A stretch of 64,000 nt of DNA from Mesostigma viride (lineage: Eukaryota; Streptophyta; Mesostigmatophyceae; Mesostigmatales; Mesostigmataceae), in contig RPFO01000154.1 in assembly GCA_009746045.1 (NCBI GenBank), forward strand, positions 7,248,193 to 7,312,192, written 5' to 3'. The translations under genes were made by a program, and so were the position numbers. Of this stretch, positions 1-64,000 are shown piece by piece. Position 1 is the stretch's first letter. Each line of letters starts with the position of its first letter. The notes beneath the pieces were generated by a model that was given only the letters and a program-made list of their open reading frames with translations, searched no databases and was not told the DNA's origin.

Positions 1-456
1 AACCATGGGCAGCAACAATAGCAACGGCAGGCTGATGCCCAGCGCGATGCCAAGCCCCATGTGGTTATCATCATCGTCGAGCTCGCAGAACTGCCCCTTG
101 GCCCCCTTGTGGCACACACACCAGCCCTGAGAGGGCGGCAGGCCCCCGGGGGTCTCCGCGTTCATCCGGGCGGTCGGGAACTGGCACCAGCCGCGTCCAG
201 AGCAGGTGTCAATGCTGGCGTTGCCGACGCAACTGGCAGCGTAGTCGCAGACCGCAAACGATGTGTCCGTGCTGTTTTCGGCGAGTGTCCGCCGGCGGTG
301 CAGGTGGCAGTCGGCCATTCGTTGCCGTGCATGTGGGCCCAGTGAATCCCGCGTGAGCAGCCGGTCGGTTGGCACCGCCCCCCGGAACAGCCGCTCCCCC
401 CGTGTCTGCTGCTCCAGCTGGGCCGCCATGTAGGCGATGTACGACGTGAGCTGGCT
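1..456 (-). CDS. Receptor gene, exon F (3'-partial): EGF-like module and transmembrane start
   Basis: This is the last exon visible of the minus-strand receptor gene, and it stays open to the window edge. I start it at 456, after a CAACAG acceptor, because that continues in phase 0 from exon E. The translation holds a Cys-rich stretch with the EGF-like pattern (cysteines around TCSGRGWCQF and GWCVCHKG, ending FCEL). An acidic DDDD run follows, then a hydrophobic segment (GIALGISLPLLLLL) that looks like a single transmembrane helix. The protein would therefore have an outside ligand-binding part and a cytoplasmic part beyond the left edge. In green algae such ectodomains are often joined to nucleotide cyclases or kinases, but nothing here shows which. 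An extra exon between 457 and 1720 cannot be excluded. Confidence 0.7.
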
Positions 457-1720
457 CTGTTGCGCACACCACACGCCGGTTTTCTCGAGCCATTTTGTTT
501 GCATGCACACGACCCAGTGTCAGGAAGGGCAAACATTCCAGGGTTATGGCAGGACGAACAGAGCATGCAGCTATAATGAAATGAAAGGTCAAGTTGTCCC
601 TAGTTATTCCCTGGACTTCTTGTAAGAAGACGCAGACCCTGCTGCCCTATGCATTAACCTGCCACAACCCTGACGTTTTCGTAACAGAAGGGAACCTGGG
701 CTTGAGGCAGGGTTTATTAGGGAGAGAAGGCAGCAACGCTGGAAGACATGCAGGACCGCCGGTGTGAAAACAGGGGGGCTAGCACAGCCAGCGCAGCGGG
801 TGGCCAGGGGGTACCCGGGAAGTGTGTGGGGGGGGTTGATCCGTGGAGGGTAAGCGCACGGGCGTTTACCGGCGCTGAGTAGTGATGGGGATGTGAAGAG
901 GGGACCGAGGAAGATGGTGAAGGGTGCCATGGCTGGGGCAGCGGAGGACCAGGAGATGTCGGCCTGGAAGGGAAGTAAGGCTGGATGGTGACGGGTGAGG
1001 ACAACTAGAAAGGAGAGAGCGTGGGCAGGACAGGCAGGGATAATGACAATGAAAGAAATAGCATGTGCGGTGATAGAGCATGCAGGGCAGAGGACGCTGT
1101 AGGGTGGGAGGAAGAAGACAAGCAGGCGTTTGCAACGAAGGAACAGTGTGCGCGTAATTTGTAGGACAAGCATGGGAGTATTAAGCGCTGCGTGAGCTAA
1201 GCTGCACAGTGTCTACGGTCAAGACACATAGACGAGCAGCTTTGTCCCTGTTTTCTTTTCATTCCGCCCGTGGATCCTGATACCGTTTCTTCCACAACTC
1301 GCCAAGCATCTCTATCTCTATATGGATCCCCAGCCGGTCGCCCTCTTCCAACCGTCCTACCACATTTCTCCCGGCCCCTCCTTATATTTCAAGACAAACA
1401 AACCTCCTTTCACCGACTTGCCAGATCATTCTTGCAAGGTCAGTCCCAAGTAGGGCTTTTACAATGCAGGTTGCAGCGTGACCAGCACATCCTCACAGCA
1501 TCCCATGGCCGCACGCGCCGCATCACGGCATCCTATACCAAAACACGTGCACAGCATGGTTCACAGGATCCTGCCAAGTGTGACCATGCAGTGCACCTAC
1601 GATCAGCTTTGAAACATCGGCCGCCCTGTGTGTGGGCTACGTGATCCATGGCAATGGAAGCCTGGTGGGGCGATCAACAACACGGACCAATATTGACCTG
1701 ATGTTGATTGAGGCACACAC
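457..1720 (-). other. Intron between receptor exons E and F
   Basis: The 1,264-bp stretch is bounded on the minus strand by a GT donor after CAG at 1721 and an AG acceptor before 456, joining phase 0 to phase 0. Open frames inside (for example 604-1173 minus) are Pro/Ser/Cys-rich, show no domain and are probably chance. I see no element in it. Confidence 0.55.
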
Positions 1721-2606
1721 CTGCCAGTCGAGGCACGCAGAATGCCGCGATGAGCCGTTGATCGTGTCTGGATACGCAAACAACTGGAAGTCGGATGACA
1801 AGCAGAAAAAGCTCATGATCTTGGTGTCACCCTGGGGCCCCCTGGCCCGGGATTCCTCCGCCTGCTGGATCAAAAGCAAGACATCCTCCCACATAATCGG
1901 TAGAACCGCCACCGTGCCATAACTCATGCCAGACACGTTCCCAGCCCGGAGCGCTTCACGGAATACCTCCACGAACGTGAGCCGCTCCGACAAAGGGGAA
2001 GGCACTTTGATGAGATCCAACATGAATGGATAGGAGCCCGAAAGATCGGCGCCCGCACCAGCCTCCACGCGGTCTGCTAGTGGGCTGTAGCAGGGCGACA
2101 TGCCCTGTGTCCAGCCATCATGAAAGCGGAATGCCGGGGGGTCGTTGCTGCAATATTGCCGGAAGGGGAACACCCAGAGGCTGTCCGGGTATGCCAGCGT
2201 GTGGTTGAAGAAGCCGTTTATAAACCCGCGCGCCATTTGCACCCACTTGGGTGTCAAGGCGATCTCCGCCAAGACGAGCGTGCGGTCGTCATTGCTCCTC
2301 AGATGACTCCTGGCGTACGCCCCCAAGAGCTCTGTTCCCCCCACTGTCGTCCCAAAATACCCATCCGCGTTGTACTTGTCAAGGAACTGCTGCAGGGGTA
2401 TGTCTTCATTGCGGTCAAAGGAGAGCCAGATTGTGCGGTTTCCTTTTGTACGGCCTAGGGCTTCCATCCTCTGACCGATCAATGGGTGGATTAAAGCCGC
2501 GTAGTAGTCAGCGTTCACCATAGCCGTCCATGTAGCGTTTGCCAGCGCCGTGGTGACCGCCTGGAGTGCCAGCGCGACACTGAACAAAGCTTCCCCCTTC
2601 ACCTCC
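1721..2606 (-). CDS. Receptor gene, exon E: second part of the substrate-binding ectodomain
   Basis: The exon is 886 bp. The acceptor CTCGCAG precedes 2606 and the donor CAG|GTGTGT follows 1721. It starts by completing a codon left over from exon D and ends in phase 0. It encodes about 295 residues with no stop, with several N-glycosylation-type sites (NAT, NRT, NHT, NVS) and hydrophobic strands alternating with helices, as in bacterial periplasmic solute-binding proteins. A segment near the end (LLIQQAEES) is followed by a strand-like FQLFAYPDT. Continuity of phase across three introns is the main support. The assignment as the distal part of the ligand-binding ectodomain is inference from position. 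Confidence 0.72.
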
Positions 2607-3572
2607 CTGCGAGTAGTCAAGGCACAGCAAAGAGGACGATGAAGATACAGAAGGAATGGAACTGGCCGGGAGGATACATGTAATTAAAATTTGATAATGC
2701 CGTTCCAAAGCTGTGTTGATATTTAGGTTTTAATTGGTGCTTAAATTAACTGACTATGTATGATTATGTAATAAATTATTTTACAAATTTTATAATCATA
2801 TGTCCAGTATAGAATCTGACATCCATGACACATGATATTGGAATTTGGTAGTGCCATGTCAAAGACGCGGTTGATAACTATGTTAAAATTTGTGCTTAAC
2901 TATAATACATTGCCTACTCAGATAAAATAAGTCAACTACAAATTACATAATGCAGGCTATTTTAAGCCATGACACGAAGTGATGAAGCATCCTGAATGTG
3001 GAGTAGTGCATGCGAAGAAGCTCGAGGAAGGATCAGCCTGACTTATTCTACTGTAGGTCATGGATGGGTCCTTTAATTCCAAAGCAAGAGGCATGAAAAA
3101 GACTTGCTATGGTTCACAGCACTTGAGCTGTGGGAGGCGGCGCTTCTTAAAGCAGCCTAGTAAGCAAAACCTTTGGCAATCAAATACATCCTTCACTGCA
3201 CATACGTTTGTGCTAACCCTAGTGAGATGCCTGGCACACCAATAGAACATCCATGAGGAGCTTTCGCATGACCAGGTGACCTGATGGGCACAAGAAGTGG
3301 CTGTGCAATAGTCGGCTGGTGTGCATGCAGCTGATTTCCTGGTGTAAGTGGCAAGCCTGTCTTGCAAGTCATTTAATCACACACACTCTTAATCCAAGGT
3401 TCCCAGCTGCATTGGCTTCAAGTCCTACGGCCTTCCCCACCTTGTCTCCTCACGTTATAATTGTTTGGGAAATATTATAAAAACTATTAGTACATAGTTA
3501 CAAAGATTACAACAGCAACAGTTCTAAGTGACAAAAGACTTCCCGTGTCAGGACATCCCATGATGATCTCAC
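2607..3572 (-). other. Intron between receptor exons D and E
   Basis: The 966-bp AT-rich stretch is bounded by a donor G|GTGAGA at 3573/3572 and the acceptor CTCGCAG at 2607. I see no element or convincing coding sequence in it. Confidence 0.6.
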
Positions 3573-3799
3573 CATTGAGATTGTGTGCCGGGAAAATCAC
3601 GCTTGCCATCCCTCAAGCCCGCTGCAAACGTGTGGTGAACTTCGGCAGCACGCGGCGCAGTTGACAATACTTCTAACCGCGTGCTCGTGCGGTCAAAGCA
3701 CGGGCACCCCCGCGGCGTGACTTCTGGGACGCCAGGGTCCCCGCACACCGGGTAGCCTTCCTCGCGGCACAGCACACGCATCATGTCGGCATCCGTGAC
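3573..3799 (-). CDS. Receptor gene, exon D: Cys-containing linker of the ectodomain
   Basis: The exon is 227 bp. The acceptor GCATGCAG precedes 3799 and a strong donor (G|GTGAGA) follows 3573. It is entered in phase 0 from exon C and leaves with two bases of a codon, which exon E completes. The 75 residues contain four cysteines in CREEGYPVCGD and RGCPCFD, suggesting disulphides in an extracellular segment. The residues just before it in exon C are the expected C-terminal strand of a periplasmic-binding-protein-type fold. The 283-bp intron at 3800-4082 contains nothing recognisable. Confidence 0.7.
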
Positions 3800-4082
3800 C
3801 TGCATGCAATGGCAGGCCCAACGTCCAAATATTTGTCATCATCAAGCAGCAGACATTGCAATGGGTGACATGCACAAATAGCGACAGGCCCTCAAAGGCA
3901 GCTACGTACTTTTAATCGCAAACGACAAAATCATGGAGCTCAAACGCAGTGGCAGCTAGCCTCTTCAAACCCTGACGATCCTTCACGCAGCTGGATTTTA
4001 GCTACAAAGTTTTACAGCAGATGACAGCACTGTATTGCAGTGCACCTTGCACTACTAGCTAGGCGATTGCTGATTTGCCTAC

Positions 4083-4784
4083 CTCTCCGTTGGACAGTAT
4101 CCGCACACTCGGTGCCAGGTCTGAGGTCAGCGCCTCGCCAACCTGTAGCTCGTATGCAGCCAGGGCCACCGCAGCGTACGCCTCCGAATAGGATGCCTGG
4201 TCCACCACGGTGATGGGTTTCCCCTCACGGATATCCTCCAGGAGTTCCGACGACGACTCAAAAACGGCCACGTGGGTCGTGCTTAACCGGCCACGCGCCC
4301 CATGGGCCTCTTTAAATAGCTGATACATATGCGCATCCGGCAAAACTAATGCTGTAAGATTCTCTGCCACTGTGCCAGCTGCGATATCCGATGAGATGTC
4401 CTCCAAGGTCGCGACAAGAGGCAACACCAAGCCGACGTTGAAGCGGGTCACGCCGATGAGCCCTGCCGCCTGGAAATGCTCAACAAAAGCCTCACACCGC
4501 TGCAGGAAGGCCACATTTCCAGGGTTAATGTAGATGCAATCAATGCGCCGGATGCCAATGGATATAAGCCGCTCGGCTAGCTGGCTCGCCATGGCCTCCG
4601 TGGTCTGCCCTATATGGCGAAGTGTAGATGGGGCAGCGGCGTTGCTATCACCGTTTGATGACTCCCTTGCTGCCGCTGCTTGCGCAGCACGTTGCCGTAC
4701 CAGGCCCAGCAAGGGTGCGGACGTGCTGCCCACAATGTAGACCGGGATGCCTCGCAACGTGGCCTCCACCAGCACTTCCATGAA
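4083..4784 (-). CDS. Receptor gene, exon C: periplasmic-binding-protein-like (LacI/ribose type) domain
   Basis: The exon is 702 bp (234 codons), phase 0 at both ends. The acceptor ATGTCCAG precedes 4784 and the donor GAG|GTAGGC follows 4083. The protein shows the classic order of a type I periplasmic sugar-binding fold: a strand GIPVYIVGS, an amphipathic helix after HIGQTTEAMA, a strand RRIDCIYINPG, a helix FLQRCEAFVEHFQAAGL, and a late strand PITVVDQASYSEAYAAVAL. That last strand corresponds to the family's VDQ..Y..GY segment. In bacteria the family binds sugars, autoinducer-2 and similar ligands. Here it would be the outer domain of a membrane receptor. The specific ligand cannot be read from the sequence. 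Confidence 0.78.
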
Positions 4785-5769
4785 CTGGACATATAGCATA
4801 AACCAACAATAACGGTAATCCAATCCATCAGGAAAAAAATTGCAGAAAGACGTATAAATGAGTTTAAATAAATCAATAATGCACCGACGTCATCAGCATA
4901 CACATGAGCTTCAGTAGAAAGCCCGTAGGCGGTAGGGTGCTATCTATGTACTACTACATCAGTAGCTGAATGGGTACAGGAAAATGGCAACGAAAATGGC
5001 AATCGACGGCAACTCCCTGCCATGGGCATGGTTACTGCCATCATGAGTTGATGCAAAGGGTCTCACACTAAGCAAGAGACAGTGCGCCACATGGCATTGT
5101 CGATAGCGTCATAAAATACTGTCACGGCTTACATAGGTATTGATGTATTGGATAGATTTGTATTGACGGCTTTTTAAGAAAAAGTTCCTACAGCAATGTG
5201 CTCATGGAGTGCCTGAATGCTGACATGCATAGCCTGATTGTGAGTGACATGCCTCACTGCGATCCGCAGTAGGCAGTAAATTTTAAGCATGATGCTTAAC
5301 TATGCCAGATGTGAATGTCCCTGTCGAAGATTTGATTGAAACAACAATCCTGTACCTATTCGGTATATAATCCAGCCTTATGCAGGCAGCCGCATGATAT
5401 CAGGAGTTATATACTATTAAGGACTAACAAGTTATATACTTTTGCAAACATCATGCAGACATGATTCTCTCAATACTTCTTACTTACCAATACCTTTCTT
5501 CATACAGAGATAGTATATTCCTAGTTTGATAGCAAGAAGCGATAATGAATAAATTCCCCTGGCAGAGGAGTGGATAGTGCCATTGAGGATTATTAATAGG
5601 ATCTTGCCACAGGACACTGACTAGTGCTCTTATTCCATTTATCTGCACACAATTAGACCAGATAGGGTCAAGCCCCTATTTCTATTTGAGACTCCAAATC
5701 AAGTCCGAGTGCAATCTAAATTCCCAACGCCCGTGGCGCGGTGCCCGTGAGATTTCTCCCGTCCCGTTG

Positions 5770-6130
5770 TCCTTCCTCGCCTGATGCCCATGGTTAGTTG
5801 CCCGACTGGCTACATAGTGGCCCATTGAGTTTCCTTCATACTTCGGTCACTTGCTGCGGCTAGTTGCCCGTTAGTAGTTAGTAGTGACACGTTGCTAGTT
5901 GCCCGCGGCCAGTCGGTGCTGAAATTCCTTCCGTCCCTTCGCTGAAACTGCCTGTGGATAGTTGCCCATGGCCAGTGACCCGTGGCTAGTTGACCGTCGC
6001 TAGTGGCCCGTGGCTCGCCGCTGAAATAGCTAGTAGCTTCCGATGTCCCTAGCTGACATTACCCATGGCTAGTTCCCCATCGCCCGTTGCCACTGAAATT
6101 CCTTCCATCCCTTGTCCCTATCCCGTAGTT
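5770..6130. repeat. Degenerate short-word repeat tract (TAGTTGCCCG)
   Basis: Imperfect copies of the word TAGTTGCCCG/TGGC recur about ten times at irregular 15-60 bp spacing. The phrase GAAATTCCTTCC occurs twice near CCCTT. It looks like a decayed minisatellite inside the receptor intron. Confidence 0.5.
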
Positions 6131-6569
6131 CATAGTACCGCGCTCCTTTGATTTGCTCCAGAGCGAAAATTACGTACCGCGCTCCTTCCCTGTTCTCAGG
6201 AGGTGGGCCGTGCACCTGCCAGCACACCATGCGCTTCACGCGGGTAATATCCTCCAAGCCTTGAATTTCGCATCATGACTTTAAAGACCAATGGTACCCT
6301 TCCGCGCTTTTTATAGTTGTATATTACACAGATCACATGCAGCTGCCAGCAATTTCGTACTCATAAGAAAACATAACGTAAAAAAATAATCATGCCAGAA
6401 AGGCAGGAAATATCTACAGAATTTCCACAAGCTGATATCAACAATACTTCCGTGCCTGTCACATTTGCATGCAGATGGTAGCCGTGTACTGCGCGCATTA
6501 TAATATGGTACTGACCGGGGCAGAAGAAAAGGCACACTTTTTCATCGCGAGCGCAGTTGCTCGTGAACA

Positions 6570-7350
6570 TACACCGTCCGCATTGGAAGTTCTAACTAAA
6601 TAATTAGCTTCTGGAAAATGTTCTGGCTGAAAACCATAAAAAAAACAAAAGAAAATTAATTAATTAACTCCGGGGGCTGAGGACTGGACTCAACAAACAA
6701 ACAAACAAAATTAATTAATTAACTCATGTGGGCACGGGGTCGTCGCCCTGTGAGAAAACAAACAAACACTTTATATTATATAAAAGTACATAAAACCTTC
6801 GAAAATACCTTCAGTGGACAGGCGGGGAACATGAAATATCGTGAAAATCGAAAAAAAACCGCGAGACTCAGGCCGAGCGCGGGGTGAGGCGCGAACCAAG
6901 TGAACCGCTTTTGCATCCAGCAATCCACGCTCTACTGCCTCGGCAGGGCACGTCGGTCGGTACTCAGTAGAGGCTGAGGCCTGAGCGTGTCTACAGATGT
7001 ACATGTAAGATGTACTACTCATGTGCGATACTGGGCCTTGAGCAATTAAATAGGGTATCACTGACCTGAGACCTCCACTGACTATAGCCTGTGGCCGCCG
7101 AAAGGGGGGCCGCCGGGCCGGGTTGGGGACGGCGTGTACCATATCTACCAAACAAACAAAAGAAATTTAATTAAATAAGTACCCAAGTGCCGTGAACGGC
7201 TGCAGGACAAACAAACAAACAAAAGGTTTTAATTAAATAATAAAAACCCGGGACTCTAACTGGCTCCCCAACAAACAATCCAGGGTTATTCGTAATGCAA
7301 ATACGGCAAAAATTGACCCATAATAACAAACTTCCAATGCGGACGGTGTA
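6570..7350 (-). mobile_element. TIR DNA element (MITE-like, family 1, copy 1) in a receptor intron
   Basis: The 781-bp element is bounded by 22-bp inverted termini beginning TACACCGTCCGCATTGG at 6570 and ending with their exact complement at 7350. The outermost TA on each side fits a TA target duplication, as in Tc1/mariner or Stowaway-like elements. The interior is a near match, in opposite orientation, to 25933-26029 plus 33764-34474. It encodes no transposase. It carries several blocks of TTAATTAATTAA followed by TTTGTTTGTTTG and a CAG (complement), separated by short GC-rich words. Confidence 0.8.
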
Positions 7351-7429
7351 TGACCTAATATAGGAGGTACCACTGTATAAGTACATAATACATGAGCTGG
7401 TGCCGCCAGCTTGTGGGCAAAATACGCAC

Positions 7430-7513
7430 CATCTCATTGTACAAGGTCGCCACGACCCCGTTCACTGATTCTTCCCTGACCAGTGCTTGAAGAAGCCTAG
7501 AGGCATCATTCGC
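7430..7513 (-). CDS. Receptor gene, exon B: short exon of the binding domain
   Basis: The exon is exactly 84 bp (28 codons) between the acceptor CCTGCAG and the donor ATG|GTGCGT, phase 0 at both ends. The residues SRLLQALVREESVNGVVATL match the helix-then-strand segment that precedes the GIPV strand in type I periplasmic-binding proteins. Exon C supplies that GIPV strand, so exons A, B and C read as one continuous domain. An earlier acceptor giving a longer exon is possible, but it would add hydrophobic residues that fit the fold less well. Confidence 0.65.
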
Positions 7514-7841
7514 CTGCAGGATCGGAGCAGCAATTGTTACGGTGGCATCAATGAAGCACAACACGTAGGAGAAACCCAAACTGGTTGTTAGGATGCCTCG
7601 ATTTTAAGCTGAAGAAGCGGGGTGAGGTCGTGTATCGTGCTGACAACTGCAAGGTAATGTAGGTTTACGCACAGCAATATCAGCAAACGACCTGAAGTAC
7701 TTCCCTCTTAACTGTTCATTACAAACCCGCTTCGAGACAGTCCCTACGTACACATACACACACTGCCTGAACGCCATACAGGGATGCCATGTGACCCTCC
7801 CCTTTCAAAGGAAGCACTTAACACGCGAACGCGTCGCGTAC

Positions 7842-8002
7842 CGAGAACGGGCGATAAACAGACAGCTGCAAGTCCCTGTCTCGAGCAGCCTTGCTAGCAC
7901 CGCTGAACAGCTGGAACCCTATGGAGCTGCCGTCGGGTGTATAACTCTGAACAGATATGAGATCGGCATGCCCTACGATGGCAAATTGAGAAGCCCTGAG
8001 GT
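7842..8002 (-). CDS. Receptor gene, exon A: first visible exon of the binding domain
   Basis: The exon is 161 bp. A pyrimidine-rich acceptor ending TTGCACAG precedes 8002 and the donor TCG|GTACGC follows 7842, leaving phase 0 into exon B. The residues FAIVGHAD, then GFQLFSGASKAARDRDLQLSV, match the first strand and first helix of periplasmic-binding-protein-like domains. The gene's start codon and signal peptide must lie further upstream and are not identified. They could be separated from this exon by the gypsy element at 9850-23822. Confidence 0.58.
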
Positions 8003-8305
8003 CTGTGCAAGGACAATAACAGGGGCAGATCTCGCATGGACAGGATGCAGCCTCGATTTCCCCCGTAACGTACAACAACGTTGTAACGCACTGATTAAGT
8101 AGGCAAAAGTAAATGAGGAAATTAAATGGGTAGTGATTGCCCCTTCGCGGAGTTACTATCCCCTTGCCGCTCGAAATCATTGCTACTGACTAGATGAGAA
8201 CGTAACACTAAGTCGAACGTAAGTATGCCACATTCAGTGCATTTTGTACGTCTCAGCTCCTCCATCGGCATCCATGCTTCCCAATCGTAGCTTTTGCGTC
8301 CGAGC

Positions 8306-8355
<50 letters not shown>

Positions 8356-9849
8356 GGATACCACCCTCCATAATCGCTACACAAGAGTTTGTTGTACCCA
8401 GATCTTAGGGCCGCAATCAGCAGCAGAGAAGTCTAAATTGGCCGAGGGCCGTTGCTTATAATTAGTTATCCCACGCCGCACGCCGCACATGGGCAGCAAA
8501 GTCTTTAGGGCCGGAGGCCCGGAGCTCAGCTTCTAGAGCGTCTCTTAGCGTAGTCAAATGCGCAGCCACGTCAGGGCCACGTTGTCAGTTGTCAGTTGCA
8601 GAATTTATGGTCGGGGGTGTATCCCTACATGACGCTATTGGCGAGAAACCGGTCCACGGTAGCAGAAAGGTTTTTTTTTTTTTTGAGACTATATCGATCG
8701 TAAACACTTAGCCCTGGGAGATCTATTTTTTTTTTTGAGACTATATTTTTTTAGACGCGCAATTATCATACGATGTGTCAACGTGGCTAAAAAGCATAGC
8801 AAAAAAAGAAAGGATTACATACATATATATTTTTTTTTTTTCGATGTGCACATGTGGTTTGGCTAAGCTTAGCCGCCTAAGCTTAAGCGGCTAAGCTTAG
8901 GTAAGGTTTACGAAACATTTCAAACTTTTCATTAAAATTATATAAAAATATTTAAGCGCGACGCACAGCGTCTCCACAGACATTTTTCTACCTACACAGT
9001 CCAGTGTGTTGTGGCGCCTCAGAAGTGATACAACAAATTCTGGCGCTGTCACAAGGTCCGGCCGGCGACGTGCGCCGGAAATGCGCGGACAATACAAATT
9101 AATTTGGCACACGGACACGTCCAGCCTGTTTGGGATCATAAAAATAGACTTTCCTCACGTGACCTAGTGTTTTCCTGTTTACATCATGCCCATTTAATAT
9201 TAATGCTGCTGTTACCCTGCTCATGACCATGCCCTGAATTCCATTCTTTGGTGCCACCCAGTTTTTTTTTTTAGGGGCGCGTGACTTAGTGTTTTCTTGT
9301 TTAGGGGCTGGCAAGCCCATGCGTTGGTTGACATGCCATGGATGAAAAACGCCAAGAAGAGTATATGGCCCCGCTGCCACCAAAAATCACCTGGTTGATC
9401 AACCAAGGGGATAGCCTGCACAGTGAGACACAAACACAGCAGACCCAGCAAAGCAAAATTCAGGTTGTAAGCGAGTGGAGATTACTTTTGACATGCTTGA
9501 TGAAGAAATATATAACACACCTTCTATTGTCAAACCTTCTATAAACAAATGGTTGATTGATCACCTTATACACCACGTAAACATGCTAGCAGACGCGCTC
9601 TTCAGTCCAGTGAAAATCCACGTGCGAAGCAAGTCAGCTTACGCAGAAAGCACCATGAATGTCAGCCAGTATAGCAGTAAATGACGCCCCAAACCCGTGA
9701 CCAGGCAAGCATCCAGAGGGGCTTTCCAAGCCCAGTATATTCCAGAAAAAAGCATCACAGATACTTGGGCAACGGACGTTCACACAGGACATTCGAAGGA
9801 CCATGAAGATGGCGTCCTGCACGGCTAAGAAAATAAAACGCAACGCTAC
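8003..9849. other. Upstream/intronic DNA of the receptor gene with simple repeats
   Basis: No convincing coding sequence is seen. It contains a TTG microsatellite (8306-8357). Two poly(T) runs are each followed by GAGACTATAT (about 8670-8750). A cluster of AAGCTT palindromes lies at about 8862-8903. A short dispersed segment (CCCACGCCGC..GGGCAGCA..GGCCG) also recurs near 25882-25930. A minus-strand frame at 9221-9451 begins with a hydrophobic leader-like run, but it lacks a supported splice and I leave it uncalled. Confidence 0.5.
8306..8357. repeat. TTG microsatellite
   Basis: About 17 uninterrupted TTG units. The minus-strand frame across it would encode a poly-Asn run and is not taken as a gene. 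Confidence 0.9.
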
Positions 9850-10421
9850 TGTTACGCCGCAAGCCTCGGCCGCCACCTCTACCTCTACCTCTTCTGATGG
9901 TACCTAGACTAGTAAGGCCGCCTCTAGTTAAACCCCTAGCGAAAGACGAACGAGACGATCCAGATCTCAATGCATTGACATATGTGCTACTATAATATGC
10001 CATAGGCCATTTAACCAAACCCGTTTACTCCAGGAATAGAGGAAGGAAACACAACTACACTGCCGTGACCCAAGCTAATATGTGTTAATTCATTTAACAC
10101 ACGCCGAGTGACCACACAAGGAGTGGAACGTGCATAAATGGTCACCAACGGTCCAACAGGCTCGGGCCGACCTGGCCCTCGCCTGCCGAAACACAGAAAC
10201 ACAGGCAGGTGCACAGATGCACGCCGGTCCACTACATTCTACCGAAGGATAAGGACCACTAATAAGGTACGCGGCGCGGCGCCCAAAGGCACCCAATATA
10301 CCACAGTACTGTTACGAGGACAATAACGTCCCAGCTAGAACTGCACGTAAACCTAAGAACAACCGAGGCCAAGGACCTAATTTACGTCCGTAACTACAAC
10401 GAATTGTTACGCGACGTAACA
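9850..10421 (-). repeat. 3' LTR of the gypsy element
   Basis: 572 bp with termini TGTTAC...GTAACA. In element orientation it starts with a short palindrome, TGTTACG-TCG-CGTAACA. It is preceded by a polypurine tract (complement of plus 10422-10432, GGGGGGGGAGG). Confidence 0.92.
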
Positions 10422-10795
10422 CCTCCCCCCCCACAAAAGGTAGGGAGCCCCCTCCCTACGCAGAGAGAAGGAAACCAAAGGGGTAGGAAAAACCTAATGC
10501 ACCCAGCACACACCAACACAATCGATAGACCATCCCAGATACAAAGCACCAATAGTTCACACGGTCTCCACCACCACGCCGGGTGGTGTAGGGTTAGCCA
10601 GCACCAAGCCTGGTGGTAGGTTCCCCTAACTGCCTGGAACGGAGTCCTGGCCGGGGGGGACGGCACTGGGCAGGACACACAGAGTAAACACATCAGCGCT
10701 AAGGACCAAGAACAGCCAACCAACTGGCCAGAATATGAGGGCGACTCTATATACCGGAGGGACAACACCCTCAGGTCGGGCCTAAGGCCCTCTAT

Positions 10796-13096
10796 CTAGT
10801 GGCCATCCGTGTGATAAGTGCCACGAGAGGCCAGCAGGACCTCCAGGTAGGCCTGGTAGTGGGCCACATCCTCGACATTGTCATGCCTATCTACAGTGAG
10901 GAAAACATCGGCCCACACGCCGTCAGGAAAGAGGCCCAGGAAGGCCCAGTAATACCTATGCTGCGTGAGGACGACCTGGCCACGGGCCCAGTCCAGAAAG
11001 CCACAGGCAAAGAGGCGAAGGAAAGGCTCTACCGCGATCAAGCAGAGGGCCCGCAGGAGGAGGCGATGGTACCGGATCCGAGGGCGCAAACCCGTCGGGA
11101 AGAACAGGTCCACCAGGGGCTCCACGTTGGACGGCCACAACCGGATGTGCCGAACCTCGCGGGAGCGCCACCGACGAGCACACTGTCGCGACCCGAATGT
11201 CTCTAGGTAGTCGCTGGCCCGAGGAGGAGGGTGACCGCGGGAGTCTAGACCCTGGCCCGGGATAGGCGCCGGGCGACGGGCATCCCACTCAAGGATGGGC
11301 TGGAGGACCGTGTGTACGCAGCACCCGGCACCGCAGGAAACTCTACCGTAAGGGCATCCGAAGCCATAATGCCCAGAGGCGGAGGGTAAGCCCACTGGAA
11401 CCCACCGTAGGTGTCCAAGTCGTTGTGGCGCCTAGCCCAGCGATACAGAACGCGCCGAACCAGGATCTCACCCTGGAACACAGGATCAGCTAAAATAACC
11501 ATGTCGAAAGGAGGCCGATCAGTCTCAATGGGTAGGCCACGATCCCGAGGCGCCCGACACACCTGGGAGAACCCGTAGGACATGGGAGAGATGGCAAGCT
11601 CGGCGAGGCGCGCGGCAGGTCACACTGTCGGCAGGCGAGTGCGGACATACCATACCCGGAATGGGCGTGTCACGCGACTCCGGCGTCGCATGCACCACAG
11701 AAGGGCCCTGTCCCGATCACCCTGGGACAACTCCCGGAGGGAATCGGCAGCGCGGGTGGCGCGAGGATCCTGACCGGTGGACCGAACAACCGCGCCAAAG
11801 ACCGCGAGGCCGAAGGGGCAGGGGCCGAAGCAGGGGCCGACGCAGGGGCGGGAGCCGACACCGACGCAGGTGGCACTGGTACAACAGGAGGTCGCGCCGG
11901 ACCCGAAGCCAGAGAGGGCCGTGACGGACCCGCCACCGCAGCTGGCGCGCCGGTCTCCGTTGCCGGCGCACCCTCAGGCCACATATTGAAAATAGGGCCC
12001 GTAGGGACAGGCAGTCCGGCATAAGATTGGTTGCCATCCAAGCTCCAGTCGGGCACCGGAATCCTCTGCGGGGGACCACCCTCCCAAAGCCTGGGATGAT
12101 CGCCCGTGTCGCTGAAGAAACCCCGCACTGGCTGCGATGGCGCAGCGGGGGCCCAGAGGAGGCGACGGCGGGCACAGCCGAAGGGGCGGAAGACTCGCGT
12201 CGCGGCGCAGAAACGTCGGTCGCAGGCACAGGGCAACCGGAGGTGTCGGAGCCGCAGCAACCGAAGGGGTAGGGGGCGCAGGCGAAACCACAGGTGCCGA
12301 AACAACCGAAGGGGTAGGGGGCGCGGACACCACAGACACCCCACCTGGCGTGGCCGGAGTCTGCGCTTGGGCCGCCAGAAGGCCCCGAACGCCGTGGTCA
12401 GGGACTGGATCTGAGCCTGCATAGCCGAAACCGTCGCCGAAAGAGGATCAGGCAAACCCGAAGGGGTAGGCTCCACTGCAACACGCCGGGTCGACCGTGG
12501 GGACGACGGGACGGAGAGGGAGGAGCAGACGCTGAGGAGGAGGGCGCAGCGCTCGAGGCTGAATATTCTGGAGTATAATGTACCTCGGCTGGGGCGCCCG
12601 TAGGGGCAGGACCACCAACTGCTAATCCCGCCGACTGATCAGCTATCTCCATGAATTCTACGGCCCGTAGAGGTCGCAGGGGTTCTCATCTACCTCTGCA
12701 TCACCCTCAGCCGGAAGCCAGGGAACACCTCCCGTAGGCAGGTGCGGCCCACAGGGGTAGAAAGGTAGGAGAACACTCGGGAGCACTGGAGAACCGCAGC
12801 TATCTGTCCCAAGGCGGACAGCGGGAACCACACCCTAACAAACAGTGCCCGGCATCGTCGAACCCGTGCAAAACAAGCTGGTGCGGCTCATCAGGGGAAG
12901 GGCCGTACCACGTGACCCCAAAGAGGGCAGCCCTGACTAAACCCGCATGTTGGGCCTGGAGGGCCGGCTGCACAACGCCACCCGGGTAACTGGACCGCGA
13001 CACCCAGCGGCCCGGAAGGGCCTCGAAATACAGCTCAGGGTCCGGTGGGGGCGGGGACGGCAGCGAGCTCTCAGCCGGAGGGGTAGGCTCTGACAT
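10796..13096 (-). CDS. Accessory ORF after integrase in the gypsy element (frame-broken, function unknown)
   Basis: A coding-like stretch of about 2.3 kb starts at ATG 13096 and ends at the stop at 10796. It needs several single-base shifts. The N-terminal part is acidic and Pro-rich, then reads as a folded segment (GRWVSRSSYPGG, GVTWYGPSPDEPHQLVLHGF). The middle is low-complexity Pro/Ala/Ser (12480-11670). The C-terminal part is rich in Trp, Arg and Leu (VRHIRLWPSNVEPLVDLFF, LTQHRYYWAFLGLFPDGVW). It occupies the place where env-like genes sit in some gypsy elements, but I see no signal peptide or membrane helix and recognise no domain. It could also be a second structural protein. Coding status rests on protein-like composition and absence of decay in the C-terminal frames. 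Confidence 0.5.
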
Positions 13097-13279
13097 GACG
13101 GCTGCGGAGGGGAGGGGACAACCAACCACCCGTCGACAGCAGACATAACATAAGAGAGGAGAAGGTCTACAACTAGAGCTTATGCAGGGTTTTATACTCC
13201 TGCAGCAGGCGACTACACCCATCTAGCTCACTCTCCGTATACCAGACCTTATCTACCTCACTACGAGCATACATCCACT

Positions 13280-13929
13280 TCACCTTATACTGGCGCTGGG
13301 TACCGCGGCCCTTTTGATATCTCTATGGGCCACGATACCCTCTACCTCATCCTCTACCTCACCAGTATCCGGATTATGCTCTAAAGGGGCAGGGGCTAAT
13401 TCTCTACCAGCGAACGTGCTCTGATGATAGAGCTTCAGCTGGCTTCTATGAAAGGTGCGAGAGTGGGTCTGCCAAGAGGTAGGAATATCTATCTCATACA
13501 GGAAATTACCTACTCTAGACAACACACGGAAGGGTCCTAAGAAGGCGGGCCTAAGTTTCACTTTCAGTTCAGCTTCGAACTTATGAGCGAAGCGGCCAAC
13601 ACGGGGCCTTCTACTAAGACTAAATCTCCTATTTCTATCTCAGGTGCTCTTCTATCTAATGAGGCACGCAACCTAGCAAGGTATTTGGCCTGCGCCCTAT
13701 GGTACCCTGCAATAGCGTTGTCGTGTGCATTCTTCATCTTATCTAATAACGCCTGCACACCTTCTACAGTATCCCGGGACACATCATCCTTGTCCCTTAA
13801 AGGACTAGCTAAGAGAGAGGTAGGGGTAAGAGGTTGTCTACCAGTATCTAGGAAGAAGGGCGTATAACCATGCGCAGCCTGAGGGCAGTTGTTAAGGGAA
13901 AACTCTACCAACATAGATAATCCTCCCAA
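13280..13929 (-). CDS. Gypsy integrase C-terminal part (frame-broken)
   Basis: Two overlapping minus frames read through the end of the core domain (LVEFSLNNCPQAAHGYTPFF, a typical segment after the catalytic Glu) and a basic helix. They continue into a C-terminal module, KLRPAFLGPFRVLSRVGNFLYEI...RTFHRSQLKLYH, which matches the GPF/SH3-like end of Ty3 integrases. A frame change is needed near 13560. A full chromodomain is not obvious, because the acidic tail EVEDEVEGIVAHRDIK is only chromodomain-like. Confidence 0.75.
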
Positions 13930-13993
13930 TCACTCCCAGAGCCATTCACATAGTGCCGCAGAGCTTCTTCCACTACCCTATTCAAACGTTCTA

Positions 13994-15358
13994 CTAAATG
14001 AGACGAGGAGGAGTGGTAGGCAGTACCGAAGGTGACCTTGGTACCGATAGCAGCGAAGAACTGCTGCCAAAAATCAGAAGTAAATAACTTATCTTATCAC
14101 TAATAAACTGCCTACTCAAACCATGATATCTATATACGTTATTAAGGTATAGGCGTGCGCAATCGCGTGCGGTGAGTTCTAAGGGACACGGCACGAGATG
14201 ACACATACGAGTAAAACGATCTACAAAAACAAGGATCTGGGCGTTACCTCTATCATTCTTCCTAAAAGGTCCTACAAAATCCATCATAATAGAATCCCAC
14301 GGCATGATGGGATCAGGTAAGGTCCTAGGCTCTGCTATCTGTCCTACATTGTTGGGTTTCATCTCCTGGCAAGATTGACAGGTTCTAACATACTCATCTA
14401 CATCCTTTAAAAGGGAAGGCCAGTAGTAAGAGCGGGCTACTAGGTCCCGTACCCGTTTACCACCCTGATGAGCAGCTAAGTCATGCAACTCAAAGAGCAA
14501 GGAGGAGCGACAGATAGGAGGGACATACAGGCGCCATTGAGGGGGAGAATCTGCTATCTGCACATATAAAAATCCACCTACAAATTTACAAGGGTGCTTG
14601 CCTAATTGTTGGGGATGGGCAGCAATGGCAGCTAATGCTTCCGGCTCAGTGGCCGTAAATCTACTAATAAGGCGTTCAAGATCAGAGGTAGGCATCGCTA
14701 CAGAGGTATCCAGAACAGGTTTAAAGAGATCTCCTACCGCCTTGCCAAAGAGAAGGGGAGGTCCTAGAGGGACTATGTTTTCATAAGACTTTCCTGACCT
14801 AGTCGCTATATGGCTAAGCGGTATAGAAATTTTATTTTTCCCCTCCCCCCCCACCGAGACCACAGGAAGGGCCTCACACGGGAGAGAGAGTCCTACGTGA
14901 GAAAGGAGATCAGGCATGCGAACAGCTGTATGAAAGAGGTAGGCATAGGATTCATCATCAGGTAGTTCACCATACGGGGTTACACCCATAGTAGTAGGAA
15001 CTAGAGTAGTATTGAGAACATCAAGGTCCTCGAAAAAGGAGTAATCTGCACGACGGGAGAGTGCATCTGGTACTATGTTATCTACACCCTTAACATACTG
15101 AAGTTTAAAAGGGGAAAACTGTGCTAAAAACTCCATCCAGCGCGCTTGACGAGGGGTAAGGTTGGGTTGTGAGAGAAGATGGGTAAGGGGACGGTGATCC
15201 GTCTGGATAACTAATCTATAAGGATCAAGCTCACAGGGTTCATTCAGACAAACATCAAATTGAGCACCTTTAAGAAAGTGCTGCCACGCGTGGCAACAAT
15301 ACACCACAGCTAATAGTTCTTGCTGGTGTACGGGATAGTTACGCTCCGCAGGAAGCAT
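13994..15358 (-). CDS. Gypsy RNase H and integrase (N-terminal and core)
   Basis: The frame begins in RNase H (NYPVHQQELLAVVYCCHAW, then VIQTDHRPLTHLL and VDNIVPDALSR). It runs through a linker to the integrase zinc finger (HDLAAHQGGKRVRDL...CQSCQ), the first catalytic Asp (IMMDFVGPF) and the second (QFISDK). The expected third acidic residue (VERLNR) is encoded just downstream in another frame, after a single-base shift near 14090. The front of RNase H lies at 15359-15590 in a different frame from the RT ORF. Confidence 0.85.
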   Translation of the reverse strand: MLPAERNYPVHQQELLAVVYCCHAWQHFLKGAQFDVCLNEPCELDPYRLVIQTDHRPLTHLLSQPNLTPRQARWMEFLAQFSPFKLQYVKGVDNIVPDALSRRADYSFFEDLDVLNTTLVPTTMGVTPYGELPDDESYAYLFHTAVRMPDLLSHVGLSLPCEALPVVSVGGEGKNKISIPLSHIATRSGKSYENIVPLGPPLLFGKAVGDLFKPVLDTSVAMPTSDLERLISRFTATEPEALAAIAAHPQQLGKHPCKFVGGFLYVQIADSPPQWRLYVPPICRSSLLFELHDLAAHQGGKRVRDLVARSYYWPSLLKDVDEYVRTCQSCQEMKPNNVGQIAEPRTLPDPIMPWDSIMMDFVGPFRKNDRGNAQILVFVDRFTRMCHLVPCPLELTARDCARLYLNNVYRYHGLSRQFISDKISYLLLIFGSSSSLLSVPRSPSVLPTTPPRLI

Positions 15359-15567
15359 TGTCCTAGAGATATACTCGATTGGCTGTAAGCCCTGACCCTG
15401 ATCCTGGAGAAGGACGCCCCCTATAGCTACCTTGCTAGCATCTGTAGCTACAACAAAGGGTTTAGTAGTATCCGGTAGGATGAGTACGGGAGGGGAGAGG
15501 AGTAGGGATTTTAGACACTGAAAAGCCGACTGACATTCACTACTCCAAACAAAGGGGATATCCTTCT

Positions 15568-17238
15568 TTAATAGATGATTAATAGGGCTGCTATAGTTGC
15601 GAAACGCGGGATAAAACGCCTATAGTAAGAAGCAATTCCTAGAAAACTACGTACACCTTTAACGTCGGTAGGGGTAGGCCATTCCTGAATTGACTTAGTC
15701 TTGTCAGGGTCGGTAGCAACCCCGGCATCTGACAGGACGTGCCCTAAAAATGGGACACTCCTACCAGAGCGAACTTTAGCACGGCGCGCCCATAAAGAAT
15801 TTTCAGCCATGATTTCTAATACTTTCTTTAAATCACGTAGGTGCGTTTCAAAATCAGGAGAATAAATAAGGATATCATCTAAGTAAGCTTGAGCACAAGA
15901 ACGGTCATGCTCAGATAAAGAAACAGAGGAGAAGGAAGGATCCTTTAAATCAGAGGACACTTGAGGAAGGTGAGAATTTCCCATAACAGGTCTAAGCACT
16001 TCATTCATTAACATTTGGAAAGAGGCAGGAGAGTTACAGAGTCCCATAGCCGCTACTCTAAACTGGTAATGCCCAAAAGGGGTAGCAAAGGCGGTTTTGT
16101 GGCAATCCTCAGGAGCTATACGTAGTTGCCAAAAACCATCCGCACAATCTAGTACTGTGAAACAGGTAGAACCTTTAACCTTATTAAATATATCATCAAT
16201 ACGAGGTAGAGGGTATTTAGACTTCACAGTAATATCGTTTAACTTCCTATAATCAGTAACTAGGCGAAACTTGCCATTTGGCTTAGGAACTAACAGGACA
16301 CCAGCGGAGTAGGGGGAGTTACTAGGCTCTATCAATCCTGCTTCTAATAGTGATACTAAAATCTGTTTTAGTTCCTTTAATTCGGTAGGGCCCATTCTAT
16401 ACATCGGAGAGTGCGTAGGAACTGCACCGTCCTTGATAACTACACGGTGTAAAACAGAACGAGGAGGAGGATAAGAAGGAGTCTTTTCTTCAAATACTTT
16501 TGAGGAATCTATCACAGCCATGTATCTTACTATTTCATTTTCAGTAAATCCCACTCCTATTGTATCCACTGTATTTACATCTATATCCACACTATTATTA
16601 GTGATAGGTATCTCTTGTACTTCTAACTGAAGGAACATACATAATAGGTATCCATATTCCTTTAGTTCAGATCGCAATTCGTCATTGGACATTAATACTT
16701 CAGGTATAGGTCTCACAGGAGGATCAACAGGTGTAGGAGGAGTAATATCTACCAAGGATAAATTTTCTAATCTATAATGACGTTCCGGTACCCAGTAAGA
16801 GCTATCTGGAAACCAAATGACCATAGTATCATAATTAATAGTAATCTTATTATCCTGGTGCCAATCTAATCCTAGTAATACATCAGCTGTAGTGATAGGG
16901 CCTATAGTGGCCGTCAGGTTGACCGTACGTCCTTGTATGACCAGGGGAAGGGACACCGTACCCGGGGAATGACTGGTGCGACCGTCAGCATAATGGACAG
17001 TGACAGTTTTTGTGTGAGGGGTAGGGACTAGTCCTAAACGCCTAACTAGGGCCTCGCTCACAAAGGAGCTAGCCGCACCGCTATCCACTAACACAGAGAC
17101 ATTCAAGAGTTCATCAGCATGCAAGAAGGGGTCTACAACAGTATGAGGGACGGTTAAGCCACCATTCAAGAACATAAGAGGACGCACACGTAGTGGTAGG
17201 GATGATTCAGCTCCTACAGAGGTTATAAAAACAGGCAA
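15568..17238 (-). CDS. Gypsy protease and reverse transcriptase
   Basis: The first third carries a retropepsin (VLVDSGAASSFVSEAL, later VLLGLDWHQD). The RT follows: FRLVTDYRKLNDITVKSKYPLP, TVLDCADGFWQLRI, PFGHYQFRVAAMGLCNSPA, the YLDD catalytic box, then FLGHVLSDAG and FLGIASYYRRFIP. These are the Ty3/gypsy hallmarks. An insert-like segment (PQVSSDLKDPSFSSVSLSEHD) lies between the thumb-proximal helix and YLDD. The frame closes early at the RT/RNase H border because of a one-base shift near 15590. Confidence 0.92.
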   Translation of the reverse strand: MPVFITSVGAESSLPLRVRPLMFLNGGLTVPHTVVDPFLHADELLNVSVLVDSGAASSFVSEALVRRLGLVPTPHTKTVTVHYADGRTSHSPGTVSLPLVIQGRTVNLTATIGPITTADVLLGLDWHQDNKITINYDTMVIWFPDSSYWVPERHYRLENLSLVDITPPTPVDPPVRPIPEVLMSNDELRSELKEYGYLLCMFLQLEVQEIPITNNSVDIDVNTVDTIGVGFTENEIVRYMAVIDSSKVFEEKTPSYPPPRSVLHRVVIKDGAVPTHSPMYRMGPTELKELKQILVSLLEAGLIEPSNSPYSAGVLLVPKPNGKFRLVTDYRKLNDITVKSKYPLPRIDDIFNKVKGSTCFTVLDCADGFWQLRIAPEDCHKTAFATPFGHYQFRVAAMGLCNSPASFQMLMNEVLRPVMGNSHLPQVSSDLKDPSFSSVSLSEHDRSCAQAYLDDILIYSPDFETHLRDLKKVLEIMAENSLWARRAKVRSGRSVPFLGHVLSDAGVATDPDKTKSIQEWPTPTDVKGVRSFLGIASYYRRFIPRFATIAALLIIY

Positions 17239-17281
17239 GCAAAAATTATTATCTGGGGTACTATCTAAGGACCTGTCCAGG

Positions 17282-18316
17282 TTACCCCCGGCTGACAGGC
17301 CTACTGTTCCCCCTCCCCCCCAAATCCATAGGAACTAACCCCGAAGAAGACCCTGGCGGAAAAGCCACTGCTGGAGGGTCACGAGGGATTGAAGAGGGTG
17401 CGGGAGCCTGATTATCATAGGGGAACCCTGGGGATCCTGTCTGCACAGCATTCAGCCTACTAGGGGTAGCTGAAGGAATGCGTCCTGAAGTGGGACGAAT
17501 AGGAGCACGCTGAGGGGTACGAGGAGGGCGAGCGTCGGGATGAGGGGGAGCACCCGAAAGGAACTTGGGGCACTCACGTTTAAGATGACCTACTTCCTTA
17601 CAATGATAGCAGGTGATATGAGAGACATCCAGAGCTGAAAGGTCAGTCACACAAATATCTAATTCTTCTACATAGGAGTTCTCCTCCTCAGGGGTAAGAC
17701 TAATATTATTAATACGGGAACGGGTAGGAAGAGAAGGCGTGGAGAAGAAATCTGCTACTCGTAAAAGATGCTGGCGCACATGCTTGAGGGGCAGGTCAGT
17801 AAAACGGTAGGCAGAGAACTGGCGCTTGACTTCACGCAATAAGGGTCTACTGAGGCCCTGAAGGAAGCGGGCACGTACTTCTGCGCCCGACAAATCCCTA
17901 ATTCGTACCATCTGGGCATCAAACTCTTTCATATATTCTTTGAAGGATTTGGTACCCTGCTGCAAGGTACCAAAGGCTAATCTATCCTGCCAATCTGCAT
18001 CGGGAGGGACTAAATGGTTCTCTAAACGCTTAAACAATTCTGCTACAGAGTTTGGGTAGGCATGAGAGGCAAGAGACTCACACTGGATGAGGTTAGCAAG
18101 CTCAGGAGTAATGCAGGTAGTAAGATAATGAGGAACTAGTACAGCATCAGAGAGGCGCCACCTATTGTGGTTCTGCCAGGACTCTGTGTTCTGGGTGAGC
18201 AACATAATGAAAGTGAAAAACTGTTGAGGGGAAGACTTGACATCCAGCTTAGGAAGGTTGGCAAAGAGGGGAAGAGCAGGAGGCTTAGGGGGATTAGAAG
18301 AATCAGTTTTTCCCAT
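17282..18316 (-). CDS. Gypsy Gag (capsid and CCHC zinc knuckle)
   Basis: The 344-residue frame has a capsid-like helical region (RLENHLVPPDADWQDRLAF, SFKEYMKEFDAQMVRI, VRARFLQGLSRPLLREV). A CCHC knuckle, CYHCKEVGHLKREC, follows, and then a Pro-rich tail. It overlaps the upstream frame 18136-18690, which carries the N-terminal Pro/Tyr-rich part; the shift between them lies around 18300. It is adjacent to the protease ORF (44 bp apart). Confidence 0.88.
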   Translation of the reverse strand: MGKTDSSNPPKPPALPLFANLPKLDVKSSPQQFFTFIMLLTQNTESWQNHNRWRLSDAVLVPHYLTTCITPELANLIQCESLASHAYPNSVAELFKRLENHLVPPDADWQDRLAFGTLQQGTKSFKEYMKEFDAQMVRIRDLSGAEVRARFLQGLSRPLLREVKRQFSAYRFTDLPLKHVRQHLLRVADFFSTPSLPTRSRINNISLTPEEENSYVEELDICVTDLSALDVSHITCYHCKEVGHLKRECPKFLSGAPPHPDARPPRTPQRAPIRPTSGRIPSATPSRLNAVQTGSPGFPYDNQAPAPSSIPRDPPAVAFPPGSSSGLVPMDLGGRGNSRPVSRG

Positions 18317-18690
18317 GGGCCACTATCTTCCACTGCTACATAAGCGGGATAGAAGGAAGGGATAGGAAAAGTTTTGGGTAGGGGCCTAGAGGGAGCCATC
18401 GTTTCAGGATGGTGCCCATAGGAGAAGGGAACAGTATATTGCTCACGAAGAGAGGAGTAGGCAAAATGATCATAATTCCTATCATCTAGGGGCATGGTAC
18501 TGAAATCATTGTTAACTTCTAAATCAGCCACACGGGTAGGGACCTGGGCAGCCTCATAGGCCGTCTCGGGGTAGGACCAGGAAGCAGGTGGGTAAAAGGG
18601 AACTGCACTAGGGCGCCCAGAAGGGCCGACAGGGGCAGAGGTACGACCCGTGTTAATGGCAGGCATTGAAGGCCCAGGGTGGGAAGGAGG
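18136..18690 (-). CDS. Gypsy Gag N-terminal segment
   Basis: This Pro/Tyr/Ser-rich frame precedes and overlaps the main gag frame. Its upstream continuation is cut at 18690 by the inserted Copia LTR and should resume at 21896. It contains no recognised domain. Confidence 0.55.
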   Translation of the reverse strand, partial: PPSHPGPSMPAINTGRTSAPVGPSGRPSAVPFYPPASWSYPETAYEAAQVPTRVADLEVNNDFSTMPLDDRNYDHFAYSSLREQYTVPFSYGHHPETMAPSRPLPKTFPIPSFYPAYVAVEDSGPWEKLILLIPLSLLLFPSLPTFLSWMSSLPLNSFSLSLCCSPRTQSPGRTTIGGASLMLY

Positions 18691-19518
18691 TGTCAGCGGT
18701 ATAGACACTTATGCCCGAATAGCTAGCTGGATTAAGTGTGACCAATTATTTTTCAGCCGACGGTTGGGTTGCATCGCTACTTAATTGCACCCATCGTACG
18801 CCTAATTTATGGCACACTTGAATTAATAGTTTAGGCTTGGGGCATGTTGTTGTACTTAACCGCACGGAATATTTTCTACTTTGTTACACGGACGATATGA
18901 TGGACTAGCTGTGACGTCCGACAGTCGTACCACTTTTCTTCTACTGAGTCTTGATGCACCGCATGGGTACTTTGACATTTTTCCCATGCGTACCATTGTG
19001 GCGTTTAGTCCTGGCGTCGCGCCGCGCCGATTGCACTTGTAATTCTTACACCTAAGTTGAGCCGAGCAGCATGAGCCGCGCCACTAGAAAGAAATCAGAT
19101 ATACATGGTAGAGTATAGTGGCGCCGGCGCTGCAACCTTGGTCCTTTAGCTTGTGCATGCATGTTATGCATGTGCTCTATGCATCCGATGTTCAGCAGTG
19201 CGCCGCCAGACATCTAACGGCGGATATTGCTTGTTTCGTGACTTGTGCTTTGTGCGCAACGTGGCATATAGCTGTGACCTCTTGCTCCTTAATGTTAAGC
19301 ACTACTTGAGCAGCCATGGCAGCTGGCCTTGTACAAGGGCCGCTAGCCGGGATATTGGGACAATAAAGACGCGAATTATATCATTGAAATCGCCTCATTT
19401 TGTTCACCAAGAGGAAGCTTCATAAGACCGGAACTCTACTCCGACACCTGCAAAATATATAGGTGATTGGAAGTATAAATAGGAATCTGGTCAACACATT
19501 CTATAGAATATTTTGACA
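18691..19518 (+). repeat. 5' LTR of the gag-only Copia element
   Basis: 828 bp, TG...CA, followed immediately by the PBS at 19519. A TATA-like AAATATATAGG and AGTATAAATAGG lie at about 19451-19482. Confidence 0.92.
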
Positions 19519-19530
19519 TGGTATCGTAAG
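19519..19530 (+). promoter_or_regulatory. Primer binding site (initiator tRNA-Met type)
   Basis: TGGTATCGTAAG starts right after the LTR. Its first seven bases match the usual Copia site TGGTATCAGAGC. Confidence 0.75.
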
Positions 19531-19630
19531 CCAAGTTCCGAATCGCCTTCACAAGCCACGAAACGTCTACAAGAAGCGCCTATAAGGAGAAAAACGCCCA
19601 GTTGTCCAGCCTACTTTTTCAAGGGTACTG

Positions 19631-19867
19631 ATGAGCACAGAGGAGGGGCCTGATCAGCCAGATTTTGCCACAGTAACTATTGAATTTCAGGGGCGGAAAA
19701 TATCAGCGTTTATCAACCCTGCTAAGGCGCAGCAGTGGACAGAAGAGATCATAAAGGGCATCAGAGAAACCAACCCAGATTGCCCAATTGACTATCTGTG
19801 GCTAAACACCTTGTTACTGAGCTATTTGAAGCATCTAAAGGAAGAAAAGGGCATTGTTTTCGAGTGA
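19631..19867 (+). CDS. Small ORF upstream of gag in the nested Copia element
   Basis: The 78-residue frame starts MSTEEGPDQPDFATV and contains IEFQGRKISAFINPAKAQQW. It looks like a real short protein or a leader domain rather than chance, but I recognise no family. It ends 80 bp before the gag ATG. Confidence 0.4.
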   Translation: MSTEEGPDQPDFATVTIEFQGRKISAFINPAKAQQWTEEIIKGIRETNPDCPIDYLWLNTLLLSYLKHLKEEKGIVFE

Positions 19868-19947
19868 GCTTTCCAAGGCGCATTTTATTTCACCGCTGCG
19901 AGTCTTTCTTTCCGCGCGAGGAGCGCCTGTTTTACCTCTTGTACACC

Positions 19948-20895
19948 ATGAACACACGCAGTGGTGGTGCGTCCAATACCCCACCTTCACGCGATGAGCT
20001 CCCAAGAACGAAGGGCGCTAAGGAGGTTGTAAAATACTTCCGCAGCATGACGCGCTTCGATCCTTTTGAAGACTACGCCACCTGGCGCGAGTTCGAGGAT
20101 ATGCTACTTACCGGGTGCGAGGCATACAATGTCAAGGACGTCATCGACGGCACAGCCGACATGAACGACCCTGATGTGATTTCTGCCGAGAAAACGCTGC
20201 TCACACCCATCATCAGCCTTATGAAGGGCCGAGGGGCACGCGTGGCGCGATTGGTTACTGACCGACGTGCCAGCTCCGTGTTTAAGGCACTCCAGGCGGA
20301 GGTGAGGCAGCCCTACCAAACCGAGAGCTACCGACTGGCCAAGAAGAGCGAGATCCAACGTATTTCCTTGCAAGTGTCGAGCGAGACCTGCAACCAGTAC
20401 TGGCAACGTGGCAAGTTCCTCCGGCAGGACTTGGAGGACGCGGGCGAGGCAATGGACTGGAACGAGTGGCGCGATTGCATGATCAATGGACTACCGCCTG
20501 CGTTCCGTGCAGCCATGGCCGCCCGCCGCCTGCCGGGGATGACCCTGGAGCAGATCCACAAGCTGCTCCTGGAGATCTACGACATGCTGGTTTCCAGCGA
20601 TCAGATTCCTCGACCTGGGGCCAAGACCACCAACACAAGCAAGCCGCAGGACTCCGCTGCAACAACTCCAGGCCAAGCCTACGCCACAGGGGCTGAGTCT
20701 GAGAAGAAGGGCAAGCGCTGCAAGTTCTGTCGGCGACCCGGTCACCTCGAGGACGAGTGCTGGCGAAAGACCCCATCCCTACGACCCAAGGAGCGAGCAC
20801 ACGCAACACAGGAGCCAGACCCTGTGCCACCTGGGTTTGTGTTCCACACCACCAGCGGCGACACGGGAGGAGACAACCTGGCGACCGTTCTCTGA
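19948..20895 (+). CDS. Copia Gag of the nested element
   Basis: The 315-residue protein starts MNTRSGGASN, chosen because it follows the leader and fits Gag length. It shows the UBN2/gag-like helical core (FEDYATWREFEDMLLTG, VFKALQAEVRQPYQTESYRL, NQYWQRGKFLRQDLEDAG, INGLPPAFRAAMA). A CCHC zinc knuckle, CKFCRRPGHLEDEC, lies near residue 255. The frame ends with a normal stop shortly after, where the protease would begin in a complete element. Confidence 0.87.
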   Translation: MNTRSGGASNTPPSRDELPRTKGAKEVVKYFRSMTRFDPFEDYATWREFEDMLLTGCEAYNVKDVIDGTADMNDPDVISAEKTLLTPIISLMKGRGARVARLVTDRRASSVFKALQAEVRQPYQTESYRLAKKSEIQRISLQVSSETCNQYWQRGKFLRQDLEDAGEAMDWNEWRDCMINGLPPAFRAAMAARRLPGMTLEQIHKLLLEIYDMLVSSDQIPRPGAKTTNTSKPQDSAATTPGQAYATGAESEKKGKRCKFCRRPGHLEDECWRKTPSLRPKERAHATQEPDPVPPGFVFHTTSGDTGGDNLATVL

Positions 20896-21062
20896 GTCAT
20901 TATACCCCACCTGGGTGGCTACAGGAAACGACTTGTTTGACAACATGTTTGTGTATACAGCACGGGGGTGATTTACCGCAGGACAATCCAGCTGGACCCA
21001 CTGTACCTGAGACATGTATTACATGTATACCTGTTGTGCTGAGCTATCCTGGCACGGGGGTG

Positions 21063-21890
21063 TGTCAGCGGTATAGACACTTATGCCCGAATAGCTAGCT
21101 GGATTAAGTGTGACCAATTATTTTTCAGCCGACGGTTGGGTTGCATCGCTACTTAATTGCACCCATCGTACGCCTAATTTATGGCACACTTGAATTAATA
21201 GTTTAGGCTTGGGGCATGTTGTTGTACTTAACCGCACGGAATATTTTCTACTTTGTTACACGGACGATATGATGGACTAGCTGTGACGTCCGACAGTCGT
21301 ACCACTTTTCTTCTACTGAGTCTTGATGCACCGCATGGGTACTTTGACATTTTTCCCATGCGTACCATTGTGGCGTTTAGTCCTGGCGTCGCGCCGCGCC
21401 GATTGCACTTGTAATTCTTACACCTAAGTTGAGCCGAGCAGCATGAGCCGCGCCACTAGAAAGAAATCAGATATACATGGTAGAGTATAGTGGCGCCGGC
21501 GCTGCAACCTTGGTCCTTTAGCTTGTGCATGCATGTTATGCATGTGCTCTATGCATCCGATGTTCAGCAGTGCGCCGCCAGACATCTAACGGCGGATATT
21601 GCTTGTTTCGTGACTTGTGCTTTGTGCGCAACGTAGCATATAGCTGTGACCTCTTGCTCCTTAATGTTAAGCACTACTTGAGCAGCCATGGCAGCTGGCC
21701 TTGTACAAGGGCCGCTAGCCGGGATATTGGGACAATAAAGACGCGAATTATATCATTGAAATCGCCTCATTTTGTTCACCAAGAGGAAGCTTCATAAGAC
21801 CGGAACTCTACTCCGACACCTGCAAAATATATAGGTGATTGGAAGTATAAATAGGAATCTGGTCAACACATTCTATAGAATATTTTGACA
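21063..21890 (+). repeat. 3' LTR of the gag-only Copia element
   Basis: 828 bp, the same as the 5' LTR. It is preceded by a purine-rich tract, GGCACGGGGGTG. Confidence 0.92.
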
Positions 21891-21945
21891 GGAGGCCTAG
21901 AAGCATTGTTAGTGAGTGAGGACCTGCTGGAGGGGTGAGCCAAGG

Positions 21946-22236
21946 TTAAGCAGAAGGGGCAGGGGCCTGGTTCACAACAAAAGAAGGTTCATCACTAAAT
22001 CTGACTTGTGAAAGACGTTGTTCATAGGTAGGTGGGGTAATTGAGGGACGACGGCGACCACCAGCAACAGGAGAAGGAGGTGAGGTACGCAGGATACCTT
22101 GAGGAGTGAGATGGTGTACCGTTTCCAAGGAGTCTCGTCGGTTACCACGAGTATTGTCAGTGTTATTATTAGTAGTAGTATTATTATTATTATTATTGGT
22201 AGGTATAGGCGACATATCTCCACCCACTGGATCCAT
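21946..22236 (-). CDS. Asn-rich ORF between the viroplasmin-like ORF and gag (gypsy element)
   Basis: The 96-residue frame starts MDPVGGDMSPIP, followed by an Asn/Thr-rich tract encoded by a TTA/GTA microsatellite. Pro-rich sequence follows (ILRTSPPSPVAGGRRRPS). It is probably the N-terminus of Gag, separated from it by the Copia insertion and perhaps a frame break. Confidence 0.5.
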   Translation of the reverse strand: MDPVGGDMSPIPTNNNNNNTTTNNNTDNTRGNRRDSLETVHHLTPQGILRTSPPSPVAGGRRRPSITPPTYEQRLSQVRFSDEPSFVVNQAPAPSA

Positions 22237-22327
22237 CTTTAATTAAGTAAAGGAATAGGAATCTAGATGAAAGCAACAAAGGAAAAAGGAAAAACCTTGA
22301 AGGTCTGAAGCAAGAACAAAATTAAAA

Positions 22328-22720
22328 TTAATCCTTTTTAACAACCGTAATGGATAGGGAACCAAACTCCAAAGTGAGAGGAGTATCTGAAGCAGATGCA
22401 GATGCAGCCCGTTTAGGGGGAGAAGAAGGAGGGGTAGCAAAGACTAGAGCTTCTACAGGAGGACGACCATGAGGAATAGGGCGTACATGCAGGCCTAAAT
22501 CTGTTTGGCTATGATCTATAAGGAACTGCTGAGCTTCTTCGAAGGACATAAATTTCTTATACCTAATTACGTTGTATACACGGTTCTGAACGATTTTCCT
22601 AGCGTCGGACCAAGAAAGGAAAATGGAGGACCATTGAGGCGTAATCACTACGTAATATTTAGCTAGACTATTATCGCTAGAAGAATGGGAAGGAGCAGTA
22701 AAAGATCGCCGCTGGCTCAT
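22328..22720 (-). CDS. Viroplasmin/RNase H1 N-terminal-like protein of the gypsy element
   Basis: The 130-residue frame starts MSQRRSFTAPS. Residues about 20-68 (KYYVVITPQWSSIFLSW.DARKIV, then YKKFMSFEEAQQFL) match the small domain shared by the RNase H1 hybrid-binding region and caulimovirus protein VI. Its typical pattern is a Tyr-Val-Val strand, an aromatic-Ser-Trp turn and a final F-S-EEA-FL helix. That domain binds RNA/DNA hybrids or dsRNA. Its placement as a separate ORF ahead of gag is unusual. The tail is Pro/Ser/Ala-rich. Family assignment is by pattern only. Confidence 0.65.
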   Translation of the reverse strand: MSQRRSFTAPSHSSSDNSLAKYYVVITPQWSSIFLSWSDARKIVQNRVYNVIRYKKFMSFEEAQQFLIDHSQTDLGLHVRPIPHGRPPVEALVFATPPSSPPKRAASASASDTPLTLEFGSLSITVVKKD

Positions 22721-23249
22721 GGTAACGCACCTGGTAGGTCTTGAGTAGTCAAATGAGGAGAACGAGGAGAAGGCGACTTATCTCGTGTGTCTGAAACCGA
22801 ACCAGATTGACGACGCACGCAGGGACGAGGTTTCCAGCGCCAGGTGGTCGTAAGTATCCGGTTTCAAGAATTCTGCGTCTGGCGATGGGTCGTCTAAATA
22901 CAAAGCAGGCAAGAATGCAGAAAAAGTGTAATCTACGAGACGCTAGTCGTCTCTCTAACGTAGAACCAAAACCATCATCTGTCTACGGCAGTAAACAACA
23001 TTTCTCAGGAAAACAAAACGAGGAAAAGGAGCTATCTATAAAAGGATTTTCCGCTTCGAGCAGGTCTATCTTCTAGGCAGGGCGTGTCCTGAATCAGGCA
23101 GCACTACCCCCCCAGCTCGCAGGCGACCCGCCCATTACCTGTCAAGTAGGTGTCGTCTTCATTTTCCCAGCCGCGGAAGGGTTGATTCCATGACGTATGT
23201 TGCAAAGGATCGTCGTCTCGCTCTCTATCTAAACTACCTCCGAGTCCAT
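22721..23249 (-). other. Leader region of the gypsy element between 5' LTR and first ORF
   Basis: No convincing coding sequence is seen. Directly after the 5' LTR the minus strand reads ATGGACTCGGAGGTAG, where the primer-binding site should be; I cannot name the tRNA. The 22850-23100 part is AT-rich leader. Confidence 0.5.
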
Positions 23250-23822
23250 TGTTACGCCGCAAGCCTCGGCCGCCACCTCTACCTCTACCTCTTCTGATGC
23301 TACCTAGACTAGTAAGGCCGCCTCTAGTTAAACCCCTAGCGAAAGACGAACGAGACGATCCAGATCTCAATGCATTGACATATGTGCTACTATAATATGC
23401 CATAGGCCATTTAACCAAACCCGTTTACTCCAGGAATAGAGGAAGGAAACACAACTACACTGCCGTGACCCAAGCTAATATGTGTTAATTCATTTAACAC
23501 ACGCCGAGTGACCACACAAGGAGTGGAACGTGCATAAATGGTCACCAACGGTCCAACAGGCTCGGGCCGACCTGGCCCTCGCCTGCCGAAACACAGAAAC
23601 ACAGGCAGGTGCACAGATGCACGCCGGTCCACTACATTCTACCGAAGGATAAGGACCACTAATAATAAGGTACGCGGCGCGGCGCCCAAAGGCACCCAAT
23701 ATACCACAGTACTGTTACGAGGACAATAACGTCCCAGCTAGAACTGCACGTAAACCTAAGAACAACCGTCCAAGGACCTAATTTACGTCCGTAACTACAA
23801 CGAATTGTTACGCGACGTAACA
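23250..23822 (-). repeat. 5' LTR of the gypsy element
   Basis: 573 bp, near-identical to 9850-10421. Visible differences are one G/C change near the inner end, an extra ATA near 23663 and a short change near 23768. Confidence 0.92.
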
Positions 23823-23827
23823 GCTAC

Positions 23828-24676
23828 GCTATGTCTTTGCTGCGACTAGGTGGATTCGGCGAAATGGAAAGAACGCAACCATGAAAATGCATCAGAAAGA
23901 GAGCAGGTAGTACCCCGGTCATCGAAACAAACGCCTCACCATCGGCATCGCCAGTTACGTCCCGTGGCAAAAAATCCAGCGTTCTTTCCAATATGATGAC
24001 ACCAGAAACTCGTCGGCCACACCCCACGCCTTCCACGAACAGCAAACTGATTTCACTAGGCACCCAGTACGTAAAGCAATTAAGCATGATACTACAATAC
24101 CTAAATCTACAACGACATTCCATTTCCAGGTCGCCATAGCGACACGGACCTCTCCCACGCAGGTATCACTCCGTTGACGCACCTCCAGCTCAGAAAATTT
24201 CGTACTTGCTCTTCAAACATAAAATTTTGACGTAGTGACATGGCTGCGCATTCCCCATCCCAATTTTCTAGCGTACGTTTCCTGCCATCGCCAGCCAGCA
24301 AATTGCTCGCGGAGCACATCACTTTGTTTTTCGTCAGACATGGTGGCTGTCGGCGTGGCCTGCGGCTGCGTCGTTTCGGTGGTGTTATCGATTTCGGGTC
24401 GTTTCCGTTGGATTTGCGACCGTTGGGGCCGAAGGCCGTTTGTTTTCCGTAGTTTGCTTGTTTTGTATTGGTTGTTTATGTGTAGTATTTTGTAGTATTT
24501 TGGACGGACGACCCGAGCCGCTAACTTAGCGGGTTTATAGCGGCCGTTGGATCCATCATCGGACGCTCCAGATTGTCGGAGGCTAACGTTTTAACTTTTT
24601 TCATTTTGCCTTCGTATATTGGCGAATTAATTATTTTTTTGCCCAAAATGTATCGGATTCCGACCGATTTCGACCC
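23828..24676. other. Flank of the gypsy insertion, unresolved
   Basis: This was contiguous with 9844 and below before the insertion. Minus-strand frames at 23824-24123, 23955-24182 and 24107-24322 are short and protein-like in places, and may hold 5' exons of the receptor gene, but I could not link them by phase. No repeat is recognised. Confidence 0.35.
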
Positions 24677-24690
24677 CAATCTTCCATTTT

Positions 24691-25511
24691 TTTTTTTTCG
24701 GGGAAATGGGTATATTTTATTAGCCAATTATGGCCCAAAGAGGTGAGAGGGGAAATGAGTATCAGCGAATCCTAATTAAAGGTGGGCACACACACGTGTG
24801 GAGGTGACAGGTGAAAGGCTAATAGGGCGCGTTATTAGACCAGGGAAGCCAGTGGACCTGAGTCATGTCGCCGTGAGGCATAATGGTGAATACCTGATTA
24901 CGGCCCAGTACTGTAGAGCATGAAAAAGCTGGAGCGGGCTGGGCTTGTCGTTATTGGGCCCTGGGTCCCACACCCTGTGTTGTTCCTGAGCCAGCAGCCA
25001 GTAGCGGCGCTGATAGCCGCATTCCATAGGTATATAAAGCGTCGGACTACGCCGCCGCGGGTATACTCCTCGCGGACATTAAAGATTGTCTCGTTGCGTA
25101 TGGTCCAGATCGCGTATAGCATAGTGGTGCGCAGCCATATCCATTCTGCTTGGGAATCTGAAAGCTCGGTCCCTGGTGTGCCAGCAATACCGAAAATGAT
25201 GGTACGCACGCTAATTGGGAGATTGGGTGGCGATGCCGTCCATGCGGCCCAGATCTTAATGAGCCACGTCCAAACCCCTGGGAGATTACAGAAAAGGAAC
25301 CTGTGCTCAATGGTTTCACTAGGGTGCGTGCACAGGCATGATGCATCATGACCAAAACGCTCGTGGAGCGTAGCGCAGACCCCTATCGCCCTATGCATCA
25401 GAAGATGTTGTACATCAGTGGCCCTGCGGTCCACGAGAGGGTGGTCTACCGCCAGGGTAATCATCTTAACCCAAGTGTAGCCCGGCCAATGTATTCCCCA
25501 GCGGGCTCTCT
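24691..25511 (-). mobile_element. 5'-truncated LINE copy (3' end only)
   Basis: About 820 bp that closely match the 3' end of the LINE at 34764-39979. It is flanked by the 14-bp duplication CAATCTTCCATTTT (24677-24690 and 25512-25525). On the minus strand it ends in a poly(A) tail (the T run reaching 24698). The frame encodes the C-terminal part of the LINE protein, including the zinc-binding segment CLCTHPSETIEHRFLFCN. Duplication, tail and truncation together show target-primed insertion. Confidence 0.92.
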
Positions 25512-25525
25512 CAATCTTCCATTTT

Positions 25526-25932
25526 GGACCAAGGTTCGGCCTTTTCATGGCAGATCCTGACTCCCCTCACCGAGATCTATCGATTGCGCTACTTATACTT
25601 GAGATCAGACCACCCTACCTCGTACTTGCCATACTCGACTTTGGCTTACTTGGTGTAAGAGAATGACGTTACAGCCATTTTTGCCAGTCTCGTAACAAGT
25701 CTATCACCTGGTCGGAAAAGGACTTTCAACTACCCGAGGGCAGATTTGGAATTCCCTTGGAGAGATCTGTCGATTGCGCTAGTCAAATTTAATTTGGGGT
25801 CGATCTCCGAGGCCCAGTTTCCTTGCGTGGACCGGTTTCTCGCCAATAGCGTCACATGTTGTTGTTGTTGTTGTTGTTGTTTCCCACGCCGCCCAAGGGC
25901 AGCAGAGATCTATAGTGGCCGAGGGCCGGATA
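25526..25932. other. Spacer with TTG microsatellite and a short direct repeat
   Basis: The words GAGATCTATCGATTGCGCTA (25581 on) and GAGATCTGTCGATTGCGCTA (25761 on) repeat about 180 bp apart. A TTG run lies at 25857-25881, followed by the dispersed segment also seen near 8470. No gene is seen. Confidence 0.5.
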
Positions 25933-26029
25933 TACACCGTCCGCATTGGAAGTTTGTTATTATTATGGGTCAATTTTTGCCGTATTTGCATTACGAATAA
26001 CCCTGGATTGTTTGTTGGGGAGCCAGTTA

Positions 26030-26550
26030 AGTTATTCTAGGGCTTCAGGCCTAGACTATCAGTACACGTGGCGTTGTCCCCGTCTCCCAAGTGGGATACG
26101 GACATGGACGGTAGTGTAGTACACTGGACATATCTCTACTAGGATTTAGATCCGCACGTGCCATGATGGGCACGTGGGTGCTAGATATTAGCGCTGAGAT
26201 ATGTAGTGCACACGCACGTGGGTATTCACGTGGTAGGGTTTATGAGCTGTGATGCAGACCACAAGGTGGCTGCAGTGCTAGTCCTGTACGGAGGTCCTAG
26301 GGGAGGTCCAGGATCGTCCACGTAGTGCTGTTAGGCAGTCGTTGCCTGCGGGCATCGTATCAGTCCTAGCTGGAGTAGATCTAGCTGGACGGAGCCAGCA
26401 CCTCATTGGTTAGCACTAGTACAGGATAGCTAGGTTACCCTAACCTACGTGCCCATGCAATCCAGCTTGGCAAGCTTGCATGGGTTGATATTATGCCAGC
26501 CATTGCATAATCCAACACACGTTCGCATCCATTGCACGAGTGCCATAACT
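26030..26550 (+). repeat. 5' LTR of the Copia-like element
   Basis: 521 bp with inverted ends AGTTAT/ATAACT. The sequence after it (TGCATTTATAAAAACTC) does not resemble the initiator-Met primer site and contains a TATAAAA only about 25 bp before the first ATG. Confidence 0.9.
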
Positions 26551-26582
26551 TGCATTTATAAAAACTCTCTCATTTTTTAAAG

Positions 26583-27647
26583 ATGTCGAACGTTTCCAAT
26601 ACCGATTACTCTTCGGAGTCAAGCCTGTCCCCATCGTCCGAAGATTTGGACTACCGGGCGGCAGTGCGGGGCCGGCAGGGTCGGGACGATCACGCTGGCA
26701 GCGATGCCGGCAGTGGTCGCTCGTCTTCGGACGAGGACCAGCGGTTCCTGGATCAGTTGGCGGCGCGGCCGCCGCTATACAATGTATGGCGTCCCAACGC
26801 ACCACCGGCGGAAGGGCAGCCCACGGCCCCCGAGCTGGTCACGGGGCCGGGGAGGGTGGTGCCGGTATTGGGGGACATACCGTCAGATGGCTACGACGAG
26901 GACGAGGACCTCGTGGATCTCGAGTTGCCGGAGGACAAGGAGAAACGCGAGGAGCTGCTCCGCCGAGAGGCAGAGCGCATTCGGCAGGAGGCCCAGCTCC
27001 GCAGAGAGCTGGAGCAACAGCGCGAGCTGGAGGCTCAGCGCGAGGCTCAGCTGCGGGCAGAGACTGAGATGGACAGGACAGCCCGGGTGCTCGCGGAGCG
27101 GCAGCAGGAGCGGGATCGCGTGGCCAGGGCAGGTCTGCGCGCGGGGCCGACAGGTGCGCGAGAGGCGCCCCCATACGTTCTCCGCAAGAAGAACGAGCTT
27201 TACACCTTTGCGCACAGGCGCACAGCGCGCTCCTTTAGGCGAATGGCTGGAGATGTGCTGCAGGAGACCGACTCGTCGGTGGAGATGCAGCCAGGAGCGC
27301 GGGGAGAGGAGCTGGTTTTGATGGACCCGGCCATGGTGGAGGCAGAGCGTCTGGCCAAGATAGAGTACGCCAGGCATTGCCAGCGGAAGGCCAAGAGGGC
27401 AATGGTGCGGTCCATGGCGGAGAACAGTTTGGCTAGGGAGCGCGCAGCCAGGGAGGCGCAGCATCGGGAGATGAAGCGACTTCGTGCGAAGGCGCACGAC
27501 GCCGCGGAGAAGACCCGGCGTCACCAGGCGCGGCTGGACGCAGCCTTGAAGAGGTCGGAGGCGACACTGGCAACGATGGTGGGCCCGGCGAGGCGGGAGC
27601 AGGAGGCCCGGCTGGCGAGGAAGAGCCGGCGAATGCACGTGCCCTAG
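26583..27647 (+). CDS. First ORF of the Copia-like element: charged coiled-coil protein
   Basis: The 354-residue frame starts MSNVSNTDYSS. An acidic Ser-rich N-terminus is followed by long Glu/Arg-rich heptad sequence (EKREELLRREAERIRQEAQL, LEQQRELEAQREAQL and, near the end, KRLRAKAHDAAEKTRRHQAR) predicting a long coiled coil. I recognise no domain. It is probably the N-terminal structural part of Gag. Confidence 0.7.
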   Translation: MSNVSNTDYSSESSLSPSSEDLDYRAAVRGRQGRDDHAGSDAGSGRSSSDEDQRFLDQLAARPPLYNVWRPNAPPAEGQPTAPELVTGPGRVVPVLGDIPSDGYDEDEDLVDLELPEDKEKREELLRREAERIRQEAQLRRELEQQRELEAQREAQLRAETEMDRTARVLAERQQERDRVARAGLRAGPTGAREAPPYVLRKKNELYTFAHRRTARSFRRMAGDVLQETDSSVEMQPGARGEELVLMDPAMVEAERLAKIEYARHCQRKAKRAMVRSMAENSLARERAAREAQHREMKRLRAKAHDAAEKTRRHQARLDAALKRSEATLATMVGPARREQEARLARKSRRMHVP

Positions 27648-27655
27648 ACAGGCGC

Positions 27656-28453
27656 ATGCGCAAGGAGGAGCGGGCTCTGCGCAGGTATCAGGAGGCGGCC
27701 AGGACCTGGGCTCTGCAGGGAGAATTCGGAGACGCAATCCGGTTTGAGCGTGGTCTGGCGCCACATGAGCCGCTGCCTGAGGACGCTGTATTGGACTTCA
27801 TGCGTACCCCACAGCCAGCAAGGGCCCAGCGAGGAACGGCCTTGTTAAACGCGCGTGAGCGTGTTCGCGCTGGCGCAGACACACCCCACCCCCCACCCCC
27901 CACACCCAAACACACCATGCAGACCGACACGGACCTGGAGCTGGACCGCATCGCTGCACTACTCCACCAGGAGCTGGACGCAGCGGAGGCCAACCCGACC
28001 AAGCGGGCGCGGGCAGCAGAGGCAGTAGAGCAACTGCTGAGGGCCGCCAAGCGGGTCCGCCAAGGAAAGTGGCAGGAGGGGTGTGGACCATCGTCTACGC
28101 CCCAGCGGTCGCATCCAGAGGAGGATGGTGACGAGGGGAAGGACGGGGGAGCACCAGGGGGAGGGGCACCAGCAAGCACCGGGGGTATGGCGGGCGGCAG
28201 CAACGCTGGAGCGACAACCCAGCAGCAGCAGCAGCCACAGCATCAACAGCAGCAGCAGCAGCAGCAGCAGCGGCAGCATCAGCAACAGCAACCGCAGCAG
28301 CAGCAGCAGCAGCAGCAACCTCAACCACAAGCGACTGTCGCTGTACCACAGCGACCCAGGTTTGATGCATCCCGTAGGGAAGATAGGATTACCTTCCCAG
28401 GTCTAGCTGAGGGATTGTGCAGGAGGATGCACTTGAGTTTCTTTTCAAGATAG
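27656..28453 (+). CDS. Second ORF of the Copia-like element: helical and Gln-rich
   Basis: The 265-residue frame starts 6 bp after the first ORF's stop. Charged helices lead to a Gln/His-rich run encoded by a CAG/CAA microsatellite (about 28218-28330) and a short end, RITFPGLAEGL. It probably continues the preceding protein after a frame change. Confidence 0.6.
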   Translation: MRKEERALRRYQEAARTWALQGEFGDAIRFERGLAPHEPLPEDAVLDFMRTPQPARAQRGTALLNARERVRAGADTPHPPPPTPKHTMQTDTDLELDRIAALLHQELDAAEANPTKRARAAEAVEQLLRAAKRVRQGKWQEGCGPSSTPQRSHPEEDGDEGKDGGAPGGGAPASTGGMAGGSNAGATTQQQQQPQHQQQQQQQQQRQHQQQQPQQQQQQQQPQPQATVAVPQRPRFDASRREDRITFPGLAEGLCRRMHLSFFSR

Positions 28454-28502
28454 AACATTCTGGTCCCATGATAACATCCGTGATTGGTTTCCTGCTCTCA
28501 GG

Positions 28503-29012
28503 GTGTCTAACACGATCCACCAATCTGCACCTAGCATAAAACAAATGGTTCAGATGTATGAGAGGAGGGCCAGCACACCTGGGGCAGAGGAGGTGCAAAT
28601 CTTCACAGAATTCATAGCAGACCTAAAAGGGCTGTTGACCAAGGGGGAACACCTGCAGGCTCTCAAGGGGTTCAACTGGTTGGCCTCGTACAAAGTCAAC
28701 AAGTCTGACTACGTACGTGACAACAAACAGTTTGTCCTGTACATAGACAGGGACGAGGAGTTGAAGAAACTCAACTCTAAGTACCTGATCCATCAGTGGC
28801 TCACCAAAGCTGAGCTGGACAAGAACACCAATGCAGTTCTGCTGGCTGGCCTTAAAGACAAGTGGGATGATTTTAGGGGGGCCATGTTGTTCATTCAGCA
28901 GAGCCTAGAACCCTTCTCAACTGTCAAGGAACCCAAGGTTAACAAGGTCCAAGGGGGGGTGGTCAGGACGGTGCAGGTCCTAGCAGGAAGAAGCTCATCA
29001 AGGAGGTGGTAG
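28503..29012 (+). CDS. Gag-like ORF of the Copia-like element
   Basis: The 169-residue frame is helical, with KQMVQMYERRASTPGAEEVQ, FTEFIADLKGLLTKGEH and KYLIHQWLTKAELDKNTNAV, as in Copia-type Gag cores. It overlaps the next frame by 7 bp. A G7 run near 28949 lies close to its end. Confidence 0.65.
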   Translation: MSNTIHQSAPSIKQMVQMYERRASTPGAEEVQIFTEFIADLKGLLTKGEHLQALKGFNWLASYKVNKSDYVRDNKQFVLYIDRDEELKKLNSKYLIHQWLTKAELDKNTNAVLLAGLKDKWDDFRGAMLFIQQSLEPFSTVKEPKVNKVQGGVVRTVQVLAGRSSSRRW

Positions 29013-29437
29013 CTCAGGTCAAGGCGGTGTTCAAGGGTCCCCAGCAAGGTAAGAAGGCAGGGGGTCATCCAAGCAGCAGGGGAAATCAGACAAGGGGGGA
29101 AAGGGGAACCCAGGCAGTAAGGCAGGGCCCTCCCAGGGGCCTAGTCAGAAAGGTAAGCCTCATGACTCCACCCTGTACTGCACCAGGTGCTCATGCAAGG
29201 GGCATGAGAGGGATGATTGCTGGAAGGGCAAACCCGAACTTGGATCTGATGTGGATGTGTGCCCAGGTTGCTGGGAGCCCCGCCACCCGTTACCTGCAGG
29301 GGGACGCTGCAACAAGCCCAGGAAGGGAGCCTCAACGGGGCGCCCCAACAAACAAGCCAGCACTCAGGACGACTGTAAGTCTCCTGTACCCTGGTTTCTC
29401 AATGGCCGTGTACCTTCATTTGCTCTGTGTTGCCTGA
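29006..29437 (+). CDS. Zinc-knuckle segment of Gag (Copia-like element)
   Basis: The frame and its neighbours encode Lys/Gly-rich sequence. Around 29170-29225, in an adjacent frame, lies CTRCSCKGHERDDC, a CCHC-type knuckle, followed by a second Cys cluster (CPGCWEPRHPL). Because the knuckle lies off this frame, at least one further single-base shift is involved. Confidence 0.5.
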   Translation: MVAQVKAVFKGPQQGKKAGGHPSSRGNQTRGERGTQAVRQGPPRGLVRKVSLMTPPCTAPGAHARGMRGMIAGRANPNLDLMWMCAQVAGSPATRYLQGDAATSPGREPQRGAPTNKPALRTTVSLLYPGFSMAVYLHLLCVA

Positions 29438-30392
29438 CAGTGAGGAAGTGGATTGGGACCTGGCTTATGACATGACGTTAGCACAGGTGGCCCAAGATCC
29501 CACTATAGCCTCCTTAGATGCAGCAGCAGATAAGGTTATATCCTATGCCAGGTTAGCCCAACAGCTACACAAGGCAATGGGGCATGAGGCAGTGGCAGAA
29601 AGGCTGGCCAATAAAATTGATGGCCGTGACCTGGAACAGATGTGCAGGCATGTCAGGAAGCACTGTGAAGCGTGCCAACTGCATGCACCTAAACCCAAGA
29701 GATGGCATGTGGCCACCCCACCACTGGCTAGAGGAAAGCTAGTAGGGGATGTGATACACCTGGTGAAGGACACGGTGTATTACTTGGTCCTAAAAGATGC
29801 CTGGTCTAGGTTTGTGGTGATAGAACCCTTGCCAGGCATGGCCAATGAACAACTGCACAGAGCCCTGCTGATTGCACTAGCACGGTATCATCCTCAGGAA
29901 AAATTAATGCTGGATCAGCAGTTCACGTGGATACAAGATTATCCTGATCTGCCCAAGATAGACATTGCTGGGGCTCAAGATCATGAACGCCAGGGGATGA
30001 TTGAACGTACCATGCGTGCTATCAGGGACCTCATAAAGAAAAATGAGTCCAGGACAGCAGAGTCTGGGAGCTATGCTGATAGGACAGCGTGGGCAGCTGA
30101 GGTGTGCAGAACTCTGAACACCAAGCCCCTCATGTCTTCTCCTTTTGGTGAAATCACACCAATTGGCCTGCAATCAGGTAGCTACTCTCAGGAGGTACTA
30201 GACCACTACAACACGCAAAGGCAACACTTGGCCAAGTTGCTGGCAAAAAAGGATAAGAGTAATGCCAGGCCTGTGTTTGAAGTGGGGGATCAGGTACTCT
30301 ACTATAGGGAGGGGAAGGGAACAAAGCCCACTCTGGTAGATGGCATGGTCCAGCTGAAATCATCAGGTTGTCAGAAACAGGTGACACGGTGA
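29427..30392 (+). CDS. Integrase of the Copia-like element
   Basis: The 321-residue frame shows an HHCC-type finger (HKAMGHEAVAERL, then CRHVRKHCEACQ). Candidate catalytic residues are Asp in LVGDVIHLVKD, Asp in LMLDQQFTW, and Glu in QGMIERTMRAI, 29 residues between the last two. Next comes LNTKPLMSSPFGEITPI and a C-terminal module, VFEVGDQVLYYREGKG..., that resembles the SH3/GPF end of Ty3 and retroviral integrases. It lies upstream of the protease and RT. Confidence 0.78.
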   Translation: MLPDSEEVDWDLAYDMTLAQVAQDPTIASLDAAADKVISYARLAQQLHKAMGHEAVAERLANKIDGRDLEQMCRHVRKHCEACQLHAPKPKRWHVATPPLARGKLVGDVIHLVKDTVYYLVLKDAWSRFVVIEPLPGMANEQLHRALLIALARYHPQEKLMLDQQFTWIQDYPDLPKIDIAGAQDHERQGMIERTMRAIRDLIKKNESRTAESGSYADRTAWAAEVCRTLNTKPLMSSPFGEITPIGLQSGSYSQEVLDHYNTQRQHLAKLLAKKDKSNARPVFEVGDQVLYYREGKGTKPTLVDGMVQLKSSGCQKQVTR

Positions 30393-32389
30393 CTATTCAG
30401 CATCACAGAGAGCGAATGGTTGGCAAGCATAGACTGAAGCTTTATTACCCTCCTTTGGCAGACGTGTCAGGGGTAGAATTCTTGGACATGGATTCAGAGC
30501 CTCAGTCTGGTGGGTTGGTCTCACCCAGTGAATTGGCTAGGGACATAGCTGATGCAAGCAACACAACCATAGACGCTCCTGTGTTCCTCAGTGGTGCAGC
30601 CCCACCACAGCCCACTGGTCCAACTGGGCAGGAGGAACGTGCACTGGATGAGCAGCAGGTCGCTCCTCCCTCATCTCAGGAACAGCCACACGAAGCAGCA
30701 GATCCTGTTGTCCCCAGGAATAAATTTGCTGAGGCTCTAAAAGCTCTACATAGAGCACACACTGCCAAGGCACAAATGGCAGCAGGTGCAGCACAAGTCA
30801 ATGCTGTGGGTGAATCTAACCAGGATCCCAGTATTCTGGCAGTAGACACACAGGCACAGGTGAGCATCATCAGTGCACAAGCTGTATCTGGCCTAAGTCT
30901 GCAACGCTCGCCCTGGGCTAGAGTGTCAGATTTTTCAGGCAAAACAAAAATGGCAGTCAAAGGCCAAGTGCTAATTCCCATTCTGGGTGTGCCCACTCCC
31001 TTCCAGGTAGTAGAGGGCTACAAGGGGAATGCACTGCTGGGGGAACCATTTGTCTCATACCCTGGAGTAGTCATCTCAGCTGGGAGGTTGAGCGTGACTG
31101 GGGTGGGGCAGGTCACCCTGGACCATTTCAAAATTCCTTTAACACAGATCAGTGATGGCCTGGAAGCAGCCATCAATGCTGTCAACATAAAATACCTCCC
31201 AGGTCAGGAACCCTGTGTTGATTCCCTCATTCATTCTCAGAAGCTACACCCCTCTGCGTTTGGGCTTGGTAGATGGGACATAGCGTCCATGTCTCCCTTG
31301 TCCTATGATGATGTGGTCAAAGACTGTCAAACGCAGATTGGTTTTCTGAAATGGATGGAAGCCTTTAACAGGGCTAGAGAGGAATGGGTTTGTCCTGATC
31401 CACGTAGTAAGTCCCAGGTACCACCTGTAACACCGATTGAGGCACTGCCACAAGGGGCCAGAAAGCTCAGACTGAAGTTTGTCTGCAAGCATAAACCCCA
31501 GGCAGATGGGACACCTCCCATTTTTCATGCCAGACCTTGTGTCACGGAGTTCAGGGGCTCCACTGAGCTAACAGAGGCTGAACTGTATACCCCTGGTATT
31601 CAGCAGACGTCTCTTAAGGTCCTGTTGGCCACTTTCCTTCACCATCTGAATGCTGGTAAGGACTACGTGTGTAAAGCCACTGACATTAAGCGTGCCTTCC
31701 TTAAAGGCAACCCTGACATAGCCCAAAAGGTGTGGAGGGGTCAAGTCTATGTGGTCAACACTCCCAAAGTCTGGTCTGGGGACATCAAGGAACCTCATCT
31801 AAGGCCTAACTTGGGGGTAGAAGGGCTTCAGTCAGCACCTAAAATTTTTAGGCTGTCTGCCCAAGAGGTCTTCCTGAAGCTGGGGGCCCAGTATGATGAT
31901 ATTGACCCTTGTTTCTTCACCATCCCTCATCCTGCTGGTATGATGATGTTTGTGTGGCATGGGGATGATCAGCTCATTACTGGTCCCAGGGCAGCTGTGG
32001 AGGATTTCATTGCTCAAGTGTCTGCTAGCTTTGAATTAGGCAAGCAGCTGGAGCTGGGGAAAGATCCTGTCAAGTTCTGTGGCATCATTCTGAACCTGTT
32101 TAAGGAGCAGAAGGAGTGGGTGTGTTCTCTCAAAGCATCCCCTGAGTATGTCATGTCTTGCAAAGATGTTCTTCCCTCTGACATCACTCCTGATCTCTGT
32201 CCCACTATTAGGGGTAAGCTAGGTTGGCTGTGTGCCACTTGTGCTCCTCACCTGGCAGTGGTCAGCAGAGTGGATGATGATGTCCTCATGGAGGTAGGGT
32301 CTAGGGCTATTAAACAGGTGTTGCATGATGGCCCTCCCCTTATTCTTCATGCTTGGATCTGTTCCAACCCATCCACATCACATGCATGA
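30368..32389 (+). CDS. Protease-like segment and Copia reverse transcriptase
   Basis: The first about 50 residues finish the integrase end (HHRERMVGKHRLKLYYPP). Near residues 157-245 lies a retropepsin-like pattern, ILAVDTQAQVSII and later NALLGEPFVSYPG, with the usual Gly of D-S/T-G-A replaced by Gln. The RT follows: KATDIKRAFLKGN, GVEGLQSAPKIFRL, FVWHGDDQLITG at the catalytic box (HGDD instead of YVDD), FCGIILNL, and IRGKLGWLCATCAPHL. The order of RT segments is that of Copia RT. The frame ends just before RNase H. Confidence 0.82.
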   Translation: MSETGDTVTIQHHRERMVGKHRLKLYYPPLADVSGVEFLDMDSEPQSGGLVSPSELARDIADASNTTIDAPVFLSGAAPPQPTGPTGQEERALDEQQVAPPSSQEQPHEAADPVVPRNKFAEALKALHRAHTAKAQMAAGAAQVNAVGESNQDPSILAVDTQAQVSIISAQAVSGLSLQRSPWARVSDFSGKTKMAVKGQVLIPILGVPTPFQVVEGYKGNALLGEPFVSYPGVVISAGRLSVTGVGQVTLDHFKIPLTQISDGLEAAINAVNIKYLPGQEPCVDSLIHSQKLHPSAFGLGRWDIASMSPLSYDDVVKDCQTQIGFLKWMEAFNRAREEWVCPDPRSKSQVPPVTPIEALPQGARKLRLKFVCKHKPQADGTPPIFHARPCVTEFRGSTELTEAELYTPGIQQTSLKVLLATFLHHLNAGKDYVCKATDIKRAFLKGNPDIAQKVWRGQVYVVNTPKVWSGDIKEPHLRPNLGVEGLQSAPKIFRLSAQEVFLKLGAQYDDIDPCFFTIPHPAGMMMFVWHGDDQLITGPRAAVEDFIAQVSASFELGKQLELGKDPVKFCGIILNLFKEQKEWVCSLKASPEYVMSCKDVLPSDITPDLCPTIRGKLGWLCATCAPHLAVVSRVDDDVLMEVGSRAIKQVLHDGPPLILHAWICSNPSTSHA

Positions 32390-32847
32390 TGGACAGTTCC
32401 ATGGAGTCACGGGTAGTCACTAAGGTACAAGCCAGAGAGGCAGGTCTCTTTATGTTGTCTAACCCCACTGGCAAGCAATCTTTGGTTTCCTGGTTCAGCA
32501 GACTCCACAAGCGCAAGGCAGTCAGCAGCAATGTAGCAGAATGCCGTGCTGTGGTATCAGCTGTGTTGCATGCCAGGTATTTGAACCATCTGCTGGTGTG
32601 GTTGCAGCATCAGGCTGGTAGTTATGCTGGTGTCAAATCCCATCTGCTGACTGACAGTCAATCCCTTCTCTCTTTCCTGGACAACCCCTTGGCTGTGCAC
32701 ACCGATTTGGACTGGATTGTCCTCAAGCAGGAGTGTACCTATCTGGAGTCCAAGACTCACATTCGAGACCCTGACAATGCAGCAGATGCACTCACAAAAG
32801 TGCCACAGGCTGCAGGGCCTCAGTACAGAGTCCTATATACACGCTGA
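32353..32847 (+). CDS. RNase H of the Copia-like element
   Basis: The 164-residue frame overlaps the RT frame by 37 bp. It contains ITCMMDSSMESR (first acidic residue), RKAVSSNVAECRAVVSAVLH (Glu), HLLTDSQSLLSFL (Asp) and the terminal IRDPDNAADALTK typical of Copia RNase H. The frame change from RT lies between 32353 and 32389. Confidence 0.82.
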   Translation: MDLFQPIHITCMMDSSMESRVVTKVQAREAGLFMLSNPTGKQSLVSWFSRLHKRKAVSSNVAECRAVVSAVLHARYLNHLLVWLQHQAGSYAGVKSHLLTDSQSLLSFLDNPLAVHTDLDWIVLKQECTYLESKTHIRDPDNAADALTKVPQAAGPQYRVLYTR

Positions 32848-33237
32848 TGAACCCATATAACGGCAGAGGGTGAAGTGCCTCAGCCTAGGGATCTTAGCAC
32901 CAGATAGGAGGGTGGTCATGGGGTGGCAGGGTCTGAAGTGTCCCACCCGTAAGACTCTCTTTGCGTCAGGTCAGAAGGGTCCTCCTTTATTGATGGCTTG
33001 TTCTTTGTCAATAAAACGTGTGGTCATATTTTTCTGACAATGGTTTTCCTAACACAGGCACCCAACCAGTGGGGATGTTGTATCCAACACGGAGGAGCTA
33101 TGGGCGCTTTTATAAATGCATCTCTTTCAGTGTCCTGGTTGTCCCTGTGGGGAACCTTGCTTATCAGTAGTGGTTGGCATATGAGTGGGTTGTGGGAAGA
33201 GTCTTCCCCTCACTCCCCAAAGAAAAGTAATAATGGG
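32848..33237 (+). other. 3' untranslated part of the Copia-like element
   Basis: No coding sequence. It ends with a purine-rich stretch (AAAGAAAAGTAATAATGGG) just before the 3' LTR, the likely polypurine tract. Confidence 0.6.
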
Positions 33238-33758
33238 AGTTATTCTAGGGCTTCAGGCCTAGACTATCAGTACACGTGGCGTTGTCCCCGTCTCCCAAGT
33301 GGGATACGGACATGGACGGTAGTGTAGTACACTGGACATATCTCTACTAGGATTTAGATCCGCACGTGCCATGATGGGCACGTGGGTGCTAGATATTAGC
33401 GCTGAGATATGTAGTGCACACGCACGTGGGTATTCACGTGGTAGGGTTTATGAGCTGTGATGCAGACCACAAGGTGGCTGCAGTGCTAGTCCTGTACGGA
33501 GGTCCTAGGGGAGGTCCAGGATCGTCCACGTAGTGCTGTTAGGCAGTCGTTGCCTGCGGGCATCGTATCAGTCCTAGCTGGAGTAGATCTAGCTGGACGG
33601 AGCCAGCACCTCATTGGTTAGCACTAGTACAGGATAGCTAGGTTACCCTAACCTACGTGCCCATGCAATCCAGCTTGGCAAGCTTGCATGGGTTGATATT
33701 ATGCCAGCCATTGCATAATCCAACAGACGTTCGCATCCATTGCACGAGTGCCATAACT
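33238..33758 (+). repeat. 3' LTR of the Copia-like element
   Basis: 521 bp, a match to the 5' LTR apart from one visible base. It is followed by AGTTA and the right part of the TIR element. Confidence 0.9.
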
Positions 33759-34925
33759 AGTTAGAGTCCCGGGTTTTTATTATTTGATTAAAACCTTTTG
33801 TTTGTTTGTTTGTCCTGCAGCCGTTCAAGGCACGTGGGTACTTATTTAATTAAATTTCTTTTGTTTGTTTGGTAGATATGGTACACGCCGTCCCCAACCC
33901 GGCCCGGCGGCCCCCCTTTCGGCGGCCACACTCAGCTAGTAGCAGGCTATAGTCAGTGGACTCTCAGGTTAGTGATACCCTATTTAATTGCTCAAGGCCC
34001 ATAAGTATCGCACATGAGTAGTACATCTTACATGTACATCTGTAGACACGCTCAGGCCTCAGCCTCTACTGAGTACCGACCGACGTGCCCTGCCGAGGCA
34101 CTAGAGCAGTAGAGCGTGGATTGCTGGATGCAAAAGCGGTTCACTTGGTTCGCGCCTCACCCCGCGCTCGGCCTGCGTCTCGTGGTTTTTTTTCGATTTT
34201 CACGATATTTCATGTTCCCCGCCTGTCCAAGGTATTTTCGAAGGTTTTATGTACTTTATATTATATAATATAAAGTGTTTGTTTGTTTTCTCACAGGGCG
34301 ACGACCCCGTGCCCACATGAGTTAATTAATTAATTTTGTTTGTTTGTTTGTTGAGTCCAGTCCTCAGCCCCCGGAGTTAATTAATTAATTTTCTTTTGTT
34401 TTTTTTATGGTTTTCAGCCAGAACATTTTCCAGAAGCTAATTATTTATTTAAAACTTCTAATGCGGACGGTGTATTTAGTATCGGTGGTACTATCGGGCA
34501 TCCTGTGGCCCGTACGCCGTAACTTTTTACGGAATTCAGTGATCAACTCGTGATCGACGGGTGTCCTTTTCGCCTTTTCCCGTTGGGCGCAAGTCGACGG
34601 AATTCGGAGATCGTACAGGCTTCCGTGCGTGGTTAGACGGAAGACGCCGTATCTTGGGCGGCGGACGGAGCGCGTTGGTGCAGTGGGATACGATTGGCGT
34701 TCACTCGCTGAAATCTTTAATGGCTTTCAAGTCGTCTCGCGACATTTTGACGTTAGCGATTCGGGGAAATGGGTATATTTTATTAGCCAATTATGGACCA
34801 AAGAGGTGAGAGGGGAAATGAGTATCAGCGAATCCTAATTAAAGGTGGGCACACACACGTGTGGAGGTGGCAGGTGAAAGGCTAATAGGGCGCGTTATTA
34901 GACCAGGGAAGCCAGTGGACCTGAG

Positions 34926-37900
34926 TCATGTCGCCGTGAGGCATAGTGGTGAATACCTGATTACGGCCCAGTACTGTAGAGCATGAAAAAGCTGGAGCGG
35001 GCTGGGCTTGTCGTTATTGGGCCCTGGGTCCCACACCCTGTGTTGTTCCTGAGCCAGCAGCCAGTATCGGCGCATAGCCGCATTCCATAGGTATATAAAG
35101 CGCCGGACTACGCCGCCGCGGGTATACTCCTCGCGGACATTAAAGACTGTCTCGTTGCGTATGGTCCAGATCGCGTATAGCATAGTAGTGTGCAGCCATA
35201 TCCATTCTGCTTGGGAATCTGAAAGCTCGGTCCCTGGTGTGCCAGCAATACCGAAAATGATGGTACGCACGCTAATGGGAAGATTGGGTGGCGATGCCGT
35301 CCATGCGGCCCAGATGTTAATGAGCCACTTCCAAACCCCTGGGAGATTACAGAAAAGGAACCTGTGCTCAATGGTTTCACTAGGGTGCGTGCACAGGCAT
35401 GATGCATCATGACCAAAACGCTCGTGGAGCGTAGCGCAGACCCCTATCGCCCTATGCATCAGAAGATGTTGTACATCAGTGGCCCTGCGGTCCACGAGAG
35501 GGTGGTTTACCGCCAGGGTAATCAGCTTGACCCAAGTGTAGCCCGGCCATTGTATTCCCCAGCGGGCTCGGCCCGGATGGGGCTGATGGTACGTATGTAA
35601 CAAGATATCATAACCCCAGTCTGCGGTGTACTCAAAGATACATTTGCTGGATCTGATGTCCCCCTTGGTTAAGACCCATCCAAATTCAACCGGGTCCAGA
35701 TGTAGTAAATCGAGCCGTGTGTTGCCCACGTGTAGCCATGTAATGCTCCCAACCGGGGATAATGGGTCCGGCTGGATCATGCAAGATCTTGGCACAGACC
35801 ATGGGACTACGCGTATGCTGTGACACTGGGAAGATGGCGTGTACGCATATAAGGTGGATAGTTGATATAGACACCCATTATTGTGGCCAGGAATAGCTTC
35901 CAGCAGTTGTAGTTGGAGCCCATCATGTGGCAGAACCGTCACGACTAAACCTTTGCACGCAGGCGTGACTCCGTCGGCGTAGAAGCTAACCCAGTCTCCG
36001 GTTATAATTGGCTTGCGTGGGGCAGTCATCAATGCATGCCACGCCGCTGGTATCGCACTTATAAGGGTTTGCCACGCTTGCAGGGAGGGCATGTGGGAGA
36101 CCCAAGTGCTGACCTCGTCGTAGCTGAGCCGTCGATACGTAGCGCCGTGCCCCAGGTAGAGGTCCAGCACCCTGACAATCGGCGGTGACGCGCGCAGAAA
36201 GCCATCATACGGGTTGTGTCCGTGGAGAGTGCCGAGGGGCTTGTTAGTAGCGTCAGTGATTAAGTCATTAAAAAAGAGTGGCTGCCGTGCCACCTCCTCT
36301 CGGGTAGTAGGAAAGACTAGACAACCTGGCTTGAGCTTATTGTAACCTGTCCATATGCGCTGCCAGTACCATGGGAGTCCTTTGTACGAAATAAGGGTGC
36401 TGCCCAGTATTCCCGCCCCCAGTTGCCACGAGGTGCCACTAGCATGGGTGGAAAGAGAGGCTAGCGTTTCACGAGCAAGCATGCAGCCGGGGTGTGTGTT
36501 GACTCCCATAAAAACAGATATCACTTGTTTAGCATACAGCGCCCACAAACGCCATTGTATGTTGTGGAGCCCGAGGCCCCCGTGCACCCATGACATGAAG
36601 GACATCTCTCTGTTGATCCATCCGTGTACCGTGTGGGAGATTAAGCCTTTCTGTTTCCAGACAAAATTGCTGCCAATGCGTTGGATGAGCTGTGTGGTGG
36701 CGTCATTGGGTGGGTGTGCTTGGCAATAGTACAAAACCTTAGAGAACAAAAGTTGGTTGACGATCAGGGTTCGCCCGCGTAGGCTCATGCGGTGGACGCC
36801 CCCCCAGCGCCCTGCGGTAAGGAGAAGGCCTGCAAGTTTGCCCACGTGGTTGGTCTCATCATACATGAAAGAACGTTGTTCGGCCAAGCGTCCCTCGCGC
36901 GTGCAGCCGATGGGACAATTGTGCAAAAGGCGGTGATCCCCCGGCTTGACCCAGGTCACAGCCAGGTTGGGGAGGGCGGAGCGTAGGGTGTTGGTTTTGC
37001 CGATGTGCAGTCCCGTGGACTTGAGCACATTGCATCGTTGTTGTGTGGCAACAGAATAGGTAGTGATATTATCCATGACAGCATGCACTTCAGGCAAAGA
37101 GATACAAACATTTGTTGTGTCATCCACATAAGCCGTTTGGAATATACCTTTGCCGTTACCTGTCGGGAAGCCCCGAATGCGTGGATCGTTCTGGTGTAGC
37201 CAGTAGAGGCCTGCGTGGGCCAAGAGAAATAGAATAGGGGACATGCAATCTCCTTGTGGTAGCGATCGTGAACTAGCGCCGGTCGCTGACTTGTGTCCAT
37301 CTATTAGTAAATGCCATGCAAGTGATTTGATCAGACCCATAATGACGGTCATGAGTTGTGGGCCAAATCCTAGTGCGGTTAGAATGTGTTCTAGGTATTC
37401 CCAGCACATACGGTCAAAGGCTTTTTCAAAATCCCAGAACAATAAGAAACCCTCGATATCGTCGCGCCATGCTTTGTCCACAATGTCCATGATGAGGGTG
37501 ATGCTGTCGTTGATGTGGAGATTGGCCCTAAAGCCCACTTGCTCCGGACCAATGAGGAAGTCTAGGACGGTGTATAAGCGTCGTTGGATTATTTTACTGA
37601 TGATTTTGTACGCTACCGTAAGGAGACGGATTGGGCGGTAGTTTTTCCATAGAGTCTTGTCTCCTTTTTTGTACAGTAAGATAAGCGCAGATTCAGCCCA
37701 TCTGCCGCTCACCGTACCGTGCCGCCAAATTTCAAGAATACATTCGTAAAAATCTATGTGTAGAAGGGACCAGAACGTTTTCCAGAATTCAATAGGCAGA
37801 CCGTCGACCCCGGGGGCGCTACCGGTTTTGATGTGTTCCATAGCTGTGGTGGCCTCTTCCATGGAAGGGATTTGATCGAGTTCCTGCTGTTGAGCTGGTG

Positions 37901-38258
37901 TAAGGCGACGGGGAATGGCATGTAGGATTTTTTGCATGGCGGTAGATGAGTCAGGATGGGGTTCGTTTTGAAAGAGAGCTGAGTAGTAGCGGTGACCGCT
38001 TTGTAGTATGGAGGTGATGTCCCGGTGGCAACCGTGTTCGTCGTGGATTTCCGTGATAGAGGAGTGAGCTTTAGGGGTAGGGATCAGAGCAAAAAACTCT
38101 TTGGTCATTCTTTCTCCTACCTGGTGCCACCACAGATTTTCTGAGTCTAGTGCTAGGGTGTGCCGCTCGAAACGCAGTTTGTCTAGTTCGGTCTGGGCTC
38201 TTTGAAGTTTTGTTAGTTCAGAGTGATACAGGGTAGGCTTCGCTTGGAGTTTATTCAC
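34926..38258 (-). CDS. LINE reverse transcriptase with C-terminal zinc segment
   Basis: The 1,110-residue frame contains PGVDGLPIEFWKTFW, LLYKKGDKTLWKNYRPIRLL, IGPEQVGFRANLHINDSI, FWDFEKAFDRMCWEYL, SLPQGDCMSPILFLLAHAGL and the catalytic TAYVDDTTNV. Near the end comes CLCTHPSETIEHRFLFCN, the zf-RVT segment of plant and algal L1-like elements. It is in the same frame as the endonuclease ORF, separated by a single TAA at 38307-38309, so the two were one ORF2 protein of roughly 1,480 residues. Confidence 0.93.
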   Translation of the reverse strand: MNKLQAKPTLYHSELTKLQRAQTELDKLRFERHTLALDSENLWWHQVGERMTKEFFALIPTPKAHSSITEIHDEHGCHRDITSILQSGHRYYSALFQNEPHPDSSTAMQKILHAIPRRLTPAQQQELDQIPSMEEATTAMEHIKTGSAPGVDGLPIEFWKTFWSLLHIDFYECILEIWRHGTVSGRWAESALILLYKKGDKTLWKNYRPIRLLTVAYKIISKIIQRRLYTVLDFLIGPEQVGFRANLHINDSITLIMDIVDKAWRDDIEGFLLFWDFEKAFDRMCWEYLEHILTALGFGPQLMTVIMGLIKSLAWHLLIDGHKSATGASSRSLPQGDCMSPILFLLAHAGLYWLHQNDPRIRGFPTGNGKGIFQTAYVDDTTNVCISLPEVHAVMDNITTYSVATQQRCNVLKSTGLHIGKTNTLRSALPNLAVTWVKPGDHRLLHNCPIGCTREGRLAEQRSFMYDETNHVGKLAGLLLTAGRWGGVHRMSLRGRTLIVNQLLFSKVLYYCQAHPPNDATTQLIQRIGSNFVWKQKGLISHTVHGWINREMSFMSWVHGGLGLHNIQWRLWALYAKQVISVFMGVNTHPGCMLARETLASLSTHASGTSWQLGAGILGSTLISYKGLPWYWQRIWTGYNKLKPGCLVFPTTREEVARQPLFFNDLITDATNKPLGTLHGHNPYDGFLRASPPIVRVLDLYLGHGATYRRLSYDEVSTWVSHMPSLQAWQTLISAIPAAWHALMTAPRKPIITGDWVSFYADGVTPACKGLVVTVLPHDGLQLQLLEAIPGHNNGCLYQLSTLYAYTPSSQCHSIRVVPWSVPRSCMIQPDPLSPVGSITWLHVGNTRLDLLHLDPVEFGWVLTKGDIRSSKCIFEYTADWGYDILLHTYHQPHPGRARWGIQWPGYTWVKLITLAVNHPLVDRRATDVQHLLMHRAIGVCATLHERFGHDASCLCTHPSETIEHRFLFCNLPGVWKWLINIWAAWTASPPNLPISVRTIIFGIAGTPGTELSDSQAEWIWLHTTMLYAIWTIRNETVFNVREEYTRGGVVRRFIYLWNAAMRRYWLLAQEQHRVWDPGPNNDKPSPLQLFHALQYWAVIRYSPLCLTAT

Positions 38259-38306
38259 TATGCGTTGGTAGTACCGATAGTCCTGTCCTTTCTGGCGGCG
38301 GATATT

Positions 38307-39353
38307 TTAATACAGTTGGGAAAATTCTAGAATGTTGGCTAGGCCCTCCTGCATCCAACTGCAGCAGTCGGTGTAGCTACCCTTACTGGCTCTCCACGAC
38401 TGCCAGCGTGTCATGATCTCAAAGTAGTACTTATCGTCCGCCAGTAGGTGTTTGTTTAAGCGGGGAATGCCGGGGCCCCGGGCGGAGTTGGTGTGATGGG
38501 CCAGGGTAACGATGAGTGGGTAGTGATCAGAAAAATGAACAGAACGGTCGACCGATGCGTAGCAAACCAGGTCCGCCCACGTGGGAGTGATGTAGATTTT
38601 ATCAAGACGACGAGTAGTGCGTACATTTAAACGTGTGGCCAGCCAAGTGGGCCCGTGGTCTCGTGAGCGGATGACGTCCTGTAAGTTCAGGTCCAGGATC
38701 TGTTTACTGAAGGCCGCTGTGCGTATAGGGGGGTGTTCATCCAGATCTATATTGAAATCGCCCATCAACACAATTTCGAACCCCTGTGAGATAAGGTCAG
38801 CGGCCATTTTGAAAAGGGAAGGGTAGAATGAGGCTTGATCCGTTGGCTCGGTTGGGGCATATACACTGATAATGTATCCCTTATTTCCTGCCCATGTAAT
38901 AGACTGTCGCGTCCAACGGCCCTGCCATCTAGCCGCCGCTGTGTCGGTAGCTTCAGCCCAGTCCTGGTATGTCAGCGTGGGGTTGGGGGGCTTACGGTAT
39001 TGAATGAGGGCAGTGCCCCCTTGTGTACCGCGTGCCCATGCCCATCGGTGAACTGTCCTGGGTGCAAGTGCTCTAGCGGCCCTAAGAGCTGTGCGTGTGG
39101 CAGCTTGTTGGATTTTATGTTCCTGCAGGCCTACATGTATCCAGATTTCATGAGAGGGGCCCACGTAACGCTCGAGCAAGTTGTGTAATGCATTTGCTAA
39201 TTCTCGTGTGCGAGGTATTCGCTGTCCCTGCCCTGGTGTGTGTGACCCGTATGTGTTCAGCCCCCTGATATTCCACGATACCAGTGTTAGTTGACTCATG
39301 TCATTGCAGGGCTCCAGCGGACCAGGCCGGGTAGGTTCCGTGTAGGTCCCCAT
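38307..39353 (-). CDS. LINE apurinic/apyrimidinic-type endonuclease
   Basis: From the ATG at 39353 (an ATG at 39299, MSQLTLVSWNIRG, is also plausible). The motifs are SWNIRGLNT, HVGLQEHKI (catalytic Glu), YIISVYAPTEP, EIVLMGDFNIDLDEHPP, RRLDKIYITPTWAD and HFSDHYPLIVTL. All key exonuclease/endonuclease/phosphatase residues (N, E, D-N, D, S-D-H) are present. The frame stops with TAA at 38307 and continues into the RT frame without a shift. Confidence 0.9.
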   Translation of the reverse strand: MGTYTEPTRPGPLEPCNDMSQLTLVSWNIRGLNTYGSHTPGQGQRIPRTRELANALHNLLERYVGPSHEIWIHVGLQEHKIQQAATRTALRAARALAPRTVHRWAWARGTQGGTALIQYRKPPNPTLTYQDWAEATDTAAARWQGRWTRQSITWAGNKGYIISVYAPTEPTDQASFYPSLFKMAADLISQGFEIVLMGDFNIDLDEHPPIRTAAFSKQILDLNLQDVIRSRDHGPTWLATRLNVRTTRRLDKIYITPTWADLVCYASVDRSVHFSDHYPLIVTLAHHTNSARGPGIPRLNKHLLADDKYYFEIMTRWQSWRASKGSYTDCCSWMQEGLANILEFSQLY

Positions 39354-39401
39354 GGCGAGGTGAGGTTGGACCTGCGAAAGGTGCAAGACACGGCACAACA
39401 A

Positions 39402-39979
39402 GAACAGGGCGTGGGCGTGAGATAGTCGTGAAAAGAGAGGCCTACTGTGCAGTGTGCTATGAGCAGAACCAAAGCGATTGGAAAGGCTGCATTACACCCA
39501 CGTCTGGGTAATGGCAGCAGGTATTGAAAAAATTCGTTATGGGGGTATCTCGGTGATAGCGGATCACCAGGTGTGGCGATAACTATTCCATAGTCATTGC
39601 GCCAGTCAAAGGGAAACCGAGGGTACAGGAGGTCACGCTCCGAGGAGACTACTCGCCCACCCAGGTGGAGGGGCCCAGCCAGGCCAAGTCCATCCTGCCA
39701 ATGGGTTTTCGAATCCGAGCCGTGGCTCACTGACCGAATGCCATAATGGGGTAGCCGTCACTAGAAACAGTGAGGCGAAGGGCGGACTTACGATTTTCGT
39801 AAGGCCTGCTCCTTACACCCACACGTTTCAAGTGACGGCTAGCTTTTCCGCCCCTCAAGAGAGGTGTCTAAACGTACCTTTTCGTGCTGAATCCGAATCT
39901 GCCCTTTGTTTCGCGTTTAGATTACTACGTAAGGTGCTATCCCGTCCGCCGTCAGGCCCACCATAGCCAAGACGTATGA
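39402..39979 (-). other. 5' region of the LINE, with a stem-loop
   Basis: No ORF1 is recognised. An inverted repeat pairs 39752-39768 with 39825-39841 (one mismatch), and an inner CTTACG...CGTAAG hairpin lies at 39787-39803. A frame at 39296-39730 minus has no recognised domain. Confidence 0.5.
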
Positions 39980-40012
39980 ACGTTAGCGATTCGATCGAGC
40001 TTGACTGGAGCG

Positions 40013-40473
40013 TACACCCCCCGCATTGGTAGTTTTAATTCAGTTCAGCCAAAAGACCCTTCGGAATTAGACATTAGCGTTTTATTGGTTGAAAGTGCTA
40101 GTGTGTCCGCCCAATTAATTAATTATTAGTTTGTTTGTTTGGTTACCGAACAACCGTTAATCCGGCTGCGAAATTTAATAATTCTTTGTTTGTTTTGTAC
40201 AACCCAGCCGGATACACTGCTCTTACGGCTAGTAAAAGCACATTTTTCAGCCAGAGATTTAATATTTCTTTGTTTTTTACCGCAAAAGAAGCGCTCTTGG
40301 CAGTCAAACAATTTATTTACACTTTCTTTATTTGTTTGGTAGCTTCAAAAACTGCAGGTCAGTACATTCGGGAATTAGTTAATTAAAATTCTTTTGTTTT
40401 ATTTATCGTTTGCAGCTGGCCGGCGCCCAGCCTCATAATTATTTAGTAAACCTACCAATGCGCGGGGGGTGTA
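40013..40473. mobile_element. TIR DNA element (related family, 461 bp)
   Basis: It begins TACACCCCCCGCATTGGTAG and ends with its complement carrying two extra bases (CG). TA at each end fits a TA duplication. The interior has the same style as family 1: TTAATTAATTA, TTTGTTTGTTTG and (C/T)AG blocks separated by short GC-rich words. It has no transposase. Confidence 0.75.
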
Positions 40474-40579
40474 GTTGGTAGAGCTACAACGACTTGCTGA
40501 AATTTAAAGGATAGTAGGCGATAGCTTCGACCATTCGCGACCGGGGAGATACCGCTGGATTCGTCGTAAAAAGGTGCGT

Positions 40580-41340
40580 CCATGACTTCTCATCCCCGTG
40601 CCCCCTATAAAGCTGGTGAATGGTGCTGCTTTTGTCCATACAGCACGACCGCAACATGCTCGGGGAAGGTGATCGCAGAACTCCCCCCTGGAACCCTGCA
40701 CATTCAACTACTGGCGCGGCCGCTGAGCGGCCATAACGGCTGTCTGGCCCAACTTACAACTGCAGTTGTGTTCCTCCCCACCCAGCTATGCCACCGGATT
40801 CGGGTTGTACCTTGGTCCCTTGAACAATCATGTGTATACCAACCCAACCCCAACCTTCCCGACGCTGCTATTATTTGGCTACATGTGGGATCAGCCCGCC
40901 TGGACATGCTGTCATTGGATCCAGTGGAATTTGGCTGGGTGCTAAATCAGGGTGACAGCAGAATTGTAAACTGAAGGCCTTTACGAGTACACGGCAGAGT
41001 GGGGCTACACAATGCTCTTGCATAAAAACCATCAATTCCACCCCGGACGGACACGCTGGGGCGCTACTGAGTGGCCTGGCCACACCTGGGTCCGCAATAT
41101 CACCGTCGCCGCTGACCACCCGCTGATCGATCGCCGCGCGACCGACGTACAACACCTCTTGATGCACCGGTCCATCGCACCTCTTGATGCACCGGTCCGG
41201 CATAGTGTCCGTCGGGGTCGGGGAGATCCTCCACCGGCGATTTCAACACCCTGCCACATAAACCAACCCCAATGAAACGGTGGAACACCGATTTTTATTA
41301 TGGTGTAACCTCCAGGGAGTTTGGACCTGGTTGATTTGTC
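40580..41340 (+). pseudogene. Decayed LINE fragment (C-terminal RT region)
   Basis: Plus-strand frames are clearly homologous to the C-terminal third of the LINE at 34926-38258, for example HRIRVVPWSLEQSC, ITWLHVGNTRL-type sequence as IIWLHVGSARLDML, DPVEFGWVL, and HPLIDRRATDVQHLLMHR. They are diverged and broken by shifts, with a short internal duplication (CACCTCTTGATGCACCGGTCC) near 41155-41195. I find no target duplication or tail. Confidence 0.8.
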
Positions 41341-42499
41341 GCGCGCCGTTCCGATTCGCACGAGTATTGGCTTTACGCGGGGCCGCCACGCGGCCGGCCC
41401 GGGGGACGAGGCGAGGCAGCTATAGGCAGTGCGCGTGTGCGAGTTGTTACGCCTTTGGCATTTGGGCCTTACGGGAGCAACGCATGCGCCGTAGTGCGAC
41501 GCGCAGCACTGGGAGTTGACAGCGGTACTGACATGCGTCACCAGGAGGTCACTGCCAACGCTGGCAAGCAGCACGCACTGGCTGCTGGACTACAACACGG
41601 ACCAAGCTATAGGCTGCCAGCCTGCATGGCAATTATGCTTTATCGTGCAGGCTGAACATGCACGTGCACGCAAGCTGGCGCGTTATTGATCTCGAGAACT
41701 GTCCGCTGCAGGTAGATAATGTCGTGCAATATTGGCATTGATATTCGGCAGGCTGGCAAGCCGCTTTTGTGAATGCGACGAGGCAGCTTTTCTCGTCAGG
41801 GCCAGCTAGTTGTCGTACATGCTTGGTTGGTGATATATATAGTTGTTTGGCAAGCTCAGGGGTCGGCAAGTCGACACTGGAGTGATCTGCGACAAGGGCA
41901 TTTTGTCGTCTGGGATTTCTGGCCTACCCAGGTTGTCTAGTTGATTTTGTCGTCTAAAGAGAAAGTGCTAGATGATATGTTTCATATGCGGAACAGGGAG
42001 TCGTTGCAGACAACGACTTAGGATTTTGTGTACTTTTAGGTCTTGGTGCTGACCAAAGCCGAGTGCCACGGAGTAGCTTTGGTGCAATTGAAGCAGTATG
42101 GACGACAAAGCGGTTGTCGTCAGGATCAGATACTGAGCGTGGATACGAGGTAAGGCTGACGCAAGATATTGCGTAAGTGTGAGGCATTCATTGGGATAAG
42201 TGTGTGTTTCCACCAGGGCGTTGGATGTAGCTCTGTGTGGATCCTTGAACTCTGTCTTGGTCATGGTGGTGCGTGGCAAGTGTGGCCAGCCCTCCTTTCT
42301 TTCATTGAGCCCAGCTATTGCTGAAACAAAGCTGCCAAGTTAGGTAGAGTATTGGTAATAAAAACGTTATTTCATTTGCAACAAAGAACCCAGTGTGAAG
42401 CCTAACCTAGTCATGCCTCACTCTCAGGTCTCACCTTTTTGAGAAGTGCAGTTGGCACTGGCTTCTCGTCTTATCCACACAGAGCTAGACTGAGAGTTG
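41341..42499. other. Possible 5' LTR or leader of the methyltransferase-bearing element
   Basis: No gene is recognised. The stretch has repeated TTGTCGTC/GACGACAA words (about 41790-42120), a TATATATA run at 41831 and AATAAA-like sequence at 42357. It was contiguous with 47425 and beyond before the Copia insertion at 42505-47419. It may therefore belong to the LTR of the retroelement whose gag starts at 47722. The 3' LTR lies outside the window, so this is inference. Confidence 0.3.
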
Positions 42500-42504
42500 G
42501 TAGG

Positions 42505-43332
42505 TGTTGGAAAAGAAGAGGAAACTAATGGGTTTTACACAATGCCTTGTGCTTGGCCTTGCTACTTTTTCACCTTGCAGGTGATGAAAGACTGAGCTTG
42601 AAGACAATGGAAGAGAGACCAGAAAAAGAGTTTTATTTAATAGATTTAGAGGTTAGGAAAAGAGGTTGAATGGAGGTTCAATAGAGGTTCCTGCCCTTAG
42701 GGGGCAGTTTCCTTTTATACCTTTTAGGCTAGGAAGGATGACATCAGCAATGACATCATCACAGAAGCTTGTAGAAACATCCTAGCATATTCCTAGCATA
42801 TTCCCAGCATATTCTCAGCATATTCCAGGAATATTCCTGGCATATTCTTAGAACATTCCTAGAACATTCTAGACATGATCCAATGAGCTGGCATAATAGC
42901 TAGATGCCAAGTGTCTACGTAATAATGTGCCACATACATAACATGATTAATAAAGTGACACATCTCTTTTCCTTGGAGTGACAAGTGTCATACAATGAGT
43001 CTACCCACTTGTCATCATGTAAGTCATAACATGTGTCATCATGAGCTTCCAACATTTGTCAATTGTCAGCTCATGGACCAAACACTTGTCCACTAGGCCA
43101 TAGTACCACTTGTCAATCAAATACGTGATGCTACTAGGCTGACTCAGGGTACAAGTCATCCATGTCCAAGTATAGGACTATGGCACATGAATATTGATCA
43201 GCTCATTGAGCCCGATTCATCTAGCTTTATAATATCATAGCTATCAAATTCCCAGTCCATATGGAATAAATCCAACAAGAAATTAATCAGGCGGGGATAT
43301 ATTGTGGCCAGGTGGATATAATATCCCTAACA
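42505..43332 (-). repeat. 3' LTR of the gag-protease Copia element
   Basis: 828 bp, TG...CA. It contains short GCATATTCC repeats (about 42784-42850). Confidence 0.93.
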
Positions 43333-44490
43333 CCCCCCTTAGCCACATGGGCACAATTCAAAAGATGTCTGGGTAGGTGGAATCTCAACACCCCCCTTAA
43401 CCACATGCTCGTAGCATGCCGTCCAGTTGCTACCATGGTGCAACTGAAAATGAAGATGCCGTCCTCGTGAAACGCTTGAAGCTCCAACATGCGGTCATGA
43501 GCCGCACTACCGCCATGCACTGATCCCCCCCCGGCAACGCGAATGAGTGTCCTACCATAGCAGCAACGCACTAGCTGCCCATCAATCCTGGATGGCTGAT
43601 ACCCAACCCTTAGTTGGAAAAAAAAGTGCTCTAGATGCTACATTCCCCCCTCACTCAAAGCGGCTGCCCATGGACACAATAGGGGCACACAGTCCCACAC
43701 ATATAATACGGCAACACATGCCAACAAAGAAGGTCCCTATGAGCTAACCCAAACGGTATAGAGATAGGGTAACGGCAACAACACGTGCTGTACACACACG
43801 GAGCAACATAACATACGCCATCTCACAAAATAAATGACACCAACATCACGTTTGCGCCAATTAAACGGGGTGAGCAAACAAACATATTGGCAACAAATGC
43901 CACACAAACAAGGTGCAATACAACCTTCAACACAAAACACAGTGGCCATAACAGATAAACACGCTTCATAGCAAAGAAAACAGGACGTGCAAAACATTAC
44001 CGCCACAAAGGCGAACACAAGTAACGATTACTTCGTCACGATTCACAAATCAGTGCCCGAGAGTAAACATTACGTCCGACATTACAGGCTATGCCGAAAT
44101 GCACAGCCGAACTCGACACAAAGGACGTAAGCATTTGCATACAACCAATGCTCTCAGCACAAAACAAAATAACACACGCGTCACAGGCACTTTAATTACG
44201 AAAACAAGTCGTAGACGACAATACAACGGCGCTTCACTACGCCGCAGACCAGTGCCACAAATAGCGTGCAAAAACTCTGGAGATACACTCCAGGTACGTA
44301 GAAAACGTCTCGTGGGAACAATACCAAAATGCGTGGGCCATCGCCACTGAACGCATGGCAAAATAAGCACATAATTGCTGGAAGAACACAAAGAAACGGA
44401 ACCAGAAAACGCACGCTTACGGCGCCTCACAATTTCCAGCAAACACGACACAAAAGTCGACATACAAGTTAACTTCCCACAGACAAAACA
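43333..44490 (-). other. Internal, probably noncoding part of the gag-protease Copia element
   Basis: It starts with the polypurine tract; a second near-copy of that tract (complement of CAACACCCCCCTTAACCACATG, 43388-43409) lies 50 bp inward. The minus frames at 43737-44018 and 44089-44463 are Cys/Val/Leu-rich and do not resemble pol. Confidence 0.45.
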
Positions 44491-45117
44491 TTAGGGCAAC
44501 CTTGAGGAGTGGGATCTGTGCATCCTGGGCGACAATTTCCAAGGGTCGTTGCAGCTAGCGAAATTGCAAATGCCATGGCCTGGCCGAACACCGTAAACTG
44601 ACCGACGTGATACCTTGGCAGCATTTTGCACCTTAGTTGACCGTTGGTGCTTGACAGCACTGTGGCTGACAGGTCGCTGTCCACGTCGTTGTCGGCTCGC
44701 TCGAGGCCTCGCGCCAGCACCGGACTTGGCAGTCCAGGACTTGGAAAAATTTTGCAGCTTGGTCGATTTCGCCCTCGCGCCACGAATTTGTTCCCCCTCA
44801 GTTAGGCTGGCAGCGTTCGAGCGCCGCACCTTTGGTCTGGTCGCCGGACTTGGGTTACTAGCACCAGTATCACCTGGTATGCTGGCGGCGACAACGCGCT
44901 CCGCCTGCACTGGGCTGTTCTGGACCGCGGTTTCTGGAAGTACTTCAGCGTCTGACACGGACTTCTCCATTGCGCTGGAAACTTCTCGAATTGGCGTGAA
45001 CTTCCACTGGGCCGGCGCAGAGTATATAAAGCCACGCAGTGTGCGAGTAATGCCCAGTAGGCCGCCCCCGATCCCGCATACACGGGCAAGCATGGCCAGT
45101 ATGACCGTTAGGCCCAC
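44491..45117 (-). CDS. ORF after gag-protease, function unknown
   Basis: The 208-residue frame overlaps the end of the gag-protease frame in another phase. It has a short hydrophobic start (LTVILAMLARVCGIGGGLLG) and then Ser/Ala/Lys/Arg-rich sequence. It has no integrase or RT motif. It may be the spliced-down remainder of pol or a chance frame. Confidence 0.35.
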   Translation of the reverse strand: MGLTVILAMLARVCGIGGGLLGITRTLRGFIYSAPAQWKFTPIREVSSAMEKSVSDAEVLPETAVQNSPVQAERVVAASIPGDTGASNPSPATRPKVRRSNAASLTEGEQIRGARAKSTKLQNFSKSWTAKSGAGARPRASRQRRGQRPVSHSAVKHQRSTKVQNAAKVSRRSVYGVRPGHGICNFASCNDPWKLSPRMHRSHSSRLP

Positions 45118-46582
45118 GGCCAGCCACTCCGCCGCGTGTCCCGAGGCACGTTGAGATGCTGCGCTCGCTGCTCGCCATTTTCTGCCCTTGACAGGTAGCG
45201 TCGACGTCCTTGACGCTCGTCGCCGAAGATTTCAGCTCTGGGATGGCGTCCATTGCTGCGTCCGCACCGCGCGCGGGCAAAAAGTAGGCGTTGTTCCTCG
45301 TCACGATGCTGCAGGGCCTGCTGTTCAGCACAGCAACCCGCTTGGCGAGGTCGACGTTGTGGCCATCCTTGACGAGCTGGCCGACAGATAAAAGTCGGGT
45401 GCTCAGCTTTGGAACGAGCAGCGCGTTTTGGAGGTGCACGTCTGCCTCCTGGCCCGGCAGCTTCAGCTTGACAGTCCCGATGGCTGTCGCCTTCAGTTTG
45501 CCGCCTGAGCCGGCGATTTCCCTGTTGTGAGGGTGCAGGCACACGAAATCCGACGGGCATGGCGTCATGTGACAGCTCGCTGCAGAATCCAGCACCCAGC
45601 TGGTCGGCGCCTTCTTTTCATATTGCGTGAGTGCAGCAGTGTCCGACGGCGATGGCGACTCGGCGATGGTGGCGAAGACGAAGCCGGACGACAGCTCTGC
45701 AGCCTCCTGGGTGATGTGCGCCTCGCTGGCACCTGGTGAGTGCTCCGCTCTCGCCTCTGATGTCGCGTGGTTCCGTCGCGTCGCCTGGTTCTTGCGTTCT
45801 TGCTTCAGCTCCGGATGCTTCTCCCAGCACTGGGCCTCCACGTGCCCGAGCTTCTTGCAGTGATAGCACCGCTTTCCTCCACCTTTCTTGGTAGTAGTGT
45901 GGAAAGCCTGGCCGTCCGATGAGCTCTCCTTCTTTGCTTCAGCAGAACGCCCTCCCATCAGCATGTCCTCCGCCTCCAGCAGCGCAGCCTTGACCTCCTC
46001 CAAGTTGTCCTCCTCCTTGAAATGCACCGATATCAGCGCAGGGCGATATTTGTCTGGCAGGCCGCTCTTGAGAATGGCTGCGAAGTCTTGGTCACTCATG
46101 ACTCCCCCCACAGCACGGTACTCCGCCAGCAGCAGCAGTCCCCTTAGGATATACTGCCCCATGGTCTCCCCTGGCTTCATTTGCAGCCTGTGCAGCTGGA
46201 CCCTGAGGTCCATCCGGTGGCTCTTGGTGAGCTTTTGCTGCTCGTAGACCTCCCTCAGCGTCTTGTAGAGCTTGCTGCCAGATTGGTCTGGCACGAGCGA
46301 TAGGATGCGCCTCGCTTCTCCAACAAGTGCAGCTGAGATAACAAGGCCGACAGCCATGTCAGCCTTGGGGTCCTCCTTGGTGCCAAGCAGAACATCCTTA
46401 ACCCCGTAGAAGCGACAGAAGCCCTCAAGGGATGTCTTGGTCTCCTCCCAGCCACGTAGACTTGTGCCGTCAAATTTCAGCACCATCTTGGAGCACACAT
46501 TCAGCATAGGAGTGTAGTCCACCTCGCTTGCCATGGAGCTTGTAACTGGGCTGGGTTTCTTGGTGGTCTTCTTGGAGCTCAT
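44945..46582 (-). CDS. Copia Gag-protease polyprotein
   Basis: From ATG at 46582 (MSSKKTTKKPSPVTS). The Gag core is MVLKFDGTSLRGWEETKTSL, SHRMDLRVQLHRLQMKPGET and ILKSGLPDKYRPALI. A CCHC knuckle, CYHCKKLGHVEAQC, and a retropepsin, WVLDSAASCHMTP (with Ser-Ala instead of Ser-Gly), follow, then LSVGQLVKDGHNV, the typical segment before integrase. From about residue 450 the frame loses similarity to Copia and ends. The expected integrase GAG-pre finger is missing. Confidence 0.88.
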   Translation of the reverse strand: MSSKKTTKKPSPVTSSMASEVDYTPMLNVCSKMVLKFDGTSLRGWEETKTSLEGFCRFYGVKDVLLGTKEDPKADMAVGLVISAALVGEARRILSLVPDQSGSKLYKTLREVYEQQKLTKSHRMDLRVQLHRLQMKPGETMGQYILRGLLLLAEYRAVGGVMSDQDFAAILKSGLPDKYRPALISVHFKEEDNLEEVKAALLEAEDMLMGGRSAEAKKESSSDGQAFHTTTKKGGGKRCYHCKKLGHVEAQCWEKHPELKQERKNQATRRNHATSEARAEHSPGASEAHITQEAAELSSGFVFATIAESPSPSDTAALTQYEKKAPTSWVLDSAASCHMTPCPSDFVCLHPHNREIAGSGGKLKATAIGTVKLKLPGQEADVHLQNALLVPKLSTRLLSVGQLVKDGHNVDLAKRVAVLNSRPCSIVTRNNAYFLPARGADAAMDAIPELKSSATSVKDVDATCQGQKMASSERSISTCLGTRGGVAGRGPNGHTGHACPCMRDRGRPTGHYSHTAWLYILCAGPVEVHANSRSFQRNGEVRVRR

Positions 46583-46590
46583 GAACAATC

Positions 46591-46601
46591 CTCCGATACC
46601 A
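46591..46601 (-). promoter_or_regulatory. Primer binding site (initiator tRNA-Met type)
   Basis: On the minus strand TGGTATCGGAG directly follows the 5' LTR, one base different from the common Copia site. Confidence 0.82.
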
Positions 46602-47419
46602 TGTTGGAAAAGAAGAGGAAACTAATGGGTTTTACACAATGCCTTGTGCTTGGCCTTGCTACCCTTTCACCTTGCAGGTGATGAAAGACTGAGCTTGAAG
46701 ACAATGGAAGAGAGACCAGAAAAAGAGTTTTATTTAATAGATTTAGAGGTTAGGAAAAGAGGTTGAATGGAGGTTCAATAGAGGTTCCTGCCCTTAGGGG
46801 GCAGTTTCCTTTTATACCTTTTAGGCTAGGAAGGATGACATCAGCAATGACATCATCACAGAAGCTTGTAGAAACATCCTAGCATATTCCTAGCATATTC
46901 CCAGCATATTCTCAGCATATTCCAGGAATATTCCTGGCATATTCTTAGAACATTCCTAGAACATTCTAGACATGATCCAATGAGCTGGCATAATAGCTAG
47001 ATGCCAAGTGTCTACGTAATAATGTGCCACATAACATGATTAATAAAGTGACACATCTCTTTTCCTTGGAGTGACAAGTGTCATACAATGAGTCTACCCA
47101 CTTGTCATCATGTAAGTCATAACATGTGTCATCATGAGCTTCCAACATTTGTCAATTGTCAGCTCATGGACCAAACACTTGTCCACTAGGCCATAGTACC
47201 ACTTGTCAATCAAATACGTGATGCTACTAGGCTGACTCAGGGTACAAGTCATCCATGTCCAAGTATAGGACTATGGCACATGAATATTGATCAGCTCATT
47301 GAGCCCGATTCATCTAGCTTATCATAGCTATCAAATTCCCAGTCCATATGGAATAAATCCAACAAGAAATTAATCAGGCGGGGATATATTGTGGCCAGGT
47401 GGATATAATATCCCTAACA
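46602..47419 (-). repeat. 5' LTR of the gag-protease Copia element
   Basis: 818 bp. It lacks four bases (near 47033) and six or so bases (near 47320) present in the 3' LTR. Confidence 0.93.
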
Positions 47420-47721
47420 GTAGGTAAGCTTGGTCAAGGCTGAGGCCTCTTCCTGAATACTAGGAATAGAGGTAAAGCTGGCTGTGCAAGGCTGTCAAGG
47501 CAGGCAGCTTGCAAGCAGGTCCTGAAGCAGCATTGGTTTTCAGTTTTCAGGCAATTGTTTTCTTTCTCCATGCCCTGTGCATCTGGTGTGGTGCCAGCAA
47601 GTTGAAGGGGCCAAGTGGTGGCCCCTGTGGTGCATACTGATTTTGCACTACGTCTGCTCACTATGTAGCCCAGTGATTGGTTGCAGAAACGGTGCTCACG
47701 AGAGCACAAGCACGAAGCTTG

Positions 47722-47973
47722 ATGGCAGACCAAGATGGTCAACATCAAGGGGGCGCCAACCCCAACCAAGGCACGGTGGTGGATGGCGCACCGCGGCAGG
47801 GTGATGCTGCAGGCACGCAGGCATCCTTGCCAACTGGCGACAACGGCAATGGGCCACTCGTCCCACCAGTGCTCAGCCTCGGGTTCCGGGATGGGCAATG
47901 GGGGGGGGTCGCCGATCGGAGTGGTGGCGTTGTTGTTGGTGGTGGTGACACATCGGTCGTCAACGGAGGGCTG
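47722..47973 (+). CDS. Gag N-terminus of the methyltransferase-bearing element (split by insertion)
   Basis: From ATG 47722 (MADQDGQHQGGANPNQ). The frame is also open upstream through LTRAQARS. It is Gly/Asn/Asp-rich and low-complexity. It runs into the inserted CACTA-like element at 47974. Removing the insert with one copy of a 2-bp TG duplication continues the same frame into GGSAAGPQDGTVLP at 59705, which is good evidence that both pieces were one gene. Confidence 0.65.
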
Positions 47974-48204
47974 CACTAAGCGATTTTCCTACGCGTCGTA
48001 AAAGTATACTTAACTAGACACGCAAAGTATACCAATACGAAAGTATACTTTTACTATCTGTATGCGTCAGCGTAGGCTTACGTTTTGGATACTTTAACGT
48101 AGCTTTGGCGTACAAATTTACTTTACGTAGGTTTGGTCGTAGCAATGTCGTATCTTGCGTAAGATCTTTTGGTAATGTTGTACATACGTACCGTTATTAA
48201 ATAC

Positions 48205-48430
48205 GACACGGATACGGCAACGGATCTGCCAACGATCCGTCAAGTACAAGTTGAAGATCTTTTTGTATTGTGATACGTTTAGTTTTAAGTTACGACACAG
48301 ATACGGGAACGGATTTGTCATGGATTTGTTCAATCCACGTTGAGGATCCCGATATAAAGTGATACGATACGTTTTTAATTACGGCGCGGATACGGCAACG
48401 GATTTGTCAAAGATCCATCAAGTGCACAGT
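48205..48430. repeat. Subterminal tandem repeat of the CACTA-like element
   Basis: Three imperfect units of about 85-88 bp share TACG.C.C.GATACGG.AACGGAT and GATAC-rich words. Such arrays next to the ends are usual transposase-binding regions in CACTA elements. Only a looser version is seen at the right end (59400-59690). Confidence 0.65.
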
Positions 48431-48580
48431 TAACGGATCACAGCCGGAGGCAGGTTGACTATGCTTCTCGCGTTCACTACCGGTACTACAATCATGTCGC
48501 TATGTCGTTCTAAATTGCAGTACGCATGTCACTGATTAGAATTTCACTTATCATTTCGGTCAACCTAACCCCTAACACAC

Positions 48581-49161
48581 ATTCATGTCCCACGTAGCTC
48601 CCACAAAAACCAGCATCTTCATTAAAACAATAAGTGGAAGCATACATGTGACACTATTGACATGCCCGGAGGCACGCCGTTCAAGGCCCTTCATGAAGTA
48701 CGTTGCCCTAGAGGCAACCAAGACAAGGGTGGGTGGGTGGGGAGCAAAGAAAGAGGCCGACAAAACCAGCCAGAGCGGCTTTTAGTCGCAAAACCTCCCT
48801 TATCCCTAGCTAACTGACGTCATTAAACCCTTATGTTCAGTGATGCTAGTAAGACGCTAACCGTACAGACCGGGGGTAGAATATCCCGAATCTGCACGGC
48901 TAGTATTAAATAATGCGTAGGTTGTTCTTTTCAGGGGCACTGCACCTCACGCCCCGTTCCGCCCGGGTATAATCAACCCAAGCGCGGAACGCACATTTTA
49001 TTTAATTCATTTTTCAACCATGCACTATACTGCATCTACTAATCACAAAAGCTCTAGCCAAACAGCTACGAGAAAACACTACGACATATAAGCCGCTCAT
49101 CCAGCGGCCTCTTGTTCCCGCATTCACGTATAGAAGAAACTCCGTTCAAAGAACCCCGATT
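48581..49161 (+). repeat. Tandem duplication, unit 1
   Basis: Blocks A (48581-48654), B (48655-48708) and C (48742-49161) recur in the same order at 49159-49232, 49507-49560 and 50406-50825. The 420-bp C blocks show one visible difference. Confidence 0.9.
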
Positions 49162-50825
49162 CATGTCCCACGTAGCTCCCACAAAAACCAGCATCTTCAT
49201 TAAAACAATAAGTGGAAGCATACATGTGACACACAGATCTCGAGTGATTTATCTAGTACCAAATCCGAAAGGCTTGCATCACTCCCCGGACAGGAGAACT
49301 TTTGCGGATGACTGTAGGTGTAAGTTGGCGATGCCATGGTATCCGGAGACGTCCGTCCTATAGTCAGCAAAATTGGTGCGAGAGGTCCCCAGTTCGATTC
49401 CGGTCGGATTCATTTGCAGATCGCGTTTTCCGCGTTTTCCGCGGCCTGGCACTGAACGCAAAGGTTTTCACCTTTGCGGAGTGTCTGATCAGAATACATG
49501 TGACACTATTGACATGCCCGGAGGCACGCCGTTCAAGGCCCTTCATGAAGTACGTTGCCCAATCACCCCCGCCCTGGCTTTCCCTTGAAGCCGCACTCCA
49601 CCTTGCTCGTTGTCACAAGTGACCGCCCTGCCGCAAAACGGGAGCCCCCCCACATCGGGAGGCGTGTGCCCGGCGGCTGTGGATGCATGCATGGCCAGGC
49701 CCAAAAAGGCCCAGCGCATTTGCACTGCGATTGCGCACGGCCAGCCTATCATGACCCCTCTCGGGGCCCCGAGTCGGTACCGCTATGGCCGTCTCCCCAT
49801 AGACCCGGGGTGCTTCGAGGAAAAACGTGGACCTAGCCCAGGCCCCGCCAGCCCGGATGCCCGAGGCCACAGCCCCAGGCACCTGGCTGAACGAGAGTCC
49901 GCTCAGCCAAGACCGCATTCCCCCCCGAGGTTTCTATGCGTGGGAAAAAAATTTCTAGCTTAGGCGCTTTTCCCATCGCCGTCCCCAGCCCCAACCACCC
50001 CCCCCTCGGCGGAAGGCAATTGCAAAGTTTGCTGGCCAGCAGCAATTTCCGAAGAAAAAGCCTCAGGCCGCGGACCGAGACACGGGTCGCCAGTGCCAGC
50101 CATCCGGCTCCAACCCGGGGTGCAAGCATCCCCAGGTACGGAGCACCAGCTCGCGCACTGGGCCGACCAAGCGACAGTTGAGCACCTGTCACGGCATGCA
50201 CCCGGCCCACCAAAGACCCCAAGCTGGGGAAAAGGTGCGGACCGGAGGTAATCATTTTCTTTTCTTTTAGTTAACCGGGCGAGGAACTACGCCTGGCTGG
50301 TTAACAACTGGAAGTCTCACCACTGGCCAAGTGGCCGGTGCAACCAGTGCTTTTGGGATTTTGCTCCGCAGCACCCATAGCTGCGGCTGCCGCCGCAACG
50401 ACAACGAGCAAAGAAAGAGGCCGACAAAACCAGCCAGAGCGGCTTTTAGTCGCAAAACCTCCCTTATCCCTAGCTAACTGACGTCATTAAACCCTTATGT
50501 TCAGTGATGCTAGTAAGACGCTAACCGTACAGACCGGGGGTAGAATATCCCGAATCTGCACGGCTAGTATTAAATAATGCGTAGGTTGTTATTTTCAGGG
50601 GCACTGCACCTCACGCCCCGTTCCGCCCGGGTATAATCAACCCAAGCGCGGAACGCACATTTTATTTAATTCATTTTTCAACCATGCACTATACTGCATC
50701 TACTAATCACAAAAGCTCTAGCCAAACAGCTACGAGAAAACACTACGACATATAAGCCGCTCATCCAGCGGCCTCTTGTTCCCGCATTCACGTATAGAAG
50801 AAACTCCGTTCAAAGAACCCCGATT
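49159..50825 (+). repeat. Tandem duplication, unit 2, enlarged by two insertions
   Basis: This is the same A-B-C order as unit 1. It has a 261-bp insertion between A and B and an 845-bp GC-rich segment (49561-50405) in place of 33 bp between B and C. The GC-rich segment has long frames on both strands (49610-49963 plus, 49833-50255 minus) without recognised domains, and may be captured genomic DNA. Confidence 0.85.
49233..49493 (+). mobile_element. tRNA-related SINE-like insertion
   Basis: The 261-bp segment is flanked by the 13-bp duplication ATACATGTGACAC (49220-49232 and 49494-49506). The empty site survives in unit 1 at 48642-48654. It contains a tRNA-like stretch near 49352-49411 with a B-box-like AGTTCGATTCCGG and partly pairing ends, but no anticodon arm, so it is not a functional tRNA gene. 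Confidence 0.75.
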
Positions 50826-51371
50826 TACCCGGGGAAAAAAAAATGAATGGCGTTTGCAGCAAGGCTCATGCAAGACAAGTTTCTATTTCATAAAACATTT
50901 CATTACTATATGCAGGATTACATGTCATACACAAAAATCCAACGCCTTCACAGAAAAGAGCATATCAAGTCTTCTGACGACAATATCAAGTCAATATCAA
51001 ACTCGTGGCTTCTCTTCGTGGCTTGAAATACTGTTTCCATGCGGTGCTTAGGACAGCTCCGGGGATGTCGGCACCGCACAGAAGCTCCATCCGGGAGCAA
51101 GTGCGCCGGGGGAAGAAGATGTTGTACATCCAGAGCTCGATATGTGCGGGAAGCCGTCGTGTTGGAAACCGAGGTGTCTGCACAGAATTCCGCGCGCAGG
51201 CAGCTTGTGCCTTTACAGGGGAAGACCTGCGACACAAAAACCGTGTCCGGACAAAGCAATACGGAGAAATGGCAACGGCAGATGGAGTCGGCAAAGGCCG
51301 CTTGTAAGGAAAGTGATTTTTAATGCACGAATAAATGTATAATGCATGCTACATCGCCATCTCTTGGGCGG

Positions 51372-51602
51372 TGAAAAGACAAGGACCAACCACATGCCCC
51401 CACCTACCCTTCGTGCATCCCGCCCTTGACGAGGCACAACCATGTGCCCCCACCTACCCTTTGTGGGTCCCTCCCTTGACAAGAAACAAGCACGTGCACC
51501 TATCTAACCTTTGTGCATCCCTCCCTTGGCAAGGAACAAGCACACCCACCCACCTACTCCACATGCATCCCTTCCTTGACAAGGAACAAGCACGATCACC
51601 CT
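51372..51602 (+). repeat. Minisatellite of about 55-bp units
   Basis: Four to five imperfect units contain CCCACCTACCCTTTGTGCATCCCTCCCTTGAC and AAGGAACAAGCAC-type words. Confidence 0.75.
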
Positions 51603-51849
51603 ACTACCCACTAGCACGGCAGCAAGGCAGACCTTACAATGGCAAGTGATGTTTATCAGTAGAAACTGTTAGACAACTAGCAAACGAGCCAGCCGGTGAA
51701 GAGCAAGGCACACATGCAAGGACTTTGTCGTTGCCTATGTCTACGCTTGTGTTTGTCACTGCAGTTGAAATCTGCATTTGCATCAGCAGGCCCGATCGAA
51801 GCCCATGTCGCCACCCGCATTTCCACTTATACTTCACGGCCCCTTATTT

Positions 51850-52240
51850 TTCTCTTGTGCCTGCCTTTGTCCTAACTGTTACCCTAGCATCTGCCCTTGC
51901 CCCTATTGATCCCCAGTGTTTGCCGTTGCCCTCATCCTTTCCCTAGTGCCTGCCCTTGTCTTCATCTTTTCCCTTGTGCCTGCCCTTGCCCTTGTCCGTT
52001 CCCTCGTGCTAAACTTGTCCTTATCTCTTTCCCTTGCGCCTGCCCTTGCCCTTATCCGCTTCCCTTGTGCCTGCCCCTGCCCTTGCCCTTGTCCTTTCCT
52101 TTGAGCCTGCCCTTTTGGCAAGCACAAGTGCCTTTGTCCTTTCCTTGGCCTTGTGCTTGCTCTTCCAGTTTCCCTTTCCTTTGCTCGTGCGGTTGCCTTT
52201 GCTCTTACCCGGGTGCTTGCCCTTGCCCTTTGCAAGCTGC
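51850..52240 (+). repeat. Degenerate CCCTTG(TC/CC) minisatellite
   Basis: Repeated words such as TGCCTGCCCTTGCCCTTGTCC make long open frames on both strands (Leu/Pro/Ser on plus, Lys/Gly/Arg on minus). These are artefacts of the repeat, not genes. Confidence 0.8.
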
Positions 52241-52974
52241 ATTCTTGTCTTAGCAAGCTTGCAAGTGCAAACTGGCACTGAGCCAGAAATGCAAGCAAAG
52301 CAGCCCTTGTAAATAAGGATGGACAAGAACAGTAGAAAGCTAGGGGTGGCAACGGTGCTAGAGCTCATGGCAACAAGGTGGTCCCATTCTTGCTGCATTG
52401 GGTGCGCTGCGTGGGTGGGATATTGCGATAGGGGGACATTCTTGCCTTGGTTGTGTTTTCACATGCACCCGGTGCTTGAATTTATGCGTGCAAGGGTGGC
52501 TGGTATCCCAACCAACCGCCTAAGAGGAAAAAGAGTACTTAGAAAAAAGCAAGAATGACTTAATGTTGGTAATAGCAGTGGTGGCGTCAGCAAAAACTGT
52601 TGTTGTAGATGCAAGCTACAACACTGCGGAGGGTTTCTCGCACTAATGTGGATAATGATAATGCATGCCACTTAACGGGACCATATAAACCACAACAAGA
52701 ATAAATCGTGAGAGCAAAAGAAAGGGGAGTACAAAATGGCCGGCTTACCTAGCTACAGCAAAAAAATTGCATGAAAAACGAGATAACTCACCTTTGTCGC
52801 AGCAGTGACCATATCAGACAGCTCACAAAAACTTGTTGATCCTTGAAACTTCCTGCTTGAAGGCAGCCACCAACGGTCTGGAGTTTTCACCCCAGTCCTT
52901 CTCAACAGCCAAGGGAAAGGGAAAGAGAGACGAGGGGTGCGGGAGGGACAAGAGAGCGGGGGATGGGAAGGGGG

Positions 52975-53274
<300 letters not shown>

Positions 53275-54295
53275 GAGAAGTGCGGGTGGGGGGGGGATGG
53301 AATATTCACTACGTTAGCAGGCGACTAAACTGCTACAATGACACAAAACCACGGAGCTAGGCCCTTAACTCCATCAGAGCAGAGTGAAAACCAATGTTGA
53401 AACTGGGAAAAATGCCATTAAAATGTTACTATGACCGTGGCTAGTAAACATGAATTGACACCCAGGTTGTGACTTCAACGATTGGAGGCAACCTTGCCAA
53501 GTCTCCCAAATGTAGTTGGCTAGACAAGCTTCACAAAAAACGCAGCAAACATGTTAACGTTGCTAATATTCCAACGACGCGCATCCGCAGCCCGGCTGCC
53601 AATGAAGTCTTCTTGGTCGCCAGCTGTGCACAGAGGAGTAACCGCTAGAGACGCCAATTTGCGAACAATTCATTACAATTACAAAGCGCAGGAAGCAGAT
53701 GGCTATGCATCAACAGTTACTTCCGCTCGCCCTCGTATTTAGCCAGGTCTATCTGCCCAAACTGGGTAAATGTTTTGCGATCGGTGAAATTGGCACTCTA
53801 GTGACCTACTTTCCCAGAAAGTGTCCATCCACACAGCAACCGACTCACGCTCACACGTCGTGAGGAGTTGCCGATAGGATAAAGAAGCCGAACGATGAAT
53901 TGCTGTACATAAATGCCACGCTAACGGCGTCGTGAACTGACTTCTTGCAATCACGATTAAAGTGCCCGGCCCAACAACAAATTGGCGACACACGACCCCG
54001 CAACTGGAAAAGAATTCTGGCCACATTGATATACATCGGTTTGATAAAGAAAAACCTCGCATTCGGTTCTGGCTAGCCTCAAACGCATGCGCCCTGAAAC
54101 CTTTATCCACCTGGCGGCCACAGTTTCTCGGTTCTCTTGTTCCGTTGGTCGTGCCGCTAGCGTGCCAGCCGCTCCAGTCCCTAAAATTCAAATTCTAGTT
54201 GTTCGAGAAAACGTTGTCGGCACGGCGACGGCACGATGCCGGGCCGGGCTGCATGCACGTACACACCAATACCGCAGGTGATACACAACTATACC

Positions 54296-54449
54296 AGTTA
54301 CGTTAAATAGTGCCGGAACCTTTTGCCGCCTGAGGCAAATCGGGCGAATTAACTTGGGTGCTCGGAAGTGGTTATTCCGGGCAAAATAGTGTTCCGGCCC
54401 GATTTGCCTCAGGCGGCAAAAGGTTCCGGCACTATTTTTTAACGTAACT
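54296..54449. repeat. Inverted repeat (hairpin), arms about 50 bp
   Basis: Arms 54296-54345 and 54397-54449 pair fully except for three extra A/T bases. Their core is GCCGGAACCTTTTGCCGCC. Confidence 0.9.
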
Positions 54450-54525
54450 AAAACCTGGCCTCGTGGAGGGGGGACGAAGAGCCCGAGACATCCGCCTAGG
54501 CCGCTGAGCACGCACCACTAAATGC

Positions 54526-54725
54526 GCCGGAGCTGCCTCAGTGAGGATTCGAACCCCTGACCTCCAAGGTGCAACCGGTGTGAACTTGAGTGTCCGGCGA
54601 GTGGTTATCGCCGGTAATATTGTGCGGAACCTGAGAAGCCCAAGTGGCAAAAGGTTTCCGCACAATATTAACCTAACTAAGACCTGGATCCTTGCGGGGC
54701 GCAGGTTCGAATCCACTCGGAAGCG
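54526..54725. other. Two tRNA T-arm-like segments in opposite orientation
   Basis: The minus strand at about 54541-54571 reads GGAGGTCAGGGGTTCGAATCC. The plus strand at about 54688-54715 reads GGGGCGCAGGTTCGAATCC. Both carry a perfect GGTTCGAATCC T-loop but no full cloverleaf, so they are tRNA-derived SINE pieces or tRNA relics. Confidence 0.6.
54594..54679 (+). repeat. 86-bp repeat unit, copy 1
   Basis: Identical to 55014-55099 and to the complement of 54913-54998. It holds an internal inverted repeat around TGTGCGGAACC. Confidence 0.92.
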
Positions 54726-54912
54726 GATTATTTGGGGAATAATTCGTTCCGATTTGGCACCCGGCTCTAATCATATGCGCACCAAGGAGATGCTCATATT
54801 CGATCATATTCATATCGGTATTTGCACCAACGAGATGCTTATATTCGATGATATTCATGCATACGGGTGTTCCGAGCCTAGTGATTCGTCCTCGCCCCAA
54901 GAGGCTAGGTTT

Positions 54913-55099
54913 TAGTTAGGTTAATATTGTGCGGAAACCTTTTGCCACTTGGGCTTCTCAGGTTCCGCACAATATTACCGGCGATAACCACTCGCCGGAC
55001 ACTCAAGTTCACACCGGCGAGTGGTTATCGCCGGTAATATTGTGCGGAACCTGAGAAGCCCAAGTGGCAAAAGGTTTCCGCACAATATTAACCTAACTA
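54913..55099. repeat. Perfect long palindrome: two 86-bp arms, 15-bp loop
   Basis: Arms 54913-54998 and 55014-55099 are exact complements. Each arm can itself fold (AATATTGTGCGGAAACC with GGTTCCGCACAATATT), giving a cruciform-capable structure. Confidence 0.95.
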
Positions 55100-55109
55100 T
55101 ACCGTACGT

Positions 55110-55640
55110 GCGTTGCACTGTGCCCAGATAGCGACTTTCAGCTGTGGGACTAGATAGCGACTTTTTTTCCAGATAAATAGGTGTACGTTTATTACTAGAT
55201 AGCGACTTTCCAGGTAAATAGGTGTACGTTTATTCCAAATATAGCCAATAGTTAATCCCTGCTAAGCCTAGGGTATCAAGATGTCAGTGGCTAAAACGGA
55301 GCCTTACTAGACCACGGAAGCCACTGTACTTCTAATGGGTTGTCATTGGGCATGTGGGTAAAGATCCTGTTTTTGCCCATGAGGTCATGAAAGATCTCAA
55401 GTGGGCTGGGCTTATTTATTACTAGATAGCGACTTTAAACTGACTGACTGATATGCCCGCGGTCAGGAGCTTGTTGTACTAGCAGTGTACATAGCTGTAC
55501 TAGCTATGGCAAGAATTAGGCAAAAGTATGCATAAAGTTTTCAAGAGTTTGAGAAGGACTTGGAGCGGTCCGGCGCTTATTGTACTTGCCATGGCAAGAA
55601 TTTGGTAAAAGTATCCATAACGTTTTCAAGAGTTTAAGGG
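55110..55640. repeat. Short tandem duplications and a diverged LINE 3' remnant
   Basis: A unit of about 55 bp with GATAGCGACTTT and AATAGGTGTACGTTTATT is duplicated (55124-55240). A unit of about 100 bp with TGGCAAGAATT and AAAGTTTTCAAGAGTTT is duplicated (55506-55640). Between them, about 55280-55415 resembles the LINE 3' region near 34890-35005 (ACTAGACCA.GGAAGCCA and GGGCTGGGCTT). Confidence 0.6.
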
Positions 55641-55835
55641 GACTCGGCGCGGCGAATATTTTCCGCGCCAAAAAAATTCCGCGGTACCCTCCGTACCGTG
55701 AAAAGTGGGTGCACGGTGCGCGCACCCCTTGCGGAAGTGGCCATGGCGACTGCTTTTAGACGAAACGTGACAAATCTGGCCCGCGGAAAGCAGAAACAAT
55801 GCTCGATTGTTGGAGAAAATTAGTTACTGATTCTA

Positions 55836-56438
55836 ATTTATGGTGGGATGGTTGCGATCTATAATGTCGCGGGCTTTTTTTCTTTGCCATCGGCAGGGGG
55901 GGTCCGGCCTGAATTTCTGTCGGGATGAATAAAGTTTAATGGATGCCTGCCGGTGTGATTGTCGATTGTTGCCAGTTTTGATGGTCGTAAGGAAAGCTAG
56001 TTTAATGAAGTTTCTAAAGCCGTAAAAATTCCCGCTGTTATCTTTACCTTTCCCGTCATTTTGCGGTAAGATAACATTAGGCCTGCGCGATGCGCGCCCA
56101 ACCTCTCCATGAAAGGGTGGCCTTTCTTGTCCGCCTGGGCACGAATAGATGCCCGTTATGGTACGTTCTTGTATTAAACGTCTTAATCTAGCGTTTTCCT
56201 GCTTTCTTAGCTCGTTGAGCGTAAGCTTTTTGCCTTCTTTCCGGCCAGATGCTGCCAGGAAGTTGCGGGTCCTGGCGCTGCATCGCTGGATTCCTGGATG
56301 TCTTTTAGCAAGTTCGTCTGTGACGTGGCTGGCTTTCTGCAGCGCGTGGCCCGCAACCTGTCGGGAAGGTGTAATGCTTTTATTTCCATGCTTCTCTGAA
56401 ATTTCTTTTGCTTTATAGACAGTTGTGTTCGAGGAAAT
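55836..56438 (-). CDS. 201-codon open frame without ATG, possible exon
   Basis: On the minus strand a frame is open from just after a TGA (56439-56441) to TAG at 55833-55835. It has no in-frame ATG. The translation is basic and reads like protein (AKEISEKHGNKSITPSRQV, HALQKASHVTDELAKRHPG, KLTLNELRKQENARLRRLI). No domain is recognised. It could be an exon of a decayed or accessory gene of the CACTA-like element. Confidence 0.35.
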
Positions 56439-56444
56439 TCACGC

Positions 56445-58780
56445 GGTCTTCCTAAGCAGCGGCATCATTCCCCCAGACACTGACGAGCTGGCACCTGTCT
56501 CCTAAAGAAAGTGGCTCGTGCTTGTTAGAAAGGAGGCAGTGTGCATTTTGCGGGACACAATGCTTTGGTGGCACATGCGTCAGGTAGTTTGTTCCAATGG
56601 TCTCTTCACCTTTCCCACTGAGTAAATGATAGCCTTTGTCATGCTAACCAGAGCAGCTAGCCACAGGTTGGCTGGATAAAAAGTCAGCTTATTTTCTCTT
56701 TATATACTGCGTGTGTGGTCCTCCACATGTCCGGCTTGTTGGGCATTTTGGAAGAGGGGTTTGTTGAAGATGTGTTGAAGATGTGTTGTTGGGTGGAACA
56801 ACTTGGTCAGTTGTTGGCACAAAATCACACATTATTAGCCTGAGATAGGCATTACATATGCTGCTCAGGCGTGTCGTCCTACCAGCCTTGTTGTTAAGGG
56901 TAGACTCACAAGGCTGGCTGTGCCGATGGAGGGGTGGGGCGTATGACGCTCCGGACATCCTCCCCACACTCCGTGATCAAAGTGGGCATGTTTTTGGGTG
57001 TCTAGGGTAGCAAAACAGATGTCATTTTGGCTCAGCACTAGCTCAATTGTCTTTTAGCGTCTACCCAGGTGGCATCACAGGAAAATCAATAACTTGAGCT
57101 ACGCTTGTCAGAATGAGCTCAAACTTTGGGGTTGTGTTTCCCCCCACTCAGTGGAATTAATTCGCATGTATGGATGACCCCATTCGATGTGTTGATGATT
57201 TGATTTATTTTTTTTGGCTCAAAAAAGTACCGATTTTGCGGGGAAATTAATAACTCAAACAAATGTGATTATTTTGACCATGTGAATAGCCCAGATTTTT
57301 TAGAAGTGGGGGAACTTTGCAGGAATGTATGGGCAGGTCACTTGGATAAGTGGTTTGTCTTGGGCAAAATATCTCATAAATAGCGTCTTTTTCTATTTTT
57401 AGCTCGCCACCGGTGCGTGGTTGGGGGTAGTACCCCCAACAAGTGGTGGCATGAATGCCCAAACATCATATTTATGGTACTCAATCATCACTAGATGGTT
57501 CCCAAGTGCATTGGAACTGATATTCATTAAAGTCAGTTTTTCAGGCTTTTGGGCGTGCGAGTCCCCTTAAGAAGTATGTGAAGTGTTTTGTGCCCTGTGG
57601 TAATGAGCTGCACGACCTGACAGCTGGCAGTTCACACCAAGTACCTGGTAGCTGTGTACACAAGGTCGCAACTGTACGCGAAAGGCTTGGTGGCAAACTG
57701 GCAATAATCACCATGATAATCACTGAAAAAAAAAGTGATGCTTCCATGACGTAGCAACTGAACGTGCTTAAGCAAGTGAAAACGACGCAGGATTTTCGCC
57801 AAACTCCAAATACCCCCACCAAGATGCTAGGAGTATCTACACTTCAAGGGCTTTCAGATTATATGCAATAATACCTTGGCTTTATCAAAGCATTTGGATG
57901 ATAGCTCTACTCAAAGTTGGCCATGCAAAAGACGATCTTTTTTCCCCAAGGAAAAGTCTACCCCCCTAACTTCCCAGGTAGGGTAGGGAATCTCAATATC
58001 AACATTGGACAACTTAGTTGGATAGTCCAATGGTGGTTTCCTTGGGTCAGACCACCCGGATAACCCATTAGACCTATATAAGGTGCTCATATACGTGTGT
58101 GGGTTACGCGCGCGTAAACAGCCAACTATGACATGCAATACAAGAATGCATTATAACAAGCTAAAAAAGTTTGCCAAAGGTGCTGGAATACAAACATGTT
58201 GCCTACCTGCACTAACGAAATGATATGCTCCAAAGAAATGCCATAAACTGGTCACTTTCAGGGCTAATACCGCCTTTTACAGCGCAGGCAAGCGGAAGCT
58301 TGCTGAAAGGTGCACAAAACATCTCGTCAAATATAATGCATGGGAGACGTAATCCGCTGCAAAGGACACGCAAACACGTTGCCGTACCTGGCTCGTTCAC
58401 GTCCTGACCGGATTCCAATGGCCGGGACCCTCATATCTCACACATACCATTGCTTTACAGGCATAGTCGCCATAGCCGCATCATGCACGCATCGTTTATG
58501 ATTACCAGTTGATGCTGCGTTCAAAGATTACCTATAAACGCGTCCGCATTCCCAGCAAACGCATCAGCGGACATCCCGTACCAAATCTGGATGCTTGGGC
58601 TGGCGCAGACTGCCCGGCCATGAGTATAAAATGGAAATATGATAAGCGATTACTCATCTGGCACTGACGACCAAGAAGGCAGTATTTTTCCACCTGAATA
58701 TTCCCAATCCTATAAGTGTAGCTCTGCGGTTGTTCCATCGAAAGATTCAGCGCGAACTGTCCACCTGGCGCGAGGTGGGG
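56445..58780. other. Unassigned interior of the CACTA-like element
   Basis: Mostly AT-rich. The short frames on both strands have no recognisable domain, and I see no repeat of note. Confidence 0.4.
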
Positions 58781-58783
58781 ATT

Positions 58784-58837
58784 TCATTTCCACGCAGGCT
58801 TTCACCATTCGAATGGCGAAAGCCTGCGTGGAAATGA
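58784..58837. repeat. 54-bp palindrome without loop
   Basis: The two 27-bp halves are complementary with one mismatch. The word AAGCCTGCGTGGA recurs at about 58887-58900. Confidence 0.9.
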
Positions 58838-59702
58838 TATTCTATTCACGAGATTGTGAAATAACCCTAATAGGATCGAATGGCTAAAGCCTGCGTGGAC
58901 ATAAAATTCTATTCACGAGGATGTGTAAACCCTGATAGCATCGACATTGATCGATAAACAGAATGCCCCCCTCGCCCAGACTCAAATGTCCCCACTTGCG
59001 CTGATAACCCGTTCTCGCGCAAGGTGCGGATTTCATCATGGCGTGTACCCTTCCGTGGCGTAACTCACGCATGTTGTAAATTACTCGTCCCCCTAAAAAC
59101 GCCCAAGTCCCAATGCATCGAATATTTCTAGAAAAGGCTGCATGTTGCACCCTCGTTGTTGTTGTTGTGGGCGATCAGTATACGTTAAACGGATGCGTTG
59201 ATTATCCTGAACCTTAAAAACTACAAATTGCAGCCAGTACTGGTACACCTGCAAGATGCGATGACAGTACACCTGCCTCTAAGTCATACGGACAAGAACA
59301 TATTATATATCTTACAAGTATCTTGGACGAAAAAAATACGAACCACATACTTAAGACATGACTCCAAGCGCCGTATCTGTGACCTAGTTGGCTACGAACT
59401 AAACACTTTTGTTTCGTTAACGAGTCGTAACGACAAAAGTGTTACACACTTTGAAAGTCTCCGTGAAGTTCAGAAAATTGTTCCGGACACGAACAGCTAG
59501 TGTCAGGCACGAAAAATTCTCGCTAGGGATACGGATGTGCCGTATCTTTTCAGTACAAACAAACGTTACAACCACAAAATCAGATCCAGCCCGCGTACGT
59601 TAAAGTGCACCTATCGAAACGGTATACTTTTAATGTACTTTTTCGTTTCCGCAACGTTAACAACTCGTATACCTTTACGACGCGTAGAAAAATCGCTTAG
59701 TG

Positions 59703-62700
59703 TGGGTGGCAGCGCGGCAGGTCCTCAAGATGGAACAGTACTTCCCATCACACCATCATCGCAGATACGGCTCAGCGGGTTGGCAGGCACCGGGCTAGCG
59801 CCGGGGCCAAGTGCCAGCCAGGGGGTGGGTGCGGATGTGTTGCAGCAGATTTTGCAACATGTAGCACAATCCCAACAACAGATGCAGCAGCAACAGCAGG
59901 CTATGCAGTTGCAGCAGCAGCAGACAGCGCAGTTGGCGGCGCAGATTGCAAGTCTGCACGCGACGTGGACCGCGCAAGCAACGCTGACACCAGCGCCGCA
60001 CCTACCACAGCCGCAAGTATTGCAGCCGCAGGCGCAAGTTTGGCAGCCCCAAGTGCAGGTGTTGCAGTCGCAGGTGCCTTTAATGTCGCAGGCACCATCC
60101 GTGCAGCCACAGGCGCAAGTGCCACAGATGCAGGCGTCGCGGCAGCATGTGCCTGGCCTAGTGCACAAACTGGGTTTTCTTTTGGCGTGCCGCATGCGCC
60201 GGCACCAACAAACCCAGCGACGCCACGGCTACAAACACCGTGGGTGCGGCCAGGCATCATTCCGGGATTGCAGCGAGGCAGTCCATACACGGTGGAACGA
60301 GGCTATGGGCTGGAGCCGAGGTTTGTAGCTACTCTACCAAGGACGCCAAGCATGCCGGTGGGCTACAATGGGTCGCCGATTGAGGGATCCAAGGTGGGAA
60401 TGCCGGTGCAAGCGCAGGTGGAGCTGAAGGACAGGTATACTGCTGACGGTGGGCTTGTTGACATCAACCAAGCCTATTGGAAATATAAGACTTGGCTGCA
60501 CCAGCAGTATATCGTCACGCATAACCAGCTGCCGAAGTCCTTTGAGATGGACAACATCCCAATGTTTTTCTCGGGCAACACGCAAAAGCTGGTGCAGCGG
60601 TGGGTCACAGGCTACCATGAGGTGGCGCTGAAGACGGGAAGATCCGATGTGTGGTACAGGCGCGACCAACAAGGCTTGCCGGACTACCAACACGTGGTAT
60701 TTGACGTCGACCCTGCCGAGGAGCTGTGGGAACTGCTGCGCGCCAAGTACGCCCACTCCTCCACCAAGGCGGAGGCGGAGTGGCATGATTTCAAGGTGGG
60801 GGACAAGGAGTCGCCTGACGCCACGATGGACCGCCTGGAGGTCTTGCGGGATGAGGTCCCGGCATGGACGGAGGCGGAGGCGTGTGAGAAGTGGCTCAAG
60901 GCGTTGGGTCCAAAAGCTGCCATGATCCCACAACCTAGATTTGGTTGTCACTGGGACCTGGCCCAGCTGTGCACGGAAGTGCATGCATTCAACCGGCGAC
61001 AGGCACGGGGTCTCCCGGACCTAGTGGAGCTGGTACGCCAAGAAGTCGCCCAAGCGCACAAGGGTAACAGGGTGGGTGGCGCGCAATCAGGCGGTGGAGG
61101 GTCCAGCGGTGGAAGGGGTGGACCAAGCAGCCGGCAGTTTGGGTCGCAGGCGGACAAGCCAGCCAGCGCGGGGGGCGACAACACGGCCTCCAGCAGCACC
61201 GGCCAGGCGACGGCTGACCCGCACAAGGCATGTTGGATCTGCGGGAAGCCAGATCACGTGAAGCGGGCCTGCCCAGCCCAGTGCAAGAAGGAGCACGCGG
61301 CTGGAACGCCCGCCCATGCTCCGGCAGGGTGCAAGTACCCAGTGGTCACCAAGACCGTGCAAGCACATGCAGCGGCCATGGTGGCGGCCGACAGCACGCC
61401 AACAGAGCAGGCAGCTGAGGTATCGGCAGCGCCGGCGTCACCCAGCCAACCGAGTGGGCAGGCGGCGGGGATGGAAGCGTATGACGCGTATACGCTGGTG
61501 GAGCAACCCGACTTGTTCTGGGCTCCTATCCATGCCGTCGAGGTCCAGGCAGCTACCCGAGGCAAGCAGGCACGGGCATTGCCGTCGTTCCTACCAACCA
61601 CGGGAAATGGTGAGGGGGGGCCACCCCAGCTTCCTGCATCGTTCCCGGCAGGTTCAACCGGCGGTGAGTCATCGCTGCTGGAGCACCCGAACCCCGCCGA
61701 CGCCGAGCAGCGGCGCAAGCTGCCACCATTCTTGCCAGTGGATGGAGTGATTGATGCTCCCTTGTTTTCTGCCAGGCAAGTGATTGATGGCTGCGGGCAG
61801 CGGGGCATCACGTTGGTGCACCAAGCAGCTGCGGCACTGCAGCGGTGCGCCGACAGCCTAGACGCACGCACATTGCCGGTGGCGGAAACTGCGCGGCGGG
61901 TCACCATGCCAGTTATGCCGGCAACCCCGGCAGACGTCCCAGCACCAACCATGCCCCGGGAAGCAACCCGCGAGGAGCGGATGTCACGGGTGCCGAGGAC
62001 AGTCACGGTGGCAAAGCACCCTGATGGGTCCCCGGCTATCGCTTTCCAGGCAATCAGCGAGGACGGCACTTGTTGGGGCCCTATGGTGTGCCCCAGCGCA
62101 AAGTCCGTCACCAAGCTGGATGGCGGAGCCGGGCCGCTCGTGATCACCATGGAGCTGGCCAAGATGTGTGGTGCGACCCGTGAGAACGGCGGGCTCATAG
62201 ACAGCACCGTTCTCGTGGAGGGATGGAAAGGGCCAGCGGCGCGACCCGATGCAATGACTTCCATGCTGATCAACGTCATCCTCAACCCCACGGACCCAAA
62301 GCGGATGGCCTGCGTGGCTGTGCCGGCCTTGGTGGTCGACAGGTGTGGGTATGCAGCCCTTATCGGGATGGACGTCATGTATCGCCTCGGGCTCATAATT
62401 GACCCTTGGCTGGAGGTTGCGACCTACCGCCGTGATTGGCAGGGGGAGGGGAAGCAAAAGGCGCTTCTTCCCATTCAGTGCAGCAGCGACCCGGAGCCTA
62501 ACCCGCAGGGGGTGGTGTCGCTAGACGCGTGTGTGGCTGCAGTGGTGTCGCCCGCCAGCATAGAGGTGGAGCCAGGGGATGCGGCTGAGAACTGGGGGGG
62601 GGCGTGTGGCCGGACGCGCAAGCGGTGCACATGGCGCAAGCGGCTAGCGACAAGCGCGCGCGCGATAGGCACCGGTGTGTGCTGCCTGCGGCGTTGCCAG

Positions 62701-62778
62701 CGCGGGATGCGCAGAGGCAAAGTTGGCTTGCCCAGGTTGCGCCCCTGCCACGCCTGCGCGATGTGCGCGCACGGGTGA
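59703..62778 (+). CDS. Gag-protease of the methyltransferase-bearing retroelement
   Basis: The gene resumes after the DNA insert. A Gln-rich part (about 59860-60150, frame of 59705) passes into the main frame (up to the TGA at 62776-62778) by a one-base shift around 60140-60180. The main frame shows a Gag core (FFSGNTQKLVQRWVTGYHEV, ELWELLRAKYAHSSTKAEAE, CEKWLKALGPKAAMI), a CCHC knuckle CWICGKPDHVKRAC, a long Pro/Ala-rich linker, and a retropepsin-like segment: KLDGGAGPLVITMELA and AALIGMDVMYRLGLIID, with D-G-G-A in place of D-S-G-A. After a run of nine G (62594-62602) the frame turns into Arg/Cys-rich sequence that looks out of frame. Confidence 0.75.
62594..62602 (+). promoter_or_regulatory. 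G9 run: candidate -1 frameshift site between protease and methyltransferase
   Basis: The gag-protease frame reads sensibly up to this run. The -1 frame is open from here, without a stop, into the methyltransferase. A -1 slip on G homopolymer would fuse them. An assembly indel would look the same. Confidence 0.45.
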
Positions 62779-64000
62779 TGGCGGCATGTCAGGCACTGCC
62801 CAAGGGTGCTGGGGGGAAGCGGCGCCAGCCGGGTGCCATCACGCAGTACCCCGGCTTTAGCGCAGAGGTGCTGGAACGCATCCCGGACTTCGGGCGTGCC
62901 ACCGTCGTGCTGGAGCTGTTCGCAGGTATGGGTGGCGGCATAGCCGGTTTCCTGAGCAGCGGGGGGGTATGCAGCAAGCTCATTGCGGTGGAGGCATCGC
63001 TCACAGCCAGGGCGGCATATTTGCACCACTGCGCTATCTTGTCGCAAGCATACCCAGCACAATTTCCTCCATCCGCCTGGGCTGATGTCTTCGGCGAGGG
63101 CACTCATGACGTGCGCTTCCTTGGGCAGCAGCAGCTGCGCCGCCTCATCTCACAACATGGCGAGGTAGGGTTGGTCATTGCTGGCTGGGAGTGCCAAGGC
63201 ATGAGCCAGGCTGGGCATGGCCGGGGCCTTGCCGACAGCAGGAGCGGCCTATTTTGGGACATGCTGCGCATTGTGGGCGAGCTCCAGCAGCTGCAGCAGG
63301 TGCCACCCGCCTACTTATTTGAAAACGTAGTGGCGGTGGACAGTCCCAGCCCCACTGTTCGGGAGGATTGGGGCACCATTGTGGGTATTTTGGGGGAACC
63401 CGTGGTGTCGGACAATGCCGGGCTGGGAGGGAATACCCATCGGCTGCGCGCGTTCTGGACCAACATCGCTGGCCAAGGTTCTACGCAGGCGGTGATGCAG
63501 CATGTCGCTAGCCACATTGAGCTGCCACCGGTCGATGTCGTGTTGCCCAGTCAACTCACGGCGCAGTATGTGGAGCACGATGATCAGGCACCCTACGCGC
63601 CCGTCAACAAGGCAGGCGCCCCCATGCGAGCACTGCCCACCCTTGTCAGTTACCAAGGGTCCCAGGCTTATCGTGACCGGGGCAAGGGGCTTGTGTGGGA
63701 GCGTGCCACAGGTCTCTTGGTTCAGCCACCCGCGGGGTTTCGTGAACTAAGCATGGGCTTTGCCGAAGGTGCATCCGCCGCCCCAGGGCTCCTGGAGGTG
63801 GAGCGATGGTCGCTCATTGGCCAGGCCATGTCAGCCTGGCAGGTGGGGTACACCTTGCTAGCAGCGCAAGGTGTGCGGAGGGTGCAGCGGGTTGCACTTC
63901 CCGTCCATGCTGCGACTGCACAGGCGCAGAGTGAACTTCTCCACCCACCGGTGCTGCGCCGGCTGGTGTGCCTAAGGCGGAGCGTGCAGGCGGCAGGGGC
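62778..64000 (+). CDS. Cytosine-C5 DNA methyltransferase domain of the retroelement (3'-partial)
   Basis: The frame is open from about 62600 through the window end. The first ATG (62778) overlaps the gag stop as TGATG. Counting from it, motif I is LELFAGMG (residues 45-52), followed by an IAVEAS motif II-like strand. Motif IV is AGWECQGMSQAG with the expected catalytic Cys at 139. Motif VI is FENVVAVD (Glu182), motif VIII is HRLRAFW, and motifs IX and X are FRELSMGFAEG and IGQAMSAWQVGYTLL. The full catalytic motif order of C5 methyltransferases is therefore present. The residue before the catalytic Cys is Glu instead of the usual Pro. There is no chromo, BAH or UBA region. It would methylate cytosine in DNA, perhaps the element's own copies. 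It is continuous with Gag-protease, not a host gene. Confidence 0.85.
   Translation, partial: MAACQALPKGAGGKRRQPGAITQYPGFSAEVLERIPDFGRATVVLELFAGMGGGIAGFLSSGGVCSKLIAVEASLTARAAYLHHCAILSQAYPAQFPPSAWADVFGEGTHDVRFLGQQQLRRLISQHGEVGLVIAGWECQGMSQAGHGRGLADSRSGLFWDMLRIVGELQQLQQVPPAYLFENVVAVDSPSPTVREDWGTIVGILGEPVVSDNAGLGGNTHRLRAFWTNIAGQGSTQAVMQHVASHIELPPVDVVLPSQLTAQYVEHDDQAPYAPVNKAGAPMRALPTLVSYQGSQAYRDRGKGLVWERATGLLVQPPAGFRELSMGFAEGASAAPGLLEVERWSLIGQAMSAWQVGYTLLAAQGVRRVQRVALPVHAATAQAQSELLHPPVLRRLVCLRRSVQAAG

Follow-up and report, generated by a model that had tools for sequence, protein, structure and literature searches.

The C5 methyltransferase encoded at the right end of the window (the whole 64,000-nucleotide stretch of Mesostigma viride DNA that was analysed) belongs, as we hold to be nearly certain, to a mobile element with the order Gag-protease-methyltransferase-RT-RNase H-integrase-PHD finger. 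At least two families of this order are present in the 440 Mb genome of this photosynthetic organism, in which a search with PF00504 gave 33 matches. The account given here as a whole, comprising the element anatomy, an integration route through a DNA circle and the roles of the domains, is in our judgement probably the best explanation of the data.

Results

Anatomy and copy number of the element

Pfam matches in open sister copies revealed the methyltransferase, RVT_1, RT_RNaseH, Integrase_H2C2, rve and a PHD finger in this order and in one frame, with the PHD finger as the last domain. Family B displays the same domain order as family A in a single open frame, which there also holds the CCHC knuckle and the protease together with the methyltransferase. 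Methyltransferase match rows in the genome amount to at least 93, i.e. at least 35 for family A, to which the window copy belongs, and at least 58 for family B. The original prediction that the methyltransferase is part of a retroelement, to be checked by rightward extension and by a search for further copies, held up on both counts: RT, RNase H, integrase and terminal repeats were found in the right flank, and copies occur genome-wide with the same order in both families looked at. Neither a right flank devoid of pol genes nor sister copies lacking the methyltransferase, the two outcomes named as speaking against the prediction, was encountered. The Pfam matches of the four ORFs scanned in the sister copies L019 and L021 include the rve integrase and no tyrosine recombinase, the enzyme of DIRS elements.

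Judged by alignment with L019, the part of the element lying in the window is the left portion of a truncated, frame-broken retrotransposon copy with Ty3/Gypsy Pol order. Homology to L019 starts exactly at 59703 and reaches 99.6% over 4306 aligned columns, and the copy runs past the window end to C1690:7316982 (alignment with L019; repeats and right end in L018). Relative to L019, the frame of gag changes near 60160, and the pol frame is interrupted downstream of the methyltransferase and again inside RT. Gag, the CCHC knuckle, a retropepsin-like segment and the C5 methyltransferase thus lie where they had been predicted, whereas the single open frame claimed for them does not apply to the window copy, in which the Gag-protease and methyltransferase ORFs occupy different frames and overlap by 190 nt (62589-62778). 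A run of nine G within this overlap is a possible -1 slip site. A G heptamer lies in register within the family-A overlap, as seen in L019; in family B, no slip heptamer of the sought pattern was found.

Table 1. Features of the window copy (all on the forward strand). The motif numbers are those that we take to apply to the five methyltransferase segments.
Feature	Position	Strand	Remarks
Element part in the window	59703..64000	+	5'-truncated; from alignment with L019, repeats and right end from L018
Gag N-terminal portion, Gln-rich	59703..60328	+	within ORF 59537-60328 until ~60160
Gag-protease ORF	59701-62778	+	59965..62778 carries remaining Gag, CCHC knuckle and protease-like segment
CCHC zinc knuckle CWICGKPDHVKRAC	61228-61275	+	ORF residues 422-437; Pfam zf-CCHC E 0.0027
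Retropepsin-like segment	62002-62463	+	DGG replaces DSG; 46% identity with family B segment
Methyltransferase ORF	62589..64000, beyond window end	+	ORF list
Run of nine G	62594..62602	+	inside 190-nt ORF overlap; candidate -1 slip site
C5 DNA methylase core	62907..63335	+	PF00145 E 2.2e-11, above cut-off
Motif I ELFAGMGGG	62913..62939	+	read in window copy
Motif IV GWECQGMSQAG	63183..63215	+	Cys retained, Glu instead of Pro
Motif VI YLFENVV	63312..63332	+	read in window copy
Motif VIII HRLRAFWTN	63438..63464	+	read in window copy
Motif X IGQAMSAWQVG	63816..63848	+	read in window copy

The zf-CCHC match of the Gag knuckle is below the Pfam curated cut-off. Aspartic proteases usually display the motif DSG or DTG, and DSG is present in the protease-like segment of family B, which matches gag-asp_proteas below cut-off (E 0.0019). 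The corresponding segment of the window copy had no match in a Pfam search even at E 10, and when profiles were compared with a different Gypsy protease in the window, no significant similarity emerged (E 0.056, probability 1%). The segment is therefore likely, with weak support, to be a protease.

The methyltransferase domain

By its PF00145 match, motifs I, VIII and X, the Cys of motif IV and the ENV of motif VI, the domain is a C5-cytosine methyltransferase. Motif IV had been predicted and is present; its letters are GWECQ, not GxPCQ. Pro precedes the catalytic Cys in 158/158 sampled relatives, and GWECQ was found in 20 of the 21 element copies fetched. Because of this Glu, methylation activity is uncertain. 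Both families retain the catalytic Cys, ENV and motifs I, VIII and X. Their methyltransferases share 66% identity, and pN/pS between the families is 0.31 in the methyltransferase core versus 0.45-0.49 in linkers; the domain is under purifying selection.

Among PDB chains, DNMT3 fitted the domain best, with M.HhaI close behind, and VIA-align ranked M.HhaI, M.HaeIII and others under DNMT3; the DNMT3A/3B catalytic domain is one of the nearest known systems. The phage family PHROG_116 also matched strongly, and since phage families match as well, DNMT3 membership of the domain is unproved. In a tree of 151 sequences, which included 11 other C5 methyltransferases of the same genome, contained no DNMT3 and lacked L049 because it fell short of a motif filter, families A and B were joined (support 1.0) on a long branch, at a distance of 4.5 to 5.9 from these 11 sequences. 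On this tree, an origin from other multi-copy C5 methyltransferases of the genome was rejected for the 11 included. In viral contigs, neither a protein scan nor a scan for the pattern WECQG gave a match; an alignment scan of viral and prokaryotic contigs revealed 78 loci in the prokaryotic and at least 80 in the viral ones, with 21-38% identity. The search of phages matched 35 records, 20 of them listed and all below 60% identity, and the search of plasmids for relatives of the methyltransferase gave no match.

CpG transitions in seven copies numbered 13/1247 compared with 14/4159 at other C/G positions (Fisher p 0.0045; C876 row left out), which is weak evidence as the copies are not independent. 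With the C876 row included, the counts for the eight copies, again not independent and weak as evidence, were 19/1397 at CpG and 30/4603 elsewhere. C876 had been considered as a diverged family and was rejected, its substitutions being mostly an alignment artefact.

Repeats, junctions and target duplications

Instead of two plain LTRs around the coding region, both families carry split direct repeats in the layout A1-ORF-B1-A2-B2; the element is therefore filed under Ty3/Gypsy by Pol order only. It ends in TG...CA, and all 8 copies with both ends found are flanked by 4-bp target duplications, which border A1 and B2, not A1 and A2. The B1/A2 junction consists of an identical palindrome, GCGACA-GC-TGTCGC, in 6/6 copies seen. 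The A2/B2 junction of family A takes seven forms among the 8 copies where it was found; several of these are prefixes of the sequence after A1, and the copies are near-identical. Together, the fixed B1/A2 palindrome and the variable family-A A2/B2 junction suggest that the element integrates as a two-LTR circle after opening within the LTR. A purine tract adjoins B1 on its front side, not the TG end.

In family B, one A2/B2 form is shared by 7/8 copies, a uniformity equally compatible with inheritance of the junction and with exact joining. Within the stretch looked at (some stretches placed by offset), the A2/B2 junction was not found in 10/18 family-A and 3/11 family-B copies, and no repeat pair was seen in the family B copy C1413. 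A mosaic origin of the window copy's A2 from both families was rejected: this repeat matches that of family A, with ~139 bp missing from the end.

Discussion

The proposed cycle and its alternatives

Based on the layout of repeats and junctions, we consider it probable that the element integrates by way of a circle. Its linear cDNA would start after the purine tract ahead of B and end just beyond A, with B+A as the LTR and with ends devoid of integrase sites. Joining of these ends would give a two-LTR circle, in which A2/B2 represents the joining scar. The integrase would then cleave the fixed palindrome within one LTR, cutting both strands behind CA; the circle thus opened would be inserted with formation of the 4-bp target duplication; one-LTR circles would yield A-ORF-B products. 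The methyltransferase, being part of Pol, would travel with RT and act on cytosines, most likely in CpG. Its substrate would be the cDNA or circle of the element itself, modified no later than the integration step, allowing this DNA to pass for methylated host DNA. The PHD finger would tether the integrase to histone H3 tails. That the domain is active on DNA at all appears reasonably probable; that it methylates the element's own cDNA is a possibility to which we give somewhat less than even weight. The effects originally proposed, silencing or marking of the element's copies or a change in host methylation, are hypothetical. More tentative is the combined view of a writer and a histone reader in an element whose DDE integrase acts only on the two-LTR circle via the LTR palindrome, with methylation possibly licensing or hiding this circle.

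That the methyltransferase stems from a neighbouring host gene or from an assembly error could draw on its separate frame in the window copy and on the window stopping there, but this has a negligible probability: in two diverged families the domain, RT and integrase are read in a single frame, the domain recurs in the match rows counted above, and the 11 other C5 methyltransferases of the genome in the tree are distant. The sister copies already refute this reading. The departure in motif IV from the Pro of all sampled relatives could also mark a changed protein that no longer methylates DNA and instead binds DNA or RNA, in packaging or priming, or methylates RNA. The KnitGypsy-Dnmt3 and SymbioLINE domains were inactive on yeast DNA, a result described as inconclusive by its authors (PMC5890265). 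Retention of the catalytic residues and motifs in both families, under purifying selection, speaks against such a loss, which we regard as unlikely, if still worth serious consideration.

A circle would be unnecessary if an ordinary LTR cycle were followed by recombination between copies, or if A2/B2 variants were inherited. The single junction form prevailing in family B and the rearranged window copy are in line with this. Against it stand the target duplications at A1 and B2 in every copy with both ends found, an identical repeat layout in two families, a purine tract ahead of B1 rather than of the TG end, and the seven A2/B2 forms of family A, whose copies are otherwise near-identical and where several forms are prefixes of the post-A1 sequence. 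We rate it as rather unlikely and favour the circle route.

Comparison with known elements

The closest published element is KnitGypsy-Dnmt3 of Klebsormidium nitens (de Mendoza et al. 2018, PMC5890265). According to the main text of that paper, it combines Gypsy domains, a DNMT3 in the Pol ORF under purifying selection, DIRS-like repeats and several copies; its domain showed no activity in yeast, inconclusively, while SymbioDIRS domains gave CpG methylation there. The element described here agrees with it in Gypsy composition, DNMT in the Pol ORF, A-coding-B-A-B repeats, purifying selection and the presence of several copies. It differs by its PHD finger, not mentioned in that main text, and by two families of tens of copies each together with the junction evidence. 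SymbioDIRS-Dnmt3 and SymbioLINE-Dnmt of Symbiodinium are further retrotransposons bearing a C5 methyltransferase, the former also with a single ORF for DNMT and RT and with A-coding-B-A-B repeats; in contrast to the DDE integrase and 4-bp duplications found here, SymbioDIRS-Dnmt3 has a tyrosine recombinase and SymbioLINE-Dnmt is a non-LTR element (PMC5890265, main text). Retrotransposon-borne methyltransferases are known from algae and dinoflagellates, as originally stated; as to the supposed rarity of the arrangement, published relatives exist, among them this Gypsy element with DNMT3 in Pol and the same repeat layout.

The kind of element was hence already known from a few algae, and the PHD finger, GWECQ and the junction evidence look new. 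Chromoviruses are Gypsy elements with a chromodomain after the integrase. The present element resembles them in that its Pol carries a module of the histone-reader type at the C-terminus, following the integrase, and differs in that this is a PHD finger in place of a chromodomain and that a methyltransferase is added.

DNA methylation is usually directed at retrotransposons, whereas this element carries its own writer and a histone reader and is present in recent and numerous copies. It thereby provides a natural setting in which to test what a mobile element methylates DNA for. In retroviruses, two-LTR circles are a dead end; the split repeats and DDE integrase suggest that here such circles may be the true integration substrate, a question that junctions and circle sequencing can address.

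Results

The retroelement copy at the right end of the window was predicted to carry Gag, a CCHC knuckle, a retropepsin-like segment and a C5 methyltransferase in one open frame. All of these parts were recovered, namely a Gln-rich Gag part, the knuckle (E 0.0027, below cut-off), the retropepsin-like segment and the methyltransferase (PF00145, E 2.2e-11, above cut-off), but not the single frame: the Gag-protease and methyltransferase frames differ and share a 190-nt overlap that contains a run of nine G. Alignment with L019, a sister copy (family A), placed the exact start of homology at window position 59703, and because the sequence to the left is unlike L019, the window copy is 5'-truncated. 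The frame relation is identical in L019, where a G heptamer lies in slip register; the two-frame layout may be a family trait, and we infer programmed slippage between the frames. A protease is assigned to these elements tentatively: a Pfam match was obtained in family B only, below cut-off, and profile comparison of the segment was not significant.

Beyond the window, RT, RNase H and integrase follow as the original prediction anticipated, with broken frames, and other copies carry the methyltransferase as well, with at least 93 match rows in two families of the 440 Mb genome (G000). In G000 the window occupies C1690:7248193-7312192, and 33 matches to chlorophyll-binding proteins indicate a photosynthetic host, presumably an alga. 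Because 91 of 558 candidates for the methyltransferase query were scored, row counts are lower bounds. Family A comprises at least 31 rows with identity of at least 87% to the query and at least four further, partial rows at two more places; at least 58 rows at 59% identity constitute family B, 55 of the 58 sharing one identical score. Internal stops occur in 8 of the 93 rows. An open frame of 1642 aa is present in six family-A rows, and in L019 it runs from methyltransferase through RT, RNase H and the zinc-binding and core domains of integrase to a PHD finger (E 9e-9). In family B the CCHC knuckle (match below cut-off) and the protease segment share one frame with methyltransferase, RT, RNase H and integrase. 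This frame likewise terminates in a PHD finger (E 6e-10), whose best hit in the PDB was the PHD of BAZ2B (E 5e-15); an open frame of 2074 aa was found in 22 of the 58 rows.

Split direct repeats in the order A1-ORF-B1-A2-B2, with units of approximately 1130 and 140 bp, flank the copies on contigs C2100 (family A) and C1429 (family B). The same layout was seen on C1468 and, with about 1.9 kb interrupting A1, on C777; in the window copy the repeats are B1-A2-B2, its A1 being sought without success, and no repeat pair was found in the family-B copy on C1413. One of 928 compared bases distinguishes A1 from A2 in C2100, and in C1429 the two are 99.6% identical; both insertions are therefore probably recent. 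Outer ends read TGTCGC or TGTCAC (left) and GCGACA (right), with a 4-bp target duplication in all eight copies having both ends located (family A: C2100, C777, C1613, C1468; family B: C1429, C1107, one copy on C887 and one on C1468). A purine tract, GAGGGGGGG, lies directly upstream of B1. The B1|A2 junction was GCGACA-GC-TGTCGC (TGTCAC in family B) in 6/6 copies seen. The A2|B2 junction, located in 8 of the 18 family-A copies inspected, took seven forms: A ended at CTT (twice), CTTA, CTTAA, CTTATC, CTTATCCA or CTT with added runs of T and G; in the window copy it stopped about 139 bp early. Several of these forms are successive prefixes of the sequence following A1. For family B the junction was located in 8 of the 11 copies inspected, with one form in seven and another in one. 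In the family-B locus L023 (C1429, ~34469) the palindrome GACTACCCGGTAGTC, a hairpin in the predicted fold, directly follows A1 and is possibly part of the priming site.

Some 59 of 127 PF00145 rows in G000, leaving out C1562 and C1402, form a separate C5 methyltransferase group (E 4e-49 to 6e-18). Its 15 fetched members are Dcm-like with PCQ and have mostly open frames of ~300 aa; several repeat with identical scores across many contigs. The L050 methyltransferase, which by eye we take from its motifs to be DNMT1-like, probably belongs to a host gene. Within the window, no RT was found in the listed ORFs of the two short elements, which are possibly non-autonomous LTR elements.

Other elements of the window and other C5 methyltransferase loci of the genome
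Feature	Location	Strand	Remarks
Gypsy element	window 13994-18322	-	without methyltransferase
Short element	window 18690-21361		repeat pair 2.4 kb apart
Gag-like ORF of this element	window 19792-20895	+	zinc knuckle, by eye
Copia-type element	window 26030-33537		repeats 7.2 kb apart; rve and RVT_2
LINE-like ORF pair	window 34926-39491	-	
Short element	window 42505-46901		repeat pair 4.1 kb apart
Gag-like ORF of this element	window 44945-46621	-	zinc knuckle; copia-type gag plus Pol_BBD
Nested inverted and direct repeats	window 54575-55106		86-148 bp; arms at most 97% complementary
Separate methyltransferase group, examples L039-L048, L051-L055	C1468:5244850, C35:17300, C67:20650, C1413:3606700		
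L050 methyltransferase	G000:C1402:3168700-3170400		within 2065-aa open frame

Discussion

The purine tract of an ordinary LTR element lies directly against the TG end; here it adjoins B, and the TG...CA ends meet within B|A. Judged from these junctions, the simplest integration route would pass through a two-LTR circle. Linear cDNA would carry an LTR consisting of B+A, joining of its ends would yield the circle and leave a variable A|B scar, and integrase would cut the inner B|A palindrome after CA on both strands, which would account for the absence of the two bases GC from the genomic ends. The main weak point of the circle route is the near-uniform A2|B2 junction of family B.

KnitGypsy-Dnmt3 of Klebsormidium nitens shares with the present element Gypsy domains, DIRS-like repeats and the placement of a DNMT within the Pol ORF; the location of some DNMT3s in retrotransposons is restated in a 2025 paper (PMC12344493). 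Open-access literature searches on named elements of this kind, on algal DNMT retrotransposons, on Gypsy integrase with split direct repeats and on PHD fingers with retrotransposon integrases listed no described element combining methyltransferase and PHD finger.

Family-A copies, after one misaligned copy was dropped, display a mild CpG-transition excess (13/1247 vs 14/4159), a weak hint that CpG methylation exists in this genome, whichever enzyme is responsible. In PMC5890265, SymbioDIRS domains from Symbiodinium are shown to methylate CpG in yeast, and KnitGypsy-Dnmt3 was negative, a result its authors term inconclusive. As to the role of the methyltransferase in the element, we infer that, since it would travel with RT in Pol, its nearest substrate would be the cDNA; cDNA methylation is proposed by de Mendoza et al. 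(PMC5890265) for their DIRS elements.
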